A stretch of 64,000 nucleotides of DNA from Thermogutta terrifontis (GCF_002277955.1 NZ_CP018477.1:2377206-2441205); one strand, 5' to 3'; shown: positions 1-64,000, counted from the stretch's first letter. Made by a program: numbers and translations. Notes: generated by a model from the letters alone, not told the origin.

Positions 1-945
1 GCGGACGGGAAAGAGCCTACCACTACACAAAAAGGACATAATTTTTTATTTCTCTTATCTTTCTCCCCAAATAGCTGGGTAAAGGCTCCCATAGCCATAC
101 TTTCTGGGAGGTGATTTCCCTCCTACGCGATGGTTTTCGCTCCGATGCTAACCGGCTGTTCGCATGACACGCGGAAAGTGTGTCACCTTCTCTGTCCCAC
201 CTGATGGGATTGACCTGCCCAGATACTGGTTCTTACTTACCACGGTAGGTAGAACACAACGCTCTGAATAGCCTGCGGCTATTCCCCCTCTGTAAGATGG
301 TCAAATACGATGCTATGTAGCTACACGAGATAGGCGGTGATTTCACCGGCTTCCTACCATTGGTTGCCCGGGAAAGTGTTCAAATGGATATTACTACTAC
401 GGTATCAGGAGAGACTCCAAAAAAGTGGAACGCCTTCCTAAAAACCTGCTGAACTTACCGTCGCGGACTGGTGCGTTCAACTCGCCTCGGGACGTCTGAT
501 CGTTAAGCGTGGCTCCACCGAGCTGCCATACCCCTCTTCGGGAGTGACAGCATTTCTCGGTTCCCGGCAGGTTTGTGTCCGGTCTATCGGCTGGCAACAC
601 AAATAGTCCATTTGACTCTTGGAGAGCCCCTGCGCATGATGGAAACGCAGGGTGACAGAAAGGACGTAATTCACGTGTATTTTTGTACACTGCGTTCTGT
701 CCTAAGTGATGAGTATAGCACGTTTGTCCGTCCGAGCTGTCGCCGAGGGGTGGGGCCTTCAGTGTTGGTTCTTGGCCACCGACCAGCACTGAATTCGGTT
801 CGCCACGTGCCGGTTGTGCCCCTTCCCATTGATGACAGGGAAGTCATCGCGAGCGACATGCGAGCCCCAGCCACGTTGTGGATATCGAGGGCTCAGAGGC
901 CTGTCCCATGAGCTGCGGGAAAGCATCCTCGGGACAGGCCTTTTT
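1..945 (+). ncRNA. candidate structured non-coding RNA region ending in a terminator
   Basis: No convincing protein gene lies here: the few open frames overlap on both strands and resemble nothing. The sequence is full of perfect hairpins: 266-273 with 277-284 (8 bp, 3-nt loop), 331-356 (TAGG/CCTA around CGGTGA/TCACCG), 572-578 with 597-603, 628-634 with 646-652, 654-660 with 695-701 (inner 675-679/686-690), 758-769 with 782-793 (11 pairs, one mismatch), 822-827 with 838-843, and 862-867 with 889-894 (inner CCAC/GTGG). A strong intrinsic terminator follows at 897-945, so something is transcribed rightwards. I looked for RNase P, tmRNA and group II intron signatures and found none. The 5' end is unknown and may lie outside the window. 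Confidence 0.4.
897..945 (+). terminator. intrinsic terminator
   Basis: An 11-bp perfect stem (AGGCCTGTCCC at 897-907, its complement at 931-941) is followed immediately by a T-rich tract, TTTTCTTTC. The T-tract exists only on the plus side, so it ends a rightward transcript from the 1-890 region and does not serve sufS, which converges from the right. Confidence 0.8.
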
Positions 946-1064
946 CTTTCACATTGGGCGAGAAGTGACCAACGTAGGTCACATCGCCAAAAAGACGACG
1001 AAGACGACCTACAGCGATCTTTGGATCCGCCGGAACGTCAGAATCAGATGCTGATTGGCCCGCT

Positions 1065-2330
1065 TCACCGCCTCTCGCTCCGCTTCTTGAAAATACGTTG
1101 TGCCCTTTCCAGACCTTCCACCAACTGATCAATCTCGTTTAGTGTGTTGTAGAAATAGAAACTGGCGCGTGCCGTGGCCACGACCCCCAACCGTTTGTGA
1201 AGGGGCATCGCGCAGTGATGTCCTGCCCGAACGGCAACACCCACGGAATCCAGCAGCTGGGCCACGTCGTGCGCGTGAATGCCATCGACGACGAAACTGA
1301 CGATCCCCCCTTTTTTATCAGGCGCCGGTCCGAAGACGCGAACCCGCGGCATTTCGGCAAGGGCGGCATGGAGTTTGACGGTCAGTTGGTTTTCATGGAC
1401 TGCGATACGCTCCAGGCCGATTCGTTCCAAATAATCAATGGCGGCCGCAAGACCAATTGCTCCCACGATCGGTGGCGTTCCCGCCTCGAAGCGGTACGGG
1501 AGATCGCCCGGCACAAAGCCATCGAGCCGGACCTCCCGAATCATGCTCCCACCGCCCATGAAGGGCGGCATCGCTTCCAGAATTTCGCGCTTTCCGTATA
1601 GGACCCCAATTCCCGATGGACCGAGCATCTTGTGGCCGCTGAACGCCAGGAAGTCGGCATCCATTTTTTGAACGTCCGTTACCAGGTGCGGGACACTTTG
1701 AGCTCCGTCTACAAGAACCTTGGCTCCGACCGAATGTGCCGCCCGAATGATCGATTCCACGGGATTAATCGTACCCAGGACATTGGAGACGACGGTGACG
1801 GCAACGATTTTCGTTCGTTCGGTCAAGAGTGTATCCAGGTTGTCCAGAACAAGTTCCCCCTGATCGTTGATGGGGATGAAGCGAACCGTGGCCCCTCGAC
1901 GTTCAGCAAGCTGAAACCACGGCACGAGGTTGGAGTGGTGTTCCATCTCGGTCACCAGGATCTCATCGCCTGGTCTGATGTTGGCATCTCCCCATGCCCG
2001 GGCGACTAAGTTGATGGAGGCGGTTGCGCCAGAGGTAAAAATGATTTCTTCTTCCGACCGTGCGTTAATGAACCGACAGACTCGACGGCGTGCTTCTTCG
2101 TAGAGCTCGGTCGTCTCGTCGGCAAGAGTGTGGATACCCCGGTGCACATTCGCATAATGCTTTTCATACATCTCAACGATGGTCTGGATAACCTGCCGGG
2201 GCCGTTGCGTCGTGGCAGCATTGTCAAAGTAGACCAGCGGACGCCCTGGATGCACTTCTCGCTGAAGAATGGGAAAGTCCTGGCGATACACCAGTGGATC
2301 AAAGGAAACAGCCGGTTCGGAAATCGTCAT
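1065..2330 (-). CDS. sufS: cysteine desulfurase SufS
   Basis: A PLP-dependent cysteine desulfurase that takes sulfur from cysteine for Fe-S cluster assembly in the cytoplasm. The 421 residues match the usual SufS length (about 405-420). Visible hallmarks are the N-terminal FDNAATTQRP, the histidine motif TEMEHHSN, DGAQS, the PLP-lysine motif FSGHKMLGPSG, and the C-terminal active-site cysteine in GHHCAMP. The start is an ATG with a GAGG-type ribosome site. sufU lies upstream on the same strand, about 390 bp away, so the two are probably functionally linked. No sufBCD is present in the window. The identification as a group II (SufS/CsdA) enzyme is secure. Confidence 0.96.
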   Translation of the reverse strand: MTISEPAVSFDPLVYRQDFPILQREVHPGRPLVYFDNAATTQRPRQVIQTIVEMYEKHYANVHRGIHTLADETTELYEEARRRVCRFINARSEEEIIFTSGATASINLVARAWGDANIRPGDEILVTEMEHHSNLVPWFQLAERRGATVRFIPINDQGELVLDNLDTLLTERTKIVAVTVVSNVLGTINPVESIIRAAHSVGAKVLVDGAQSVPHLVTDVQKMDADFLAFSGHKMLGPSGIGVLYGKREILEAMPPFMGGGSMIREVRLDGFVPGDLPYRFEAGTPPIVGAIGLAAAIDYLERIGLERIAVHENQLTVKLHAALAEMPRVRVFGPAPDKKGGIVSFVVDGIHAHDVAQLLDSVGVAVRAGHHCAMPLHKRLGVVATARASFYFYNTLNEIDQLVEGLERAQRIFKKRSERR

Positions 2331-2721
2331 CTTTGGCCTCGCTTAGCTGGTATGCCCTCAATGAGCTGAAGCCGGTAGAAAGCGGTGGTTTCTTGGCCAA
2401 TGTGCGTTTGGACAGTGCCTAGCGTGCCCAAACCTGGCGGTATCCGGAAGCTGACTCTTCTACCGGGCAAGTGTCGCGACTCACGTTCGAGAGGTACGTC
2501 GTTTAATTGTAGCGGCCAGAGAAGCACAGACTAACCCGCCAGAGTATTTCCAGCATGGGCTGAAAAGTTCGTCGGTTGTTCCTGGCTTCTTCCGCATCAG
2601 GATCGAAAACCGAGTGAAGGTGCCCGGAAGGTTCACCCGTTTGAGAGTGACAAACCCCGGAGAGTCGATGACCTTTCAGCTCTTCCGGCCTGATTCACCG
2701 GTGCCCAGAACTTTCAATTGG
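2331..2721. other. intergenic region between sufU and sufS
   Basis: About 390 bp with no recognisable gene. On the minus strand a TACAAT -10-like hexamer at 2506-2511 could give sufS its own promoter, but the matching -35 (TTAGTC) is poor. A GTG-started frame (2327-2527, minus) overlaps the sufS start by ATGA, but its product resembles nothing and I did not call it. Confidence 0.35.
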
Positions 2722-3141
2722 TTATTGAGTTGGTAGGGGCTGGGGAGTTCCATTCGAATGGGCCTCGGCACACGGAGAGTAAATGGCGGCCTGGAGAACT
2801 CGCCACGGGAGGAGCGCGCATTTCTGGCGATTCGGGGTCAGCCGGGGACCAAAGTAACGAAGCATGTCCTCTGCGCTGAACTTTTTTACGTCCTCCACCG
2901 TCTTCCCGTCAAACAGTTCCGTGAGCATCGAGGCCGCCGCCTGACTGATGCAGCAACCTTCGCCGTCGAAATAGATGTCCTCGATCTTTCCTCCATTGAC
3001 AATTCGTAACTCCATTCGAACCACATCTCCGCAAAGCGGATTGCGGTCTTCATGGCAATGCGTACAGCCCGGGCATTTCCCTCTATGGTAGGGGCATTCG
3101 TAGTGTTCGAGAATGCGTTCCTGGTAGATATCGTCGTCCAT
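2722..3141 (-). CDS. sufU: SufU-type Fe-S scaffold / sulfur acceptor
   Basis: A 139-residue NifU-N/IscU-like protein that receives sulfur from SufS. The conserved cysteines are visible in order: NPLCGD, GEGCCISQAAASML and, near the C-terminus, NRQKCALLPW, which is the SufU arrangement (zinc/sulfur-transfer cysteines). The N-terminal EHYECPYHRG is also family-typical. ATG at 3141 is preferred; an in-frame TTG would add five residues. No clear Shine-Dalgarno is visible, but a TATATT-like -10 lies about 26 nt upstream, so the leader may be very short. It sits divergently from uvrB and upstream of sufS on the same strand. Very likely correct. Confidence 0.92.
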   Translation of the reverse strand: MDDDIYQERILEHYECPYHRGKCPGCTHCHEDRNPLCGDVVRMELRIVNGGKIEDIYFDGEGCCISQAAASMLTELFDGKTVEDVKKFSAEDMLRYFGPRLTPNRQKCALLPWRVLQAAIYSPCAEAHSNGTPQPLPTQ

Positions 3142-3397
3142 AGCGCACGTGGGCAAGTTTGAATATAAGGGACTTCGTCATCTACCCCATTTTAGGTGGT
3201 TCCATGCCATGGGGCAATCGAACACCTCCGTCACCATCGTCTCGCGGTACAATGAAAGAAAGAAGGCCGCCGCGCCGCCGATCGCCACCGCACCAGGACT
3301 CCCGATGGAGTATGAACGACCGCGAGAGCTGCGATTCGGTTGATTGCCAGCCCAAAGCCTGTGCCCACATTTTGTATGTACGGGGTGGGAGCCAACG

Positions 3398-5482
3398 ATG
3401 TTCCAACTCGTAAGCCCCTTTAAACCGGCGGGAGACCAACCCAAGGCCATTGCTGCCCTCTGCGAAGGTTTGCGGAAGGGGAAGCGGGCTCAGGTGCTCA
3501 TGGGTGTCACTGGTTCGGGAAAGACATTCACGATGGCGAACGTCATTCAGTTCGCGCAGCGACCGACCCTGGTGATGTCCCACAACAAAACCCTCGCCGC
3601 ACAGCTCTACGCCGAATTCAAGGAGTTCTTTCCCTACAATGCGGTCCACTATTTCGTAAGCTACTACGACTACTACCAGCCGGAGGCCTACATTCCTCAG
3701 CGGGACATTTACATCGAGAAGGATGCCTCCATCAACGAAGAAATTGATCGCCTCCGGCTGGCGGCTACGAGTGCGCTGATGACACGCCGGGACGTCATCA
3801 TTGTTGCCAGCGTCTCCTGTATTTACGGCTTGGGATCACCCGAGGACTACCGCAACATGATGGTCAGCGTGCAGCGCGGCCAGATCGTCGACCGTGACCA
3901 GCTTCTCATGAAGTTGATCAACATCCAATATGAACGCAACGATTTTGAGTTCCAGCCGGGGCGATTCCGGGTCCGCGGGGATTGCGTGGAGGTCTTTCCC
4001 AGCTACGAGCAGTTTGCCTATCGAATTGAATTGTGGGGGGATGAAGTGGAGCAGATTGCGTCCATCCATCCCCTGACGGGACAGGTGCTACAAAAGCACG
4101 ATCAGGTGTTCATCTACCCGGCGAAGCACTTTGTCCTCCCGGAGTCGCGCATCCAGGCGGCGATCCAGAGTATTCGAGAGGAGCTGGAGCAGCGGGTTGC
4201 TGAACTGAAAAGCCAGGGAAAGCTCCTCGAGGCTCAGCGGCTCAGCGCCCGGACCCGGTACGACCTGGAGTTATTGCAGGAAGTGGGGTACTGTCCCGGG
4301 ATCGAAAATTACAGTCGCCATCTGGCCGGTCGGCCACCAGGGAGTCCCCCGGAGACCCTCTTTAGCTTTTTCCCGGATGATTTTCTCCTGTTTGTGGATG
4401 AGTCCCACGTGACAGTGCCGCAAATCCGTGGCATGTATGGGGGGGACTATAGCCGAAAACTGACGCTCGTTGAGCACGGTTTCCGGCTTCCCAGCGCCCT
4501 TGACAACAGGCCGCTCAAGTTCGAGGAGTGGGAGCAGAAAATCAATCAGGTGATCTTCGTTTCCGCAACACCCGGGCCGTATGAAATTGAGCAGGCGGGG
4601 GGAGAGGTGGTGGAACAGGTGATCCGTCCCACGGGATTGCTTGACCCCGAGGTGGAGATCGTTCCAGCGAAAAATCAGATTCCACACCTCATTACCCAGG
4701 TGCGTGAGCGGGCGGCTCAGGGAGAACGTTGCCTGGTGACGACACTCACCAAACGTCTCGCGGAAGACCTGGCGGATTATCTGACCAAACAGAATATCAG
4801 ATGCAAGTGGCTCCACAGCGAACTCGACGCCTTTGAGCGGGTGGAACTTTTGCGAGATCTCCGAAAGGGGGAGTTTGACGTGCTTGTAGGGGTCAACCTT
4901 TTGCGAGAGGGGCTTGACCTCCCAGAGGTCTCCCTGGTGGCAATTCTGGATGCCGATAAGGAGGGATTTCTCCGCAGTGAGACCTCGCTCATTCAGACCA
5001 TCGGCCGCTGTGCCCGCAATGTCAATGCAAAGGTTATTCTCTACGCAGACCGAATTACCGACTCCATGCAGAGGGCGGTGGAGGAAACGCGGCGGCGTCG
5101 AAAGCTCCAGGAAGAGTACAACAAAGCCCATGGAATTACCCCGGAAACGGTTCGCAAGAATCTTCGCGCTGGCATCGAAGCGGAAGCCGCGGCTCACGCT
5201 CGTGCTAACGCAATGGTGGGACGCACGAACGAGATAGAGTACGTAACCGAGGAATACATTGCCGAACTTGAAGCCGAAATGATGGCAGCGGCGGAAGCCC
5301 TGGAGTTTGAACGAGCGGCGGCCATTCGCGACCGGATTCAACTCCTGCGAAAACAGATTGGCAAGCCGCTGGATGAAGTGAAATTGATCGCCGTTAAGCG
5401 GGGGCGGCGGGGCCCGCGACGAAACACAATTCATCCCTCACCGGGGATCAATATTACTGGATCCCGTCGTCGAAAACGGTAA
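3398..5482 (+). CDS. uvrB: excinuclease ABC subunit UvrB
   Basis: The helicase-like damage-verification subunit of nucleotide excision repair, cytoplasmic. The 694 residues fit the family. Seen in order: Walker A ([15 protein letters not shown]), the damage-probing beta-hairpin region [13 protein letters not shown], the DExH-like box [19 protein letters not shown], helicase motifs ending [10 protein letters not shown], and a C-terminal UVR domain for UvrA/UvrC contact ([18 protein letters not shown]). An ATG 54 nt into the frame is chosen because GGGAG lies about 8 nt upstream and the family N-terminus [17 protein letters not shown] starts there. A strong intrinsic terminator follows the stop. 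The tail is basic (RRGPRRN, GSRRRKR). Confidence 0.98.
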
Positions 5483-5519
5483 ATAATGCGTCCTCACCTG
5501 GTGCGCTTTTGATAAAGAG

Positions 5520-5553
5520 AACACCCCTGCGAGTTTCAGGCTGCAGGGGTGTT
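5520..5553 (+). terminator. intrinsic terminator after uvrB
   Basis: An 11-bp perfect stem (AACACCCCTGC with its complement) and a 12-nt loop lie 38 nt after the uvrB stop. The hairpin is nearly symmetric (AA on the left, TT on the right), so it might also stop the leftward lipoprotein transcript. Confidence 0.75.
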
Positions 5554-5637
5554 TGTAGTGCTTTCTGATTGCAAGCGGGTTTCGCAGGTTCCCAGTTATG
5601 AGGACCTGGAACTCATCCCATACCCGTGAACAACGGC

Positions 5638-5862
5638 TTACTGTTGCGCGCCACTTCCCTGGCTGCTGGATTCACCGCCGCTCGGGGCCTGCTCGCCCGC
5701 GGGTGCCTGCTGTTCGGCGGGCTTCTGTTCAGTACCACCTGCCTGTTCCGTGGAAGTGGCAGCAGGTTGTTGTGCTGGCGCAGGTGCTGCCTCCTTCTTT
5801 TGGCAGCCGACGAACAGACCGCTAAGACCCAACACCACAAGCAACACAGCCAAACGCTTCAT
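5638..5862 (-). CDS. small lipoprotein, low-complexity Gln/Pro/Ala-rich
   Basis: A 74-residue predicted lipoprotein. It opens MKRLAVLLVV, continues with a hydrophobic segment and has the lipobox LFVGC with the acceptor Cys at residue 20. The mature part (QKKEAAPAPAQQ...) is almost entirely A, P, Q, E, G and S with no fold expected, so it is probably a flexible envelope-anchored tail. The start is the ATG with AAAGGG eight nt upstream; a longer in-frame start would bury the signal peptide. It faces away from the sigma gene. Function unknown; small Q/P/A-rich lipoproteins of this sort are common in planctomycetes. Confidence 0.75.
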   Translation of the reverse strand: MKRLAVLLVVLGLSGLFVGCQKKEAAPAPAQQPAATSTEQAGGTEQKPAEQQAPAGEQAPSGGESSSQGSGAQQ

Positions 5863-6120
5863 GAAGTAAACCCTTTCGTTAAAAGACACCTAACCCTCCT
5901 GACCTGCCCGGCGCCATTCGCCGGGCGTATATCCGTATGGATGCGTGTCGGGCCAGATTTATTCCCACCGATTTTGGGACCGTTTTGCAGTGAAATGGGC
6001 ACCGGCGGCAAAAAACAAAAAAGCGATTGACGCCGCCGGTTTTCCTCTGATGGCTCAAAGAGGATAATACAGCAAGGAATAATGGCGAGATTGGGCGCAT
6101 CATTTGTAAGGACGAGTGTC

Positions 6121-6642
6121 ATGGGCGAGGGTTCGGTGCCGCCTTTGATCGAGCAACTCGTGAAGCGGTATGCGCAGGACGTGTACCGGTACGCATACCG
6201 ACTGACGGGCTCAGCGGCGGACGCCGAGGACCTGACGCAGGAGACTTTTTTGGCTGCGGTTAAGAACATCCATCAGCTCGCAAACCCGGAGTCGGCCAGG
6301 TCCTGGTTATTCACGATTGCTCGAAACCAGTTCCTGGTCAGGCACCGCCGAGGCCGAGGAACAGTAGTGCGCCCGCTCGGTGACCAGGCAGAAGAAATCA
6401 TGGTATTGGAATCTGGCGACAGTGACGAGGTCGATGGCGAGTTAATTCAAAATGCACTGAATGCGCTTTCTGATGAACAACGGGTCATTTTGCTGATGTT
6501 TTATTTCGAGGAGGCTTCATACCGAGAAATTGCCGAACAACTGGGAATCCCTATCGGAACTGTCATGAGTCGCCTATCCCGGGCAAAGGAAGCGCTTCGG
6601 AAAAAAGTGCTCGCAGCGACTCGACAGGATAGTGATCTGTGA
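6121..6642 (+). CDS. ECF-type RNA polymerase sigma factor
   Basis: A 173-residue extracytoplasmic-function sigma factor that directs RNA polymerase to a small regulon. Region 2 (YAYRLTGSAADAEDLTQETFLAAV, then SWLFTIARNQFL) and region 4 (LSDEQRVILLMFYFEEASYREIAEQLGIPIGTVMSRLSRAKEALRK, the helix-turn-helix) are both intact. The ATG at 6121 is chosen over an upstream in-frame start because AAGGA precedes it at good spacing. The next gene, 62 nt downstream, is a membrane protein placed like an anti-sigma factor. No promoter matching its own -35/-10 could be identified. Confidence 0.93.
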   Translation: MGEGSVPPLIEQLVKRYAQDVYRYAYRLTGSAADAEDLTQETFLAAVKNIHQLANPESARSWLFTIARNQFLVRHRRGRGTVVRPLGDQAEEIMVLESGDSDEVDGELIQNALNALSDEQRVILLMFYFEEASYREIAEQLGIPIGTVMSRLSRAKEALRKKVLAATRQDSDL

Positions 6643-6704
6643 AGGCTGACTCGAACTGGCAGGAATAGTATCAGAAAGAATTTCCAGAGCGGTCATCAAA
6701 CTCG

Positions 6705-7580
6705 ATGGATTGGGACCCGAAAGATATCCCCGACTGGCAACTGCTGGAATGTTTGCGACCGCACGAGGGATCGCCCAAAGATCCCTTTATGGAGGAATTG
6801 CAGAGGCGGATCGCAGCGCATCCCGAGTTGGCGTCGGTCTGGCGGGAATTGCAGCAACAGGATGTTGAGCTCGCTCGCCTCCTACAAACGGTCCCCCCCC
6901 GGCTGGGCTTAGAAGAGCGGATTATCTCGCGGCTGGGAACCGAGCTGCGAATTGCGACTCCCTCGGGAAGCGACGACGCCACAACTCCGGATAACGTACA
7001 ACCAGGATGGGTGGGTGATGGAGCGCGCGCACTTGCTGGAGATCAGTTGCACGCGAAGCGGCAAATTTCACGTCGTGTATGGATCGCCGCGGGCGTTTCC
7101 GCAATTTGCGCCAGCGTGCTCGGAGGTGTCGGCCTCTGGCTATGGCGCAGGCGAAGGCGGACTGGACCACCTTCACCCGTAGAAATCGCAAACGAAGTAG
7201 CACGAATTTTCGAGCAAACGCTCGACGAGTTCGGTACCGGTCAGCCCGTCAGTTCACATCCGCCACCGGCTCATGCCCGTTTCAGTCGGGAAATTCGTTT
7301 GTATTTAGGCAGCACGATCACCTGGCGGCAGGCTACCGTTGCGTCGAACCGCGCGGTCGTCTTTGACATCACGCAGCCCAGCGGGGAACGTGGTTCGCTC
7401 TTCGTTCTCACTCTGAATCTGCCCGATTTTCCCAGTTTTCCTCCGTACTTCCCGCAACTGCAAACCAGCCGCACAAGCCTCGGCTGGTGGCGGGAGTCAG
7501 ACATCGCCTATCTGCTGGCGGTTCTGGGAGGGCCGCGGGTTTACCAGCGGTTCCTGAAACCACCCAGTCCCATCACCTGA
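6705..7580 (+). CDS. single-pass membrane protein, putative anti-sigma factor
   Basis: 291 residues with one clear transmembrane segment around residues 124-146 (RRVWIAAGV...LWLWRRRRR), flanked by arginines, giving an N-terminal cytoplasmic half of about 120 residues and a periplasmic C-terminal domain. Its place directly after an ECF sigma gene and this topology suggest it holds the sigma factor at the membrane. The N-terminal part (residues 1-70, DWQLLECLR...RRIAAHPELASVWREL) resembles the small helical domain of planctomycete anti-sigma-like proteins. The HxxxCxxC zinc motif of ZAS-type anti-sigmas is absent. The C-terminal domain is not recognised. The role is inferred from context. Confidence 0.65.
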   Translation: MDWDPKDIPDWQLLECLRPHEGSPKDPFMEELQRRIAAHPELASVWRELQQQDVELARLLQTVPPRLGLEERIISRLGTELRIATPSGSDDATTPDNVQPGWVGDGARALAGDQLHAKRQISRRVWIAAGVSAICASVLGGVGLWLWRRRRRTGPPSPVEIANEVARIFEQTLDEFGTGQPVSSHPPPAHARFSREIRLYLGSTITWRQATVASNRAVVFDITQPSGERGSLFVLTLNLPDFPSFPPYFPQLQTSRTSLGWWRESDIAYLLAVLGGPRVYQRFLKPPSPIT

Positions 7581-7802
7581 GTGTCGGTTCCCTGTGGCCC
7601 AATGTCGCGATGACATAAGGAATGGTGTTCTCATCCGGGAACACTCAGGCGTGCGAAAACTTTACGGGGGTAATCCCTAACAGGTTACACGCCTGCTGTT
7701 CTGGTCGCTGAATTAAGAAGCGCGGCCCACCGCCCTAGTCGCAAAGCGTCAAAGAGGCCCTTTCATCCCGAAGGCCCATCAAACGTTATGTGACCACAGC
7801 GG

Positions 7803-8759
7803 TCATGTTTGAGCGGCTTGCCAACCGTACGTCACGTATTGGTACTTCACGGAACCGTCAGGACTGAGATCGAAGACGCCATACCCTTCGGGGAACCCTT
7901 TGTTAGCGCCCTTCCACCATCGACCGGAAACAGCGCCATCACAGACGTACTTGACACCCCGGTACTCGACCTCGTCAACCATATGAATATGCCCGGAAAT
8001 CGCCAAACGTACATTGTGCTGGGAAAGCAGCAGGGATAATTTCTGGGCGCCTGTGCAGAGGCTGCCCGCCCCGATGCGGAACTGAGAGTCCTGTACCGCA
8101 TCTGGCAGGACAGTTACTGTCACAAACGGAATATGGCTCACGATAATGCCGGGCATGCCGGCCGGTTTTTTCTGAAGTTGCTCCTCCAACCATTCCCATT
8201 GTTCCGGGTCGAGGCCTCCTTCATAAAGAAGTTTCTCCGACGGTTGGACGCTATCGAGGAGGAAGAATCGCCAGCCTTTGTGGTCGAACGTGTAATAGGT
8301 TTTCTCGTAGCCGAATACCTCACAGAACATCTTTTTTCCGTACCCAGGGGTCTCCGGTGTTACCCCGTGCTTTTTGCCCCAGCCGAACACATCGTGATTA
8401 CCAATACAGTGGTGTACCGGCAGGCTTGTGTTGTCCTGAAGCACCCGCGTGAACAGCTTAAAAAGGAGCGTTGTCCGCTGGACGTCCTGCTCCAGCGCAT
8501 CCATCACCAGATCGCCTCCGGTGAGGATAAAGTCGGGGGCCGGATTTAATTGCGCGACGTGTTTTAAACAAGCCGCCATGCCCTCAGCGGCTTTCAATTC
8601 GGGCTGCACATGGATGTCAGTCAAATGAACGAATCGAAACGTCCCTGCTTTTGCCCCCTCTTCAGCCGATGCCCTCCTGGTAAGAGACTTCCCAGTCAGG
8701 AGAGCCCCGAAAGCAGCACCCAGCCCCCGCAACAAATCACGACGTGAAATGGAAACCAT
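7803..8759 (-). CDS. Tat-exported metallophosphoesterase
   Basis: A 318-residue calcineurin-like phosphoesterase. The N-terminus carries a twin-arginine signal (SISRRDLLRGLGAAFGALL), so a folded, metal-loaded enzyme is expected in the periplasm. All five metal-binding motifs are visible: LTDIHVQ (DxH), TGGDLVMD (GDxxxD), CIGNHDVFG (GNHD), IVSHIPF (H) and SGHIHMVDE (GHxH), so it should be active. The substrate is unknown. The ATG start has a GGAGGTTCCACG-type ribosome site. It stands alone, convergent with the anti-sigma-like gene across 222 bp that contain small hairpins but no gene. Confidence 0.9.
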   Translation of the reverse strand: MVSISRRDLLRGLGAAFGALLTGKSLTRRASAEEGAKAGTFRFVHLTDIHVQPELKAAEGMAACLKHVAQLNPAPDFILTGGDLVMDALEQDVQRTTLLFKLFTRVLQDNTSLPVHHCIGNHDVFGWGKKHGVTPETPGYGKKMFCEVFGYEKTYYTFDHKGWRFFLLDSVQPSEKLLYEGGLDPEQWEWLEEQLQKKPAGMPGIIVSHIPFVTVTVLPDAVQDSQFRIGAGSLCTGAQKLSLLLSQHNVRLAISGHIHMVDEVEYRGVKYVCDGAVSGRWWKGANKGFPEGYGVFDLSPDGSVKYQYVTYGWQAAQT

Positions 8760-9013
8760 GATCGTGGAACCTCCAAAACGCTGTGAAGTGATATCCTCCT
8801 CGAGCTGAATTATTCCCTCTTGCCGGACCGTTCCGGCGTTGAACCGGTTGAATTTTAGGCGGATTCCGGGAATCGAAAAGGCCGGAAAGCGGAATTAAAG
8901 AAAAGCTAACACAGGTGGAGCGGACCGCTCACAAGGTATGGTCCCGACCGTCGGATCTCACGGGCATCAGAGAGCCGGGTTCATCACTGGCGTCATGCCC
9001 CGGGCCTGGACCA

Positions 9014-9883
9014 TCACGCCAGGAGTTTGACCCGTGACAAAACTTCCTCATGGGTCCATGGTTCCTGGCGGTCAAGTGGCAGAATGACGTATCCTGCTTT
9101 TTCGGCGGAACAATCGAGTATGATCTGCACTTTGTTCGGTGCCGCGTATCCTTCCGGACAGGGTTCGTGACCGTGGATGAGGACGTTGGCATGAAGGAGT
9201 CGCGCGAAGGCCGCTGCATTTTCCTCTCGGTAGTCGCGCCCCCAAACCAATCGGAAGACGCTGCGATGCTCGAGAAATTCCAGGATGTCCAAGGGGCGAT
9301 GGAAAACACTCACATCGAATCCTTGCTTGTCCACATTTTCAGGGAGGCTGTGCGTCACCACCACACCTCCGGGAATAACGACTCCCAGGGGACACGTTTG
9401 AATAAACTCAATGTAAGCCTGACGGACCCGGTCGGCGGCAGGACCATACACGTGCTGAATGCCCAGCCTGAACAAAAAATTGAGCATTTGTTTGTTCTTC
9501 TGAATGGGGTAATCAGTCATTTCGGCGAGCTCGTGGTTGCCGAGAATGAAATGGACCCGATCGGGATACTGGGTTTTCAATTTTGCGACGTCTTCCAAAA
9601 CGGTGTGAGACATGCAGCCGCCATCGGGATACGTCAAGCCTCCATGACACACCTCCTGGATGACGAGGTGGCGGCCGGGATTCTTATCGAGAGCGGCGAT
9701 TCGCCTGATGAGGTTGAAGTTACGTCGATGCCCGTGCAAATCCCCCGTGATCATCACGTCGGTGCCATCTTCCGACGTCAGCATGATGAGATTACCCCGA
9801 CGGCTGGGTGTTTCCAGATTGGCCTGCGCCGCTTTTTTGCACGTATTGATGACTTGCTCGATATATTCGAAAGTAGCAATCAT
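9014..9883 (-). CDS. PPP-like metallophosphatase with a modified second motif
   Basis: A 289-residue cytoplasmic metallophosphatase. Motif GDLHGHRRNF (GDxHG), FILGNHELAE (GNHE), VVVTHSLPEN and VLIHGHEPCPEGY (HGHEP) are those of the PPP Ser/Thr-phosphatase superfamily. Where PPP enzymes carry GDxVDRG, this one has IQEVCHGGLTYPDGG, so the second metal site or its geometry differs. No signal peptide is seen. It lies about 250 bp from the Tat-exported phosphoesterase and upstream of it on the same strand, but no operon is certain. The start is the first ATG. Family membership is secure; the substrate (phosphoprotein, Ap4A or other) is unknown. Confidence 0.85.
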   Translation of the reverse strand: MIATFEYIEQVINTCKKAAQANLETPSRRGNLIMLTSEDGTDVMITGDLHGHRRNFNLIRRIAALDKNPGRHLVIQEVCHGGLTYPDGGCMSHTVLEDVAKLKTQYPDRVHFILGNHELAEMTDYPIQKNKQMLNFLFRLGIQHVYGPAADRVRQAYIEFIQTCPLGVVIPGGVVVTHSLPENVDKQGFDVSVFHRPLDILEFLEHRSVFRLVWGRDYREENAAAFARLLHANVLIHGHEPCPEGYAAPNKVQIILDCSAEKAGYVILPLDRQEPWTHEEVLSRVKLLA

Positions 9884-10021
9884 CCGCGACGTTCTCCGTG
9901 GTCTTGGTTCTTCGGGACGTAGCCCTTCGCAGCTGCGTCACTTGCAGATCATTATCCCCCTTGTGGGAGAACCCGAAAAGACCGGCGGTTTCTGCGTTCT
10001 ATGCCTGATGAGCGTCCCGCC

Positions 10022-10513
10022 TTAACACTTCAGCAGGCTGGCTGTGACGAGGAAAAGAAGTTGGCCCTCGCCCGGCTTCGGTTGCTCTTTGAATTCAATC
10101 GCTGCCACGGAACCTTTGGCGCAGTCGAATTTTCCGCCACCGACGAGCCGGCTGATCAGTTCACCGACATCGGGAGCATGGCCGACCAGGGCGATATTTT
10201 GCCCCGGATCGGAGGAATGTTTTGCCAACCACTCCATCAGTTCGTCGAAATTACCCTGGGGAGCCAGTGCCGGCACCGCCTCAACGCAGACTGTTTCCCT
10301 GGTAGCAGACATGAGGATTTCCGCTGTCTCCACGCACCGCAAATAAGGGCTGGTGCCGATCAACCTTATTTTGAGGCCCCGTTTGATAAGTCGTCGGGCG
10401 AAGCGGCGAAAGCGACGCCTTCCTTCGTCGGTGAGGGGCCTCTGACTATCATCAGGCCACCGTGAGCTGTCGGGTTTCTCCGCCCATGCGTGTCGCACGA
10501 CGTAAACAATCAT
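10022..10513 (-). CDS. sixA: phosphohistidine phosphatase SixA-like
   Basis: 163 residues of the histidine phosphatase superfamily, short branch. The catalytic RHA motif is at the start (MIVYVVRHAWAEKP), LIGTSPYLRCVETAEIL carries the conserved Arg, and ALVGHAPDVGELISRLVGG holds the second catalytic His. SixA removes phosphate from histidine on signalling proteins such as HPt domains. The start chosen is the ATG directly before IVYVV, with AGGAG six nt upstream; frames extending upstream have no family match. The length agrees with SixA (about 160). It lies about 150 bp downstream of the radical SAM gene on the same strand. Confidence 0.88.
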   Translation of the reverse strand: MIVYVVRHAWAEKPDSSRWPDDSQRPLTDEGRRRFRRFARRLIKRGLKIRLIGTSPYLRCVETAEILMSATRETVCVEAVPALAPQGNFDELMEWLAKHSSDPGQNIALVGHAPDVGELISRLVGGGKFDCAKGSVAAIEFKEQPKPGEGQLLFLVTASLLKC

Positions 10514-10666
10514 GGACATCTCCTCTCTCGACGATGGTGATGAATCGGGATTCCAGCTTGACGGTTCGAAAATGGATTCGAAAATGGACTTGGACCCACC
10601 TGACGGTTTGGCATATCTCGCCACTTTTCTGTGCATTATAGCGGTTTTTTCCCAGCACCCGACGGA

Positions 10667-11860
10667 TTATCCGTACGCGGCCAGGCCAAAGAAGAGGTTT
10701 TTCTTAAGCCAGCGATAGAGCCAGGTGTCTTCAGGAATTTCAGCCTCGGGCAGGTGATGACTGGGACGCGGCTGAAGCTGGCCGAGTTCAAGGTACGCAT
10801 CACGGCCGCTCGTATCCCGGGCGTCATGCTCCCTGAGGAATTGGATCAGGTCCTGCGGGTGCTCAAGAATGACGCAGCCGCGCGTACGGGCATGGACAAA
10901 CGGCCGGAAATCTCTAAGGAGACTGTTATGCTGGATCGTCTGGGAAAGATCACCGTTGTTATCTCGAATCGTTGCCGTGGCAAAGGAAAGCGGCGGACAC
11001 AACTCAATATCTCCGGCCGGTCCAATGTGATAACCCAATCCTGCCGCTGCCGGACACACGGCTCGACCTGCGGCATCCCAATAGGTGTCGATCAGGATAA
11101 TCGGACTTTCCTTCCGCAACGCCAGCAGACGCCTGCGAACCGCAGCGATCTGCTCACGGTTCAGGGCCAAATCCGGTGTAGGGGTTGGTCCGACAGGGCG
11201 GTAGATGTAATACCACAAATAGATCGCCCCCTGCGAATCGGCCCAGCGAATGAATTCGTGGCTTAACACCTCCTCCCAATTGGTAGAGGTCAATGTTGTG
11301 GCGATTCCAAACAGCACCCGATGCTCTTTGAGCCACTTCATGGCATGGATAATTTGCTCAAACACGCCTTCCCCTCGACGGAAATCGTTGGCCGGCTGGA
11401 AACCGTCGACGCTGATGAGCAGGGTTGCGTTTCCAGCGCGAGCAATCTCTCGGACGCTCTCTGGCGAAATCAGCACGCCATTGGTGATGATCTGAAAATA
11501 GCAGTCACGGTGAGTTTGCAAAAGCGTGATAAGGTCCTTGTAAAGAAACGGTTCCCCGCCCAGCAAAATGTAGAATCGGTTCCCCTGACGTTTGGCTGAG
11601 TTGATAAAAGTTGTGACATCTTCCAGCGACAACTGTCGAGGTTTCCCTTGGCTGGTGATCCAGCATCCCCGACACTGCAGATTACAAGCGTCCGTCAGGG
11701 CAATGAAGAAAAAAGGTGGAAAGAATTGCCCTGTTGCCTGTCTTTCGCGGAACTTCCGCAACGCCGCGAAACCCGGCACAAACCACAGTCGCCAGGCGTT
11801 GTACAGATTGCGCGGGGAAACCCTCGTTATTGCCCGAAATAACAATCGCGGGATTATCAT
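10667..11860 (-). CDS. radical SAM protein beside the isoprenoid cluster
   Basis: 397 residues. The AdoMet-cluster motif CNLQCRGC (C59, C63, C66) and GGEP (101-104) are intact, so it should bind a 4Fe-4S cluster and make a 5'-deoxyadenosyl radical. The C-terminal half has VCPAAAGLGYHIGPAGDIELCPP, reminiscent of the SPASM-like region of peptide- and lipid-modifying radical SAM enzymes. It is transcribed divergently from the squalene-cyclase-like gene. HpnH, which adds adenosine to hopanoids, is a radical SAM protein found beside cyclases, so a lipid-modifying role is plausible, but this protein does not obviously have HpnH's C-terminal domain. Substrate unknown. Confidence 0.85.
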   Translation of the reverse strand: MIIPRLLFRAITRVSPRNLYNAWRLWFVPGFAALRKFRERQATGQFFPPFFFIALTDACNLQCRGCWITSQGKPRQLSLEDVTTFINSAKRQGNRFYILLGGEPFLYKDLITLLQTHRDCYFQIITNGVLISPESVREIARAGNATLLISVDGFQPANDFRRGEGVFEQIIHAMKWLKEHRVLFGIATTLTSTNWEEVLSHEFIRWADSQGAIYLWYYIYRPVGPTPTPDLALNREQIAAVRRRLLALRKESPIILIDTYWDAAGRAVCPAAAGLGYHIGPAGDIELCPPLSFATATIRDNNGDLSQTIQHNSLLRDFRPFVHARTRGCVILEHPQDLIQFLREHDARDTSGRDAYLELGQLQPRPSHHLPEAEIPEDTWLYRWLKKNLFFGLAAYG

Positions 11861-11935
11861 ACAACCGCTTCCTGTAATGCAGCGGAGGGAACGTCATCGG
11901 AACCATGTCCATCAAATAGCAGACGTCTTATCTCT

Positions 11936-11960
11936 GCCGATTATAATACGCTCAATCGGC
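11936..11960. promoter_or_regulatory. inverted repeat enclosing a TATAAT, possible operator
   Basis: GCCGATT (11936-11942) and AATCGGC (11954-11960) form a perfect 7-bp inverted repeat; TATAAT at 11942-11947 starts inside it. It lies between the divergent radical SAM and cyclase genes. A protein bound here could control the rightward promoter, but the -35 (GCAGAC) is poor, so this is a suggestion only. Confidence 0.4.
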
Positions 11961-12082
11961 ACTTACGGAGTGTACGGCGGAGAAGTTTGATTGGTTTGAA
12001 ATTGTTTCAGTGAACGTTGATTCCCCGTCCCGCAGTCGGCCGGTTTTGCTTCGGCGGGTGACTGAACAAGTTCGGAATGGCA

Positions 12083-14044
12083 ATGGGTGAAGCGTTAACG
12101 GTGGCTCGGATCGAACGAGCTCTTCGATCTGTTTGGGATCTGTTGGTTGCCAGGCGGTTGCCCGAGGGATTCTGGCGTGGGCACTTGTGCTCTTCACCAC
12201 TAGCCACCGCAACGGCCATTTCCGCGCTGGCGGTTTATAGACAAAATACGTCCGACAAGGCGATCTTTTCCGCGAGCCCTGGCAGCCTGGACGGGGCTAT
12301 TTCCGCGGGTCTCGATTATCTTAAGAAAACTCAGCAAAAAGATGGGGGTTGGGGGGATACGGAGCGTTCCCGATCTAATATCGCGACAACCTATCTTGTC
12401 ACAGCAGCTATCCATCTGGCGGGTCAAGCAGGATACTGCGAGGACGTTCTGGCGGCAGCTCAAGCCTATCTCAGGTCTCAAGGCGAACTGCAAGGCCTGA
12501 GGAACCGCTACGGGGCTGACCAGACGTTTGTCGCTCCGATCCTCACCAACTGTGCAATTGCCGGGATCTTTCCTTGGGAAAACGTCCCTCAGCTTCCCTT
12601 CGAACTGGCGGCGTTTCCCCAGTCCGTCTACCGGTTTCTCAGGATGCCGGTCGTCAGCTATGCGATTCCTGCCCTGGTGGCCGTGGGGCTAGCACGCCAC
12701 AAAAAATGTCCAAGCTCTTTCCCGCCTCTTCGGTTGATTCGCGACGCAGTTCAATCACGATGTCTCCAGGTTGCTTTGAAAATGCAACCGAACAGCGGGG
12801 GCTATCTGGAGGCCATTCCTCTCACGTCGTTCGTGGCGATGTGCCTTTGCACAGCGGGACTGGCGCATCATCCGATCACGGCGAGGGCGTTGGACTTTCT
12901 TCTTCGGAATCAGCGCGGAGACGGGAGCTGGCCGGTCGATGTTGACCTGGCAACGTGGTTGACCACGCTCGCAATAAATGCGGTGCATGCTGGTCGGCCG
13001 GAAGAGACAGCGTCAGACGTCCCGTTCGGCTCTCTTGTGTCCCTGGATTGGCTTGCGCGGTGTCAATGGTTGGAGATCCACCCGTTCACCGGAGCTGCAC
13101 CAGGAGGCTGGGGGTGGACTGATCAAACGGGTGCGGTACCAGATGCCGACGATACTGCTGGTGCCCTGCTGGCGCTGTGTCACATTTGGCCACAAATCAG
13201 TGCCGCAGAAAGGGCCCGCCTCTGGCCACACGTCATTCTGGGGCTGCATTGGCTGGTGGGCCTGCAGAATCGGGATGGGGGCTGGCCAACGTTTTGTCGT
13301 GGCTGGGGCCGTTTCCCGTTTGACCGCAGCGCTGTCGATCTGACAGCCCATGCGATTCGGGCACTCCACGGTTGGAGCAAAGTCTTCGAGCACTTGGACG
13401 CCCAGGCGGAGGAAGTTCAGTGTCTGGATTTTTCAGAACGCTTTTCACCGCCGCTGCGCCGCTTCATTGAGCGTCTATGGAAAAGGCGAGTCGTGTTCAG
13501 GGAACGGTTGATCCAGGCGTTGAACAAGGGGATGCGATTCCTCGTGAATTGTCAAGCGGAGGAAGGCTTTTGGTTACCTCTCTGGTTCGGAAACGAGTGG
13601 CTTCCCGGTGAGGCTAATCCCGTCTATGGCACCGCGAAGTGCTTACTTGCTTTTGCAGACCTGGATGCCCACAATACGGATTGTTGCAGGCGGGCCGTCT
13701 GCTGGCTGGCTGGAAACCAGAATCCCGATGGAAGCTGGGGCTGGGGTTTCTGGACTGACAATCTGCCAACGCCGGGCCAGGCAAGTTACCGGGATCATTC
13801 CGGCTCGATAGAGGAGACAGCTCTCGCGGTGGCAGCGCTCTCTGCCCTCCCACATCAAGACGGGCTCGAGGCGCGAAGCCGAGGAGTGATGTGGCTTGTG
13901 CGAGCCGTGGAAGAAGGAAAAGTGACTCAGGCAACCCCCATCGGCCTGTATTTTGCCAGACTTTGGTACTTTGAAGAGCTGTATCCGCTAATTTTTACGC
14001 TTGAGGCACTGGGACGGTACCTGCGGTCGGCGACCAGTAATTAG
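12083..14044 (+). CDS. squalene-hopene-cyclase-like class II terpene cyclase
   Basis: 653 residues of the alpha/alpha toroid cyclase family. The general-acid signature DxDDTA is present as DADDTA (D354, D356, D357), and QW repeats stand along the chain: QQKDGGW, QRGDGSW, QNRDGGW and QNPDGSWGWGF. The length matches squalene-hopene cyclases (about 630-660). These enzymes protonate squalene and fold it into polycyclic triterpenes at the membrane. ATG at 12083 has GGA six nt upstream; ATG at 12077 has no room for a ribosome site. The next two genes make and may transfer isoprenoids. It may be a hopene, sporulenol or other cyclase; the product is not predictable from sequence alone. Confidence 0.87.
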   Translation: MGEALTVARIERALRSVWDLLVARRLPEGFWRGHLCSSPLATATAISALAVYRQNTSDKAIFSASPGSLDGAISAGLDYLKKTQQKDGGWGDTERSRSNIATTYLVTAAIHLAGQAGYCEDVLAAAQAYLRSQGELQGLRNRYGADQTFVAPILTNCAIAGIFPWENVPQLPFELAAFPQSVYRFLRMPVVSYAIPALVAVGLARHKKCPSSFPPLRLIRDAVQSRCLQVALKMQPNSGGYLEAIPLTSFVAMCLCTAGLAHHPITARALDFLLRNQRGDGSWPVDVDLATWLTTLAINAVHAGRPEETASDVPFGSLVSLDWLARCQWLEIHPFTGAAPGGWGWTDQTGAVPDADDTAGALLALCHIWPQISAAERARLWPHVILGLHWLVGLQNRDGGWPTFCRGWGRFPFDRSAVDLTAHAIRALHGWSKVFEHLDAQAEEVQCLDFSERFSPPLRRFIERLWKRRVVFRERLIQALNKGMRFLVNCQAEEGFWLPLWFGNEWLPGEANPVYGTAKCLLAFADLDAHNTDCCRRAVCWLAGNQNPDGSWGWGFWTDNLPTPGQASYRDHSGSIEETALAVAALSALPHQDGLEARSRGVMWLVRAVEEGKVTQATPIGLYFARLWYFEELYPLIFTLEALGRYLRSATSN

Positions 14045-14129
14045 GCAATTCAGAGGACAGGATCTCCAGAGAAACGGTTCGACGGTCCTTGCTCAGCTCC
14101 GAAATCATTTCCGGTAAACTGAGGCACGA

Positions 14130-15878
14130 ATGGTAGATCGCGAAGATGTGGCAAATGCCCGAATTGAGTCAGCAACTTCCCAGAGCTCCTCAACAATCAA
14201 GCTTGTCCCGGGGGATAGGAGGGTGCGGGAGCTGATTCGCGGTGAAGCAATCAGGGAGGCGGGCACGTTCGATCAGTCGCTGCCACTCACACGTTCGCGC
14301 CTTGAGAAAGCCGCTGAGGACCTTTTGAAGCGGCTTAATTTGCCACGAGGCTATCTCGGATGGACCATGGTGGCCATCGGCTCGGCGTTTTGGCAACCCC
14401 AGGTGATGAACGTCCCTTTTCAGAGACGGCTCCTGCTCCTCCCTCACTGCATGCGTAATGTCAGCCTGTGCGCGGCTTCTTATTCCAAAGAAGGCCTGGC
14501 GTGCCTGGGTTGCGGAGGATGCAGCCTGGGCTGGCTCGGGGAAATCGCTCGGGCAAAAGGATATCGAATCCTCATTGCTGAGGGATCACCCGTTGTGCTG
14601 CGATTGATCCTCAGCGGTGAAGCGGATGCCTTGCTGGGAGTGGCATGTTTAAATTCCTTGGAACGGTCTCTCGAGCGTATTTTGATGGCCGGTATCCCCT
14701 GCATGGCTGTCCCGCTGCTGGTTGATCGGTGTCAGGATACGGTCACGGATGAGGACTGGATTGTGGAAATGATTGAAACGCCGTACGTCCCGCATACACT
14801 GGTTGGCCGGTCTTATCTGCCACTCATGCGACTCGCCGTGCGGATTGTTCGGGACAGTGCGGAAGAACTCCTCCCGCGGCAACCAGCGACAACCAGTGCA
14901 GGAAATACCGCTGAAGACCCTCTGAGTGTCACCGAGGACATCGGCTACGGCTACCTCAAAGAGGGTGGTAAGTATTATCGTCCGTTTATCACGCTCGGGG
15001 TGTATGATGCCATGGAGGGCGGGAGGTTGGCAAGGCTGTCGGGAAGTGGGCAACCTGAAATCCCGGATTACGTTCAGCGCGTGGCCCTGGCAGTAGAAGT
15101 GTTCCACAAGGCTTCTTTGGTCCACGATGATATCGAGGACGGCGACCACTATCGCTATGGAAGAACGACGCTCCATGAGCGATGGGGCATCCCCATAGCC
15201 CTGAATGTGGGCGATTACCTGGTTGGGCTGGGTTACTCGGCCATCGCATCGAGCGGTGCGCCCGCGGAGCTTACGGCCGACCTGGTGCGAATGTTTTCTC
15301 AGGCTCACGTGGAACTCTGTTCTGGACAGGGGGCAGAGCTCTGGCTGGCTCGCAATCCGTTGGAGCCGGTTCGCGTCCCTCAAATCCTTCGCATTTATGC
15401 AATGAAGACGGGACCGGCATTCGAAGTCTCCATCCTGGCTGGTCTGCGGCTGGCTGGTCCGTTGCCCAAGTGGGTCTCGCAAATTCGCAAGTTCGCTCAT
15501 GCATTTGGCATTGCGTTTCAAATCCAGAACGATCTCAGTGATTGGGAGATGGAGGAGGACAACAAAAAGTTGCTCGGCACGGATTTGCTTTCCCGACGGC
15601 CGACGTTGTTCTGGGCTCTTGGCTGGCACCTTTTGGGGATGCGATTCGCGGACATGATGACGGCGTTGCCTCCTGATGTGAGCAAGGACGCAGTACTCGA
15701 AAAGGTTCACGCGGTACGGTCGGAATTTGAACGTCGGGGAGTCTTCGCCGCAGCCGAAAAAATCTTTCGCAAAGAGAGGGACAGGGCCGTGGCATTGGCC
15801 AGTGCGATTCCTCATGAAGAGGTTCGGCAATTTCTTGTGTACCTCGCGGAGGCGGTGCTCAGGACAGGTAGGGTGTGA
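14130..15878 (+). CDS. DUF116 / polyprenyl diphosphate synthase fusion
   Basis: 582 residues with two domains. Residues 60-250 look like DUF116, a cysteine-rich domain of unknown role: C107, C114, C125, C128 and C131 occur in LPHCMRN, SLCAAS and CLGCGGCSLGW, then ILSGEADALLGVACLNSLERSL. Residues 290-570 are a trans-isoprenyl diphosphate synthase: GKYYRPFITL, the first Asp-rich motif HDDIED (D333, D334, D337), ERWGIPIALNVGDYLVG, TGPAFEVSILAG and the second motif QNDLSDW (D468). Both aspartate motifs needed for metal-bound diphosphate are intact, so chain elongation is expected. DUF116 is usually found as a separate protein. The fusion suggests a metal- or Fe-S-linked control of prenyl synthesis, which is my inference. 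Confidence 0.82.
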   Translation: MVDREDVANARIESATSQSSSTIKLVPGDRRVRELIRGEAIREAGTFDQSLPLTRSRLEKAAEDLLKRLNLPRGYLGWTMVAIGSAFWQPQVMNVPFQRRLLLLPHCMRNVSLCAASYSKEGLACLGCGGCSLGWLGEIARAKGYRILIAEGSPVVLRLILSGEADALLGVACLNSLERSLERILMAGIPCMAVPLLVDRCQDTVTDEDWIVEMIETPYVPHTLVGRSYLPLMRLAVRIVRDSAEELLPRQPATTSAGNTAEDPLSVTEDIGYGYLKEGGKYYRPFITLGVYDAMEGGRLARLSGSGQPEIPDYVQRVALAVEVFHKASLVHDDIEDGDHYRYGRTTLHERWGIPIALNVGDYLVGLGYSAIASSGAPAELTADLVRMFSQAHVELCSGQGAELWLARNPLEPVRVPQILRIYAMKTGPAFEVSILAGLRLAGPLPKWVSQIRKFAHAFGIAFQIQNDLSDWEMEEDNKKLLGTDLLSRRPTLFWALGWHLLGMRFADMMTALPPDVSKDAVLEKVHAVRSEFERRGVFAAAEKIFRKERDRAVALASAIPHEEVRQFLVYLAEAVLRTGRV

Positions 15879-15954
15879 TAGCCTGGAATGGTCAGCCTCG
15901 GTGAGAGTGTCGTCGGATCCTGGATAAAATCGACTTCAGCGCTACAAGCAAGCA

Positions 15955-16908
15955 ATGTTTTTCAACTTACCAGGGATTCCGCTAAGAATATTGACCGCCG
16001 TCCAAAAGCTACCATTTTCCTTTCTGGATGTTCATCGAGATTGGCTCGGACGGCTTCAGCAAGACGACGGAGGATTTCCCGGCCGCAGTGGCAGTTCGAG
16101 TCTTTACTATTCGGCATTTGCGGCTCGACTCCTCGCGTTGATCGGATGTTCTCACGCCTCGCAGTGGGAGCGTCTGGTGACCTATTTGAAAAGAGAACTA
16201 CGCGACGACCGGTCGATAAAGACTCTGGTCGATCTCGATTCCGCGGTGGCACTCTATGCATTGGCCACCCTCTTCGTGGAAGACGATCTCTCAGATGTGG
16301 GGACCGCGCTTTGCCAAATCGGTCGTGTGCTCTTGAGCGGATTGCAGCGTGAAGATGGTGGTTTTGCTAAAACTCCTCAAAGTGCGATGGGGAGCACCTA
16401 TCATACATATCTCGCCATCCTTGCAGCCCGCCTGTTGGAGCTTCCCCTTCCCGACCAGGACAGGTTAACTCGTTTTTTCGCGGAACGTCAGCAGTCGGAT
16501 GGTGGCTTTGTAGAATTGCCATTTTTGCGAAAGTCGGGAACAAATCCGACTGCCGCTGCTGTGGTTGCGCTGGCGCAACTTGAACGATTGGCGGCCATCG
16601 ATCTTAACCGCGTCCGTCAATTTTTTGCCTCGGTTCAAAGACCGGACGGCGGATTCGCCGCATCAGCCCATGTGGGCGAGAGCGATCTGCTGAGCACCTG
16701 TTCGGCCCTTATCAGCCTGAGTTATCTTCACGAGAAGAATCTCCCGTTTGACTGGAATCAGACGGAAAACTATTGCCTTTCTCTGGCAAATCCGTCTGGG
16801 GGATTCTTTGGCCACCATAGGGATGATCAACGCGACGTGGAATATACTTTCTACGGAATCCTCAGCCTGGCGGCCCTGCAGATGTTGAAACAGCGCGTGA
16901 TCCGCTAG
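15955..16908 (+). CDS. prenyltransferase/terpene-cyclase-like alpha/alpha toroid
   Basis: 317 residues with four or more prenyltransferase-type repeats: LQQDDGGFPGRSGS, LQREDGGFAKTPQS, RQQSDGGFVELPF, VQRPDGGFAASAH and ANPSGGFFGHHRDD. It resembles the beta subunit of protein prenyltransferases. The zinc ligands are not conserved: the Asp-x-Cys is replaced by ESDLLSTCSA and the late His region reads DVEYTFYG. No alpha-subunit gene is nearby. A protein prenyltransferase is therefore unlikely; it may act with the cyclase and prenyl synthase immediately upstream. The start has a weak ribosome site. Confidence 0.72.
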   Translation: MFFNLPGIPLRILTAVQKLPFSFLDVHRDWLGRLQQDDGGFPGRSGSSSLYYSAFAARLLALIGCSHASQWERLVTYLKRELRDDRSIKTLVDLDSAVALYALATLFVEDDLSDVGTALCQIGRVLLSGLQREDGGFAKTPQSAMGSTYHTYLAILAARLLELPLPDQDRLTRFFAERQQSDGGFVELPFLRKSGTNPTAAAVVALAQLERLAAIDLNRVRQFFASVQRPDGGFAASAHVGESDLLSTCSALISLSYLHEKNLPFDWNQTENYCLSLANPSGGFFGHHRDDQRDVEYTFYGILSLAALQMLKQRVIR

Positions 16909-17011
16909 TGCAGCGCGGGCTGAATCAACTCTCACACAACCATCTCCACGAACTTCCACTGTTTACGTGTGGAATCGAATTTTCAGTTAACGACAGAGAG
17001 TGGACTGTGCC

Positions 17012-17929
17012 ATGGACGATTTCTCACAGATTACCTGGGGGCCAGATTTGGAGGAAAATTGCCGCCAACTCGTACGGATGGCAGTTCGCGAAGACCTGGG
17101 AAGTGAAGGCGACATCACCACCCTGGCAATCGTTTCCGCCGATGCCTGTGGAGAGACCTTAGTTGTCAGCCGAGCCGATGGAGTCCTGGCAGGTCTTCCG
17201 GTGGTCCCTATTGTCTTTGAAGAGCTGGGAAACTCGTTGAGTTGGCAACCGCTCCTTCAGGATGGAGCCCTTGTAACCAAGGGGAGTGTCGTCGGCAGAA
17301 TTTCGGGTCCGGTGCGTACGATCCTCGCCGCAGAGAGAATCATCCTGAATTTTCTGGGGAAACTGTCAGGAATAGCAACTGTCACTCGACAGTACGTAAA
17401 CGAGGTGAGACACACTCGGGCGAAGATTTACGACACGAGGAAGACCACACCCGGATGGCGATTGCTCGAAAAATATGCCGTACGATGCGGCGGGGGGCGC
17501 AATCATCGTTTAGGGCTCAATGCGGCGGTGCTTATTAAAGATAATCATTTGGCCTGGTTGACGGAAGCGTGTCGCGGAGACCGCGTTCTGGCGGTCAAGC
17601 GGGCGGTGTCGCTAGCTCGGGAGTTCTGCTCTCGGTTGGCTAAACCTGTCATGGTGGAGATCGAAGTGGATGACCTGCAGCAGCTTGAGGCAGTTCTTCC
17701 CGAACGGCCGGACATCGTGCTGCTCGATAACATGAGTCCGGCGATGCTTCGAGAGGCCGTTGCACTCCGCAATAGCGTAGCGCCTGAAGTGGAGTTGGAA
17801 GCGTCTGGCGGCATCGATCTGTCCAATGTCCGCATGGTGGCGGAAACAGGTATCGAGCGAATCAGTGTGGGCGCGCTAACGCACAAGGCAGTTTGGCTCG
17901 ATTTGGGATTGGATTGGCACTCTGGGTAA
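17012..17929 (+). CDS. nadC: nicotinate-nucleotide diphosphorylase (quinolinate phosphoribosyltransferase)
   Basis: 305 residues. NadC converts quinolinate and PRPP to nicotinate mononucleotide and CO2 in NAD synthesis. Motifs seen are the N-terminal REDLGSEGDITTLA, AAERIILNFLGKLSGIAT, IYDTRKTTPGWRLLEKYAVRCGGG and NHRLGLNAAVLIKDNH, then VEIEVDDLQQL, LLDNMSP, LEASGGI and ERISVGALTH, which complete the active site. The ATG at 17012 is preferred to a GTG 12 nt upstream. It is the last plus-strand gene of the isoprenoid run, with 103 bp between it and the prenyltransferase-like gene, so a shared transcript is possible. No nadA or nadB is in the window. Confidence 0.97.
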   Translation: MDDFSQITWGPDLEENCRQLVRMAVREDLGSEGDITTLAIVSADACGETLVVSRADGVLAGLPVVPIVFEELGNSLSWQPLLQDGALVTKGSVVGRISGPVRTILAAERIILNFLGKLSGIATVTRQYVNEVRHTRAKIYDTRKTTPGWRLLEKYAVRCGGGRNHRLGLNAAVLIKDNHLAWLTEACRGDRVLAVKRAVSLAREFCSRLAKPVMVEIEVDDLQQLEAVLPERPDIVLLDNMSPAMLREAVALRNSVAPEVELEASGGIDLSNVRMVAETGIERISVGALTHKAVWLDLGLDWHSG

Positions 17930-18001
17930 TAGAGGAGCATGTTTGACTCCTTATTGCAAGGCGATCCGCATAGAGGGGGCAAAAATTTTCCTGGGGTACT
18001 G

Positions 18002-18030
18002 TTGACAGGCTGAATGGGGCGTCTTAAATT
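18002..18030 (+). promoter_or_regulatory. sigma70-type promoter for the exported DegT cassette
   Basis: A perfect -35 TTGACA (18002-18007) and a -10 TAAATT (18025-18030) are separated by 17 bp. Transcription would start near 18037, giving a leader of about 87 nt before the ATG at 18124, which carries GGAGG. This is the best-matched promoter in the window by eye. Confidence 0.65.
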
Positions 18031-18123
18031 GAGTCGCGCCATCCCGGGAGGCGATCCCGTGCAAAGCCTGCGAAGTCTTCAGGCGGGTCAATCTCTGATT
18101 TTTCGGTTCTGGAGGAATGTGGG

Positions 18124-19467
18124 ATGTCTCACCGCCAACCCAAAAACCGTTTGAACCGCCGTGATTTTGTTCGTCAGGGTTCCTCGGCGGTTGCGCTGGG
18201 CATGTTCTTAAGTAACGGGATTTTTAATCCGGCCACTGCCGAGGAAAGCTTCAAGTTGGCGATCGACGGGGGGCCGAAGGCCGTCACCGCTGAGGCTGGA
18301 AGCGGCGAACGCTGGGGAGAGCCCGAACTCCGGCAACTGCAGGAAATGCTCAACCAATCAACGTTGTTTTACTGGGGCGGGCCCCAAACCGCACTCCTCA
18401 AAAAACGCTTCCAAGAAGTTTGCCCGGTGAAGTATGTGCAGACCTGCTCCTCGGGCACGGCGGCGTTACATATTGCGGTCGCGTCAGCGGGGATCGGATT
18501 GGGAGATGAGGTCATAACGTCTCCGGTCACCGATATCGGTACCGTCATCGGCGTTATCTATCAGCAAGCCGTACCGGTGTTTGCGGACCTCGGTCCCGCG
18601 ACCTTTAACCTCGATCCGGCGGACGTGGAAAGGCGAATCACGCCGCGAACTCGGGCAATCATCGCGGTGCATCTGATGGGGAATCCCTGTGACATGGAGG
18701 CTCTTCGCCAAATCGCGGACCGCCACAAATTGGTGCTCATTGAGGATTGCTGCCAGGCTTGGGGAGCCAAGTATCGTGGTAAACCGATCGGCACGATTGG
18801 GGATTTTGCCTGCTTCTCTCTTCAGAATAGTAAACACGTCACGTGCGGTGATGGCGGAGTGGTAGGCACCAACAGCGACCAATACGGTCCGAATATTCAG
18901 CGTTTTGGTGACAAGGGGTATGATCGAACCCGCGGGTTGGGGCTGGAGGTGTTCGCCACGAATTATCGGATGAGTGAACCGCAGGCAGCGGTCGCTGCCG
19001 CACAACTCACACGTCTGGAAGCAATCGCACAGAAAAGATCGCGCCTGGGAAATCTGCTGACAGAGATTATCAGCGGCTGTCCCGGCATCATACCACACCA
19101 AGTTCATCCACAAGATAGAGCGGTTTACTGGTTTTACATGTTTCGATTGAAACTGGACGAATTACGCTGCAATCGGTCACAGTTTGTTCGGGCACTCCAG
19201 GCAGAGGGCGTGCCCGCCAACGGCGGTTACATCGGTAAGCCGTTATATGGAGAACCGGTCTTCCAGAAGCATGCCTTTTTCGCGGGGCACTGGCCGGTTA
19301 AAGAAATGGGGCTGACAAAGATGGATTACACCCAGCATCGTTGCCCCGAGGCAGAAGCCATTTTAGCCACCTGTGTCCGTTTGCCAATTACAGAGTTTAT
19401 GGAAGAGGATTATATTCGCCAGGTTGGTGCTGCGATACGCAAGGTGGCAAAGTATTATGCCGCTTAG
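18124..19467 (+). CDS. Tat-exported DegT/DnrJ/EryC1-family PLP enzyme (1)
   Basis: 447 residues. A twin-arginine signal (NRRDFVRQGSSAVALGMFLS) precedes a full DegT/DnrJ-type aminotransferase fold: TCSSGTAALHIAVASAG (PLP phosphate), GDEVITSPVTDIGT, IIAVHLMGNPCDM, LIEDCCQAWGAKYRG (the Asp), and the PLP lysine K237 in FSLQNSKHVTCGDGG. Cytoplasmic relatives add amino groups to nucleotide sugars; the substrate of this exported version is unknown, and nucleotide sugars are not expected outside the cytoplasm. GGAGG precedes the ATG. It is the first of two tandem paralogues and shares a probable transcript with the following Gfo/Idh protein. Confidence 0.88.
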   Translation: MSHRQPKNRLNRRDFVRQGSSAVALGMFLSNGIFNPATAEESFKLAIDGGPKAVTAEAGSGERWGEPELRQLQEMLNQSTLFYWGGPQTALLKKRFQEVCPVKYVQTCSSGTAALHIAVASAGIGLGDEVITSPVTDIGTVIGVIYQQAVPVFADLGPATFNLDPADVERRITPRTRAIIAVHLMGNPCDMEALRQIADRHKLVLIEDCCQAWGAKYRGKPIGTIGDFACFSLQNSKHVTCGDGGVVGTNSDQYGPNIQRFGDKGYDRTRGLGLEVFATNYRMSEPQAAVAAAQLTRLEAIAQKRSRLGNLLTEIISGCPGIIPHQVHPQDRAVYWFYMFRLKLDELRCNRSQFVRALQAEGVPANGGYIGKPLYGEPVFQKHAFFAGHWPVKEMGLTKMDYTQHRCPEAEAILATCVRLPITEFMEEDYIRQVGAAIRKVAKYYAA

Positions 19468-19577
19468 AAAACGAAGAGGCATGCAATCAATACACCTGGC
19501 AATTTCCGGGAGGGTGATCGATCCGCCTTTTGCCATTAACCGCCTATCGGTGCATCTTACTAAATGGAGGACCTGCC

Positions 19578-20939
19578 ATGTTCTTTCAAAACACAAATCG
19601 GCGGGATTTCTTGATGACATTGGGTATTCTCGGCGGGGCAGCGGTAAGTTCGAGGTTGGCAGGAGGAGAAGCCACTCAACCTTCTTCTGAACGGCTGGCG
19701 ATCGAGGGAGGGGAGCCCGTTAGAAAGTCGCTTTTATCTGCCAGACCGTACGGCCCGCAATTCTATGACGATCGCGAAAAACAGGAATTGATTGAAGTTT
19801 TGGAGTCCCGGCAACCGTTCCGCTGGTGGCACGAAAAATCAAAAGTGCTCCAGTTCGAGAAGGCTTACGCGGCACACTTGGGGGTGAAATACGCTCTGGG
19901 AGTTACTTCTGGTACCACAGCGCTGGTAACGGCTATGGCAGCGCTGGAAGTGGGACCGGGCGATGAGGTAATTCTCCCGGCTTGGACGTGGTACGCTGAC
20001 TATGACGCGATTGTTCTCGCGGGTGGGTTGCCGGTATTTGCGGAAGTGGACGAGTCGTTCAATATTGACCCCACGGATATTGAATCCAAGATCACGCCCC
20101 AAACCAAGGCAATCATCGTATGTCACCTGCAGGGAACACCAGCAGATCTCGAGCCGATTATGGATATCGCGAAAAAATATGGCCTGCGGGTGCTGGAGGA
20201 TTTTGCACAATGTGTGGGTGGTAAATATAAAGGCCGATATGTCGGGACGCTCGGAGATATCGGCATCAATAGCTTCCAGTTGAGCAAAACGATCACGTCC
20301 GGAGAAGGAGGGGCTGTTGTCACCAATGACGTGGTGCTCTTCGAGCGATCACTTCGTTTCCACGACGTGGGGTCCCTTCGATCCCCCTACCAGGAAATGT
20401 TGAAGGGAGGAATCGTCGCACCGTATGCGTCCTGTAACTTCCGAATGAGTGAGTTTACAGGAGCGGTGCTCAAGGCCCAACTCGAAAAACTGGAAACAAT
20501 TTGCTCTCGACTGAGACAGAATGCCCGCTTTGTTCGCGAGAACATCGCGGACCTTCCGGGAATCAAGCTCCGCAAGTCGCCCGACATCGAGGGGGATATT
20601 GGATACGCCGTCTATATCGATTTGGGGAATCGCCAGAATCGGGACCGATTCCTCCGGGCGTTGCGTGCGGAAGGTATTGCCGCGGTGGGTCCAGTGGGTT
20701 CTGTCATCCTACCGACCGACCGTCGCATCGAGGCTAAGGCGACTGTTCACCGTGAGTGGCCGTCTTTCAGGACCAAGCGAGCGGGGGAGCTTCGCTACGG
20801 TGCAGAGTGCTGCCCCAAGACGATTGATATTATCAATCGTTTCGGTGGCGTGATTATCGACCCGAATTTTACGGAAGACGACTTGAAAGACATTGTGAAA
20901 GCTATCCGTAAGGTCTATTTGGCGATGAGGCAGGCGTAA
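19578..20939 (+). CDS. Tat-exported DegT/DnrJ/EryC1-family PLP enzyme (2)
   Basis: 453 residues, a paralogue of the preceding gene. A Tat signal (NRRDFLMTLGILGGAAVSS) precedes the enzyme: GVTSGTTALVTAMAAL, GDEVILPAWTWYADYDAIVLAGG, IIVCHLQGTPADLEPIM, VLEDFAQCVGGKYKGRYVG, and the PLP lysine K237 in FQLSKTITSGEGG. All residues expected for PLP chemistry are present. The ATG at 19578 follows GGAGGACCTGCC; a longer in-frame start upstream would destroy the Tat signal. It resembles AHBA-synthase-type and amino-sugar aminotransferases, but the substrate cannot be fixed. 110 bp separate it from gene 1 and 74 bp from the Gfo/Idh gene. Confidence 0.88.
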   Translation: MFFQNTNRRDFLMTLGILGGAAVSSRLAGGEATQPSSERLAIEGGEPVRKSLLSARPYGPQFYDDREKQELIEVLESRQPFRWWHEKSKVLQFEKAYAAHLGVKYALGVTSGTTALVTAMAALEVGPGDEVILPAWTWYADYDAIVLAGGLPVFAEVDESFNIDPTDIESKITPQTKAIIVCHLQGTPADLEPIMDIAKKYGLRVLEDFAQCVGGKYKGRYVGTLGDIGINSFQLSKTITSGEGGAVVTNDVVLFERSLRFHDVGSLRSPYQEMLKGGIVAPYASCNFRMSEFTGAVLKAQLEKLETICSRLRQNARFVRENIADLPGIKLRKSPDIEGDIGYAVYIDLGNRQNRDRFLRALRAEGIAAVGPVGSVILPTDRRIEAKATVHREWPSFRTKRAGELRYGAECCPKTIDIINRFGGVIIDPNFTEDDLKDIVKAIRKVYLAMRQA

Positions 20940-21013
20940 TCCGTTGGAAACAACATCAGAGAGTATTCCCGAGGTTCAGCAGGTAAAAGTATAACAGGAC
21001 AAAAGGAGTTAGT

Positions 21014-22429
21014 ATGTCGAAACTTTCGCGCCGTCAATTGCTTAAAAAGTCTGCCTTCGTTGTTGGGTCAGGGCTTGTTTTGGGGATGGTGGGTGGCTGT
21101 CCCAAGAAGAGTGAAGTCCCCGTTCCAGAGGTTATCCCCAGCTCCGCCCAGGGGGCGAACGAGCGGATCGGTGTGGGCATCATTGGATGTGGCCGACGCA
21201 ACGGACAGCTTGTCATCGGAAAGGGAGGCCAGGGAAAGCCCCCCAAGGAAGCAACAATCGTTGCGGTGGCAGATGTCAATTTAAAAAGAGCTCATCAGTG
21301 GGGCGAAAAATACAAATGCCCGGCGTTTCAGGACTATCGAAAACTGCTGGAATTAAAGCAAGTGGAAGTGGTTTTCTATGCCACGCCCGAGCATTCCCAT
21401 TTTCTTCCCTGCATTCACGCCTGCCAGGCCGGGAAAGATATTTACGGTGAACAACCACTGAGCCATACGATTCGTGAAGGCCAGGCAATGGTTCAGGCCG
21501 TGCGGAAATACAAGCGGGTCTTCCAGGTGGGGGAACAGCAGCGGTCTGATCCTAAGACACGCCATGCGGTGGAGCTTATTCTCAATGGGCGGATCGGAAA
21601 GGTTCACACGGTCATTGGTTATAACTATCCGAGCCCGTGGGACGCCCAGTTTCCTGCGGAAGACGTTCCCCCCGACCTGGATTGGGATCACTGGTGTGGC
21701 CAAAACGAACTCATCCCCTTCAATATCAATATCTACCTCTCGCGAATCCCCTACAATCGTGAAAACTATCCCGCGGAGGCAGCAGAAAAGGCGGCCGTGG
21801 GACCAGGATGGATGTCTCTGCGCCCGTATTCTGGCGGCGAACTAGTCAACTGGGGATGCCACGGCCTGAGCATGGTTCTCTGGGGATTGGGAATGGATCA
21901 TTCCGGACCCGTTGAGATTTGGGTTGAACCACCCCAAAAACTTGAAAAACTTGTTTATACAAAGCCTGAAGATCGAAAACGTGGCGATACTCTGATGAGT
22001 CAGAGTATCATTCACTATCGGTTCCCCAACGATGTCATTTTGAAGTTGGAAGGCACAGACGAGCGGCTGGGCGGGGGTGGAACATTCATCGGCGATAAGG
22101 GAAAAATCACCATCTTCCGGGGGGGATATGAATGTGATCCTCCAGACCTGGATAAAGATCCTCTGCCGTCGAACGCGGTTCGGGTCTATGAAAGCAACAA
22201 CCATATGGAGAATTTCTTTGAATGCGTCAAGACTCGTAAAGATCCGATCGCCAATGTGGAAGTGGCCCATCGAATTGCCACACTGTGCCATCTGGGGAAT
22301 ATTGCCAGATGGCTGGGCCGTCGTCTGAAATGGGATCCGGAAAAAGAGATCTTTCCTGGCGACGACGAAGCAAACCAGTATTTGGATTGTCCCAAACGAA
22401 AAGGCTACGAAATCCCGGAACAGATTTAA
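21014..22429 (+). CDS. Tat-type lipoprotein Gfo/Idh/MocA oxidoreductase
   Basis: 471 residues. The N-terminus has both a twin-arginine motif (LSRRQLLKK, RR at 6-7) and a lipobox (MVGGC, C29), so a folded, NAD(P)-loaded lipoprotein is predicted on the outer face of the inner membrane. The Rossmann fold starts at IGVGIIGCGRRNGQ; FYATPEHSHFLPC and GEQPLSHTIREG correspond to the EKP region. Gfo/Idh enzymes oxidise or reduce sugars and inositols; exported examples are typical of planctomycetes. AAAGGAG precedes the ATG. It follows the two exported DegT enzymes by 74 bp and probably works on the same, unknown, sugar. Confidence 0.88.
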   Translation: MSKLSRRQLLKKSAFVVGSGLVLGMVGGCPKKSEVPVPEVIPSSAQGANERIGVGIIGCGRRNGQLVIGKGGQGKPPKEATIVAVADVNLKRAHQWGEKYKCPAFQDYRKLLELKQVEVVFYATPEHSHFLPCIHACQAGKDIYGEQPLSHTIREGQAMVQAVRKYKRVFQVGEQQRSDPKTRHAVELILNGRIGKVHTVIGYNYPSPWDAQFPAEDVPPDLDWDHWCGQNELIPFNINIYLSRIPYNRENYPAEAAEKAAVGPGWMSLRPYSGGELVNWGCHGLSMVLWGLGMDHSGPVEIWVEPPQKLEKLVYTKPEDRKRGDTLMSQSIIHYRFPNDVILKLEGTDERLGGGGTFIGDKGKITIFRGGYECDPPDLDKDPLPSNAVRVYESNNHMENFFECVKTRKDPIANVEVAHRIATLCHLGNIARWLGRRLKWDPEKEIFPGDDEANQYLDCPKRKGYEIPEQI

Positions 22430-22513
22430 CAGGCAATTTCAGCGACCGTTGGAATATAGTGTCGTGCAGGAAATATTTCGACAACATATTCTGGATGTCG
22501 TAGGTGATATTCG

Positions 22514-23812
22514 ATGAGACAGCTCACCAAAGCGATACAACCGGTCGGGTGGGTGGCCTATCTGGTGGCCATTGCGACGCTGGCAGGCTGTTCCCGTTCG
22601 GCACCACCAGGAAAAGAGGCCGGAGTAGCAAAAGCGGAAAGTTCGGAAAGCACACCGTCGGCGGCGAGTGCATCAACGAGTGCGCTGCTTTCCGAACATC
22701 GCATCCTCGAACATATCCGCATCTCGGAAGCGGGGCCCGCGTGGTCGGTGACCCGCACCGAGGGTTGCCCCCTGGTATTCACGCGGCAGGTTTTTGGCCC
22801 GCCGGACGGAGATGATCAATCACAAATGGTTGGCGCCTGGCAGCGATTGACTTCTGTTTTGACGAAAGCTCATTGTAACGTCGATCGGATAGTTCGGCTC
22901 AATGTCGTTGCAACGACAGAAGAAACGCTGGCCACGGCGTTTCAATTTCTTGCTAAAGTATTTCGCCCGGGGCTTGAGCCAGCAGTGACGTATGTTGTAA
23001 GCCCGCTACCGCTCAAGGGCGTCAAAATTGGGCTAGACGCGGTCGCTGTGCCTGGAGAAGACGTCGATGCGGTTAACCGCTGGGAAGCCGAGAGTCCAGA
23101 TGGCCTGAATCGCACTGATGCGGCCGTCACTCCGGCGGGAGGACTTGTCTTCTTCAGCGGGCAACCGGATAAAAGTCCCCTGCCCCAGGCGGCGGCAAAT
23201 GCTCTCCGCGGCTTATTGGAAACTGCCCAGGCACTGCAACTTTCGGCAGGCGACATACTTCAGCTTCGGGTGTTCGTCCAGCCAGCGACCGAGGCTGCCC
23301 AAGTTTTTCATGAGATCGAGAAGGCATTCTCGGGAAAAGCCATTCCGCCGGTGGTTTATACGGAGTGGATCGCATCCGCTCCGGTGGAGATCGAAATGGT
23401 AGCACGGCTGCCCGAAAAAGCCGTAGAGGGATCTGCTCCATTGCGGTTTTACAATCCTCCTGGAGTGAAGCCCTCGCCAACTTTTACTCGCGTCGTGCTT
23501 GTCCAAACGGATCGCCTGGTTTTTCTGCCCGGTCTCGTTTCCCGGGAAGCGGGGCCAGCGGATGCCCAGGCGGCTAACATTTTCAAGCAACTGGGCGACC
23601 TTCTTGGGGCCCAGGGAAGTGACTGGCGGCACCTCGCGAAAGCAACCTACTTTGTCACGGACAAGGACGCGAGTTCCGCCATCGATGCAATCCGGCCGAA
23701 GTTCTTTGCGCCCGATCGCCCACCGGCGGCCTCGAAAGTGACCGTGCACGGCGTCGGTTGGAAAGACCGATCGCTGAGCGTTGATATGATCGCTGTGCCG
23801 GTGGGCCCGTAA
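22514..23812 (+). CDS. lipoprotein with RidA (YjgF/UK114)-like repeats
   Basis: 432 residues. A lipobox (ATLAGC, C26) marks a lipoprotein. Three RidA-like segments follow: about 70-175 (VFTRQVFGP... FRPGLEPAVTYVV), about 205-300 (GLVFFSGQPDK...FSGKAIPPVVYTEWI) and about 320-430 (VFLPGLVSREAG...DRPPAASKVTVHGV). RidA proteins hydrolyse reactive enamines/imines released by PLP enzymes. Its place 84 bp after two exported PLP enzymes and an exported Gfo/Idh protein is striking. The canonical catalytic arginine of RidA is not clearly present in every repeat, so some may be structural. The call is from pattern, not a search. Confidence 0.75.
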   Translation: MRQLTKAIQPVGWVAYLVAIATLAGCSRSAPPGKEAGVAKAESSESTPSAASASTSALLSEHRILEHIRISEAGPAWSVTRTEGCPLVFTRQVFGPPDGDDQSQMVGAWQRLTSVLTKAHCNVDRIVRLNVVATTEETLATAFQFLAKVFRPGLEPAVTYVVSPLPLKGVKIGLDAVAVPGEDVDAVNRWEAESPDGLNRTDAAVTPAGGLVFFSGQPDKSPLPQAAANALRGLLETAQALQLSAGDILQLRVFVQPATEAAQVFHEIEKAFSGKAIPPVVYTEWIASAPVEIEMVARLPEKAVEGSAPLRFYNPPGVKPSPTFTRVVLVQTDRLVFLPGLVSREAGPADAQAANIFKQLGDLLGAQGSDWRHLAKATYFVTDKDASSAIDAIRPKFFAPDRPPAASKVTVHGVGWKDRSLSVDMIAVPVGP

Positions 23813-23887
23813 ATGTGGATGACGCGCCATCGCGCGCGTCGCGGGGCAAGCAGTCATCCGGAAGTACGCAATCAGGGTAGCTCTTTT

Positions 23888-25822
23888 TCAGCCGGGTGTG
23901 TCCAGGTAGGGATCCTGGCCCATCTGTCGCTGCATCTTTTTGCGTTCCCGCTCGAAATGCATGAGGGCACGCCGCTCGCGGAAGTGTCGCCGCTCGATAA
24001 TTTTCTGGGCTTTGCGGAAAATCGGGGCATATTCGTTGAATAGTCCCGGCCGGCTCTTGCCGATTTCTGCATATTTTTTGGCCTTTTTCGCGCCGAACGC
24101 CTTGAGCAGCAGTTCATCGTCGAGCGCGAGGAACTGTCGGAACGTGCCGGGATCTCCCTGTCGGCCGCAGCGACCGCGGAGTTGCCAATCGATGCGGGCG
24201 GCATCGTGCATCTCCGTGCAAATGACATGGAGACCGCCGAGTTCCGCAACACCGGGACCAAGACGGATATCGGTGCCGCGTCCTGCCATGTTTGTAGAGA
24301 CCGTGACCCGCCCCTTCTGTCCCGCCTGAGCCACAATTTTGGCCTCCTCTTCAATGTGGTGGGCATTAAGAACCTGATGTTCGATACCCCTCTCTGTAAG
24401 CAAACGGGACAGATATTCAGATTTGTCAATCGAGCGAGTTCCCACCAGCACCGGGCGCCCCTGTGCGTGCATTTCGCAGATTTCGTCGACCACGGCCTGC
24501 CATTTCGCCTCCTGAGTCCCGAAGACAAGATCCGGTAGCCGCTTGCGAATGACGGGGCGATTGGTGGGAATCACGATCACCGGACACTTGTAGATCTTGC
24601 GGAGTTCCCACGCCGAGTCTCGGGCAGTCCCCGTCATTCCTGCCAAATGTCGGTAACGGAGGAAAAAGTCCTGAATGGTAATCCGCGCTGCCTGCCCCGT
24701 CGCGACTGTTACCTCCACCCCCTCTTTGGCCTCCACTGCCTGGTGAATACCGTCCCGCCACTTTCGTCCCTCGGCGAGGCGACCCGTAAATTCGTCCACG
24801 ATCACGATCTCGCCATCTTTTACCACATATTCGCGGTCGCGAATGAAATCCCGTGCGACCTTGATGGCCCGTTCTATGTATTCGTAGATATGAAACATTC
24901 CCACCGACGCCATGACTTCGGGCTTCGGGAGTGCTCGCGCCTTCCGCCGCCCTTCCCGGGTCAGCTCCACTGTTTTTTTCTCGTGATCGTACTCGTAATC
25001 CACGTCCTCGATGAACTGGTCAGCCACTTTGGCAGCCCACTTGTAACACTCAACGGCCAGCTTCTCCTCCTCGGTGGGGAGGGCACTGATGATGAGCGGC
25101 GTGCGGGCCTCGTCAATGAGAATGCTGTCGGCCTCGTCCACAAGGGCGAAAAATGGTTCGCGCTGAACCGGCTTTTCGCCGGATTCCGTTCCGTTGTCGC
25201 CGAGCATTGCCCCAATGACGTCTGTTTGACCCTCACGGATGCGTCGTAAAAGAAGTCGATCGCGGAGAAAGTCGAAGCCGAACTCTTTGGCGGTTCCGTA
25301 GGTCACGTCGGCGGCGTAGGCCTTGCGCCTTTCGTTTTGGGACATCTGTGTTTGGATCACGCCGACCGTTAGGCCGAGCAATTCATAAATGGGGCCCATC
25401 CATTCGGCGTCACGTTTGGCCAAATAATCATTAACCGTGGCCAGGTGACACCCGCGCCCCGCCAGGGCGTAGAGGTACATTGGAAGTGTTGCCGTGAGCG
25501 TCTTTCCCTCTCCGGTCTGCATCTCCACGATGGCGTGGTGAAACATCGCGATGCCACCGAGGATTTGCACGTCGAAATGCCGCATATTGAGTTTTCGCCG
25601 CCCGGCTTCTCTTACCAGGGCATACGCTTCCACCAGGAGTCGCGATAGCGGTTCGCCACTCCGTGCCCGATACCGCAGGGCGAGACTTCTCTTGCGAATA
25701 TCAGAATCCGAAAGTTTCTGGAGTTCCGGTTCCAGGGCGGAAATTTTTTGGAGGAGCGGTTTCCAGCGGGCAATCCATACGCTGGAGGGAATCGGAAGTG
25801 TTGCTGCAAGCGAACCTACCAT
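23888..25822 (-). CDS. short SecA-like preprotein translocase ATPase
   Basis: 644 residues, against about 830-930 for a housekeeping SecA. The ATPase core is intact: EMQTGEGKTLTATLP (Walker A), TVNDYLAKRDAEWMG, DEADSILIDEARTPLI (DEAD), AGMTGTA, VSTNMAGRGTDI and LRGRCGRQGDPG. The chain ends soon after the scaffold helix (AQKIIERRHFRERRALMHFE), so most of the helical-wing region and the C-terminal zinc/SecB tail are missing. This fits an accessory SecA2-like ATPase, or a lineage-specific SecA. A minus-strand TATAAT at 25911-25916 may be its -10. It converges on the RidA-like gene. Confidence 0.9.
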   Translation of the reverse strand: MVGSLAATLPIPSSVWIARWKPLLQKISALEPELQKLSDSDIRKRSLALRYRARSGEPLSRLLVEAYALVREAGRRKLNMRHFDVQILGGIAMFHHAIVEMQTGEGKTLTATLPMYLYALAGRGCHLATVNDYLAKRDAEWMGPIYELLGLTVGVIQTQMSQNERRKAYAADVTYGTAKEFGFDFLRDRLLLRRIREGQTDVIGAMLGDNGTESGEKPVQREPFFALVDEADSILIDEARTPLIISALPTEEEKLAVECYKWAAKVADQFIEDVDYEYDHEKKTVELTREGRRKARALPKPEVMASVGMFHIYEYIERAIKVARDFIRDREYVVKDGEIVIVDEFTGRLAEGRKWRDGIHQAVEAKEGVEVTVATGQAARITIQDFFLRYRHLAGMTGTARDSAWELRKIYKCPVIVIPTNRPVIRKRLPDLVFGTQEAKWQAVVDEICEMHAQGRPVLVGTRSIDKSEYLSRLLTERGIEHQVLNAHHIEEEAKIVAQAGQKGRVTVSTNMAGRGTDIRLGPGVAELGGLHVICTEMHDAARIDWQLRGRCGRQGDPGTFRQFLALDDELLLKAFGAKKAKKYAEIGKSRPGLFNEYAPIFRKAQKIIERRHFRERRALMHFERERKKMQRQMGQDPYLDTPG

Positions 25823-26201
25823 GGGGTAAGTCTTCTCTCCCGGAACGAAGGATTTTAGTCAGCACGAAGTTGCAAAACTAGTATCTGAATACGGGTGGGA
25901 CTCATGAAGAATTATAAGCCGTCGGAACCTTGCGACAGGACTGCGCTGGTTCTCTAAGCCGACGGTGCGCGGGATTTTAACGATCGCACCAGCGATGAAC
26001 GGCCATCCGGGGAGGGTGATGATCCCTAAATCTACAGTTTTGTGCCGGATTCCCCATCCATGGCGCCGGCATACAACTTACACGCTAGACTTGTAACAGA
26101 AGGTGGATGAAGTGCGTTTTTTGAGAGACATCACTAGCCTGGGTAAACGCGGACGTCCCGGAGAGAGTGAGTGAAACGATAGCCAATCGAGGCCGCCCAA
26201 C
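25823..26201. other. 379-bp divergent intergenic region
   Basis: Between the leftward SecA gene and the rightward HAMP-like gene, with no gene inside. On the minus strand TATAAT at 25911-25916, about 90 nt before the SecA start, is a good -10, but the -35 is weak. On the plus strand nothing convincing was seen. Confidence 0.35.
25911..25916 (-). promoter_or_regulatory. candidate -10 element for the SecA gene
   Basis: Perfect TATAAT on the minus strand with no good -35, 89 nt before the start codon. Tentative. Confidence 0.35.
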
Positions 26202-26762
26202 ATGCCCCCCGCTATGAAAAATATTCGAAAAAAGCTTTTCGTCGATCCACAGGTTCAAGGACAGCTCGTCTGGCGCGTCTGCCTCTACTGGCTGATGTGC
26301 CTTCTAACAGTCACGTTTATGGTGGTTTGTTACCGGATCATCACGGGGCCGGCGCGACCTTTTACCTGGCACATCCAGGAGTTGAGCGTCTATTTGGGGC
26401 CTGCGCTCGTCGCTTCGTTGATCATTCTGCCGGTGGTGGTTGTCGATGTTATTCGCGTCAGCAATCGCTTTGCCGGTCCGCTTATTCGGCTTCGGCGTTC
26501 GCTTCGGGCTCTGGCAAAAGGCGAGTCTGTCGAACCCATTCGCTTCCGCCAAAACGACTTTTGGCAAGATTTTGCCGAAGAGTTTAATGCGTTGTTGGAA
26601 AGGGTCAAAACATTGGAGAATAAACAGAGCTCCGAGGACGCCCTTTCTCGCGAATCACACTCGGAAAACGAGGCTTCTCCTACCACCTCCTTGAACCTGT
26701 TCGCTAACCAGGACATGAGCGAGGAACCCACATCTCTTCCGCAGCCTTCTCATTTTGGCTGA
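26202..26762 (+). CDS. two-TM membrane protein with HAMP-like linker
   Basis: 186 residues. Two hydrophobic helices (about 27-47, VCLYWLMCLLTVTFMVVCYR, and about 66-88, PALVASLIILPVVVVDVI) are followed by a HAMP-like segment, RVSNRFAGPLIRLRRSLRALAKGE, then a coiled coil (QDFAEEFNALLERVKTLENKQ) and a polar tail. The DPQVQGQLVWR N-terminus is what I recall from planctomycete HAMP proteins. No kinase, cyclase or receptor domain follows, so this is a sensor half or a small scaffold. An ATG 12 nt downstream (MKNIRKK) is also possible. Function unknown. Confidence 0.72.
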   Translation: MPPAMKNIRKKLFVDPQVQGQLVWRVCLYWLMCLLTVTFMVVCYRIITGPARPFTWHIQELSVYLGPALVASLIILPVVVVDVIRVSNRFAGPLIRLRRSLRALAKGESVEPIRFRQNDFWQDFAEEFNALLERVKTLENKQSSEDALSRESHSENEASPTTSLNLFANQDMSEEPTSLPQPSHFG

Positions 26763-26916
26763 TCTTCGGCTGCCCATTTGTTAGACCTTGGAAGCTGCGG
26801 GCTTGGTCGGCATCCTGCGGGCTCATATAATAAACCGGGCACACAAAAAGGCGGCAAAAACACCGGAGATGAGGCTGCGCAGACGCTTGCCGCCGCAATG
26901 AAGGAGACTTCCTGGA

Positions 26917-27999
26917 ATGTCTGCGCGTCCTGAGATTATCCAACTCAGTGTGTTCGTCGCGATTCTCGGTTGGGTGGCGATACCTCTTCATGCGGCCGAC
27001 AATTGGCACCCAACTCGTCCAGGGATGGACCGTCGTTTGCCAAGGACGACCGTGGAAGGCGATCACGTTCCTCCCCGGTGCCAAAGCAGGCATGCATTCC
27101 CAGGGGTCGGTGGACAGCGCTCCTTGGCATCGGTTGGATCAGCCCAGTCGCTGATCGTGTTGTCGTACGGACCCCATCCGTCTGGATGTTACAGCGGTGT
27201 TTTCTATTGGGCCAATCCACCTGTGTGCAGCCATTGCGATGTACCGGCTCCGTGGTGTGATTGTGCATGCCTTCCTTGTGCTTTCTGTCCACCCGTTTTT
27301 GTAGTACCACCGGTCATCTATTATGACCCCGCGGCTCCCATTCTGCGGGATCTGGGCGTCGTGCGTTCGGCCGTGCCGAGGCCGATGCTGAATGGTCCGC
27401 TGGGCGAATCACCGGACCTGCCAGGTTTTAACGAGCGATACAGCGAGGTGGTGACCCCCAATTCTGGTCTTCAAGACCTTGGGCAGCGCCAACAATCTGA
27501 GCGGCCTCCTACCCCGTCCTTTGTTCGTGCCACAAACCCCCGGCAACATCAGCTGGCTCAGCGATTCATCGGGTTTGGAGATAAACTGTTTCGGGAAGGA
27601 CAGTATCGAGCGGCTTACTTTCAGTACCGGGAGGCGGAAAAGGCTGCTCCAGACGTGGCAGACACGTACTTCCGTCAGGCTTTTGCCCTAATTGCAACGC
27701 GGCAGTATTCGATGGCCTTCGAGGCATTCCAAAAGGGGCTGTCACTGGATGGAGAGTGGCCGACACGTGGTTTTCAGGTGGCAATGCTCTACGGAGAGCG
27801 GGACCTTGATGCAAAGCATCATCGTGCCGAGCTGGCAGAGGCCCTTCAACAAAACCCTGCACATCCGGAACTTCTCTTCCTGTTAGCCGTCCATCTTTAT
27901 TGTGACGATCGAGTGGCCGAGGCCAGGGAGTTCTTCCGGCAGGCGCGAACGGCGTCATCCGTGGCACCGTTGGTGAGCTTGTTTCCGGCGGTGGACTGA
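26917..27999 (+). CDS. secreted protein with cysteine cluster and TPR-like C-terminus
   Basis: 360 residues. A signal peptide (LSVFVAILGWVAIPLHAA) is followed by a low-complexity linker and a cysteine-rich stretch around residues 108-128 (CSHC, then WCDCACLPCAFCPP: eight Cys in about 21 residues). From residue 205 helical TPR-like repeats appear (FGDKLFREGQYRAAYFQYREAEKAAPDVADTY, RQAFALIATRQYSMAFEAFQKGLSLDG). The Cys cluster may be disulfide-bonded or metal-binding. TPR domains usually mediate protein-protein contacts. The ribosome site AAGGAG is 10 nt from the ATG. Function unknown; planctomycete hypotheticals with similar TPR tails are common. Confidence 0.7.
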   Translation: MSARPEIIQLSVFVAILGWVAIPLHAADNWHPTRPGMDRRLPRTTVEGDHVPPRCQSRHAFPGVGGQRSLASVGSAQSLIVLSYGPHPSGCYSGVFYWANPPVCSHCDVPAPWCDCACLPCAFCPPVFVVPPVIYYDPAAPILRDLGVVRSAVPRPMLNGPLGESPDLPGFNERYSEVVTPNSGLQDLGQRQQSERPPTPSFVRATNPRQHQLAQRFIGFGDKLFREGQYRAAYFQYREAEKAAPDVADTYFRQAFALIATRQYSMAFEAFQKGLSLDGEWPTRGFQVAMLYGERDLDAKHHRAELAEALQQNPAHPELLFLLAVHLYCDDRVAEAREFFRQARTASSVAPLVSLFPAVD

Positions 28000-28172
28000 A
28001 TGGGAAAACCGCCATTTCACGACCGTGCGTTACCGCCCTGCGAGAAAGTTCCGCGGAGAAAGCACGGTTCATCCGATGCAGGGTGAGCCTGAGAAGGACG
28101 AGCAATCCTCCCCAAAATCAGGACGTCGGCATTTGGCCCGGCGAGAAATAGTAGTTGCGTCGGACAGGAAAA

Positions 28173-28760
28173 CTATTCCCCGCTACTTTCCCCAGCAAGC
28201 TGGACGGAGACTATTTCCCGCGGGGGATCATAATGGCCGGAACCTGCCTCTGCGGCAGGTCTTTTAGCCGGTACAAAAACCAAGCCTGCGACGATGAGCG
28301 CCATGCCTACAAACAAGATGGGAATACCCCAGTAAATGAGATTCGATTCGGACAGGGTGATTCCCCATCCGACAACCGTCCCACCGCAAACCGCGCTGCC
28401 AAGTCCAAGAAGAAACACAGTCCACCGGTGATCAATTCCTTCGACGTTCTTTCCCGGCTCGGGCGAAGAAGGAGCCTCCTTCCGCAGGGCTGCGCCATCA
28501 AGTTTGGCGTGGGGGCCGTCAATTCGTAGCACCTGCGTCGTTGGCGTTCGATAAATCAGATTGCCCAGTGTGGCGAGCTTGAATTCGGCAGTCGCCAGTT
28601 CCTCGTCAATTCGCCACAGGGCCATCCGATCGTTATTCTCCGGGCCGAGATTGCCATCCAAATGGCTACCATTTTTGCGCAAACCCGCTTCGTGGGATAG
28701 CGGGCTGCCTGTGGATGAAAGGGCCTTTTCAGCTGTGAATTCTTGACCGATTTGCAGCAT
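28173..28760 (-). CDS. hypothetical two-TM membrane protein
   Basis: 195 residues from ATG 28760 (a TTG two codons upstream also fits). The N-terminal half is polar and apparently soluble (RMALWRIDEELATAEFKLATLGN, then IYRTPTTQVLRIDGP). Two transmembrane helices follow, about 112-134 (WTVFLLGLGSAVCGGTVVGWGI) and about 140-162 (LIYWGIPILFVGMALIVAGLVFV), with a short cytoplasmic tail. No known domain is recognised. The ribosome site is weak. It stands alone: the neighbouring minus-strand gene is 314 bp away. It is probably real because of its length and the coherent helices. Confidence 0.6.
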   Translation of the reverse strand: MLQIGQEFTAEKALSSTGSPLSHEAGLRKNGSHLDGNLGPENNDRMALWRIDEELATAEFKLATLGNLIYRTPTTQVLRIDGPHAKLDGAALRKEAPSSPEPGKNVEGIDHRWTVFLLGLGSAVCGGTVVGWGITLSESNLIYWGIPILFVGMALIVAGLVFVPAKRPAAEAGSGHYDPPREIVSVQLAGESSGE

Positions 28761-29074
28761 TTGCAAGCGCAGAGACCTGCCAGCGGGTTACATTAAGCCG
28801 AATGCGATTACACAATAAGGCCCACACTAGCCCTTACTTGATATCGGGCTAAATCTGGGCGCACTTTGCAAAATTTGCCGGCTTTTCCGCCTGTTACGGC
28901 ACCGAGAGGGGCTACAGGCCTCCTCCGAGAATGTCTGGCCGCTGAGGCACCTCCTGAAGGGTATGCCAGCACAGGTCCTTTAGACTACTGAGAAAACACG
29001 CCCTTGTCATCTTCTATGCCCTTAAGCCGAGCACTCGTTACACCCGGCAGGGACAGAAGGGCACACTGATACCG
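28761..29074. other. 314-bp intergenic region
   Basis: Between two minus-strand genes. I saw no promoter match, terminator or repeat, and no gene. Confidence 0.5.
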
Positions 29075-30100
29075 TCAAGCGAGTTCCGCCTGCTTTTTCC
29101 GCAGGAAGGTCACCTCCTGGGAGACCGTCTTGATGGCCTCTTCCGCCGTAAGCCGTCCCAGCATTTCGTTCTCGATGCAGAGATCGTTGCTGTAATTGGC
29201 CTTTTTCAGAATGGCCAGGACCTTTCCGAAGTCGATGTCTCCCTGGTAAATCGGGCAATGGTACTTGGAATACTCCCAGCCCATTGGACGCTGTTTCTCC
29301 CGTTCTTCGGCAGGGTAATTGATGCTTTTGCAATGAGTGTGAAAGACACGGGGCGCGAAGTGCTCATAGATTTCATAGAGGCGGCTGAGCGGATGGCCAT
29401 ACCAGTAGAAATTGCCTGTATCGAGCGTCAGTCCCAGTCGCGGCGAACCAACCTGGCTGAGAAGGGCATCGAGAAACTCAGGATTGTTGGTGGTGTTCCC
29501 GTGATTCTCAATGGCAAAACGAATTCCCGTCTTCTCGGTGGCTGCCATCACCTTGCGAAGTATTTCAACAGCAAAGGTCAGAAATTCTTCACGGGGTATT
29601 TTCCGCGGAACTACGTCAATCCGAATGGCCGGGACCCCCAGGTCCTGGGCCGCTTCGGCCACACGGGTACACCATTCCACTTCAAATTCAGGGCGTTCAT
29701 CGAAGCGATTGTGCATGCAGAACGCCGTGATTCTCTTGCCCGCCTTTTCCAGAGCGGCACGGAGGCGGCTCCGGTCCTCCGGTGTCCCCACGCTAAAGGG
29801 AGAATCCCCTCCGTACAGATTTGGCAAAACGCACTCATCGGTGATGTCCGACTCAACGCCGTCGACGCCGTAGAGCGTCATCGCGCTCCAGCAATCGGCA
29901 GCGCCAGAGCGCCGTAACATGGCATCGCGGCAGGTGACAGGCCAGAGGGGTGGTTTTTCCTGCACCGCCTCCACGGCCGCGGCGAAAACGCGTCCGGGCC
30001 GATGAAAGAGGGTTGCCGTTCCCACCGTGAGTGAAACTCCAAAACTGAGAAAGTGCCGCCGTTTGATGGGTGTGTTGTCGCGCAGTTGTGAGATGGACAT
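29075..30100 (-). CDS. Tat-exported sugar phosphate isomerase/epimerase-like TIM-barrel protein
   Basis: 341 residues. A twin-arginine signal (KRRHFLSFGVSLTVGTATLF, RR at 14-15) precedes a xylose-isomerase-like TIM barrel (AP-endonuclease-2 superfamily): ITAFCMHNRFDERPEFEVEW, AIRIDVVPRK, RFAIENHGNTTNNPEFLDALL, RLGLTLDTGNFYWYGHPL, VFHTHCKSI and LCIENEMLG, which carry the Glu/His/Asp metal ligands. Such enzymes isomerise or epimerise sugars. The start has AGGGAG eight nt upstream; a longer in-frame start would spoil the signal. Exported versions are a planctomycete habit and may act on the same pathway as the nearby Gfo/Idh and sulfatase genes. Confidence 0.85.
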   Translation of the reverse strand: MSISQLRDNTPIKRRHFLSFGVSLTVGTATLFHRPGRVFAAAVEAVQEKPPLWPVTCRDAMLRRSGAADCWSAMTLYGVDGVESDITDECVLPNLYGGDSPFSVGTPEDRSRLRAALEKAGKRITAFCMHNRFDERPEFEVEWCTRVAEAAQDLGVPAIRIDVVPRKIPREEFLTFAVEILRKVMAATEKTGIRFAIENHGNTTNNPEFLDALLSQVGSPRLGLTLDTGNFYWYGHPLSRLYEIYEHFAPRVFHTHCKSINYPAEEREKQRPMGWEYSKYHCPIYQGDIDFGKVLAILKKANYSNDLCIENEMLGRLTAEEAIKTVSQEVTFLRKKQAELA

Positions 30101-30415
30101 GTCAGTGCTCCCTAGGCGATCGTAAAACAAACCAGTTCCGTGCACATCGAAAAAAAAGAGTCATTGCAGATGATACTCCATTCCAGTGAGACTTTCAAAC
30201 GTGGCTCAGCACACAGAAATGTAGTCTGTGGGTGGCCCTTTAAAGGTGTGCCAGATTGCATCCGTGAGTTGAGATGCAAGGCACTTTCGAACGGTAGACT
30301 GGCTGGATGGAGGCCGTCGTGCGGTAAATCCACGGGGGGAGTTTTGGCGAAAGGCAAGTGGAGTGGCTGACCTATCCCTGCGTTGGCAAAAACTGCCGTG
30401 GGCGCGAAATGGTGT

Positions 30416-30439
30416 AGGGGCAATTCATGAATTGCCCCT
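30416..30439. repeat. 24-bp perfect palindrome, shared with another site
   Basis: AGGGGCAATTCA and its complement meet at the centre. The core GGCAATTCATGAATTGCC recurs at 37870-37887. Similar mobile palindromic elements are widespread in bacteria; whether this is one is inferred. Confidence 0.7.
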
Positions 30440-30624
30440 CCCGTCTTACCGGCAGATGAACTGAAGAGTTGGAGCCCGGCCGGTGAAATGGATTTTTCAA
30501 GCTCCGAAAGTGGAACTGGCAAGGGGTTCCCCTTAGGGTTGAATCTCGCACCCACGCGCGCCCTGTGGAAATCCGCGTATTCGTGGGCAAAGGAAAAGTG
30601 GGGCTGAGTCAGGTGGAGTGGTTC

Positions 30625-30654
30625 TTGCTCTTGCGTGATCCGATGGCCTATAAT
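30625..30654 (+). promoter_or_regulatory. sigma70-type promoter for metK
   Basis: -35 TTGCTC (30625-30630), 18-bp spacer, perfect -10 TATAAT (30649-30654). The leader to the metK GTG is about 100 nt and carries AGGAGG. Confidence 0.6.
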
Positions 30655-30762
30655 CGGAAGTTCGACCGAGTAGATCGTTGGAACGCCCGACGCGAAGGAC
30701 ACGGCCGGTGTTCGCTGGTCTCATGGCTATCGCTGGATTTTGTTGGAGAGGAGGTCAGTCCT

Positions 30763-31944
30763 GTGGTTAAAGGCCGGTATTTGTTTACCAGTGAATCTGT
30801 GAGCATGGGGCATCCCGACAAATTGGCGGATCAAATTTCAGACGGGATCCTGGATGCCCTTATAGCAGAAGATCCCAAAAGCCGCGTCGCTTGTGAAACG
30901 CTCGTTGCCACGGGACTTGCCATGGTGGCAGGCGAGATCACCACAAAAGCGGCCGTCAATTATGCAGATATCGTGCGAAATGTCATTCGAGAGGTGGGCT
31001 ACACCAGCGACAGCATGGGGTTCAATTACGAAACGTGTGCCGTGCTGGTGTCGCTGCGGCGGCAGAGCCCGGACATTGCCATGGGTGTAGACCCGGATGC
31101 CTCGCGTGGCAAACCAATTGGGGCCGGTGATCAGGGCATGATGTTCGGCTACGCGATCAATCATACTCCGGAGTTCATGCCGCTGCCCATCTCGCTGGCC
31201 CATCGCATCCTGGATCGCTTAACGACTCTGCGACAGCAGAAGGTAGTGGATTGGCTGCGACCAGACAGCAAGAGCCAGGTAACGATTGAATTCGATGGCC
31301 CCACGCCTGTCCGAGTGGATACCGTGGTTGTTTCCACCCAGCATGCGCCCGAGGTGACCCAGAAAGAAATTCGGGAATTTGTGATCGAAAAGGTAGTGGA
31401 GCCTATTTTGCCGCGCGAATTGGTGAATGGGGAAATCAAATACTTCATTAACCCCACAGGCAAGTTTGTAACCGGCGGTCCCCACGGCGATACCGGCGTG
31501 ACGGGCAGAAAGATCATTGTAGATACCTACGGCGGTTGGGCTCGGCACGGGGGTGGAGCTTTCAGTGGCAAAGACCCAACCAAGGTGGACCGCAGTGCAG
31601 CGTACATGGCCCGTCATATTGCTAAGAACATTGTAGCCGCTGGACTGGCCGAGCGATGCGAGGTCCAGCTTGCTTATGCCATCGGAGTGGCTGATCCGGT
31701 CAGCATTTATGTGGATACGGATGGCACGGGCAAGGTGGAAGAAGCCCTTCTGTGCCAGGCGATTCGGGACGTCTTCCCGTTGACGCCGGGAGGCATTATC
31801 GACTATCTGGACTTGCTCCGCCCCATTTATCGTAAGACTGCCGCTGGCGGACACTTCGGACGCGAGCTTCCCGAATTCACGTGGGAGAAGACCCACCGCA
31901 CGGCGGACCTCCTCGACGCTGTCGGTCATGTCTCCGTCAAATGA
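30763..31944 (+). CDS. metK: S-adenosylmethionine synthetase
   Basis: 393 residues. MetK makes S-adenosylmethionine from methionine and ATP in the cytoplasm and would supply the two radical SAM proteins of this window. Hallmarks: the N-terminal [31 protein letters not shown], and [20 protein letters not shown] in the ATP/phosphate region. The start chosen is a GTG at 30763 because AGGAGG lies eight nt upstream and the family N-terminus begins right after; an upstream in-frame ATG would add 66 unrelated residues. The stop overlaps the following membrane-protein gene by 17 nt. Confidence 0.97.
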
Positions 31945-33046
31945 CTGGTTCATGCGGCAGTCGCAACCGCCTCCTGAGGTTTCTCTGACATCCACAACCG
32001 AGCCCCAACGGCCTACCGAACAGCGAGTTACCACGGTCGGAAAAGGCCAAGCGGCACCAGTTTTGCTTTCATCTGTGACTGAAGGCATGCTGACCGCCCT
32101 TGAGGGGGGAAGCGTGACGCTGGCCGCGGCCTGTGGTGTTTTGGCTGTCATAGTGTTTTCGGGTATTGTGTGGTTGGGGCACAGCTCACCTGTCTCCGGC
32201 ATCGCGGAGGTATTCCTTCTTGTGCTTGTCCTCCTGGCAGCTGGCCACTATTTTCTGTGGACGGCGGTCGAGAGGGCGATCCCCTGCCGCCGCAAAAGTC
32301 CCCTGGTGGTCGGTGGCGCGCTGGTCCTCTCGACAGGAGCGGCCCTGGCCGGTGCTCTCGTACTGTTCCTGCGCGGTTTGACGGCGGAAAGTTACCGCGA
32401 ATGGTGGGGCATGCTAGTCGTGCTTATTCTCGTCACCTTAACTGCCGTGTACATCAGAAACATTTTTAATCCGGCAAGAAATGCCCGCTCCCTGATTGCA
32501 AACATGTCCCGAACGTGGGCAGCTTTTTGCCAACCACGGCCGATTTTCTCCCCCAGGACGTTGTGGAGGCAACAGAGTGTGTCTTGCTGGCGGTCGGTCG
32601 ATGGAGATGTCGCCGTCGTGGCTGCGGTTATCGGCGGCATCCCGTTTTCACTCCTGCGGAGAGGTAGCAAAAGACGGCAGGCCTCTGATTTCCCAGGCGG
32701 TAGGTGGCCCAAAAGAGGGATACGAGCTAGGGCGAAGGTGGGCGTCCTCTTCAAAGCGTGGAGAGCAATTGGCCGGGAGGAGGAAAGATGGGTTTCCGAT
32801 CACTTTGTTGGGCTGGAGAATGGTGAGCGTGTGCGTGTTGTCCATTGCGAGTTTAGCCCCCCGTTTGACCATCTTCCCCAGGTCATTGCTCGAGTTGTTC
32901 GCCCCGATGGTCTCCGGGCACGCGTACTGCGAAGTTACCCCTACGGAGCGCGAATTGAACTTCGACGCAGTGTTCCCGGACCAGCCTTGACGGTGCATCT
33001 CCGGGTGCGAGCATCGGCCCAGCGCCGGATATGGCAAAAAGTGTAA
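31928..33046 (+). CDS. hypothetical four-TM membrane protein with C-terminal soluble domain
   Basis: 372 residues. Four transmembrane helices lie near 65-85, 90-112, 125-148 and 158-176. The C-terminal part is soluble and basic, ending with [21 protein letters not shown] and [15 protein letters not shown], a motif I have seen in planctomycete hypotheticals of the same kind. The gene begins inside metK (17-nt overlap, different frame), so translation is probably coupled. No catalytic domain is recognised. It is likely real because of the helices and the C-terminal family-like motif. Function unknown. Confidence 0.7.
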
Positions 33047-33136
33047 TTTTTGTCCAGCAAGGGCCGTCCTGATTTCTGTCGCCGTAGGGTTGCTAATTTC
33101 ATGGAGGCGGTGCGCGCGGAAAGAGGCGGCACATTG

Positions 33137-33142
33137 TATAAT
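33137..33142 (+). promoter_or_regulatory. candidate -10 of the first sulfatase gene
   Basis: A perfect TATAAT 66 nt before the ATG, with no convincing -35 at 17-18 bp. Tentative. Confidence 0.35.
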
Positions 33143-33207
33143 GGGTCGGGCTCGAATTTGACGTGGAGTACCATCGGCTCATCGCTATTACGGTGGGGAG
33201 GTATCCA

Positions 33208-34626
33208 ATGAACCGCGCGGCATTTGCACTGAGCGTCCTCGTCTTTGGGGTGTTCGTGGTCAGCCCGGGACTGTCGAGTCAACAGGCCGTCGCTGGGGCT
33301 CCGGTGACGGAACGACCGAACATTATCGTTATTCTGGCCGACGACCTGGGGTATGAAACAATTGGTGCCAATGGCGGGACGTCTTACCGCACTCCACGAT
33401 TGGACTCACTAGCCGCCACGGGCGTCCGTTTCGAGCGCTGCTACGTTCAGCCGCTGTGCACGCCAACCCGTGTCCAGCTGATGACGGGCCAGTCCAATGC
33501 CCGAAATTATCTCCGGTTCGGAGTCATCGATCCGAACGTCACCACGTTTGCTCATCTTTTCGAACGGGCTGGATACGCGACCGGGATCGTTGGCAAATGG
33601 CAATTGGGCCGCGAGCCGGACCTGCCTCGACGGCTGGGCTTTCAGGAATATTACCTCTGGCAGCACACCCGACGTCCCCCACGTTATGCCAACCCTGGTC
33701 TGGAGATCATGGGGGTGGAACGGGACTATTCCAACGGTGAGTATGGGCCGGACCTGCTCCACCAGTTCGCGTGTGATTTTATCACACGTCATAAAGCCCA
33801 ACCATTTTTGCTCTACTATCCCCTGACCCTCACTCATGCCCCGTATCAGCCGACCCCCGACAGTCCGGATTGGGATCCACGTGCAGTAGGCGAAAATGTG
33901 AACCAGCATCCCCGCCACTTTGGAGAGATGGTCGAGTACATGGATAAGTTGATCGGGAAGCTGGTGGATCACTTGGAATCCCTGGGCCTGCGGGACCGTA
34001 CGCTCATCATCTTCTTGGGCGATAACGGAACCGGTAAAGGCATCCGCTCCAAAATGGGTGACCGCGAGATTGTGGGTGGCAAGGGGCAAACCACCGATGC
34101 CGGGATGCACGTGCCGTTGATTGTCAACGGACCGGGGTTAATTCAATCAGGTAAGGTGTGTGGTGATCTTATTGATAGCACAGATATTTTCCCCACAATT
34201 TGCGAGGCTGCCGGGATCACACTTCCTGCTGATCTCGTTTTAGATGGGCAAAGCTTCTGGCCTCAGTTGTGCGGCAAGCCGGCAAAGCCGCGGGAATGGA
34301 TCTACTGTTGGTATTCGCCACGGCAGAATAATAACCTCGCCGCAACGGAGTTTGCGTTCAATAAACAGTTTAAACTTTACAAAGACGGGCGTTTCTTTGA
34401 TATTATCAATGATCCCGAGGAAAAATCGCCGTTAGACGTCAATACGCTGACTGGGGAGGCCGCCCGGTCCTATCAGGTGCTACTCTCCGTTCTGAAACGC
34501 CATGAAGGAATCCGTCCACCCGACTTGGACGAGAAGGTGAAGGCGCAGTTTTCTACGCCAGACAGCACGACACCACAAGCGCGCCGGGGACAGCGGAAAG
34601 CGCGTCAGAGCGGGGTGGTGGAATGA
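33208..34626 (+). CDS. exported sulfatase (formylglycine type), CTPTR
   Basis: 472 residues. Signal peptide ([18 protein letters not shown]), then a type I sulfatase: [20 protein letters not shown] (metal-binding DD), then the active-site motif CTPTR within [14 protein letters not shown], where Cys becomes formylglycine. GKWQLGRE is the conserved lysine motif and [13 protein letters not shown] carries the late Asp-Asn metal ligands. Maturation needs FGE or anSME, absent from the window. It cleaves sulfate esters from sugars or polysaccharides outside the cytoplasm. The ATG has GGGGAG upstream; an earlier in-frame ATG would extend ahead of the signal. The tail is basic ([10 protein letters not shown]). 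Confidence 0.93.
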
Positions 34627-34842
34627 ATAACCACAGGTGTCATTGAACATAAGAATAGATAAGAATGGAACTGTCGTTAATAGTAGACGGAATAACCGGG
34701 CGCAGGTTCAAATACATAGCGATTGGTATTACAGAAGCTTTTTAATGGCGGTAAACCTCTGCTGTTTGCATGACCAACAGTCGCGGTTTGTTGAGATTTT
34801 TCGGAAAAGTCGTTTTGAGACCAGTTTGGGGAGGATGCTAAA

Positions 34843-36324
34843 ATGACAGCGCGACTTGAACAATTTGCCGAGCAACGACCGAATGCGAAGGGTCAACCTT
34901 GCCCGAGCTGGCAAGTCAGGTGGATCGCTCTGTTGGCCGTTTTCACCTGCTCTGTCGTGACAACGGGATGGACCGCGGCGGAAGCTCCACGACGGCCGAA
35001 CGTTCTCATTATCACGACGGATCAGCAGCGTGTGGATGCTGCGAGCGTGGTGGGCAATCCGTGGTTAAAAACGCCCAACCTTGATCGCCTCGCTTCTCAG
35101 GGCGTGTATTTCACCAAGTCTTATTGCTCCTACCCATTGTGCAGCCCTTCTCGTGCGAGCCTTCACACCGGGCGATTTCCTCACGAGATGGGCGTTGACC
35201 ACAACAATATGGCGATTCGTCCGGGGATTCCGGTTTCAGGTGAGTTGTTCCGTGATGCTGGATATGAGGCCGCGTATGCAGGAAAGTGGCACTGTCCGGC
35301 GGTGTATCCCACGGAAGGGATTCCTGGTTTTCAGGTATTGAATCGGACAACACGCCAGGGAAAACTGGCCCGGGACGTGGACGCGGCCACGATCGAAGCC
35401 GCCATCGACTTTCTTAAACAACCACGCCAGAAGCCATTCTATCTGGTGGTTTCCTTGATCAACCCACATGACATCTGTCTCCCAGCGGGCGAGGCGAGTC
35501 CACTCCTGGAACAGATTTGGCAAAGGTACGGTCCGACAGCGGGAATCGAACTGCCACCTCTTCCGCCGAATTTTAAGCTTGCTGACAACGAACCGGCATG
35601 GCTGGGACAACGGCGCCCCAAGCATCCCGATTGGGACGAATCGCAGTGGCGGCGGTACATTTATGCCTATTATCGGATGGTAGAAGACGTAGACGCTCAG
35701 ATCGGCCAGCTTCTCGATGCCGTCAAGGAAATTGGTGCACAGAACAATACACTGATTGTTTTCACCAGCGACCATGGAGAGGGGCTCGGTTGCCATCAAT
35801 GGACAGGAAAAATGATGTTCTTTGATGCCGAGGCGGCAGTACCGCTTATTGTAAGTTGGGAAGGAGTGACTCCGACACGCATCGATCGGGAACACCTTGT
35901 CTCCACCGTGGACGTGCTACCCACAATTTGTGATTATGCGGGCATCAAACCACCCTCCGATGTACGTGGCCAAAGCCTTCGTCCTATTATTGAGAATCCG
36001 GGTGCCCCGTGGCGGGGCTTTGTGGTTTCTGAAATTGCCCACACACCTGCCCTGGGGCGGAGTTTCATGGTGCGAACAGCGCGGTACAAGTACATCCGCC
36101 TAGCCCAGGCTAACAGTGAGCCGGTGGAGCTTCTCTTTGACATGGAGGGCGATCCAGCGGAGCTAAACAATCTGGCAGGCAAGACGGACATGCGTCCGGT
36201 GTTGGAAGAGCACCGCCGGATTCTCGAACAGTGGCGGGAAGCCACAGGTGAAAAGTCCAATCCAGTGCAGCCTTCGCCCAAGCCTGCTCGCCCACAGAAA
36301 CAGCGGGCAAAAAAGGCCACCTGA
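34843..36324 (+). CDS. exported sulfatase (formylglycine type), CSPSR
   Basis: 493 residues, homologous to the preceding sulfatase but of a different subfamily. A hydrophobic signal segment starts at residue 27 (WIALLAVFTCSVVTTGWTA) after a polar N-terminus of 26 residues. Sulfatase motifs: NVLIITTDQQRVDA (metal Asp), CSPSRASLHTGRFP (active-site Cys and Arg), GKWHCPA (Lys), and IVFTSDHGEGLGCHQW (Asp-His metal ligands). GGAGG lies eight nt before the ATG. The C-terminus (KPARPQKQRAKKAT) is basic and lysine-rich. It follows sulfatase 1 by 216 bp and may share a substrate group. Confidence 0.92.
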   Translation: MTARLEQFAEQRPNAKGQPCPSWQVRWIALLAVFTCSVVTTGWTAAEAPRRPNVLIITTDQQRVDAASVVGNPWLKTPNLDRLASQGVYFTKSYCSYPLCSPSRASLHTGRFPHEMGVDHNNMAIRPGIPVSGELFRDAGYEAAYAGKWHCPAVYPTEGIPGFQVLNRTTRQGKLARDVDAATIEAAIDFLKQPRQKPFYLVVSLINPHDICLPAGEASPLLEQIWQRYGPTAGIELPPLPPNFKLADNEPAWLGQRRPKHPDWDESQWRRYIYAYYRMVEDVDAQIGQLLDAVKEIGAQNNTLIVFTSDHGEGLGCHQWTGKMMFFDAEAAVPLIVSWEGVTPTRIDREHLVSTVDVLPTICDYAGIKPPSDVRGQSLRPIIENPGAPWRGFVVSEIAHTPALGRSFMVRTARYKYIRLAQANSEPVELLFDMEGDPAELNNLAGKTDMRPVLEEHRRILEQWREATGEKSNPVQPSPKPARPQKQRAKKAT

Positions 36325-36385
36325 ACATGAAAAAGAAGCCCAGGGCAAGGCTTTGGGATCGCGCGCCACCAGATGGCTCGGGATG

Positions 36386-37579
36386 TTATTCTGCGTTCGT
36401 TCTGCCGCCTATCCTAACCATTCTCGCGGAAGTGTAAAGCGTCTCCCCGAGAAGGGACTTCAATCGTATTTGCATCGAGGACGGGTTTCGATTGACGGTA
36501 ATAAGGAGATAATTGTGCTCGCTGGCGACGAACTCCGACGCCGGGTCGGGGTATCGGTCACCCTTTCCCTGAAGAGAGGTATTGAAATATGCCACTCCGT
36601 CTTTCAACGCACATTCGCCAAAGTGGCCAAACCCCGAGATGACGGCCGTGTTTTTCTGGAAGAGCCGCTCCCAAATGCCACCATACTGATTCCGCATAGC
36701 GGCGTTTTGCTCATTGTGGAGGGTGATCAGGAAAGGCATCGTGTTTTCCGTGACAATCTTCTTGTACCACTGAAATTGCTCAGAATCTGGCCCAAAATCG
36801 TGGCAGGACTGCCAGGTAGTGCCCCGGTCACTGATATGGTTGAGGTCCAGTCCCACCAGGCATAATCCGCTCTGGGGAAGGGTGAAGTGCCAGTACCAGC
36901 CGGCATCGGGCAGGGCGAAAACACGTCGGAACGCCCGTGCCTCGATGTCATACACAGGATTCTCCGGCGGCTTCCCCATACGTGGGCGGATTTCCCGGTC
37001 ATGGTTACCCAACACGGGCAGGATCGGCACCCGACGGAAAAGTTCTGGATACTGCCGAATCAGTCGAAGAAACGGTTCCACGCACTCCGTGCGGCCCTCC
37101 CCACACACCGAGTGAAGATTATCCACATGGTCCCCTGCCGTAAGGAGAAGATGAGGTTTGTCCGCCAGAATAGCACTTAGATCGGGGCGGCTCTGCCAGT
37201 TGGCTACTACTGCGATTCTCAAACCATCGGCAGGATAGCCCGGAAAAAACACCTCAGTCGTTGCCGATCCGCTGAGAATGCGAATCGAACAGGGACGGGT
37301 GGAATCGGAGAGCGGTATCTGCAGGCGATGCCATGTGGTGGGCTGAGAATCCTGAATTTCCCGCCAAACCGCGCCATCCTGGTAGGCCACACGGCTCGAT
37401 TCCGGATTATCCGTGATCCACGAGAGAGTCAATTCCTCCGGCAGCGGCCGTGTGTGGCCCATCCATACCGCCGTGACTTCGCACCAACCTTTTACGCCCG
37501 GGACGTTCGCCATCAGCATGCCCAGCGCGCTTGCTAAGATCGCTTTGAAAACGTGAACAACGGGACCGCGTGATTCCAT
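36386..37579 (-). CDS. exported metallophosphoesterase-like protein, probably degenerate
   Basis: 397 residues. A signal peptide lies in the first 30 residues. A fibronectin-like stretch (about 35-110) precedes the phosphoesterase fold. TAGDHVDNL corresponds to GDxxxD and LPVLGNHDRE to GNHD, but the first motif (DxH) is not seen: the aligned place reads IAVVANWQSRPD. The final motif is GFGHFGECAL in place of GHxH. Because two of the metal sites are altered, catalysis is doubtful. AAGGAGG lies eight nt before the ATG. It resembles purple-acid-type enzymes with an N-terminal FN3-like domain. It converges on the second sulfatase with a 61-bp gap. Confidence 0.75.
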   Translation of the reverse strand: MESRGPVVHVFKAILASALGMLMANVPGVKGWCEVTAVWMGHTRPLPEELTLSWITDNPESSRVAYQDGAVWREIQDSQPTTWHRLQIPLSDSTRPCSIRILSGSATTEVFFPGYPADGLRIAVVANWQSRPDLSAILADKPHLLLTAGDHVDNLHSVCGEGRTECVEPFLRLIRQYPELFRRVPILPVLGNHDREIRPRMGKPPENPVYDIEARAFRRVFALPDAGWYWHFTLPQSGLCLVGLDLNHISDRGTTWQSCHDFGPDSEQFQWYKKIVTENTMPFLITLHNEQNAAMRNQYGGIWERLFQKNTAVISGFGHFGECALKDGVAYFNTSLQGKGDRYPDPASEFVASEHNYLLITVNRNPSSMQIRLKSLLGETLYTSARMVRIGGRTNAE

Positions 37580-37869
37580 CCGATATTCCTCCTTCAGGGA
37601 TTGTGCCCGGAAACTTCTTCAGGACGTCAACATTGCTCGACGTGCTTCTCGATCAATGAAAACCGGTGCCGTGCAGCGCAGCGACACGGGAACGGGTCAT
37701 GTCCACGTTTCCTCGGCCGTCGGAAAGGCACGTAAACCTCGGTAAACCGTGTGCCGCAGTGAAATTTTACCTGGAGGGACTTGCCTGCGACGACCAGATA
37801 TTCAGTTTGGGCGATCCATTTCATTGTTCGCGCGTTACCTGCTTCATTCAGTCCAAATTTGGAGGTACT

Positions 37870-37887
37870 GGCAATTCATGAATTGCC
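37870..37887. repeat. 18-bp palindrome, second copy
   Basis: GGCAATTCATGAATTGCC, identical to the core of the palindrome at 30416-30439. The flanks differ (GGAGGTACT before, CATTCGAG after). Confidence 0.7.
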
Positions 37888-37960
37888 CATTCGAGACGCC
37901 GAACTTTTGGCGTTTGACCGGTCCTTAAAAATCGTGGAGGCGGCTCGAAAGGCAAACGCG

Positions 37961-37989
37961 TTGCCGGGGTTGCGGGTCCGTGATAGGAT
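37961..37989 (+). promoter_or_regulatory. candidate promoter for the small secreted protein
   Basis: TTGCCG (37961-37966), 17-bp spacer and TAGGAT (37984-37989), 49 nt upstream of the ATG. Confidence 0.4.
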
Positions 37990-38037
37990 AAAATCGCCTA
38001 CGGGCGAACCGTTTCCGAAGGCGGAGGAGCGGGAAGG

Positions 38038-38484
38038 ATGGACCGGCTTACAATGCACCGAAGAATCCGCGGATGGTGGGACAAACGTGTGGGGCTGCTG
38101 CTTGTGCTGGCTGTGATTTCGGCCAGCATCGCAGCTTCCCCCGTCGCGGCGCAACCGCCACCATGGATGCTTCCGCAGCGCGGGTGGCCACCGGCAGGTG
38201 GATTTGTCCAGCCCCCTGGTGGATTTAACTCCGGGATGCGCGGACGATTACAGAGCGGAGTTAGCAACTCTTGGACAGGAAACTCAACCAATACGGCGAA
38301 CGAGGGACAGGCACTGGTGGACCTGATTCATCGTCACGTCGCGCCGTCTCATTGGGCCCCTGCCGGGGGACCAGGAGCGGTGTATTACTGGCGGCCAGGC
38401 CATGCTCTCGTCGTACGGGCTAACGAAGAAGCCCATCAGGGAATTAGCGATCTTCTCAGGCAACTCAGGCAGGCTGGACAGTAA
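38038..38484 (+). CDS. small secreted protein with planctomycete-type C-terminal domain
   Basis: 148 residues. A signal peptide (GLLLVLAVISASIAASPVAA) leads to a proline/glycine-rich linker (PPPWMLPQRGWPPAGGFVQ) and a compact C-terminal domain (LVDLIHRHVAPSHWAPAGGPGAVYYW, then HALVVRANEEAHQGISDLLRQLRQ). This domain recurs in planctomycete secreted proteins and resembles secretin-N/STN-like folds, an inference from pattern memory. A possible alternative start five codons later (MHRRIRGWW) would keep the signal peptide. A clear intrinsic terminator follows the stop. Function unknown. Confidence 0.72.
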   Translation: MDRLTMHRRIRGWWDKRVGLLLVLAVISASIAASPVAAQPPPWMLPQRGWPPAGGFVQPPGGFNSGMRGRLQSGVSNSWTGNSTNTANEGQALVDLIHRHVAPSHWAPAGGPGAVYYWRPGHALVVRANEEAHQGISDLLRQLRQAGQ

Positions 38485-38502
38485 CCAACTGCGAGCGGCG
38501 GC

Positions 38503-38542
38503 CTTACTGCTTGGAAACGTCTGCCAGTAAGAATCATTTTTT
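38503..38542 (+). terminator. intrinsic terminator
   Basis: A 7-bp stem (CTTACTG 38503-38509 with CAGTAAG 38525-38531), loop of 15, then TTTTTT at 38537-38542. It ends the preceding rightward gene. Confidence 0.6.
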
Positions 38543-38580
38543 GCCGGGAGCACCGGGGCCAGCGGCTTAAGTCTTGGGCC

Positions 38581-40329
38581 TCATGGAAAGACTTTACGGC
38601 CACCCACCCAGGTTTCCAGAACCTCAGTGTCAGCGATAGCGTCGACCGGACAGGTCAGGATATCGCGGTCAATGATGATGAAGTCTGCATACTTCCCTGG
38701 TTCCAGGCTGCCTTTTAACTTCTCTTCGAAAGTCAGATAAGCGTTGTTGATGGTATACAGTTTAATTGCTTCCTCACGCGTGATGATCTCTTCGGGATGC
38801 AATGGCGCATCACTCCCCCGAGGCCGGCGCGTGAGCACCGTCCACATGCCGAGCCAGGGATCATAAATGTTGATCGAGCGACGCCGTCCGATCTTCTGCA
38901 TATGATCTGAACCGCCACCCACGATCACACCCTGCTGGGCAAGAGTCCGGTAAGGTTGGAAATACCTGAGGCGTTGGAGGCCGAAATGTGCAACAAGGGT
39001 CGCCCCATCATGGTACAACCAAGCGGGTTGCAGATCCGCGACAATTCCACACTGGGCCATCAGGGCGATGGCCTCGGGGCTCATGAAATTCGCGTGGGAT
39101 ATGCAGGGTCGCAGCTCGCGCACGGGAAAGTCGCGGTTCACCCGCGCATAGGCCTCGGCAAGGGCGAGCACGGCGCCATCCCCAACGGCATGAGCGGTTG
39201 GCTGGAGTCCTTTGGCAAGTGCCAGCTTCACGATTTGGTAAAGTTTTTCTGGTTCCACGAATAAAACGCCGCGATAGTCAGGGTCGGTGATCCCATAAAT
39301 CTGACTTACTCCCCACGGCTCCCGCATGTAGGCACTTCCGGTGAGCATTCCCCCATCAAGGAAGAACTTCAGACCGCGGACCCAGATCCACGGATTATAC
39401 TGATGAAGCGGATGAGCCACCGCCCGATCGATGGCGGCTTCGATTTTCTCGATCGGGGCTTGCGCATCGACATAGTAGGTGATGAAGATGCGGCAGGTCA
39501 ACTGTTTTTGATCCAGGAGTGCCTTGTAACGCGCAATAGTGCGGTCATTCCCGCTCCGGTCCACGATACTGGTCAGGCCTACCTCGTTGTACGCCCGGAG
39601 TAACTTACGGAGCGCCTCGCGTGATTCTTCCTCACTGGGGGATTTGGCGGACGATGTGACCTTGACCAGTCGGGTGCAGCTCCGCAGGATCCCGGTAGGC
39701 TCACCAGTCACAGGGTCTTTTTCGACAAATCCCGGCTGACCGTCAGTGATCTGAAAATTTCGATCAATTCCGCCGAGTTTCAACGCCAGAGAATTCAGCG
39801 CTGCATCCGGGCCGGTTCGGAACATCACTGGGTGCTCCGGCGCTGCTTCATCCAGTTCCTTGCGTGTGGGAAATCGCCGCTCTTTCAAACGTGTCACAAA
39901 AACCTGCTGGATAACGATCCATTCTCCCTTGGGCAACACGGCAGCGCGAGCACGAATATAGGCGAGTACGTCCGCGATACTCTCCATGGAGGGTACTTCG
40001 TGATCGAACTCGTACACCGCGGCGGAAGGTGGATGGGAGTGAGAATCGATGAGGCCGGGCAGAACCATCCGGCCTTGGAGATCAACGACTTGGGTGCTCG
40101 GACCTGCGAGCTTCATGATTTCCTCGTTGGGCCCGACCGCCACTATCCGGTCGCCGCTGACTGCCATCGCCTCCATGATCCGGAAATGCTCATCCACAGT
40201 GACAATTTTCGCGTTGTGGAAGATCCAGTCCGGCTGTCCCTCGCCCAAAGCGAATGGACATGCGAAGACCCACGCGATGGACAAACTCGCGATAAGTGTT
40301 CCCGCGGCAGACGAGCGATACCCATTCAT
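38581..40329 (-). CDS. exported amidohydrolase (YtcJ-like, amidohydrolase 3)
   Basis: 582 residues. A signal peptide (SSAAGTLIASLSIAWVFACPFAL) precedes the TIM-barrel metal-hydrolase fold: VVDLQGRMVLPGLIDSHSHP (HxH metal ligands), then AHAVGDGAVLALAEAY, CISHANFMSPEAIAL and GGGSDHMQ (late Asp). The C-terminal barrel strap ends with YADFIIIDRDILTCP. Relatives hydrolyse amides or N-acyl bonds, or act as cyclic-amide hydrolases; the substrate is unknown. The ATG at 40329 has GGAGG six nt upstream, while an ATG two codons earlier is too close to that site. It is convergent with the small secreted-protein gene. Confidence 0.88.
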   Translation of the reverse strand: MNGYRSSAAGTLIASLSIAWVFACPFALGEGQPDWIFHNAKIVTVDEHFRIMEAMAVSGDRIVAVGPNEEIMKLAGPSTQVVDLQGRMVLPGLIDSHSHPPSAAVYEFDHEVPSMESIADVLAYIRARAAVLPKGEWIVIQQVFVTRLKERRFPTRKELDEAAPEHPVMFRTGPDAALNSLALKLGGIDRNFQITDGQPGFVEKDPVTGEPTGILRSCTRLVKVTSSAKSPSEEESREALRKLLRAYNEVGLTSIVDRSGNDRTIARYKALLDQKQLTCRIFITYYVDAQAPIEKIEAAIDRAVAHPLHQYNPWIWVRGLKFFLDGGMLTGSAYMREPWGVSQIYGITDPDYRGVLFVEPEKLYQIVKLALAKGLQPTAHAVGDGAVLALAEAYARVNRDFPVRELRPCISHANFMSPEAIALMAQCGIVADLQPAWLYHDGATLVAHFGLQRLRYFQPYRTLAQQGVIVGGGSDHMQKIGRRRSINIYDPWLGMWTVLTRRPRGSDAPLHPEEIITREEAIKLYTINNAYLTFEEKLKGSLEPGKYADFIIIDRDILTCPVDAIADTEVLETWVGGRKVFP

Positions 40330-40623
40330 GGCCATCCTCCAGGTTTTGGTGCCCACGGCGGATGTTTTTCGAACGTGCAGGTGCAACCGTTATCCGCGAA
40401 TTTTATACAACCTGGATAGCCCATTATCAACAGGTTGCCGCCAAGGGTGCCCTATCTGAATTCCAAGGAGAGGCCGTTTCATGGCATGCTGGCTCACCAG
40501 TGCGTCAGCCTCATCCAGAACATATGGCAAACGGCATCCCGTCAATAGGAAACGAGAAGAAGCGCGAAACTCGAGAATCGCCGACGCGCTGCGTGGTGAA
40601 TCTTGCGGCAACAGCAGTCACGC

Positions 40624-43600
40624 TCAATTCACCTGCCAGCCGCTACCAATCTCCAAGTTCATTTGAATGGGCTCAGTGAGTTGCGCCTGATCGCTGCTGT
40701 CAGTAGTAGGCTGGAGCTTGGCAACCTCAAAACCCACAGCTCGGAAGAGCCACCGCATTTCCTCTCCGCTAACCACGAAGCGGTCCAGGACATCCCCGCT
40801 GATAGCCACCAGGTCATCGCCACCCGTCGGCCAGACTTTAAGCGTATCGCGACTGGTACCGGCTGTATTCGCTTCCGCATACACGTGATCGAAGGCCCGC
40901 ACGGTAATCCGGTATCGTGCCCCCGCGGTAACCTGGTCAAAGATCTCATGCTTGTGGCTCTTAACGTGGAATTCGTCTTTGAAGATGGAATCCACCAGGT
41001 CCGCTCTATCGTATCCCTGCGAAGCGAAGGCTGTGACGGTTCGAAAGTTGTGGGCCGTCACGTCGTACCCGGGCCCTGCCATGCGGCTAAGGCCGTAGCC
41101 GCCGAGGAACACGTCGTCACCCGGAGAGTCGAAGAACACCGCTCGATCATTATCGCCGGTCGCGAAGGCATGAACCACTTCAACCAGTTTGACCCGGTGG
41201 TACACCCCGGGACCGATCATCTTCACGTGCCTGTATTGCGGCTCAGATTTGAGGCTCACGGAGAGATCGACCAGACCGTGTTCCGACGAGTCGTACAGGT
41301 ATGCTGTGTCCTGGCCACCACCGGTTGCGTAAACGTGAGCTTCCTCGAACCCCACGATCTGATCCACGCTGACTGGAATGGGGCCTGGAATGACTGCTTT
41401 CAAGGAGCCCGGACGGAGATGAAATATATCATCACCAGGACCATCGTAGACCACGACGATGTCGACACCAGATCCAAGGCCGCCTTGCACCGTGAGGGAA
41501 TCGGGCGTCTCCGACAATCCATAGGAAACGCCATTGATCACCACCTGAGGTGAGGTCCCCGGCCGCAGAACCAAAAAATCATCGTGCTCAGTACCGAAAA
41601 CCGATACCAAAGCCCCCGACTCCCCTAGGAATTGGACGGCTAAAAGATTTACAAATCGGAGGGAAAAACTCGTGTCGCTGCCCGACGCGATCACGTAATA
41701 GAGTCGCCCTCCCTCGGCGAATTCATAATCCAGTCTGGTCTGGTTGTCTGCGAATTGGGACTGTGCCAGGAGCGTCGCCTCCGGATTCTCAAAGGGGTTA
41801 TCGTCATAAAGCTGAAGCGTTATCGACCCCGGGACGTCGAGACTCTCTCCTATGACCGTCAAAATCCCATTCCGTGTGGGAGACACCTGAAACACGAGGT
41901 CCGTCGGTTCCAAGGTCACTAAATCCGAGATTGTCAAATCGTCAACGGTGCCCAAGTCGCGGACGGAATAACGACCAGGCAGGAGGTTATGGAGGATCGT
42001 GATGCTGTTGGAAACCTGATTGAGGACCACGAGGTCGAGGCGACCGTTGCGATCGACGTCCACAGCGACGAGGGCTTCGGGGCTATCTCCCGCTGTGAAA
42101 CGCACTTCAGGAAGAAAGGTCCCGTCCCCGTTGCCGAAAAGAATCGCGACGTCGTTTGACCCGCTATTCGTCGTGGCGATGTCCAGGCGGCCGTCGCCAT
42201 CAAAGTCGGCCACTGTCAAGTGCGAGACAAAGTTTCCCACAGAGTACCGGCTTTCGGTCCCAAATGTCCCGTCACCATTGCCCAGACGGACGGACACCGA
42301 ATGATTCTGTCGATTGCCCGTAGCGATATCCACAAACCCGTCGCCATTAAAATCCCCTGCTGCTACCGAACGCGATCCGTCGCCCATCGTGTAGCGCAGC
42401 TCGGTTTGGAAAGTGCCGTCGCCATTGCCAAGAAGGATCGATACGTCGTCACTGTCCCAATTGGCGGAAATCAGATCCATCCGGCCGTCACCATTGAAAT
42501 CGCTTACCGCCAAAGAAAACGGGTTGCTTCCCACGGTAAAGCGGCCTCGCGCTTGGAAGGTGTTATCACCCAGTCCCAGAAGGATAGAGACGTCGTTGCT
42601 CCCCTGGTTGCAGACTGCCAGGTCAAGATGCCCATCGCCATTGAAGTCAGCAGCGACAACATCCGATGGGCCCTGCCCGACAGCAAATCGGGAATCGGAA
42701 ACGAACTGACCGCCACCAATGTTCTGGAACACGGCCACTTCCCCGTTGAAACGGTCAACTGCGACAAAGTCGGCGTGACCATCTCCGTTGAAATCGGCGG
42801 CGGCAACAGCCCCCATGTACGGGCCGATTGGATATCGCCCCATTTCTACAAAGTTGCCAGTGCGATCGTTGAGAAAAATGGAAACGTACCCGCCCGACCA
42901 GTTGGCCACCAGCAAATCAGGCCAACCGTCATTGTTGAGATCGGCCGGACGAACTCGCGACGGACTGAGTCCTGCTGGGTGCGACTGCCGGGATGGGAAC
43001 ACCCCAGTTCCATCACCGAAGATAATGGAAACGTCATAGGTGTTTACTGTCACCACGTCGAGGTGTCCGTCGCTGTTGACATCGCCGACGATGCCCGCAG
43101 CGCTTCCCGAGGATGCCGAGGGGCCAGGTGGAATATGCGTCTCGAAGGATCCGTCACCGTGTCCCGTCAGCGAGAGAATGGTACCTTCAGCATCAACGAG
43201 TGCTAGGTCTATTCGTGTGTCCGTGTTAAAGTCCCCGGCCAGCAAGTACTGGAGGGTTCTGTCTAGGCTCTGGAGGGACAGAACATCAAAGTTACCGTCG
43301 CCCTCGCCGAGCGCGACAAGGAAATACGGGGAGCCCCTCTCGCAGGCTGCGATATCGACGAGACCATCACCATCAAAGTCAGCCACAGCGATGGAATCCG
43401 TGCGGATGGGCACCAGTGTACTGACTAATTGAAATGCCTCGTCTTCCTCGAAGAGGTACACATCAATGCTGCCCAGATTCCCAACCAGCAAGTCCGGATG
43501 CCCATCGCGGTTGACATCTGCGACCGTGAGGGCACGGGGCGAAATGCCGGCCGGTGATTCGAACAAGACCTCGAAACTGCCATCCCCTTGATAGCTGAAA

Positions 43601-44178
43601 ATGGCCAAGCTGTTGCCGCCGTCGCTGACGAGGATCGCCGCAATATCAGGATTTCCGTCGCCATCAAAATCACCAACTGCGAGGTCGCGGGGAGACGAGG
43701 GCAGAGACCACAAAATTCCATCTCCAAGATTTCCCCCACCAGACCCAAAAAACAGCGACAGCGAGTTGTCACCGGAATTTGAAACAACGACGTCCAGATG
43801 ACCGTCGCCATCAAAATCCGCCATTTCGATATCGCTGGGAAGATCCCCTACGGGATACTGGGTTACGGTAAAACGTCCATCCCCCTCCCCGAAAAACACG
43901 CTGACCGCGTCTGCCAGGCGGTTGGCGGTCACCAGATCTGGGTTCCCGTCTTCGTTGAGGTCGCCCATCACGACCGAGGCCGGCTCGACATTTCCGAGAT
44001 GGAGTTTTAACCCGGGGAAGATGCTCGGTAGACTGGCATCCAGGAGCCAGCGTTCTTCGAGTACTTCCAAGCTAGGCCTTCTACGCCGCGTAAAGGATTT
44101 CTTTTTTACGCATCTTCTCCTTTTTTGTGTCCAACGATGCTCTGACAGCTCTCGCATCTGTCTCTCTCGGCCGGCCAC
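40624..44178 (-). CDS. giant FG-GAP/VCBS repeat protein with planctomycete N-terminal motif
   Basis: 1184 residues. The N-terminus is basic and then carries RRRRPSLEVLEERWLLDAS, matching the LEPR-XLL motif of planctomycete surface proteins; no ordinary signal peptide is seen. From about residue 65 to 735 there are 14 FG-GAP/VCBS repeats with calcium-binding cores (DFNGDGHLDL, DFDGDGRLDI and similar), enough for two seven-bladed propellers. The remaining C-terminal part, about 450 residues, has repetitive Asp-rich segments (VVYDGPGDDIFHL). GTG start at 44178 with GGAGG six nt upstream. Two palindromes lie just upstream. Extracellular; probably adhesion or surface-associated. Confidence 0.9.
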   Translation of the reverse strand: MAGRERQMRELSEHRWTQKRRRCVKKKSFTRRRRPSLEVLEERWLLDASLPSIFPGLKLHLGNVEPASVVMGDLNEDGNPDLVTANRLADAVSVFFGEGDGRFTVTQYPVGDLPSDIEMADFDGDGHLDVVVSNSGDNSLSLFFGSGGGNLGDGILWSLPSSPRDLAVGDFDGDGNPDIAAILVSDGGNSLAIFSYQGDGSFEVLFESPAGISPRALTVADVNRDGHPDLLVGNLGSIDVYLFEEDEAFQLVSTLVPIRTDSIAVADFDGDGLVDIAACERGSPYFLVALGEGDGNFDVLSLQSLDRTLQYLLAGDFNTDTRIDLALVDAEGTILSLTGHGDGSFETHIPPGPSASSGSAAGIVGDVNSDGHLDVVTVNTYDVSIIFGDGTGVFPSRQSHPAGLSPSRVRPADLNNDGWPDLLVANWSGGYVSIFLNDRTGNFVEMGRYPIGPYMGAVAAADFNGDGHADFVAVDRFNGEVAVFQNIGGGQFVSDSRFAVGQGPSDVVAADFNGDGHLDLAVCNQGSNDVSILLGLGDNTFQARGRFTVGSNPFSLAVSDFNGDGRMDLISANWDSDDVSILLGNGDGTFQTELRYTMGDGSRSVAAGDFNGDGFVDIATGNRQNHSVSVRLGNGDGTFGTESRYSVGNFVSHLTVADFDGDGRLDIATTNSGSNDVAILFGNGDGTFLPEVRFTAGDSPEALVAVDVDRNGRLDLVVLNQVSNSITILHNLLPGRYSVRDLGTVDDLTISDLVTLEPTDLVFQVSPTRNGILTVIGESLDVPGSITLQLYDDNPFENPEATLLAQSQFADNQTRLDYEFAEGGRLYYVIASGSDTSFSLRFVNLLAVQFLGESGALVSVFGTEHDDFLVLRPGTSPQVVINGVSYGLSETPDSLTVQGGLGSGVDIVVVYDGPGDDIFHLRPGSLKAVIPGPIPVSVDQIVGFEEAHVYATGGGQDTAYLYDSSEHGLVDLSVSLKSEPQYRHVKMIGPGVYHRVKLVEVVHAFATGDNDRAVFFDSPGDDVFLGGYGLSRMAGPGYDVTAHNFRTVTAFASQGYDRADLVDSIFKDEFHVKSHKHEIFDQVTAGARYRITVRAFDHVYAEANTAGTSRDTLKVWPTGGDDLVAISGDVLDRFVVSGEEMRWLFRAVGFEVAKLQPTTDSSDQAQLTEPIQMNLEIGSGWQVN

Positions 44179-44229
44179 GATCCACCTCCCGAAACGAAAA
44201 TTTTCCCAACTTTTTTAACATGCCTGATT

Positions 44230-44241
44230 GAGACGCGTCTC
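44230..44241. promoter_or_regulatory. perfect 12-bp palindrome, possible operator
   Basis: GAGACGCGTCTC, about 52 bp upstream of the GTG of the FG-GAP gene on its minus strand. Perfect inverted symmetry; its role is inferred from position. Confidence 0.35.
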
Positions 44242-44266
44242 TATCATGGAATGGCCTGTGCCAATT

Positions 44267-44287
44267 GTGTTCAGAATTGCTGAACAC
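44267..44287. promoter_or_regulatory. inverted repeat, possible operator
   Basis: GTGTTCAG and CTGAACAC around a 5-bp loop, 89 bp upstream of the FG-GAP gene start. It could be a binding site or a small hairpin; there is no T-run on either side close enough for a strong terminator. Confidence 0.35.
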
Positions 44288-45059
44288 GCCGCCCAATATG
44301 TCTTTTTGATTTCTTTTATAGGCTTAAAAATCTCTGTCGCCATTTCCTGGGTTGTCGTCTGCCACGACTTCGTGTAAACCCAGCTCGCTCGGCTGCGGAT
44401 GTACGCAATCTGGAAACCTGGCCGGTAACCGCGTTCACCTTGATCGAGGACAGTCCACGGTGGAGTGTACCTTTGCAATCTGGGTCGCAACCTCTGATCA
44501 CGAACTGGTCATTTTGCCGATACAATGCCATCTTTATTCTAATCGGGCCAAATATTGCTGTAAAACGTTGCCCACCACAGAGTTCTGCACGACCGGCCAA
44601 TACAAAAAACAGTCGGTCCTTTAGGCATCACACAGGTATGGAGTCCGCAACTCGGGCGGCACCATGGCATTCATCCTGCCCATCCCTGGTGACGACCAGC
44701 ACCCTTAACGCCGGAATCGCGACCGACCTGTTGCGATGCGAACTGAACCGGTAAGCAGCCTTCAAAAAAGTCTGGTTTTAACTATCACCGCTTTCGTGGG
44801 CTGTTTGTAGAGAGTTTAAACAGGCGGAATTCGCGATCTTAATTATTGGCGTCGATGGGGGCGACACTCAAACTAACGGTCGCCGATGGATGGTTTAGCA
44901 TTGGTTTCTCGAACGCCAGTCCGTTAGTTCTTTTCTTCGCTACGAGAGTTGTTAAAATATCGGGTGGACCATTGTTATCGGGCGGTCCGCCCCAGCGTAT
45001 CTCCTGAAAAGGAGGAAGTACAAGGGTCAATTTGAGGTCCGTTTTCGCGGGGTAACGTT

Positions 45060-48000
45060 ATGCTCGGGCCTTCCTTGGGGCAATCTGAAACCGGCATTCA
45101 TGATGACCGTTGGCATTGGCGTTCCCCAGAAGAGATCAGCCAGTCTCTGCGTCTGACCCGTTCTCCAACTTATCAGTGGCTACTACTCCACGAGCAGCAA
45201 CGCACTCTCGAGGCAATAACGCCCACCATAAAGCTTCTCGCTGAAGCCGAAGAGCAACAGGCCAAGGTGGAAGAGGAGTTTCTCAGAACCGAGCGCGAAC
45301 TCCGAAACCTTTGGAACAAACGGCGGACGGACGGGGAGCAACGGCGCCGGGCTGCGCAGCGCGAGCTGGAGCAGGCCGAGATGGCTGTCGCCCGAGCGCA
45401 AAGAGCCTTGGAGGCTGCCAGGGAACGGGTTGTGCAGCTGCGTACCAGGGACTTCACGCCGCAGGATCAGGCAATTCTGGAACAGGCTGTGCGGGAGAAG
45501 TGCGCGCCATTTGAAGAAACACTGGCCCGACTGCACAGGGAACGGGATTCACTCGAAGACGCGATCCAATCACTGGAAACGCAAAAGGCCGACCTGACAG
45601 CCCAGTTGGCGAAAGTTCAAGAGGACGCGCACTACTGGGGCCGTGGAAACTTGCCGCCGGAAGTGGAGCAGGCGGTCGAGAAGGCTGCCGAACAGGCACG
45701 TTCTGCGCACCAACAGGAAGTCCGCCAATTAGATCAAGAGATTGCCGCGTCGGAGAGGAAGTTGTCTGACCTTCGCACAGAGAAAGAAAATCTGACGCGA
45801 GAAATACAGCGACTCCAAAAGGAAGTTGAACAATACCGGGGAACGAGCGGCCTGTGGCGTTTGCTTGTCGGGTTTCTGTATAACCCCCCGGCGGCGCTTG
45901 CAAGGGCTCAGACTCGGTATGGCGAAATCGTAAGCGAAGAATCGAAGATCACCAGTTCCCTCGAGCAAATTAGATCAAAACGCCGTGATTTGATTACGCG
46001 GGAGGAGGAGCGAATCACCACGGCACGCCGCCACGAGCAGGACCGTCAATACAGCGCGTTCGTCGAAAAAAGAAGCCAGATTCCGGCGGAACTTCAGAAG
46101 TGTGAAGAGTCGCTCGCAACGGCACGGCGGGCATTGCAGAATGCGGAAATGAGACTGTGTGAATGCGAGAAAGCGCGCGACCGAGCACGGGAACAAGCAA
46201 TCGAGGATGCATGGCAGAAACTGCTGGCAGAAGCGGAAAAGGCCCTGGAGACAGCTCAAAAGGAGTATGACGCAGCGCATGAAAACAAGGTTGGTGCGGA
46301 ACAAAATCTTGTCGAAGCGGAAGCTTTTCTCGAGCGTTTGAAAGAGCAAGAGCATGAGGCTCTGGAATCCGGCTTGGCCGAACCACACCGTCGCCTGAGG
46401 GAATGCCGGGCTCAATGCGAGCGATTGCGGCACGAAATCGCTCTTCGATTGCAGGAGTGCGGAGTCACGCTCCCAGAATCCGCGCGGGCTGAGGAAATCG
46501 CCCAAGTTTGTGCCAATCGTCGCGAGGAGGTGTCGCGCCTGTTGACTCACGGGGATCGCGAGTCATGGGCGAAAAGTGATCGGGTGGAGAGAAGAGTTGT
46601 GGCTCGACGCAGTGCCACGTCGAGCGAAGAGAGTCCGGTGGCCGAAGGCACTCTCTACCTCGATTTCTATAGAAACGCAGAGGATAATTCAGACCGCGAA
46701 GGCTGTAAATGGGACGGTTTGAATACCCAGTTGAAGGAGTTGCTCGAGCGCTATGGAAAAACTGACACCCAGCTATTGCAGGAACCGCTCTCGTGGTTTC
46801 TGCCGACATTTTTTCCGGATGGCCTGGTTCGCAGTTATTTCGTTTGTAACATCAGTTACCGGGAAGACCAGCCTCGTTTATTAGTCCGGCCTACAACCAT
46901 AACTCCCCGCATGGAAGAAATACTGCCGCCGGGGGTCACATTGGGTGTTTGGGGACGGCTTATCGATAACCGCAACGATCCCGACAACCCTGTTCTGCTC
47001 GTCCAACGAATCGTCGATCTGTCACACTGCCCCAGGCGGGTATTCGAACGCGAAATCCGTGTGGTAGCACGCACAAACGAAGTGTATCCCGGCCGGCAAC
47101 GACGCCAAAACGTGCTGACGAGGTCTTTTATCGAAGCCCTCCCACCCATTTCAGTGGACACCCAGAAACGCCTTGCTGATTGGCGGGAATATCTCGATTG
47201 GAAAGAAACTTTGGCGAAAAAGAGCCTGGACGGAGTCCGCTACGTCCAAGTGACGTTGGATCGAGAAGATCCGCAAGGGCGACTCCGCTTTCTCGTGGTG
47301 GCTCCAGGCCGCGAGAGTTGGGAAAGGATGCGTCGCATCCTGCGACAGGATGAAGTGCGGGCCTATTCCCTTGATTATTCGAAGGATCCGTGGACTTTTG
47401 AGTACAACGATGATCGCCGGGCTCAGGAGACGGAACTGGGCGATTTCGTGAGTCTTGAGCAGGCGTCTGAACCGCCGAACGAGGTGGATCTGACCGGCAT
47501 GCCCTGGGAAAACCCTATCTGGGGGTGGGCCATGTACCGGCTGACCGAACCAGCGCAAGAGGAATTCGATCGGATGCGCGAGGAAGGAGCCAGTTGGCAG
47601 CGGATTGAAGAGGTGCTTCTTCGAAAAATCCCCCGTCAGGGCTTTCTTTCTCTCTCCATCGTGGGAGATCTCGCGCTGGTAAAACGACAGCGCATTGCGT
47701 TGGATCGTCTGCAGGAACAGTCGGGCTATGCCCCCCTCTTATCGAGCTATCTGTTCGACATCAAGGCAGCAGACGAGCCGGCCGAGCTCGTCTCCATACC
47801 AGAGGACCGGTGGTTCCGGAAAGATCTCAATGAGGATCAAAAGCTGGCGGTTTGCAAGATGATCAGTGCTCCAGACCTGGCGCTCGTCCAGGGGCCTCCC
47901 GGCACAGGCAAGACCACCATGATCGCAGAGGCCATCTGTCAACTGGTGGAACAGAAAAAGACGGTTCTGTTGGCCTCGCAGGCAAACCTGGCTGTGGACA

Positions 48001-50549
48001 ATGCTCTGGAACGCCTCGCGGGATTTCCCAGTATTAGGGCGATCCGACTGGGACAACGGGCCGATGAAAGTGGCCCTTTCAGCGAGAATCAGGCTCTCGC
48101 AACGTATTACCAAGCGATTGCCAAAACCTGTCGGGAAGGGATTCTTCAGCCGTGGGCAGAGGCGGAGCGAATGCTGCGGGAACTTCAAGAGTGGCTTGCC
48201 CAGGTAGACATTCTCACGGCTGACCTGGCTGGGATGGAGCTGAGGCATCGGTCGCTCGCGGATCGCTGTGACGAGATCATTGCGGCGATGAATGACGCGT
48301 ATCAGGCCGAGGAACGGAGCCGCCGGGTTGCTATGGAACGGGAGCGGGCAAAAGAGTTTCTGGCGTTCCTGAACAACGGGGCCAATGGTCCGGGGCAACT
48401 CCCAGCGGACATTGCCGAGGAACTCGTGGGAATGGTCTCCCCACTGGTCGAAAAACTGCGGACCGTGGGAATTGATCTCGATCCTGGACAGGTGACCATC
48501 GCACCGCTTCCTACCTCCCAGCAATCTTTGGGACTTGCACAGATCTTTCGCCGGTGGCAGGAAGTCGAGAGGCTCGTTCCTCGGTTGGAGGCAGACGCCA
48601 AGCGTTTGGAGGCTTCTAATGCCGAAGGTGTCCTCTCGCAGGAAGATGCTCTCCTCTTGGAAGAACTTCAACGGAAGGCGCGGCAGCTGCAGGAAGAGAT
48701 GGCGGAGGACGCGAGCAAGCTCCCTGCGTGGCAGGAAGTGCAGAAACGGATCCGCGAACTTCGAAAGCGTGGCAGTGGCCTAAATGCCGAAGTTTACCAG
48801 GCAGTGTTCACTGCGACAGTCGATGGTATTCCAGTTGCCCATCAGTTCACCAACCCCGATGCCCGGCGACAAGAGGTTCTTTCACGTCTCTACGAGGCTC
48901 TTCGCACGATCGGCGAAGTGCGTGACGAAATGGCCCGTGTTTATGAGAATTGCCGGATAAGAGTGGAAGAGTTCGTCAACGCGCCGGCGCCAGGCGGGCC
49001 TTCCGCCGAACAAACACGCCGCTGGGAAATTGAGCTGGCCAATGTGAGGGATCAACTGGCGCTTCTCGAGCGGCAAATGGCGGAAAAAGAGTCGTGTCTG
49101 GGGGAGTTATTGCGCAAACACTGGGAAAGCCCCGAGCACGCCCCAAGCCGGGCGGATCTGCTTGCCATTCGGCACCGTGTCACGGAACAACTTGAACAGC
49201 TCAAGCATTTCCTTCAGCGTCAAGAGCCGATCCGAAAGGCCTGGAGCGAGATCCTGGAGGGTTGGACCAAATCCCTCATGGATCCAACTGTAGCGGAGCG
49301 TGACCACCACCAGTTCTTTCCCATTTACCTCAAAGCGTGCAATGTCGTGGGTGTGACATGCACCGAGAATCCTCAGACCCTGGAAAAGTACGGCTTTGTC
49401 CGATTCGACGTGGCGATTGTGGACGAGGTCAGTAAGGCCACTCCACCTGAAATCGTCATGCCACTTTTGCTGGCCCGCACGGCCATTCTCGTGGGCGATC
49501 ACCGGCAACTTCCACCCCTTTTCCGCGAGCGGGAACTGCCTTGGGAAGAAATGGTGGCAGAGACCGAAGCGGGAGACGAGGAAAACGGTCAGGAACCGGT
49601 GCTTCTGACTCGGGAAACATTCGAACGCTTTCGTAAGTTAGTGACTGCCTCGCTGTTCAAAGAGCACTTCGAGAACGCATCCGACACGCTGAAGTCTTTC
49701 CTTTTCACACAGTATCGGATGCACCCTCAGATCATGAAGGTGATCAACCATTTCTACGAAAACCGGCTGGTATGTGGTCTCCGTGATCCCGACGGTAGGG
49801 ACCCAAATTCTGATCCTCGGGAGCATCGCCTTCACAATTTGACTTTGCGCGGTCCCAAGAATCGCACTTATCTTGTACCGGATCAACATGTTCTGTGGAT
49901 TGATTCCTCGTTCGATCCTTTAGGAAAACCACACTTTGAAGAGCGGACGGGGTCAGGGGGCAAAACAAACGCATTAGAAGCGCTGCTCATTGCGCAGTGC
50001 CTGTATGACATTGAAATGGCCTATCGAGAGATGGGCTTCGGGTCCGGTAAGAAGCCTCCGCGTCGAGTTGGTGTGATCACCTTTTACACCCGCCAGGTGC
50101 GGACAATTCGCGAAACTCTTCGTCGTTTCCAAAGAAAACAGAATTTCAACTTTCAGGCGATTCGCGTAGATATCAACACGGTGGATCGCTATCAGGGGCA
50201 GGAACGTCCCATTGTACTCGTGAGCCTGGTCCGCAACCCGTCCCACAGATTATCACGGCGTGCCAACACGGCTCAGTTTGAACGCATTAATGTGGCATTC
50301 TCGCGGGCGCAGGAACTGCTGGTAATCGTTGGTGCGGAGCAGACTTTTCGCCAGTATCCTGTGAGGCTGCCTCATCTTGACCGGCCAGGGTACCGGGAAG
50401 TCGAGGTTTATCGGCACATCATCGAGGAGATCGAGCGGTGGGGATGCTTTTGTTCCGCAGCCGAGATCCTGTCCGCGGAGACATACCAAGAGTTTCAGCG
50501 ACAAATGGGACGTGCCGTGCAGCCAATTGTGAGAGGAAGCAAGCCATGA
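45060..50549 (+). CDS. 1829-residue coiled-coil SF1 (Upf1/DNA2-like) helicase
   Basis: The first gene of the five-gene cluster. Residues about 45-480 are an Arg/Glu/Gln-rich coiled coil with several breaks. Residues about 520-900 hold an unrecognised beta-rich region (EGTLYLDFYRN..., VRYVQVTLDREDP...). The SF1B ATPase starts near 940: Walker A QGPPGTGKT at about 945, SQANLAVDNALERL, DEVSKATPPEI (Walker B) at about 1455, ILVGDHRQLPP, QYRMHPQIM at about 1551, DRYQGQERPIVLVSL at about 1709 and RINVAFSRAQ at about 1745. Walker A and B are about 510 residues apart, with long helical segments between. It probably unwinds or translocates on DNA or RNA. The start has only a weak ribosome site and there is a stop in frame just upstream. 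Confidence 0.88.
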   Translation: MLGPSLGQSETGIHDDRWHWRSPEEISQSLRLTRSPTYQWLLLHEQQRTLEAITPTIKLLAEAEEQQAKVEEEFLRTERELRNLWNKRRTDGEQRRRAAQRELEQAEMAVARAQRALEAARERVVQLRTRDFTPQDQAILEQAVREKCAPFEETLARLHRERDSLEDAIQSLETQKADLTAQLAKVQEDAHYWGRGNLPPEVEQAVEKAAEQARSAHQQEVRQLDQEIAASERKLSDLRTEKENLTREIQRLQKEVEQYRGTSGLWRLLVGFLYNPPAALARAQTRYGEIVSEESKITSSLEQIRSKRRDLITREEERITTARRHEQDRQYSAFVEKRSQIPAELQKCEESLATARRALQNAEMRLCECEKARDRAREQAIEDAWQKLLAEAEKALETAQKEYDAAHENKVGAEQNLVEAEAFLERLKEQEHEALESGLAEPHRRLRECRAQCERLRHEIALRLQECGVTLPESARAEEIAQVCANRREEVSRLLTHGDRESWAKSDRVERRVVARRSATSSEESPVAEGTLYLDFYRNAEDNSDREGCKWDGLNTQLKELLERYGKTDTQLLQEPLSWFLPTFFPDGLVRSYFVCNISYREDQPRLLVRPTTITPRMEEILPPGVTLGVWGRLIDNRNDPDNPVLLVQRIVDLSHCPRRVFEREIRVVARTNEVYPGRQRRQNVLTRSFIEALPPISVDTQKRLADWREYLDWKETLAKKSLDGVRYVQVTLDREDPQGRLRFLVVAPGRESWERMRRILRQDEVRAYSLDYSKDPWTFEYNDDRRAQETELGDFVSLEQASEPPNEVDLTGMPWENPIWGWAMYRLTEPAQEEFDRMREEGASWQRIEEVLLRKIPRQGFLSLSIVGDLALVKRQRIALDRLQEQSGYAPLLSSYLFDIKAADEPAELVSIPEDRWFRKDLNEDQKLAVCKMISAPDLALVQGPPGTGKTTMIAEAICQLVEQKKTVLLASQANLAVDNALERLAGFPSIRAIRLGQRADESGPFSENQALATYYQAIAKTCREGILQPWAEAERMLRELQEWLAQVDILTADLAGMELRHRSLADRCDEIIAAMNDAYQAEERSRRVAMERERAKEFLAFLNNGANGPGQLPADIAEELVGMVSPLVEKLRTVGIDLDPGQVTIAPLPTSQQSLGLAQIFRRWQEVERLVPRLEADAKRLEASNAEGVLSQEDALLLEELQRKARQLQEEMAEDASKLPAWQEVQKRIRELRKRGSGLNAEVYQAVFTATVDGIPVAHQFTNPDARRQEVLSRLYEALRTIGEVRDEMARVYENCRIRVEEFVNAPAPGGPSAEQTRRWEIELANVRDQLALLERQMAEKESCLGELLRKHWESPEHAPSRADLLAIRHRVTEQLEQLKHFLQRQEPIRKAWSEILEGWTKSLMDPTVAERDHHQFFPIYLKACNVVGVTCTENPQTLEKYGFVRFDVAIVDEVSKATPPEIVMPLLLARTAILVGDHRQLPPLFRERELPWEEMVAETEAGDEENGQEPVLLTRETFERFRKLVTASLFKEHFENASDTLKSFLFTQYRMHPQIMKVINHFYENRLVCGLRDPDGRDPNSDPREHRLHNLTLRGPKNRTYLVPDQHVLWIDSSFDPLGKPHFEERTGSGGKTNALEALLIAQCLYDIEMAYREMGFGSGKKPPRRVGVITFYTRQVRTIRETLRRFQRKQNFNFQAIRVDINTVDRYQGQERPIVLVSLVRNPSHRLSRRANTAQFERINVAFSRAQELLVIVGAEQTFRQYPVRLPHLDRPGYREVEVYRHIIEEIERWGCFCSAAEILSAETYQEFQRQMGRAVQPIVRGSKP

Positions 50550-51913
50550 CCATCAGTTTGACCAAGTTTCGCGTTGGGCTGCCGGCCCTGCGATTCTCGG
50601 TGCAAATCACGCACAGTGTTCCGCGGATCGTCACGGCGTTCGAGCGGATCACGCTCGTCATGTGCGACCGTTTGTCCGGTGACCCCCTGTTCCGACGGCT
50701 CCCTCTCGTGAGGGCCTTCGAAGATTTCCTCTGTGTCCCGGATGCCGCCCCGCTTGTTAATGCCGTCATCAACGAGCTCATCACTGTAGGTGCTGTCGCT
50801 CCCCGGAGAAAAGACTGTGATCCGCAGTGGCTCCGTTTCGAAGAACTGGAGATAACCTCGGCGGGCCAACAGATGCTGGCGGACAACCAAATCGAAGCGC
50901 GAAGCCAAGTCCATGAGGAATCGTTTCTCTTCGATCCCATCGGGCCGAGAATCCTTAGCGAGGAAGACGCTCTCCGCTACTCTTCTCAATCCCCGGCCAT
51001 TAGAGTCAATCCTGAAGTCTTTCAGAATCTGTTCCCTGAAAACCTGATCAGGGAATGGATTCCCAATGCCCGTTTTCCATGGTGGCGCCCTCAGGCTCGT
51101 ATTCAGGGGCTTAGACCAATCGCGGAACCCGAGATTCTATGGCGGGAGGTCATGGCAAGCGTCGACCTGCGAGATGGGCGGATCGCATTGCAATTGCCAA
51201 ATGAAACGGAAACCGAATACATCAATTGCCTCCCCGCCGCGGAAATCGTGGGACGATTTCTCACACCGGCCCTTGGTTTGGATAAGTTACGTGGGGAAAG
51301 GTTGGAAACGTGGCCGATTGTGTCTTCATCCTCGGGCGATTCGGGTGGCGGTCAATGGGTGGCCCTCCCCCGTTTTGCCGAAACGATCCCCGATTCAGTA
51401 CGCTGGTGCATTGTGCATCCCAAGCTCCTTTCCCTGGCTGTTTCGGTCCAAGCCCAGGGGCGGCTTATCGTCAGCTATGATCCAAATCTGTCGCACGATC
51501 TTGCTGTGAGATGGAACTCCGATGGGGCTGGGTGTCAGGTGATGGAACGCGGTGACTGGCCATTTCCCGACAGTGTACTCTGTGTTTGTGAGACCCAGGC
51601 CTTGATCGGTCATTGCCTCCGAGTGCGAGTGCAGGATGAGGAAGTTCTCCTGCCGGTCGGCGTGTGGACAGCGAATACAACCTCGGCACCAGGAGAAGCT
51701 GATGTCTTCCGCGATCTCGCATCCAGGTTGCGCCAGGTGCCGGACGAAGACCGCCTGGTGATCCCGCGCTGGTGGCAGAGAAGGGAGACCTTTGAGACTC
51801 AAACGCGACAGACCCTGGCACAGGCAGGCTATTCCATGAGCGAGGCAGAGGCTCTCATTGCCCGCCTTGAAACTCGATTTACCAACATCCAAAAACGGAG
51901 GGGAGCACGCTAA
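50546..51913 (+). CDS. unrecognised 455-residue protein of the helicase cluster
   Basis: 455 residues. Its ATG overlaps the helicase stop by ATGA, so translation is coupled. The N-terminal 100 residues (VPRIVTAFERITLVMCDRLSG, LVRAFEDFLCVPDAAPLVNAVINELITVGAV) look helical, like a winged-helix adaptor. The middle contains FPWWRPQARIQ. The C-terminus holds VIPRWWQRRETF and a helical end (GYSMSEAEALIARLETRFTN). No catalytic motif is visible and there is no signal peptide, so it is expected in the cytoplasm. It may bind the helicase or its nucleic acid. No family can be named. Confidence 0.72.
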   Translation: MTISLTKFRVGLPALRFSVQITHSVPRIVTAFERITLVMCDRLSGDPLFRRLPLVRAFEDFLCVPDAAPLVNAVINELITVGAVAPRRKDCDPQWLRFEELEITSAGQQMLADNQIEARSQVHEESFLFDPIGPRILSEEDALRYSSQSPAIRVNPEVFQNLFPENLIREWIPNARFPWWRPQARIQGLRPIAEPEILWREVMASVDLRDGRIALQLPNETETEYINCLPAAEIVGRFLTPALGLDKLRGERLETWPIVSSSSGDSGGGQWVALPRFAETIPDSVRWCIVHPKLLSLAVSVQAQGRLIVSYDPNLSHDLAVRWNSDGAGCQVMERGDWPFPDSVLCVCETQALIGHCLRVRVQDEEVLLPVGVWTANTTSAPGEADVFRDLASRLRQVPDEDRLVIPRWWQRRETFETQTRQTLAQAGYSMSEAEALIARLETRFTNIQKRRGAR

Positions 51914-52146
51914 AGACGTGACGGAAGGCCGCAGTAAACGGGAAGTCGCTCCGGTTTTTTGCGATCAGCGTCGGATTCTCTGGGAGCAAAAACTTATACC
52001 GGGTGGTCCGAGATGTTGACCGAAAGTTGCACGAAAATTTCGCGAGGGGAACGTAACGCAATCCGGCAAATCGTGCAATTTGTTATTTGGTTGCATCGTC
52101 TTTCGTAAAGAAACAAGAGAAACCACGAGGAGTATGGGGTATTGCT

Positions 52147-53325
52147 ATGAGCGAACTGGGTATTTTCGAGTGGATTTTTGGTGGTCCTTCGCAAGACCGT
52201 CGTCGTGACAGACACGCGGAAGAAGCCCGACGAGCACAATACCTGGAGCGAGTTCGTGAGACTACCAGCCGATATCGGGACCGCTATGTGGAAACCTATG
52301 AGGATCTCCTCGCCCAAGGTCTCGATCAATACCTGCCGCAAGAGTTTGCATGGGTTGAAGAGCAACTCGACGAGCTTGATGAACTTCTCGAGACTGATCC
52401 CCTGGCCGCTCGCGATTTAAGTTTTGAACTGGCTCCTATAATCAGTCGGCTACCCGCACGTGCCCGACAGGCCAGGCGAGAATACGAGGAGGAACGCCGT
52501 CGTCAGGAAGAGCGTTTGGCCAAACTGCGGGCCGAAGCCACATCCGAGCTCGGCCGATATCTTGAAGAGGCCATCGCCCAGATAACCGATCCCGTGGAGC
52601 AGGATTTCGTCCTGGAAGACTTGCAGGCTCTGAGAGACGAGTTTGCGCAGCGCTCCGTCCTTCCCGAGGAACTGCCCGCCGTTCAACATGAGATCAGCGA
52701 GAGGATTCGGCTTCTTCGAGAGAAAGGAGCGCGTCAGGCGCAAGAATGGAGGGACGCGAAGGCACGCCAGATTGAGAGCGAAGCTCGCCGAAAACTTCTC
52801 GACTTCTACAGTGCCGAGCTGGCAAGGCACCCTAATCAGGTTGAGGCTCAGCAGAAGCGAGAACGTCTGGAAAATCTTTATAAGTTGGCCGAGGCGCAAG
52901 GATTATCGCTCGAAGAGTTTCAGGCACGGTTGGTGGCAGAAACGGAAGACGCAGAACCGGCTCCGCGCGGAGAAGAGGCCCGCCGCCAGGTGGTCCGTGC
53001 AATCATGGAGAGCCTGACCCGTTCGGGTTTCATTGTTGATCAGCCGCGACTTCTTCGGGAAACAGACGAAGTTCTGATTCGTGCCAAAAAGCCAGCCGGA
53101 GCAGAAGCCAATTTTTCGGTCCGCCTCAATGGGACGATGATTTACAAGTTCGATCATTACGAGGGCATGAAGTGCAAGGACGATATCGACAAAGTCCTAC
53201 CCCTACTGGAACAGATCTACGGCATCCGGCTGTCCGATGCCCGCGTCCTCTGGCGAAATCCTGACCGATTGTCCAAGTCAGCACGCCCTTTGGATGGGAA
53301 TCAACGGAGAGAAAGCCATGGCTAA
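52147..53325 (+). CDS. coiled-coil protein with compact C-terminal domain
   Basis: 392 residues. N-terminal about 270 residues are highly charged and helical (DRRRDRHAEEARRAQYLERVRETTSRYRD..., REYEEERRRQEERLAKLRAEATSELGRYLEE). From about residue 285 a compact domain follows: RRQVVRAIMESLTRSGFIVDQPR, FSVRLNGTMIYKFDHYEGMKCKDDIDKVLPLLEQIYGI, ending with ARVLWRNPDRLS. That segment looks like a conserved family I cannot name. The 233 bp after gene 2 hold no gene and might contain an internal promoter. Its stop overlaps the next gene's start by 8 nt. The ATG has a GAGGAG element, but 14 nt upstream. Confidence 0.7.
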   Translation: MSELGIFEWIFGGPSQDRRRDRHAEEARRAQYLERVRETTSRYRDRYVETYEDLLAQGLDQYLPQEFAWVEEQLDELDELLETDPLAARDLSFELAPIISRLPARARQARREYEEERRRQEERLAKLRAEATSELGRYLEEAIAQITDPVEQDFVLEDLQALRDEFAQRSVLPEELPAVQHEISERIRLLREKGARQAQEWRDAKARQIESEARRKLLDFYSAELARHPNQVEAQQKRERLENLYKLAEAQGLSLEEFQARLVAETEDAEPAPRGEEARRQVVRAIMESLTRSGFIVDQPRLLRETDEVLIRAKKPAGAEANFSVRLNGTMIYKFDHYEGMKCKDDIDKVLPLLEQIYGIRLSDARVLWRNPDRLSKSARPLDGNQRRESHG

Positions 53326-55180
53326 CCATCGCGAAAACCGGTGGCTGGAGAACTTCACTCGACAGGCCGCGATCCGACGCGCCCTCATCGTCCACGGCGA
53401 GGTTCAGGATCTCTGCTATTGTCCCTATACGCAGCAATACCGGTGTGTCAGCGAAGTGCTCGTTAACACCCTCAAAAACATGGGTTTTCACCATGTGGTG
53501 GTTTGGGACCGATTTTCTGGTGTGCAAGGAGTTTCGGACAATGTATGGCAGGGACTGGTGCGAAATACTGTAGCGGCCTCACAATCGCGCAACAACTTTA
53601 CCATGCAGGGAGAAGCATATGATGTGGGCGCCGGTTCCACCATGCCACCCAGCACAACAGTTCCACAGGCCGATGATTTCCTTGCCGTGGTTTATCACAA
53701 TCTTGTGCATCCCTCGGCAGAGCGCTACGCCTTTCTCATCGACTGGTCACAATATCTCTTCGGTAACGCCAATGCTCTTTCCGAACAGGAACGGCAGTGG
53801 CTGCTTGTGATGTCGAAGGCGATTCGCAATGCTCCTATTTCGGTCACCGAAATGGAAGCGCTGACCCGGCCCGGGAATCTCATCGTCCTGCTGTGCTCGC
53901 AACTGGGCGCCCTGCCGCCCGCCCTTTATATGGGCAACCCAGCGATTGCCGACGTCCTCATCCCCCCACCGGGACGTCCCGAACGCGAAGGCTTTTTACA
54001 ACGGACTCTCCATGCCTGGTGCCTGAAGTCCTTGCCACGGCCCGGTGAAGTCAGATTCTCTCAATTTGTCGATTCCCTCGACGGAATGACCATCCGTGAT
54101 CTCCATCAACTCCTCAAACTCTCCCGGGTAAATTCCTCAGAGCCACTGTCGTTCGAACATCTTATTAATCTTTACAAGTACGGGCAGCGGGAAAGCCCCT
54201 GGGAAGACCTCAGTCGAGGGCGACTGGCAACCATTCGTGAGGAACTCAAAAAACGGGTGAAAGGTCAGGACGAGGCTGTTGAAAAAGTGGCGAGCGTCAT
54301 CATCCGCGCCTACACGGGGTTGTCCGGACTCCAGCACTCGATCAAACAGAAGACCCCCAAAGGTGTTCTCTTTTTTGTGGGACCGACGGGGGTAGGCAAG
54401 ACCGAGCTTGCCAAAGCGCTTGCTGAATTCCTTTTTGGAGATGAGGACGCCTGTATCCGTTTCGATATGTCCGAGTTCAACCACGAACACAGCGACCAGC
54501 GGCTCGTCGGCGCTCCGCCCGGCTATGTGGGTTATGAGGAAGGGGGACAACTGACCAATGCCGTGAAAAAACGCCCATTTTCCGTACTCCTTTTCGACGA
54601 AATCGAAAAAGCCCATGTCCGGATCCTGGATAAATTCTTGCAAATCTTGGAGGACGGGCGACTTACCGACGGGAAGGGAGAAACGGTTTCCTTTGCCGAA
54701 ACCGTCATCATTTTCACATCCAATATTGGGGCGTCAGAAATCACTTGTCAGGCCGATCCCGAGGTCGTCCGTCAGCAGTTTTTAGAAAAGGTTCGCCATC
54801 ACTTCATTCATGTGGCCCAAAGGCCAGAACTCCTCAATCGGATCGGCGATAACATCGTTCCCTTCCAATTCATCACGAATGAAGAGTTTCTGGTGGCCAT
54901 TGCACGAGCAAAACTGCAACCCATTCGCGAACGTCTCCGCGAAAAATATCGTTTTAAGGATCTCGTTTTTGATGACGAGGCAAAAGCTCTGCGGGCTATC
55001 GTGTCATGCGTTGATCGCCAAATGGGGGGACGAGGCGTTCTCAATCAACTGGTGAAACATCTTCTCGATCCCCTTGCCATCTTTTTATTCGAGGAAGATG
55101 AACCGGCGGCCTACGTGGGGCGCACACTTGTAGTACATCAGGCAGGCAACGAGCCTAAATTTGCTTTTGAAGTCGTATGA
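53318..55180 (+). CDS. ClpB-D2-type AAA+ ATPase with non-canonical N-terminal half
   Basis: 620 residues. The C-terminal half is an AAA+ module of the Clp/Hsp100 D2 type: RVKGQDEAVEKVA, Walker A GPTGVGKTELAKALAEFL (about 355), FDMSEF, pore loop GAPPGYVGYEEGG (about 402), Walker B VLLFDEIEKAH (about 426), TSNIGASEI and arginine finger RPELLNR (about 502). The N-terminal half (ALIVHGEVQDLCYCP, NTLKNMGFHHVVVWDRF) does not show Walker A and seems a degenerate or alternative AAA-like domain. No Clp-N domain and no ClpP-docking loop are seen, so it is probably a remodelling, not a proteolytic, partner. It overlaps the preceding gene by 8 nt and the next by 4 nt. Confidence 0.86.
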   Translation: MANHRENRWLENFTRQAAIRRALIVHGEVQDLCYCPYTQQYRCVSEVLVNTLKNMGFHHVVVWDRFSGVQGVSDNVWQGLVRNTVAASQSRNNFTMQGEAYDVGAGSTMPPSTTVPQADDFLAVVYHNLVHPSAERYAFLIDWSQYLFGNANALSEQERQWLLVMSKAIRNAPISVTEMEALTRPGNLIVLLCSQLGALPPALYMGNPAIADVLIPPPGRPEREGFLQRTLHAWCLKSLPRPGEVRFSQFVDSLDGMTIRDLHQLLKLSRVNSSEPLSFEHLINLYKYGQRESPWEDLSRGRLATIREELKKRVKGQDEAVEKVASVIIRAYTGLSGLQHSIKQKTPKGVLFFVGPTGVGKTELAKALAEFLFGDEDACIRFDMSEFNHEHSDQRLVGAPPGYVGYEEGGQLTNAVKKRPFSVLLFDEIEKAHVRILDKFLQILEDGRLTDGKGETVSFAETVIIFTSNIGASEITCQADPEVVRQQFLEKVRHHFIHVAQRPELLNRIGDNIVPFQFITNEEFLVAIARAKLQPIRERLREKYRFKDLVFDDEAKALRAIVSCVDRQMGGRGVLNQLVKHLLDPLAIFLFEEDEPAAYVGRTLVVHQAGNEPKFAFEVV

Positions 55181-55785
55181 ATACACCTTGGCTGAACCTC
55201 GCCCACTGGCTGGACTGCACGGAAGTCGAGGGTCCCGGACGGAGATTCGCTCTATGGGTGCAGGGGTGCCATATTCGATGTCCAGGATGTTGCAATCCGC
55301 ACATGCTGGAATTTGTGCCCCGACATCTTGTGCCCGCCGAGAGAGTTGCGGAGTGGATTCTGCACGCGCACCGACGCTGGAATCTGGAGGGTGTGACTTT
55401 CCTCGGTGGAGAACCTATGCTCCAGGCCAAAGGTCTTGCCTTGGTAGCGGAAAGGTCACGCCGCGCCGGCCTTTCAGTCATGGTCTTCACCGGCTTCACC
55501 CTAGAATACCTGGGTAGCTGTTCCCTCCCCGGCGTGAAACAACTCCTGGCAGCCACTGATCTTTTGGTCGACGGGCCGTACCTTGCCCATTGTCCAGAGA
55601 CGAAGCGTCACTGGGTCGGTTCCACCAACCAGCGCTTCCATTTTTTAACTGATCGATATCAGCCAGGCTTGGAATACGATCCTCGTTTCGCCAGGGGCAT
55701 AGAACTCCGCATCCGGTCGGACGGAATGGCGACCTACAATGGCTGGCCGGGGGAACTCATCAGCGAGGTTGGACACGAATCATAG
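55177..55785 (+). CDS. small radical SAM protein (activase-like, 4Fe-4S single cluster)
   Basis: 202 residues, last gene of the cluster, overlapping the AAA+ stop by ATGA. The radical SAM motif CHIRCPGC (C31, C35, C38) is followed by an extra Cys (C39), and TFLGGEP (77-80) is present. The size and the GCHIRCPGCCNPHML context match NrdG/pyruvate-formate-lyase-activase-like proteins. No glycyl-radical enzyme is encoded nearby, so the partner may be a protein of the same cluster or elsewhere. Its 3' end overlaps the convergent glycosidase-like gene by 26 nt. It is unlike viperins, which are larger. Confidence 0.85.
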   Translation: MNTPWLNLAHWLDCTEVEGPGRRFALWVQGCHIRCPGCCNPHMLEFVPRHLVPAERVAEWILHAHRRWNLEGVTFLGGEPMLQAKGLALVAERSRRAGLSVMVFTGFTLEYLGSCSLPGVKQLLAATDLLVDGPYLAHCPETKRHWVGSTNQRFHFLTDRYQPGLEYDPRFARGIELRIRSDGMATYNGWPGELISEVGHES

Positions 55786-57829
55786 CGTAATCCAACCCAT
55801 TTAACTCAAGTTCCAGGATGTTTCCCGCAATGCTCACCGGGGCTTCACTGACGACCTCCCGAGCAGTGACCGTCTCCGATTGACCCAGCGCTGAAAAGTC
55901 GATCGTCAACCTGGCACGACATTTTTCCTGCGCGAGATTAAAGGCCACCAAGATGAAACCCCCGCCAGGCCTGTTGTGGAGACTTACCTTCACAGCATCC
56001 TGGTCGCAGCGAACGAACCTCGCGCTGTCCCAATAAGGGATCCACTCTGCCTCGTGGCGTCCTAACTCGTCGAATGCCCGCCACATGCGGGCAGAGACGG
56101 CGACATCTTCCATCCTGTTGGGCCTGACGGGCACGTCGTGGAGAAGGGCCAGCCCCACTGCTTCCCGGCGTTGGAACGGTCCGCTGGGATACCACAACAA
56201 CTCTGCCGGCACACCCCAGTTGCGCCCCATGAACTCCGCGCGGAATGCGTCGAGGGGCAGGACCTCTCCAGGTGATTCCGGACGCTTGATGCTTTGCAGG
56301 TGCTCACCGTCCCAATAGCTCGTGGCAAAGGCGAGCGTCGGAATAACCATGCAGGTGGATTGATGAACGTTTACCTGGCCATTTGGGTTATGCTTTTTCA
56401 CGATCGTGTAAATTCGCCGCATAGTTTGGCGGACGGCGAAGATCGGATACGTTGTCCCCACCGACCCATCTGGCTTCACGTAGCCGCAGCCATGGAGTTG
56501 ATTCCTGCACCCCCACGGCTCCGAGGTTCCGTCCAGGTAGACGCCGTCGATGTCGTATTCATCAATCAGTTTGGCAATCCCATCGCAGATAAAGTCCTGC
56601 CAGTGACTGCGGTAACAGACAATGTAGGCGGTCTGCTCCGGCTGCCGCTTGTATCCTCCAGCCCGCGGATAGACCAGGCATTCCTCATGATATTGGTCCC
56701 ATTCTGGTGCGAGGGTGCTCATCTCGTATCCATGATAGAGCAGCAGCTGAATGCCGCGGTCATGACATGCTTTGACCAATTTGCGAAGTTTTTCTCCGTG
56801 CGTTGTCCGGGGGTAATTTTGGATATCAGTCCAATGTTCATGGAAGCAGATCGTCCTTACGCCATACTCCGCCAACCGATCAAGAATTCCCGGCGGATTC
56901 TCTTCGATTCCATAATTTCCCATGTGGCAAATTCGATAGTCCCAGGCGTCTGGTTGCATCGGTTTAACCGGCGTTGCCTGAAAGCCAAATGTGTATTCCA
57001 GCGGTGTGTTGAGCTTACGAGGTTTGCCCACGAGATGGATAACCAGAACCACGGAATTCTTTTCCGGACGGACTTCGATAACCCGGTTCGGATCCACATC
57101 CCAAAAGTTTTGATCTGATTCCGCAAACCAGGCTAATCCCCGCTCATCGTCACCAATCCAGAAGAACGGCTTGAACGAGATTTGGTATCCGTCGGGTGGA
57201 ATGGCTCGGGAATTGAAAACACTCCCCCACCGGCCCGGCCAAAAGTGGAGATACTTGGCCCGCTCTGGCCGAAAAGGAATTTCCAGGTCAAGTTTTTCCA
57301 GCGCCACATCAGGATGAGCAGGTTTCAGCTCGAAGTCGCAGCGGACCATCCCATCATATTCGATGAGGACCGTACCGTTGCATTCAAGGCTATCCGTCGC
57401 CGCTTGAATGCGAAGCCTTGCCCGCACTGGAGAGCTCTCCAGAACGGTCAGTTCCCTGCCCTTCCATAAGAGCGGTTGGCCGGCCGACGTACCACCTAAA
57501 GCGATGGGCCCAGCGAGGATCTCCTGGGATGCTGAGGTGATCTGAGAGGGAAAAGGAAGGTCAGAGAATCGATACACGCGTCCCCAAACGTGGACGGCAT
57601 GGCCCTCGACTGCAACCGGTGTCCACGGTGGAAGAAGTTCGTCGCTCTGTCCCGCTGGGCTGCCCAACCAGGGTGGTTGGACGCGGCTTTCTTCTCCCGA
57701 TAACGCGAGGTGGCTTGCCATCATGAACGTAATCATCAGCGTTACTGCCAGTCCTGTCTGCATTTTCTTCCCAGGTGAAATTACCGGGTCGCACGAAGAA
57801 AGCCGGATAGGATCAATGACGTGTCTCAT
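55760..57829 (-). CDS. secreted glycosidase-like protein (DUF6067/GH123-like)
   Basis: 689 residues. N-terminal beta-rich domain (to about 280) with WIGDDERGLAWFAESDQNFW, typical of the DUF6067 family, then a TIM barrel: TICFHEHWTDIQNYP, HDRGIQLLLYHGYE, DEYDIDGVYLDGTSEP (candidate catalytic acids near residues 428-435), QVNVHQS. A C-terminal beta-sandwich ends with LELELNGLDYAMIRVQ. GH123-type enzymes act on N-acetylhexosaminides. The start at 57829 has GGAGG six nt upstream; the signal peptide follows a long basic N-terminus. The 3' end overlaps the radical SAM gene of the five-gene cluster. Confidence 0.82.
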   Translation of the reverse strand: MRHVIDPIRLSSCDPVISPGKKMQTGLAVTLMITFMMASHLALSGEESRVQPPWLGSPAGQSDELLPPWTPVAVEGHAVHVWGRVYRFSDLPFPSQITSASQEILAGPIALGGTSAGQPLLWKGRELTVLESSPVRARLRIQAATDSLECNGTVLIEYDGMVRCDFELKPAHPDVALEKLDLEIPFRPERAKYLHFWPGRWGSVFNSRAIPPDGYQISFKPFFWIGDDERGLAWFAESDQNFWDVDPNRVIEVRPEKNSVVLVIHLVGKPRKLNTPLEYTFGFQATPVKPMQPDAWDYRICHMGNYGIEENPPGILDRLAEYGVRTICFHEHWTDIQNYPRTTHGEKLRKLVKACHDRGIQLLLYHGYEMSTLAPEWDQYHEECLVYPRAGGYKRQPEQTAYIVCYRSHWQDFICDGIAKLIDEYDIDGVYLDGTSEPWGCRNQLHGCGYVKPDGSVGTTYPIFAVRQTMRRIYTIVKKHNPNGQVNVHQSTCMVIPTLAFATSYWDGEHLQSIKRPESPGEVLPLDAFRAEFMGRNWGVPAELLWYPSGPFQRREAVGLALLHDVPVRPNRMEDVAVSARMWRAFDELGRHEAEWIPYWDSARFVRCDQDAVKVSLHNRPGGGFILVAFNLAQEKCRARLTIDFSALGQSETVTAREVVSEAPVSIAGNILELELNGLDYAMIRVQPR

Positions 57830-58224
57830 GGACCACCTCCTTGGAAAACGACCACTTTCAGAGTTTTCAAATCAGCCAAACTCTATTCCGTCACGCGTCC
57901 GCAGCGGAAATGGTTTCCAGAAACTCGACGGAAGCGGAGCAAGACTCTCAGAAAAAGCCCCCGTCGACCAATTACAGCGTTCCAGTCGCCACACGAATTG
58001 TCGTTCGTCCCTCAATGGGTGCAAGAGCCCCGCCGAGAAATTCGTCGACATGATTCACCTTGAGCAAGGGCCCACGCTGGCGATTGGGCACGGGCAACAA
58101 TATGAACACGCAGCCGCGCTGGATTTTCCGTTCTGAAGAACAGTCGTCTGGGGATGGTGACGAGGGGCGGACTCCGGTATATTACCTGCGCGGTCAATAG
58201 TCGGAAAACTTGAGGAGAACGGTC
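57830..58224. other. 395-bp divergent intergenic region
   Basis: Between the two large glycosidase-like genes. A plus-strand TATATT (near 58178) may be a -10, but the -35 is poor. No gene was recognised; a frame covering 57723-58136 has no features. Confidence 0.35.
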
Positions 58225-61200
58225 ATGACCAGTCCCCTGCAAAGATTGTTTTGGATTTGTTCCGCTCTCTGGAGTGTGATCTGTGTGGGATTAGACGCGG
58301 ATTGGCAGAGACATCGGTCCTGCCTCGCTGAAACAGGCCCGAACGCGAGCCCATCCCCAATCCCCTTCGACGCAGCACCTTTCGCCGCGTCGATTCTCGA
58401 CGAACCCGGGAAAACCTACGGTGTGGTGTGGGCCGAATGGCGAAGGATTCGCGCTGTGGAGGCGGAATTTGATCCCGGTTCTTGCGTGTCGCCGCAGTCG
58501 TTACAGGTGCAATACTGGCACCGGGTGTGGGACGGTTTGTCCGACCCCATCCTGTCGGAAGCGGATGTCGCGCGGACCGGCTGGAAGCCCATGGATGATT
58601 GGACGAATGGAAGCTGGAAGCTCGCCGACACGCGTGTGACTCAAGAGGGAAACCGTATTCGCTGGACCTTTGCCCCGACTCACAAAAAGGAGTTCTCCAA
58701 TCTGAAACAATCAGGAGTCACCTACAGAAAAACACTTAAGATCCGCATTGTGGCGGAAGATCATCTCCCCCGGGTGACTGCCTTCCGCGTCTTCACCGAC
58801 TCGGTGTATCGCCCTTTGACCGTCCGGATCTACTGGGGTGTTCCGGGGGTTCCTCAGTTTGCATATCAGGGAGAGAACGCAGGCCGTCTTGAGATATTTA
58901 ATGGAATCTTAAAAAGCTTGCGCCACGTTGAAGGTTCCCCCATCGTTATAAGCCAGAACGGTCAGTTTGTACTTCCCGCCGATTCCACGGGGGCCCTCGA
59001 TGCGGAGATTCTCACAACGATGAGCACGGTTCCCGGAAGCGAGGATCAGGATCCCACCATCGTGACGGTACGGACCCTCCACAATCCATTTTCGTTCGCA
59101 GTGGCCGATCTTATCAAAGGTGAGCGGATCCTTGTTGACGATTTGGGCGTTCTCGTAACCAAGGCCGAAGACCCCATCGATCTGTCCCAATATCGTCACT
59201 TGTTGCGGGAATTCCCGGGTCGCTGCGTTTACGATCGTATATTCGACCAACCGGAGCAGACACTTGCACGGGCGTGGAATGACATGCCGCTCAAACGGCC
59301 TCTTTACTTTGTGCATGGTTTACCGGGTAATCGTAACTTGATGATGCAAACGCCCAACGGCGATATCGCCGTTTCCAACGTGAGCCGGTGGTTCAACCTC
59401 CCGCGAAGTCCAAAGGATACTGACAGAAAAAACTGGAATGGAGCCATGCTCCAGTTGGGATTTGGATTTCCCAACGATGACCGGAGGGGCGGTCGGGAAT
59501 TGCGTGATGGTTATCTTCCGCTCCTGCGGACCTGGTGGGCGGAAGGTCCCCTGTTCTACCAGCAGGAGACTGTGCTCGACGCCCTCGACGGGGATCTGAA
59601 TGACGTGCAGATGGACGATCCTACCCTGCTATTGATGCGGGTGCGGATCGTTAACACGTCGGCCGACGAATCCGCGACCGCCCGGCTTGTTCTTACATCT
59701 CGGGCTGATCAGACCGAAAAGCTGCAGGCAGATGGTCCGCGAGTCTATGCCGTGGCTGGTGAGAACCGTTTCCTTCGTTGTCTTTTTGACAGCCGCGGCC
59801 GGGGAACTCTATCCGCTCAGGAAAACGCCCTCGTGTGGACGTGTTCCTTAAAACCGGGAGAAGCTCACGAAGTCTACCTCTTTGTGCCTTCGATCACTCT
59901 CTCCTCGGACCAGGAAATTGCGAGCGTTTTATCACGGCAGTTTGATCGGGACAGCAGCCGCATCCTCGATTTCTGGAGCAAACTCGCTGCCGAAACAACT
60001 GAGGTGGAAACTCCTGAGCCGTGGCTCAACCATTTCTATCGGGCAGTTCTCTACCACAATGAAATCAACTGTACGCGGGATATTGCGGCCCCGCGGCGCT
60101 ATGCTCGGGTGGGCTCTCTGCGCTATGGGGTGTTTCCCAACGAATCGGTGATGATGATCATGGACCTAGACCGGCGGGGGCGCCACGAGACCGCTCGACA
60201 GTGTTTGCAGACGTTCCTCGATTTCCAGGGAACAGTTCCCCTCCCCGGAAATTTTCAGTCTACGGAAGGGCTCTTCTATGGGGCGGGAGGGTACGAATCA
60301 GGTGGGTACAACAAACACCACGGATACGTGATGTTCGGGATGGCGGATCACTGGTGGATCACCCGCGATCGCCAATGGATGGCTCAAGCTGCCCCCAAGC
60401 TCGTCAAAGCCTGTGATTGGGTCATTCGGGAACGCCGAGCAACCATGCAACTGAACCCCGACGGCACACGACCCATTGAATACGGCTTTCTGCCCAGCGG
60501 GGGACTGGAAGACGTGCAGGACTACTGGTATTGGCTGGCGACCAACGTCAATACCGCCTGGGGGTTCACAGCTTTAAGCGAGGCTCTCGCCGACTACGGC
60601 CATCCTGAGGCAGCCCGTCTGCTTCGCGAGGCCGCGGCCTATCGCGAAGACATTCTTCGCGGATTAACAGAGGCCCGCATCCGCGCCCCCGTGGTTCGAC
60701 TTCGCGATGGCACGTATGTCCCGAAGTATCCATCCCACCTGCACGAGCGAGGACGGTCTTTGGGCTGGATCCGCGAAACGCTGGAAGGCTCTCTTTTTCT
60801 GCTGATCCACCGCTTGCTCCCACCAAAAAGCCCGGAGGGCACGTGGATCCTCAAAGACTACGAAGACAATCTTTATATTTCCAATGCGTACGGTTATTCT
60901 ATTCCCGTCTTTGAACGCTTTTGGTTTTCCCGGGGCGGCTTTTCCATGCAGGCGAATTTACTCGATGGACCTCTTCCTTACTTGTATCGAGACGAGATTA
61001 AACACTTTCTGCGGGCATACTTCAATGGCTTCGCCTCGGCCTTTTATCCAGAGGTCATGATGTGCAACGAGCATTCAAACCCAGAACTCGGATATCCCGC
61101 TGGTGACCATTTCAAATCGTCCGATGAATCCAATGTCACCTTCTGGCTGCGTCTCATGTTCATCCAGGAAGATGGTGACGACCTGTACCTGGGGCGGGCA

Positions 61201-61503
61201 ATCCCGCGATACTGGGTGCGAGACGGCCAACGGGTCCGCGTTGAAAGAGCGCCCACATACTTTAGGCCAATGTCCCTCATTATAACTTCCCATGCCAGGG
61301 ACGGCCGCGTCGAAATAGATTTGCTGCCGCCAGAGCGAAATCCACCACAAACGATCTATCTCCGAATTCGCCATCCTGACGCGAAACCGCTCAAGCGGGT
61401 CACTGTCAATGGCCAATCCCACGACAAATTCGATAAAGACCGCGAGTGGATTATCCTGCCCGGCAACCTTAACGGGACACAAAAGATTGTTGCGTATTAC
61501 TAA
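58225..61503 (+). CDS. large secreted six-hairpin glycosidase-like protein
   Basis: 1092 residues. A signal peptide (LFWICSALWSVICVG) leads to long beta-sandwich regions (to about residue 560), then an alpha/alpha toroid of six-hairpin type between about 590 and 950: WLNHFYRAVLYHNEINCTRD, GVFPNESVMMIMDLDRRGRHETARQCLQTFLDFQG, GYNKHHGYVMFGMADHWWITRDRQWMAQ. Acidic residues in VFPNESVMMIMDLD and GLEDVQDYWYW are candidate catalytic groups, not assigned. A C-terminal beta region follows (TIYLRIRHPDAKPLKRVTVNG). The ATG has GAGGAG seven nt upstream. The exact family is unclear; glycoside hydrolase or lyase of planctomycete type. Confidence 0.75.
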   Translation: MTSPLQRLFWICSALWSVICVGLDADWQRHRSCLAETGPNASPSPIPFDAAPFAASILDEPGKTYGVVWAEWRRIRAVEAEFDPGSCVSPQSLQVQYWHRVWDGLSDPILSEADVARTGWKPMDDWTNGSWKLADTRVTQEGNRIRWTFAPTHKKEFSNLKQSGVTYRKTLKIRIVAEDHLPRVTAFRVFTDSVYRPLTVRIYWGVPGVPQFAYQGENAGRLEIFNGILKSLRHVEGSPIVISQNGQFVLPADSTGALDAEILTTMSTVPGSEDQDPTIVTVRTLHNPFSFAVADLIKGERILVDDLGVLVTKAEDPIDLSQYRHLLREFPGRCVYDRIFDQPEQTLARAWNDMPLKRPLYFVHGLPGNRNLMMQTPNGDIAVSNVSRWFNLPRSPKDTDRKNWNGAMLQLGFGFPNDDRRGGRELRDGYLPLLRTWWAEGPLFYQQETVLDALDGDLNDVQMDDPTLLLMRVRIVNTSADESATARLVLTSRADQTEKLQADGPRVYAVAGENRFLRCLFDSRGRGTLSAQENALVWTCSLKPGEAHEVYLFVPSITLSSDQEIASVLSRQFDRDSSRILDFWSKLAAETTEVETPEPWLNHFYRAVLYHNEINCTRDIAAPRRYARVGSLRYGVFPNESVMMIMDLDRRGRHETARQCLQTFLDFQGTVPLPGNFQSTEGLFYGAGGYESGGYNKHHGYVMFGMADHWWITRDRQWMAQAAPKLVKACDWVIRERRATMQLNPDGTRPIEYGFLPSGGLEDVQDYWYWLATNVNTAWGFTALSEALADYGHPEAARLLREAAAYREDILRGLTEARIRAPVVRLRDGTYVPKYPSHLHERGRSLGWIRETLEGSLFLLIHRLLPPKSPEGTWILKDYEDNLYISNAYGYSIPVFERFWFSRGGFSMQANLLDGPLPYLYRDEIKHFLRAYFNGFASAFYPEVMMCNEHSNPELGYPAGDHFKSSDESNVTFWLRLMFIQEDGDDLYLGRAIPRYWVRDGQRVRVERAPTYFRPMSLIITSHARDGRVEIDLLPPERNPPQTIYLRIRHPDAKPLKRVTVNGQSHDKFDKDREWIILPGNLNGTQKIVAYY

Positions 61504-61807
61504 TTGACCGGCAGCAATGCGTTATAACGCCTGCTCCTTGGCTGCGGTACTCGTAGCTGGCCCTGAAAGCCTCTTCGAAAACCAAACGGCGTCCGGGGAT
61601 TGAGGCCAAGTTTGAGGTTTTTGAATTCGAATGGCCTCCCAGTATAACCCTTGTTACCTGCCTGAAAATCCGTTATGTCGGCCAGGTTTCAGGATGAGAA
61701 CATTGGCATGGGCGAAAAGTGATAAGAGCCTGCCTGATAGTTGCACGTTTTCGTAGGTCACTGATGCGATTGATAGCGGTTAAACTGGAATATCAGCCTG
61801 TATCGGT
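61504..61807. other. 304-bp convergent intergenic region
   Basis: Between the six-hairpin protein and wecB. A 7-bp inverted repeat (CCTGAAA 61661-61667, TTTCAGG 61687-61693) is seen without a T-run; no gene. Confidence 0.4.
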
Positions 61808-62926
61808 TCATTCCCTTGCCAGAATCTCACCTATTCTTTCGGCGGCGTGACCATCCCAAAGGTCAGGGCATCTTCCGCTTTTGTATCGTCCCGCCAGGAC
61901 TTCTTCTAGGCAGTGACGCAACCTGTGCGGGTCGCTACCCACCAGCGTGCTGGTCCCTTCAGTCACCGTAATCGGCCGCTCCGTATTCGGCCGCACAGTG
62001 AGACAGGGGATGCCCAAGGCCGTACTCTCTTCCTGCAACCCTCCTGAATCAGTGATCACCACCTTGGCCTGCGAGGTTAATGAAAGAAACTCCAAGTATC
62101 CTAGTGGTGGTAATGCCCAGATCCTTCGACGTCCTGTTCCCTGGCCGTCCAGGAGGTGCCCTAACCCGAATGCCTCAATCCTGTGCCGTGTGCGGGGGTG
62201 AATCGGAAAGACTACGGGAAGCTCGGCCGCCACTTCTGCGAGAACCTCCAGGAGACCTGAGAGCGTCTCGGCGTGGTCCACGTTGCTCGGCCGATGAAGC
62301 GTCACCACTGCGTATCTGCCGACTGGGAGTCCCAAACGCTGCGGGGTGCCAACTTCTCGGGCGCGCGGCAGAAGAGCCAGCAGCGTATCGATCATCACGT
62401 TGCCGACGAGGTGAATTTGCTCCTCGGGATGCCCCTCCCGGACGAGGTTCTCCACACCGGACGGCTCAGAGACGAATAGCATGTCCGCGACTGCGTCGGT
62501 CACGATGCGATTGATTTCCTCCGGCATGGAGCGGTCGAAGCTCCGCAGCCCCGCTTCAACATGAGCCACCGGAATCCCCAGCTTGATGGCCGCAAGGGCC
62601 GCTGCCATTGTTGAGTTCACGTCGCCCACCACAATGACGCGGTCAAATTTTCGGCCGTCGGGCGTGCCCGCCAGGAGCACTTCCTCCATTTTTTCCAGAA
62701 TTCTTGCGGTTTGCTGGGCATGTGTCCCCGAACCAACGTTGAGATGCACATCCGGTCGCGGCATCTCCAAATCCTGAAAAAACACGTCGCTCAGTTGTGG
62801 ATCGTAGTGCTGACCGGTGTGAATCAGAACGGGACGAATCTGGGAGTACGCCCGCAATGCCCGCAAGATCGGGGCCATCTTCATGAAATTCGGTCGCGCA
62901 CCGACAACGCAGGCAAAAACCTTCAT
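61808..62926 (-). CDS. wecB: UDP-N-acetylglucosamine 2-epimerase (non-hydrolysing)
   Basis: 372 residues. WecB interconverts UDP-GlcNAc and UDP-ManNAc in the cytoplasm for surface polysaccharide. Motifs: VVGARPNFMKMAPILRAL, HTGQHYD, VVGDVNSTMAAALAA, VAHVEAGLRSFDRSMPEEINRI, HRPSNVD, VFPIHPRTRHRI, ITDSGGLQEES and NTERPI. All expected residues are present. The start at the ATG is two codons after an in-frame GTG. It neighbours a heparinase-like gene on the same strand 169 bp away, in line with a glycan locus continuing outside the window. Confidence 0.97.
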   Translation of the reverse strand: MKVFACVVGARPNFMKMAPILRALRAYSQIRPVLIHTGQHYDPQLSDVFFQDLEMPRPDVHLNVGSGTHAQQTARILEKMEEVLLAGTPDGRKFDRVIVVGDVNSTMAAALAAIKLGIPVAHVEAGLRSFDRSMPEEINRIVTDAVADMLFVSEPSGVENLVREGHPEEQIHLVGNVMIDTLLALLPRAREVGTPQRLGLPVGRYAVVTLHRPSNVDHAETLSGLLEVLAEVAAELPVVFPIHPRTRHRIEAFGLGHLLDGQGTGRRRIWALPPLGYLEFLSLTSQAKVVITDSGGLQEESTALGIPCLTVRPNTERPITVTEGTSTLVGSDPHRLRHCLEEVLAGRYKSGRCPDLWDGHAAERIGEILARE

Positions 62927-63095
62927 CGTCACCCCGTTTGTCTCAGCAAGTCCATAAATAAAGTTCCACTTCAGTCGCTAGGAAACCTACCTTGCGGAAT
63001 AGCCACGATCAAGACCGCTGCCCAGGCCAAGATCCTCTGGAAAACAGTCCATAGAGCCCGGGTTATCAGATAATTAGGATTATAGAAATGTGATG

Positions 63096-64000
63096 TCAAT
63101 TTCTTTCTTCAAAGAAAAACACTATACACTCGTGCCCGCAATGCACGATACTTGCTGCCCTATCGCTGACAACGCATCCAGCCGATTCCACATCGTGGCT
63201 ACGGATTTGCCAAATGAGGACGTTGGGCGTGGTTCCTTCCAGCACCAGTTCGTGGGCCGATTCTTTCACACCAAACTGGGGAAAATAATTTGCCGTTCCA
63301 TGCTTCCAGGTGTGCCCCGAAGCCGATCCGGGCTCGATCATCAACCGAGCCGGTGGGAGTTCCAGCAGTGCCCCGTTCTCAGAAGGACTGCAAATATTCC
63401 ACTCGCTTGGAATGTGGAGCCGACTCGCCAAGCTTGCCTGGGACCGCCCCATCACCCAATCCGCGATCAGCCATGGTCCCTTCTCGATACAGATGATCAG
63501 ACGTCTGACCTCGGGGCAACCCAGATGACGGTACGCATTGTGCGTGCACCACGCATAGTGGAAGGGCCCTGCCCGATCGCAATGCATGTTTCCCGGCCAG
63601 CCACGGCGCCCCATCCGGAAGCGTGACCAAACGTCACACTGATTTTGCCCATTGATTTCCAACGTGTTATGTGCGCGAGTACCTCGGCAATAGGCTCGTT
63701 CAGGAGAATCCTCGTAATCGTACACCCCGGCATCCACCACCAACCTTTTCCCACCCCAGGATGCCTCAAAAGTCAGCAAATCAGCATGGGCATGGGCGGG
63801 CAAGTGGTCCAGACCGACGGGACCGGCGTCGAAGATAAGGAAATTTCCACCTTCGCGATAGACCCAGTAATCGCCCACCTGGTACGACACAGCTCGCTCC
63901 GGCTCAAGGTTGGGAAAGTCCATTCTCAGTCGCGCAAACACCTGGCGAGGCGAAGGTGTTAGATCGAGTGTGCTATCGCCGAAAAGAGGGATTTGGCCGT
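63096..64000 (-). CDS. heparinase II/III-like protein, truncated at the window edge
   Basis: A partial coding region: the frame stays open to the last base, so its 5' part (N-terminal domain) lies outside. The visible 301 or so residues match the C-terminal beta-sandwich of heparinase II/III family lyases: YQVGDYWVYREGGNFLIFDAGP, LPAHAHADLLTFEASWGGKRLVVDAGVYDY, RGTRAHNTLEINGQNQCDVWSRFRMGRR. Such proteins cleave acidic polysaccharides, or in exopolysaccharide clusters modify export. Next to wecB it fits a polysaccharide locus. Confidence 0.85.
   Translation of the reverse strand, partial: GQIPLFGDSTLDLTPSPRQVFARLRMDFPNLEPERAVSYQVGDYWVYREGGNFLIFDAGPVGLDHLPAHAHADLLTFEASWGGKRLVVDAGVYDYEDSPERAYCRGTRAHNTLEINGQNQCDVWSRFRMGRRGWPGNMHCDRAGPFHYAWCTHNAYRHLGCPEVRRLIICIEKGPWLIADWVMGRSQASLASRLHIPSEWNICSPSENGALLELPPARLMIEPGSASGHTWKHGTANYFPQFGVKESAHELVLEGTTPNVLIWQIRSHDVESAGCVVSDRAASIVHCGHECIVFFFEERN

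Follow-up and report, generated by a model that had tools for sequence, protein, structure and literature searches.

A constant adaptor joined to variable effectors is a hallmark of conflict systems. In CoCoNuTs and their relatives a UPF1-like helicase, CnuH, is followed by CnuE, in which an elongated winged helix is fused to varied effectors (Bell et al. 2024, PMC11090510). In the sections of a further paper considered here, one radical SAM effector is mentioned in an FtsH ternary system, and the DO-GTPase/GAP1 and MoxR-vWA systems described there resemble the locus reported below in pairing a constant regulatory NTPase module with variable effectors (Kaur et al. 2020, PMC7159879). The regulatory NTPase of the present locus is a Clp-type threading ring with a radical SAM partner, a combination absent from those sections.

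The window analysed, a 64,000-nucleotide stretch of the Thermogutta terrifontis genome (GCF_002277955.1 NZ_CP018477.1:2377206-2441205), contains a cluster of five plus-strand ORFs at 45060-55785, the boundaries of which were confirmed to the base. A first-pass annotation had proposed these five ORFs, their overlaps and a 233-bp gap from sequence inspection, and all were found as described. The ORFs lie far beyond chance: in 200 shuffles of the cluster region the longest stop-free run was 252 codons and the 1829-codon frame of gene 1 is therefore not accidental. ATGA overlaps join genes 1 and 2 (at 50546) and genes 4 and 5 (at 55177), genes 3 and 4 share an 8-nt overlap at 53318, and the gap between genes 2 and 3, the sole long gap in the operon, is shorter than the length needed for a PIN domain. 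Features of the cluster, in window coordinates, are as follows.

45060..50549, plus strand: gene 1, SF1 (UPF1/MkoA/CnuH-like) helicase, 1829 aa (Pfam, PADLOC, intact motifs)
45192..46559, plus strand: gene 1 N-terminal coiled-coil extension, aa ~45-500 (64% E/K/R/Q/A/L, 5% G+P)
about 47826-50339, plus strand: gene 1 helicase core
50546..51913, plus strand: gene 2, CnuE-like effector carrier, 455 aa, recognised effector absent here
50558..51208, plus strand: gene 2 shared N-terminal domain, aa 5-221 (profile and hhalign)
51914..52146, plus strand: intergenic gap between genes 2 and 3, 233 bp, stops in all three forward frames
52147..53325, plus strand: gene 3, coiled-coil protein with conserved C-terminal domain, 392 aa (alignment)
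52969..53298, plus strand: gene 3 C-terminal domain, aa 275-384, with invariant GxxC (12-sequence alignment)
53318..55180, plus strand: gene 4, ClpC/ClpB-like AAA+ unfoldase, 620 aa, without Clp N-domain
53327..54187, plus strand: gene 4 first AAA-like domain, aa 4-290, without Walker A (ASCE-like strand order in model)
54212..55099, plus strand: gene 4 active AAA (D2-type) ring, aa 299-594, pore loop GAPPGYVGY
55177..55785, plus strand: gene 5, NrdG/PFL-activase-like radical SAM enzyme, 202 aa, CX3CX2C at nt 55267-55290

The helicase region of gene 1 matched AAA_12 (3.9e-36) and AAA_11 (1.3e-30) in Pfam, and the PADLOC MkoA model at 1.1e-104 across aa 688-1794, a resemblance to Mokosh; IGHMBP2/UPF1-type matches were also drawn. 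The SF1 motifs GPPGTGKT, VDEVSKA, GDHRQLPP, QYRMHP and YQGQE are intact, as are the AAA+ and CHIRCPGC radical SAM motifs that had been read from the sequence beforehand. No DUF4011, kinase or nuclease domain is present in gene 1. A comparison of its coiled-coil extension with other parts gave no significant phmmer match, and among loci with the canonical five genes only one (L103) encodes a comparable extension. The locus differs from Mokosh in comprising five genes, which include AAA+ and radical SAM members, and in having no MkoB or other Mokosh partner among genes 2-5; similarly, the match to the MkoC architecture of Mokosh type II was limited to the helicase core and genes 2-5 gave no Mko match. 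Assignment of gene 1 to Mokosh, PLuB, ProA or Hhe was rejected, with scores under curated cut-offs or partners absent.

Likened by description, the first two genes correspond to CnuH/CnuE of type II/III CoCoNuTs (PMC11090510): an SF1 helicase of the UPF1 type, which has a long helical insertion, directly precedes an effector carrier whose N-terminal domain is conserved and whose C-terminal effectors are exchanged (HEPN, PLD and others in CnuE), with occasional TerY-P-like neighbours (locus L210 here). No Pfam matches of the TerY-P triad (vWA, PP2C and kinase) were found in the five window proteins. In contrast to a CoCoNuT, the cluster lacks the McrB/CnuB GTPase and McrC/CnuC and instead includes gene 3, a ClpC/ClpB-like AAA+ protein and a radical SAM enzyme, and the gene 2 family includes PIN and Ppx/GppA effectors. 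No McrC match was obtained among the five window proteins, and the sole AAA+ protein of the cluster is ClpB-type, scoring 288 of 1232 bits against the ClpB equivalog and 17.9 of 637 bits against the McrB model. Since McrBC is absent from the cluster it is not a CoCoNuT; that identity was rejected for want of McrB and McrC partners although the helicase/effector-carrier pair fits. The initial statement that the cluster matches no named defence system holds for the whole set, for which no naming paper or model was found, but not for genes 1 and 2, which have the CnuH/CnuE precedent (PMC11090510). The five-gene set is not named in the open-licence PMC literature or system models searched, so that its novelty is provisional. 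The helicase-effector pair is of an already known kind, and the proposed AAA+-radical SAM switch is the novel part.

Window gene 2 gave no match in Pfam, NCBIfam, PADLOC or PHROG, and an AF2 model of this protein alone, with no homologues, reached a pLDDT of 34, too low to support a winged-helix fold for its N-domain. A profile of PIN-type gene 2 proteins matched its aa 5-220 with an E value of 1.5e-21 and an hhalign probability of 97.7. Members of the family range from 455 to 1030 aa, the window copy being the shortest, and have the first ~220 aa in common with C-termini that differ between loci. A C-terminal PIN_4 domain was detected by Pfam in L097 (4.6e-22) and L103 (3.1e-6) and PIN was assigned through sequence similarity in L098, L099, L100 and L209; the acidic residues of these PIN domains are kept. 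In L092 the gene 2 product (6197-9289) carries a Ppx/GppA-type domain at its C-terminus (aa 723-1022, Ppx-GppA 5.5e-30), which is unusual here as an effector or regulator. The L094 protein contains two RNEFQH motifs of HEPN type, recognised by eye and given no support by Pfam. Similarity in the N-domain is weak in L093 and L094, and their gene 2 assignment consequently leans mainly on gene order. A PLD-like domain suspected by eye in L093 gene 2 was discarded (hhalign probability 2.3), as were the second genes of Pseudomonas aeruginosa (L221) and Hymenobacter (L222) helicase loci as gene 2 homologues, their similarity being undetectable. The gene 2 N-domain was also present in stand-alone helicase and effector pairs on cyanobacterial plasmids (L219, L220), one of which adjoins a type I RM gene. 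From these sequence comparisons gene 2 is seen as a constant N-domain with exchanged C-terminal effectors. The C-terminal ~235 aa of the window protein (aa 222-455) had no relative within the locus set; this long open region could be an unrecognised effector. Genes 2 and 3 had first been entered as two unknown proteins, a description that now applies to the unrecognised C-terminus of window gene 2; its N-terminal 220 aa are common to effector-carrying homologues, and gene 3 has a conserved C-terminal domain.

The GxxC of that gene 3 domain is invariant in 12 of 12 aligned sequences, and the domain is also present in L101, L212 and L213; the gene 3 profile recovers the members used to build it. 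The short last protein of the DUF4011 subtype (s2d) was tried as a gene 3 relative and rejected (hhalign probability 1.3). Gene 4 matched AAA_2 at 3.3e-52 and has one Walker A in the whole protein, at aa 355. Its Walker A (GPTGVGKT), Walker B (FDEIEKA), pore loop (GYVGY), sensor 1 (TSN), arginine finger (RPELLNR) and sensor 2 (GGRG) are intact. An AF2 model (pLDDT 71) aligned over its full length with the D1-D2 region of ClpC/ClpB (Z about 30), beginning at ClpC residue ~182, and the Clp N-domain is absent. Gene 4 thus shares with ClpB/ClpC (Hsp100) two AAA domains, the second having Walker A/B, an aromatic pore loop and an arginine finger, and differs in lacking the Clp N-domain and an ATP-binding (Walker A) first AAA domain. 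Its earlier description as a ClpB-D2-type AAA+ is borne out as regards the D2 ring but is too narrow, the protein being a ClpC/ClpB-like double AAA whose first domain has no Walker A. Matches to Dodola DolB and PDC-M37B covered the AAA core only and neither identity was accepted.

Gene 5 matched Fer4_12 (8.4e-30) and Radical_SAM (9.1e-9), and CHIRCPGC and GGEP are intact, with C31, C35 and C38 invariant in the alignment. Small NrdG-like enzymes usually activate glycyl-radical proteins. Gene 5 resembles NrdG and pyruvate formate-lyase activases in being a small, single-cluster radical SAM enzyme of the Fer4_12 family with CX3CX2C and GGEP, but it scored 82.9 bits against the NrdG model, under the cut-off of 126.1, and its genome has neither a glycyl-radical enzyme nor NrdD: the complete genome, a single 4.81-Mb contig, gave no match to Gly_radical (PF01228) or NRDD (PF13597), profiles that were both positive in control genomes. 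A plain NrdG/PFL activase was rejected on this ground, and of the proposed radical SAM activase the radical SAM family resemblance is retained and the activase role is not. With no PF01228 or PF13597 protein in the genome, the target of gene 5 is probably inside the operon. The conserved domain of gene 3, which accompanies the AAA+-radical SAM module, would for that reason be the leading candidate.

Searches with the N-terminal half of gene 4, which sets it apart from housekeeping ClpB/ClpC, detected relatives in the same phylum, and whole gene 4 detected them in named genomes. The same five-gene order was observed in nine further loci, with neighbouring genes overlapping or separated by short gaps. 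Three are in other genomes of the window's phylum, Planctomycetota (L092, L093, L094), and tblastn revealed plasmid copies in Moellerella (L097), Photobacterium (L098), Polaromonas (L099), Acinetobacter (L100) and Leisingera (L103). The last, in a bin of the Verrucomicrobiota set (L209, 1080-11042), shares 79-92% identity per protein with the Moellerella operon (7478-17431), indicating either recent transfer or a misbinned contig. By profile the canonical set was present in 4 of 392 genomes of the window's phylum, about 1%, and there were 2 strong matches in 289 in the Verrucomicrobiota set. It was found in 0 of 240 in the class of Bradyrhizobium, and in 0 of 369 in the class of Burkholderia, where the best few candidates per genome were scored and sensitivity was limited. 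A DNA-level search gave no match in E. coli. Phage records contained no full-length match, and viral contigs none for genes 2 and 3; a phage origin was rejected on these searches. The five genes had been supposed to belong together, with conservation in distant phyla as the suggested check, and their co-occurrence in one order in nine loci from several phyla agrees with this and contradicts the refuting case named at the outset, in which they would never be found together elsewhere. The tight overlaps, initially read as a sign of a co-made complex, may reflect one. These data demonstrate that the five-gene set is real, rare and mobile and recurs in distant bacteria. The rarity (4/392; 0/369) limits context statistics.

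Genes 3-5 also occur beyond the canonical operon. Distances for gene 4 and gene 5 over 22 loci were correlated (Spearman 0.80; 0 of 5000 permutations), to which shared host ancestry can contribute. The gene 3 domain, AAA+ and radical SAM genes lie directly beside DO-GTPase/GAP1-N2 genes in L212 and with a DO-GTPase-like gene in L213, and L210 combines the gene 3-4-5 module with vWA, PP2C, kinase and SF1 helicase genes. AAA+ and radical SAM genes accompany kinase-DUF4011-SF1-REase proteins in L014, L018, L020, L096, L211 and L217; this sister fusion, with an MTES_1575 nuclease, resembles the ProA, Hhe and PDC-S37 DUF4011-helicase proteins but falls far under curated cut-offs (480 of 1500 bits for ProA). 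A clostridial plasmid (L102, 1173-19035) encodes a DUF4011 protein, two protein kinases, FHA, radical SAM, ClpB-like AAA+ and PP2C proteins, and this cluster resembles a phosphorylation-controlled cousin. In clostridial L012, L013 and L015 a full-length AAA+ homologue was found with no CX3CX2C radical SAM gene detected nearby, and from these sequences the AAA+ protein may function without a radical SAM partner. Because the modules are found separately as well, the data do not require one shared mechanism. The operon could accordingly comprise two independent neighbours, a CnuH/CnuE-type defence pair and a separate AAA+-radical SAM protein-maturation unit, as the pair alone on cyanobacterial plasmids and the many loci with AAA+-radical SAM genes lacking this pair would allow. 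This is an unlikely arrangement given that all five genes keep a fixed order across phyla with coupled reading frames, and that the AAA+-radical SAM genes accompany other conflict-system cores, including other SF1 helicases.

The genomic context of the plasmid copies differs from that of the window copy. On the Acinetobacter plasmid pNDM1_010055 the operon (7719-17438) adjoins brxL (BrxL) and a DarT-family gene, the Moellerella operon has ArdA, integrase and AbaSI-type endonuclease neighbours, and the Photobacterium operon an HsdR-N protein and an integrase. The Acinetobacter operon is carried by an NDM plasmid, and immediately downstream (17709-19691) come genes for a small AAA ATPase, another radical SAM protein and a hypothetical protein. 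Two more radical SAM genes are located directly upstream of the Photobacterium operon on the opposite strand (4434-6502). The window copy is surrounded by sulfatase, FG-GAP and glycosidase genes with no defence island, so that the defence neighbours sought at the outset were present on plasmids (BREX, DarT, ArdA and restriction genes) and not at the window locus. A tandem pair of sulfatase genes amid glycan-related genes occupies 33163-36324, and upstream of the cluster on the minus strand (40624-44178) is a large FG-GAP repeat surface-type protein of 1184 aa. A GH123-like gene (55760-57829) and a UDP-GlcNAc 2-epimerase gene (61808-62932) were also observed. The base composition of the cluster is ordinary, being that of its surroundings, which together with the non-defence neighbours suggests that the operon is probably an old resident at this site.

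An alternative is a role in stress response or nucleic-acid repair, in which the helicase and AAA+ protein clear stalled or damaged nucleoprotein and the radical SAM enzyme repairs or tags the lesion or protein. UPF1/IGHMBP2-type helicases and Clp rings generally serve surveillance and quality control, and the window copy combines ordinary composition with the lack of a recognised toxin; however, relatives bear PIN or other swapped effectors on plasmids near BREX, DarT and RM genes, and occurrence in about 1% of the phylum is unlike a repair pathway, making this role improbable. Less probable still is that the copy in the window has lost its effector, is decaying and no longer functions. No family member has a shorter gene 2, the region that holds PIN, HEPN-like or Ppx domains elsewhere is missing from it, and the sole long gap of the operon follows it; against this, all five frames are open, the catalytic motifs of genes 1, 4 and 5 are all intact and gene 2 aa 222-455 is long, open and perhaps itself an effector.

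On balance, and judging from sequence, the operon is more probably a rare, horizontally moving, modular anti-invader defence system in which a helicase-effector pair is regulated by an AAA+-radical SAM module. The absence of a recognised effector from the window copy, its sulfatase and glycosidase neighbours and its ordinary composition count against defence. In the defence system as proposed, the UPF1-like helicase would act as sensor and motor, patrolling nucleic acid, probably RNA or single-stranded DNA. The gene 2 protein would be docked on the helicase via the shared, possibly winged-helix-like N-domain and carry the effector, which is swapped between loci, with RNases (PIN, HEPN-like) or other enzymes in the majority of relatives; in the window genome the effector domain may be one not yet recognised, or an effector may act in trans. 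The coiled-coil gene 3 protein would couple this pair to the double-AAA threading unfoldase encoded by gene 4, and gene 5 would modify one of the system's proteins by radical chemistry, with the GxxC of gene 3 as the favoured site. Depending on this modification, the AAA+ ring would or would not act on the helicase-effector complex, by pulling on it or remodelling it, such that a toxic effector is held off in healthy cells and released upon invasion, a role equivalent to that of the McrBC or MoxR-vWA modules of related systems. The exact radical chemistry in this scheme is put forward tentatively.

Viperins are known antiviral radical SAM enzymes whose products are small molecules. Gene 5, in a genome that offers no ordinary substrate, instead most likely acts on a protein. 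If the defence interpretation is right, the operon would represent a multi-gene defence family that as yet has no name and whose RNase effectors are exchangeable, and the combination of a threading ring with a radical SAM enzyme would be a regulatory principle absent from the literature searched. A broader and rather speculative proposal is that genes 3-5 form a portable immune-regulation module, in which a radical or radical-derived protein mark gates the effectors of several unrelated conflict systems, namely CnuH/CnuE-type pairs, DUF4011 helicase-nucleases, DO-GTPase/GAP1 and kinase/PP2C/vWA systems. If true, this would amount to radical-based protein switching in immunity.
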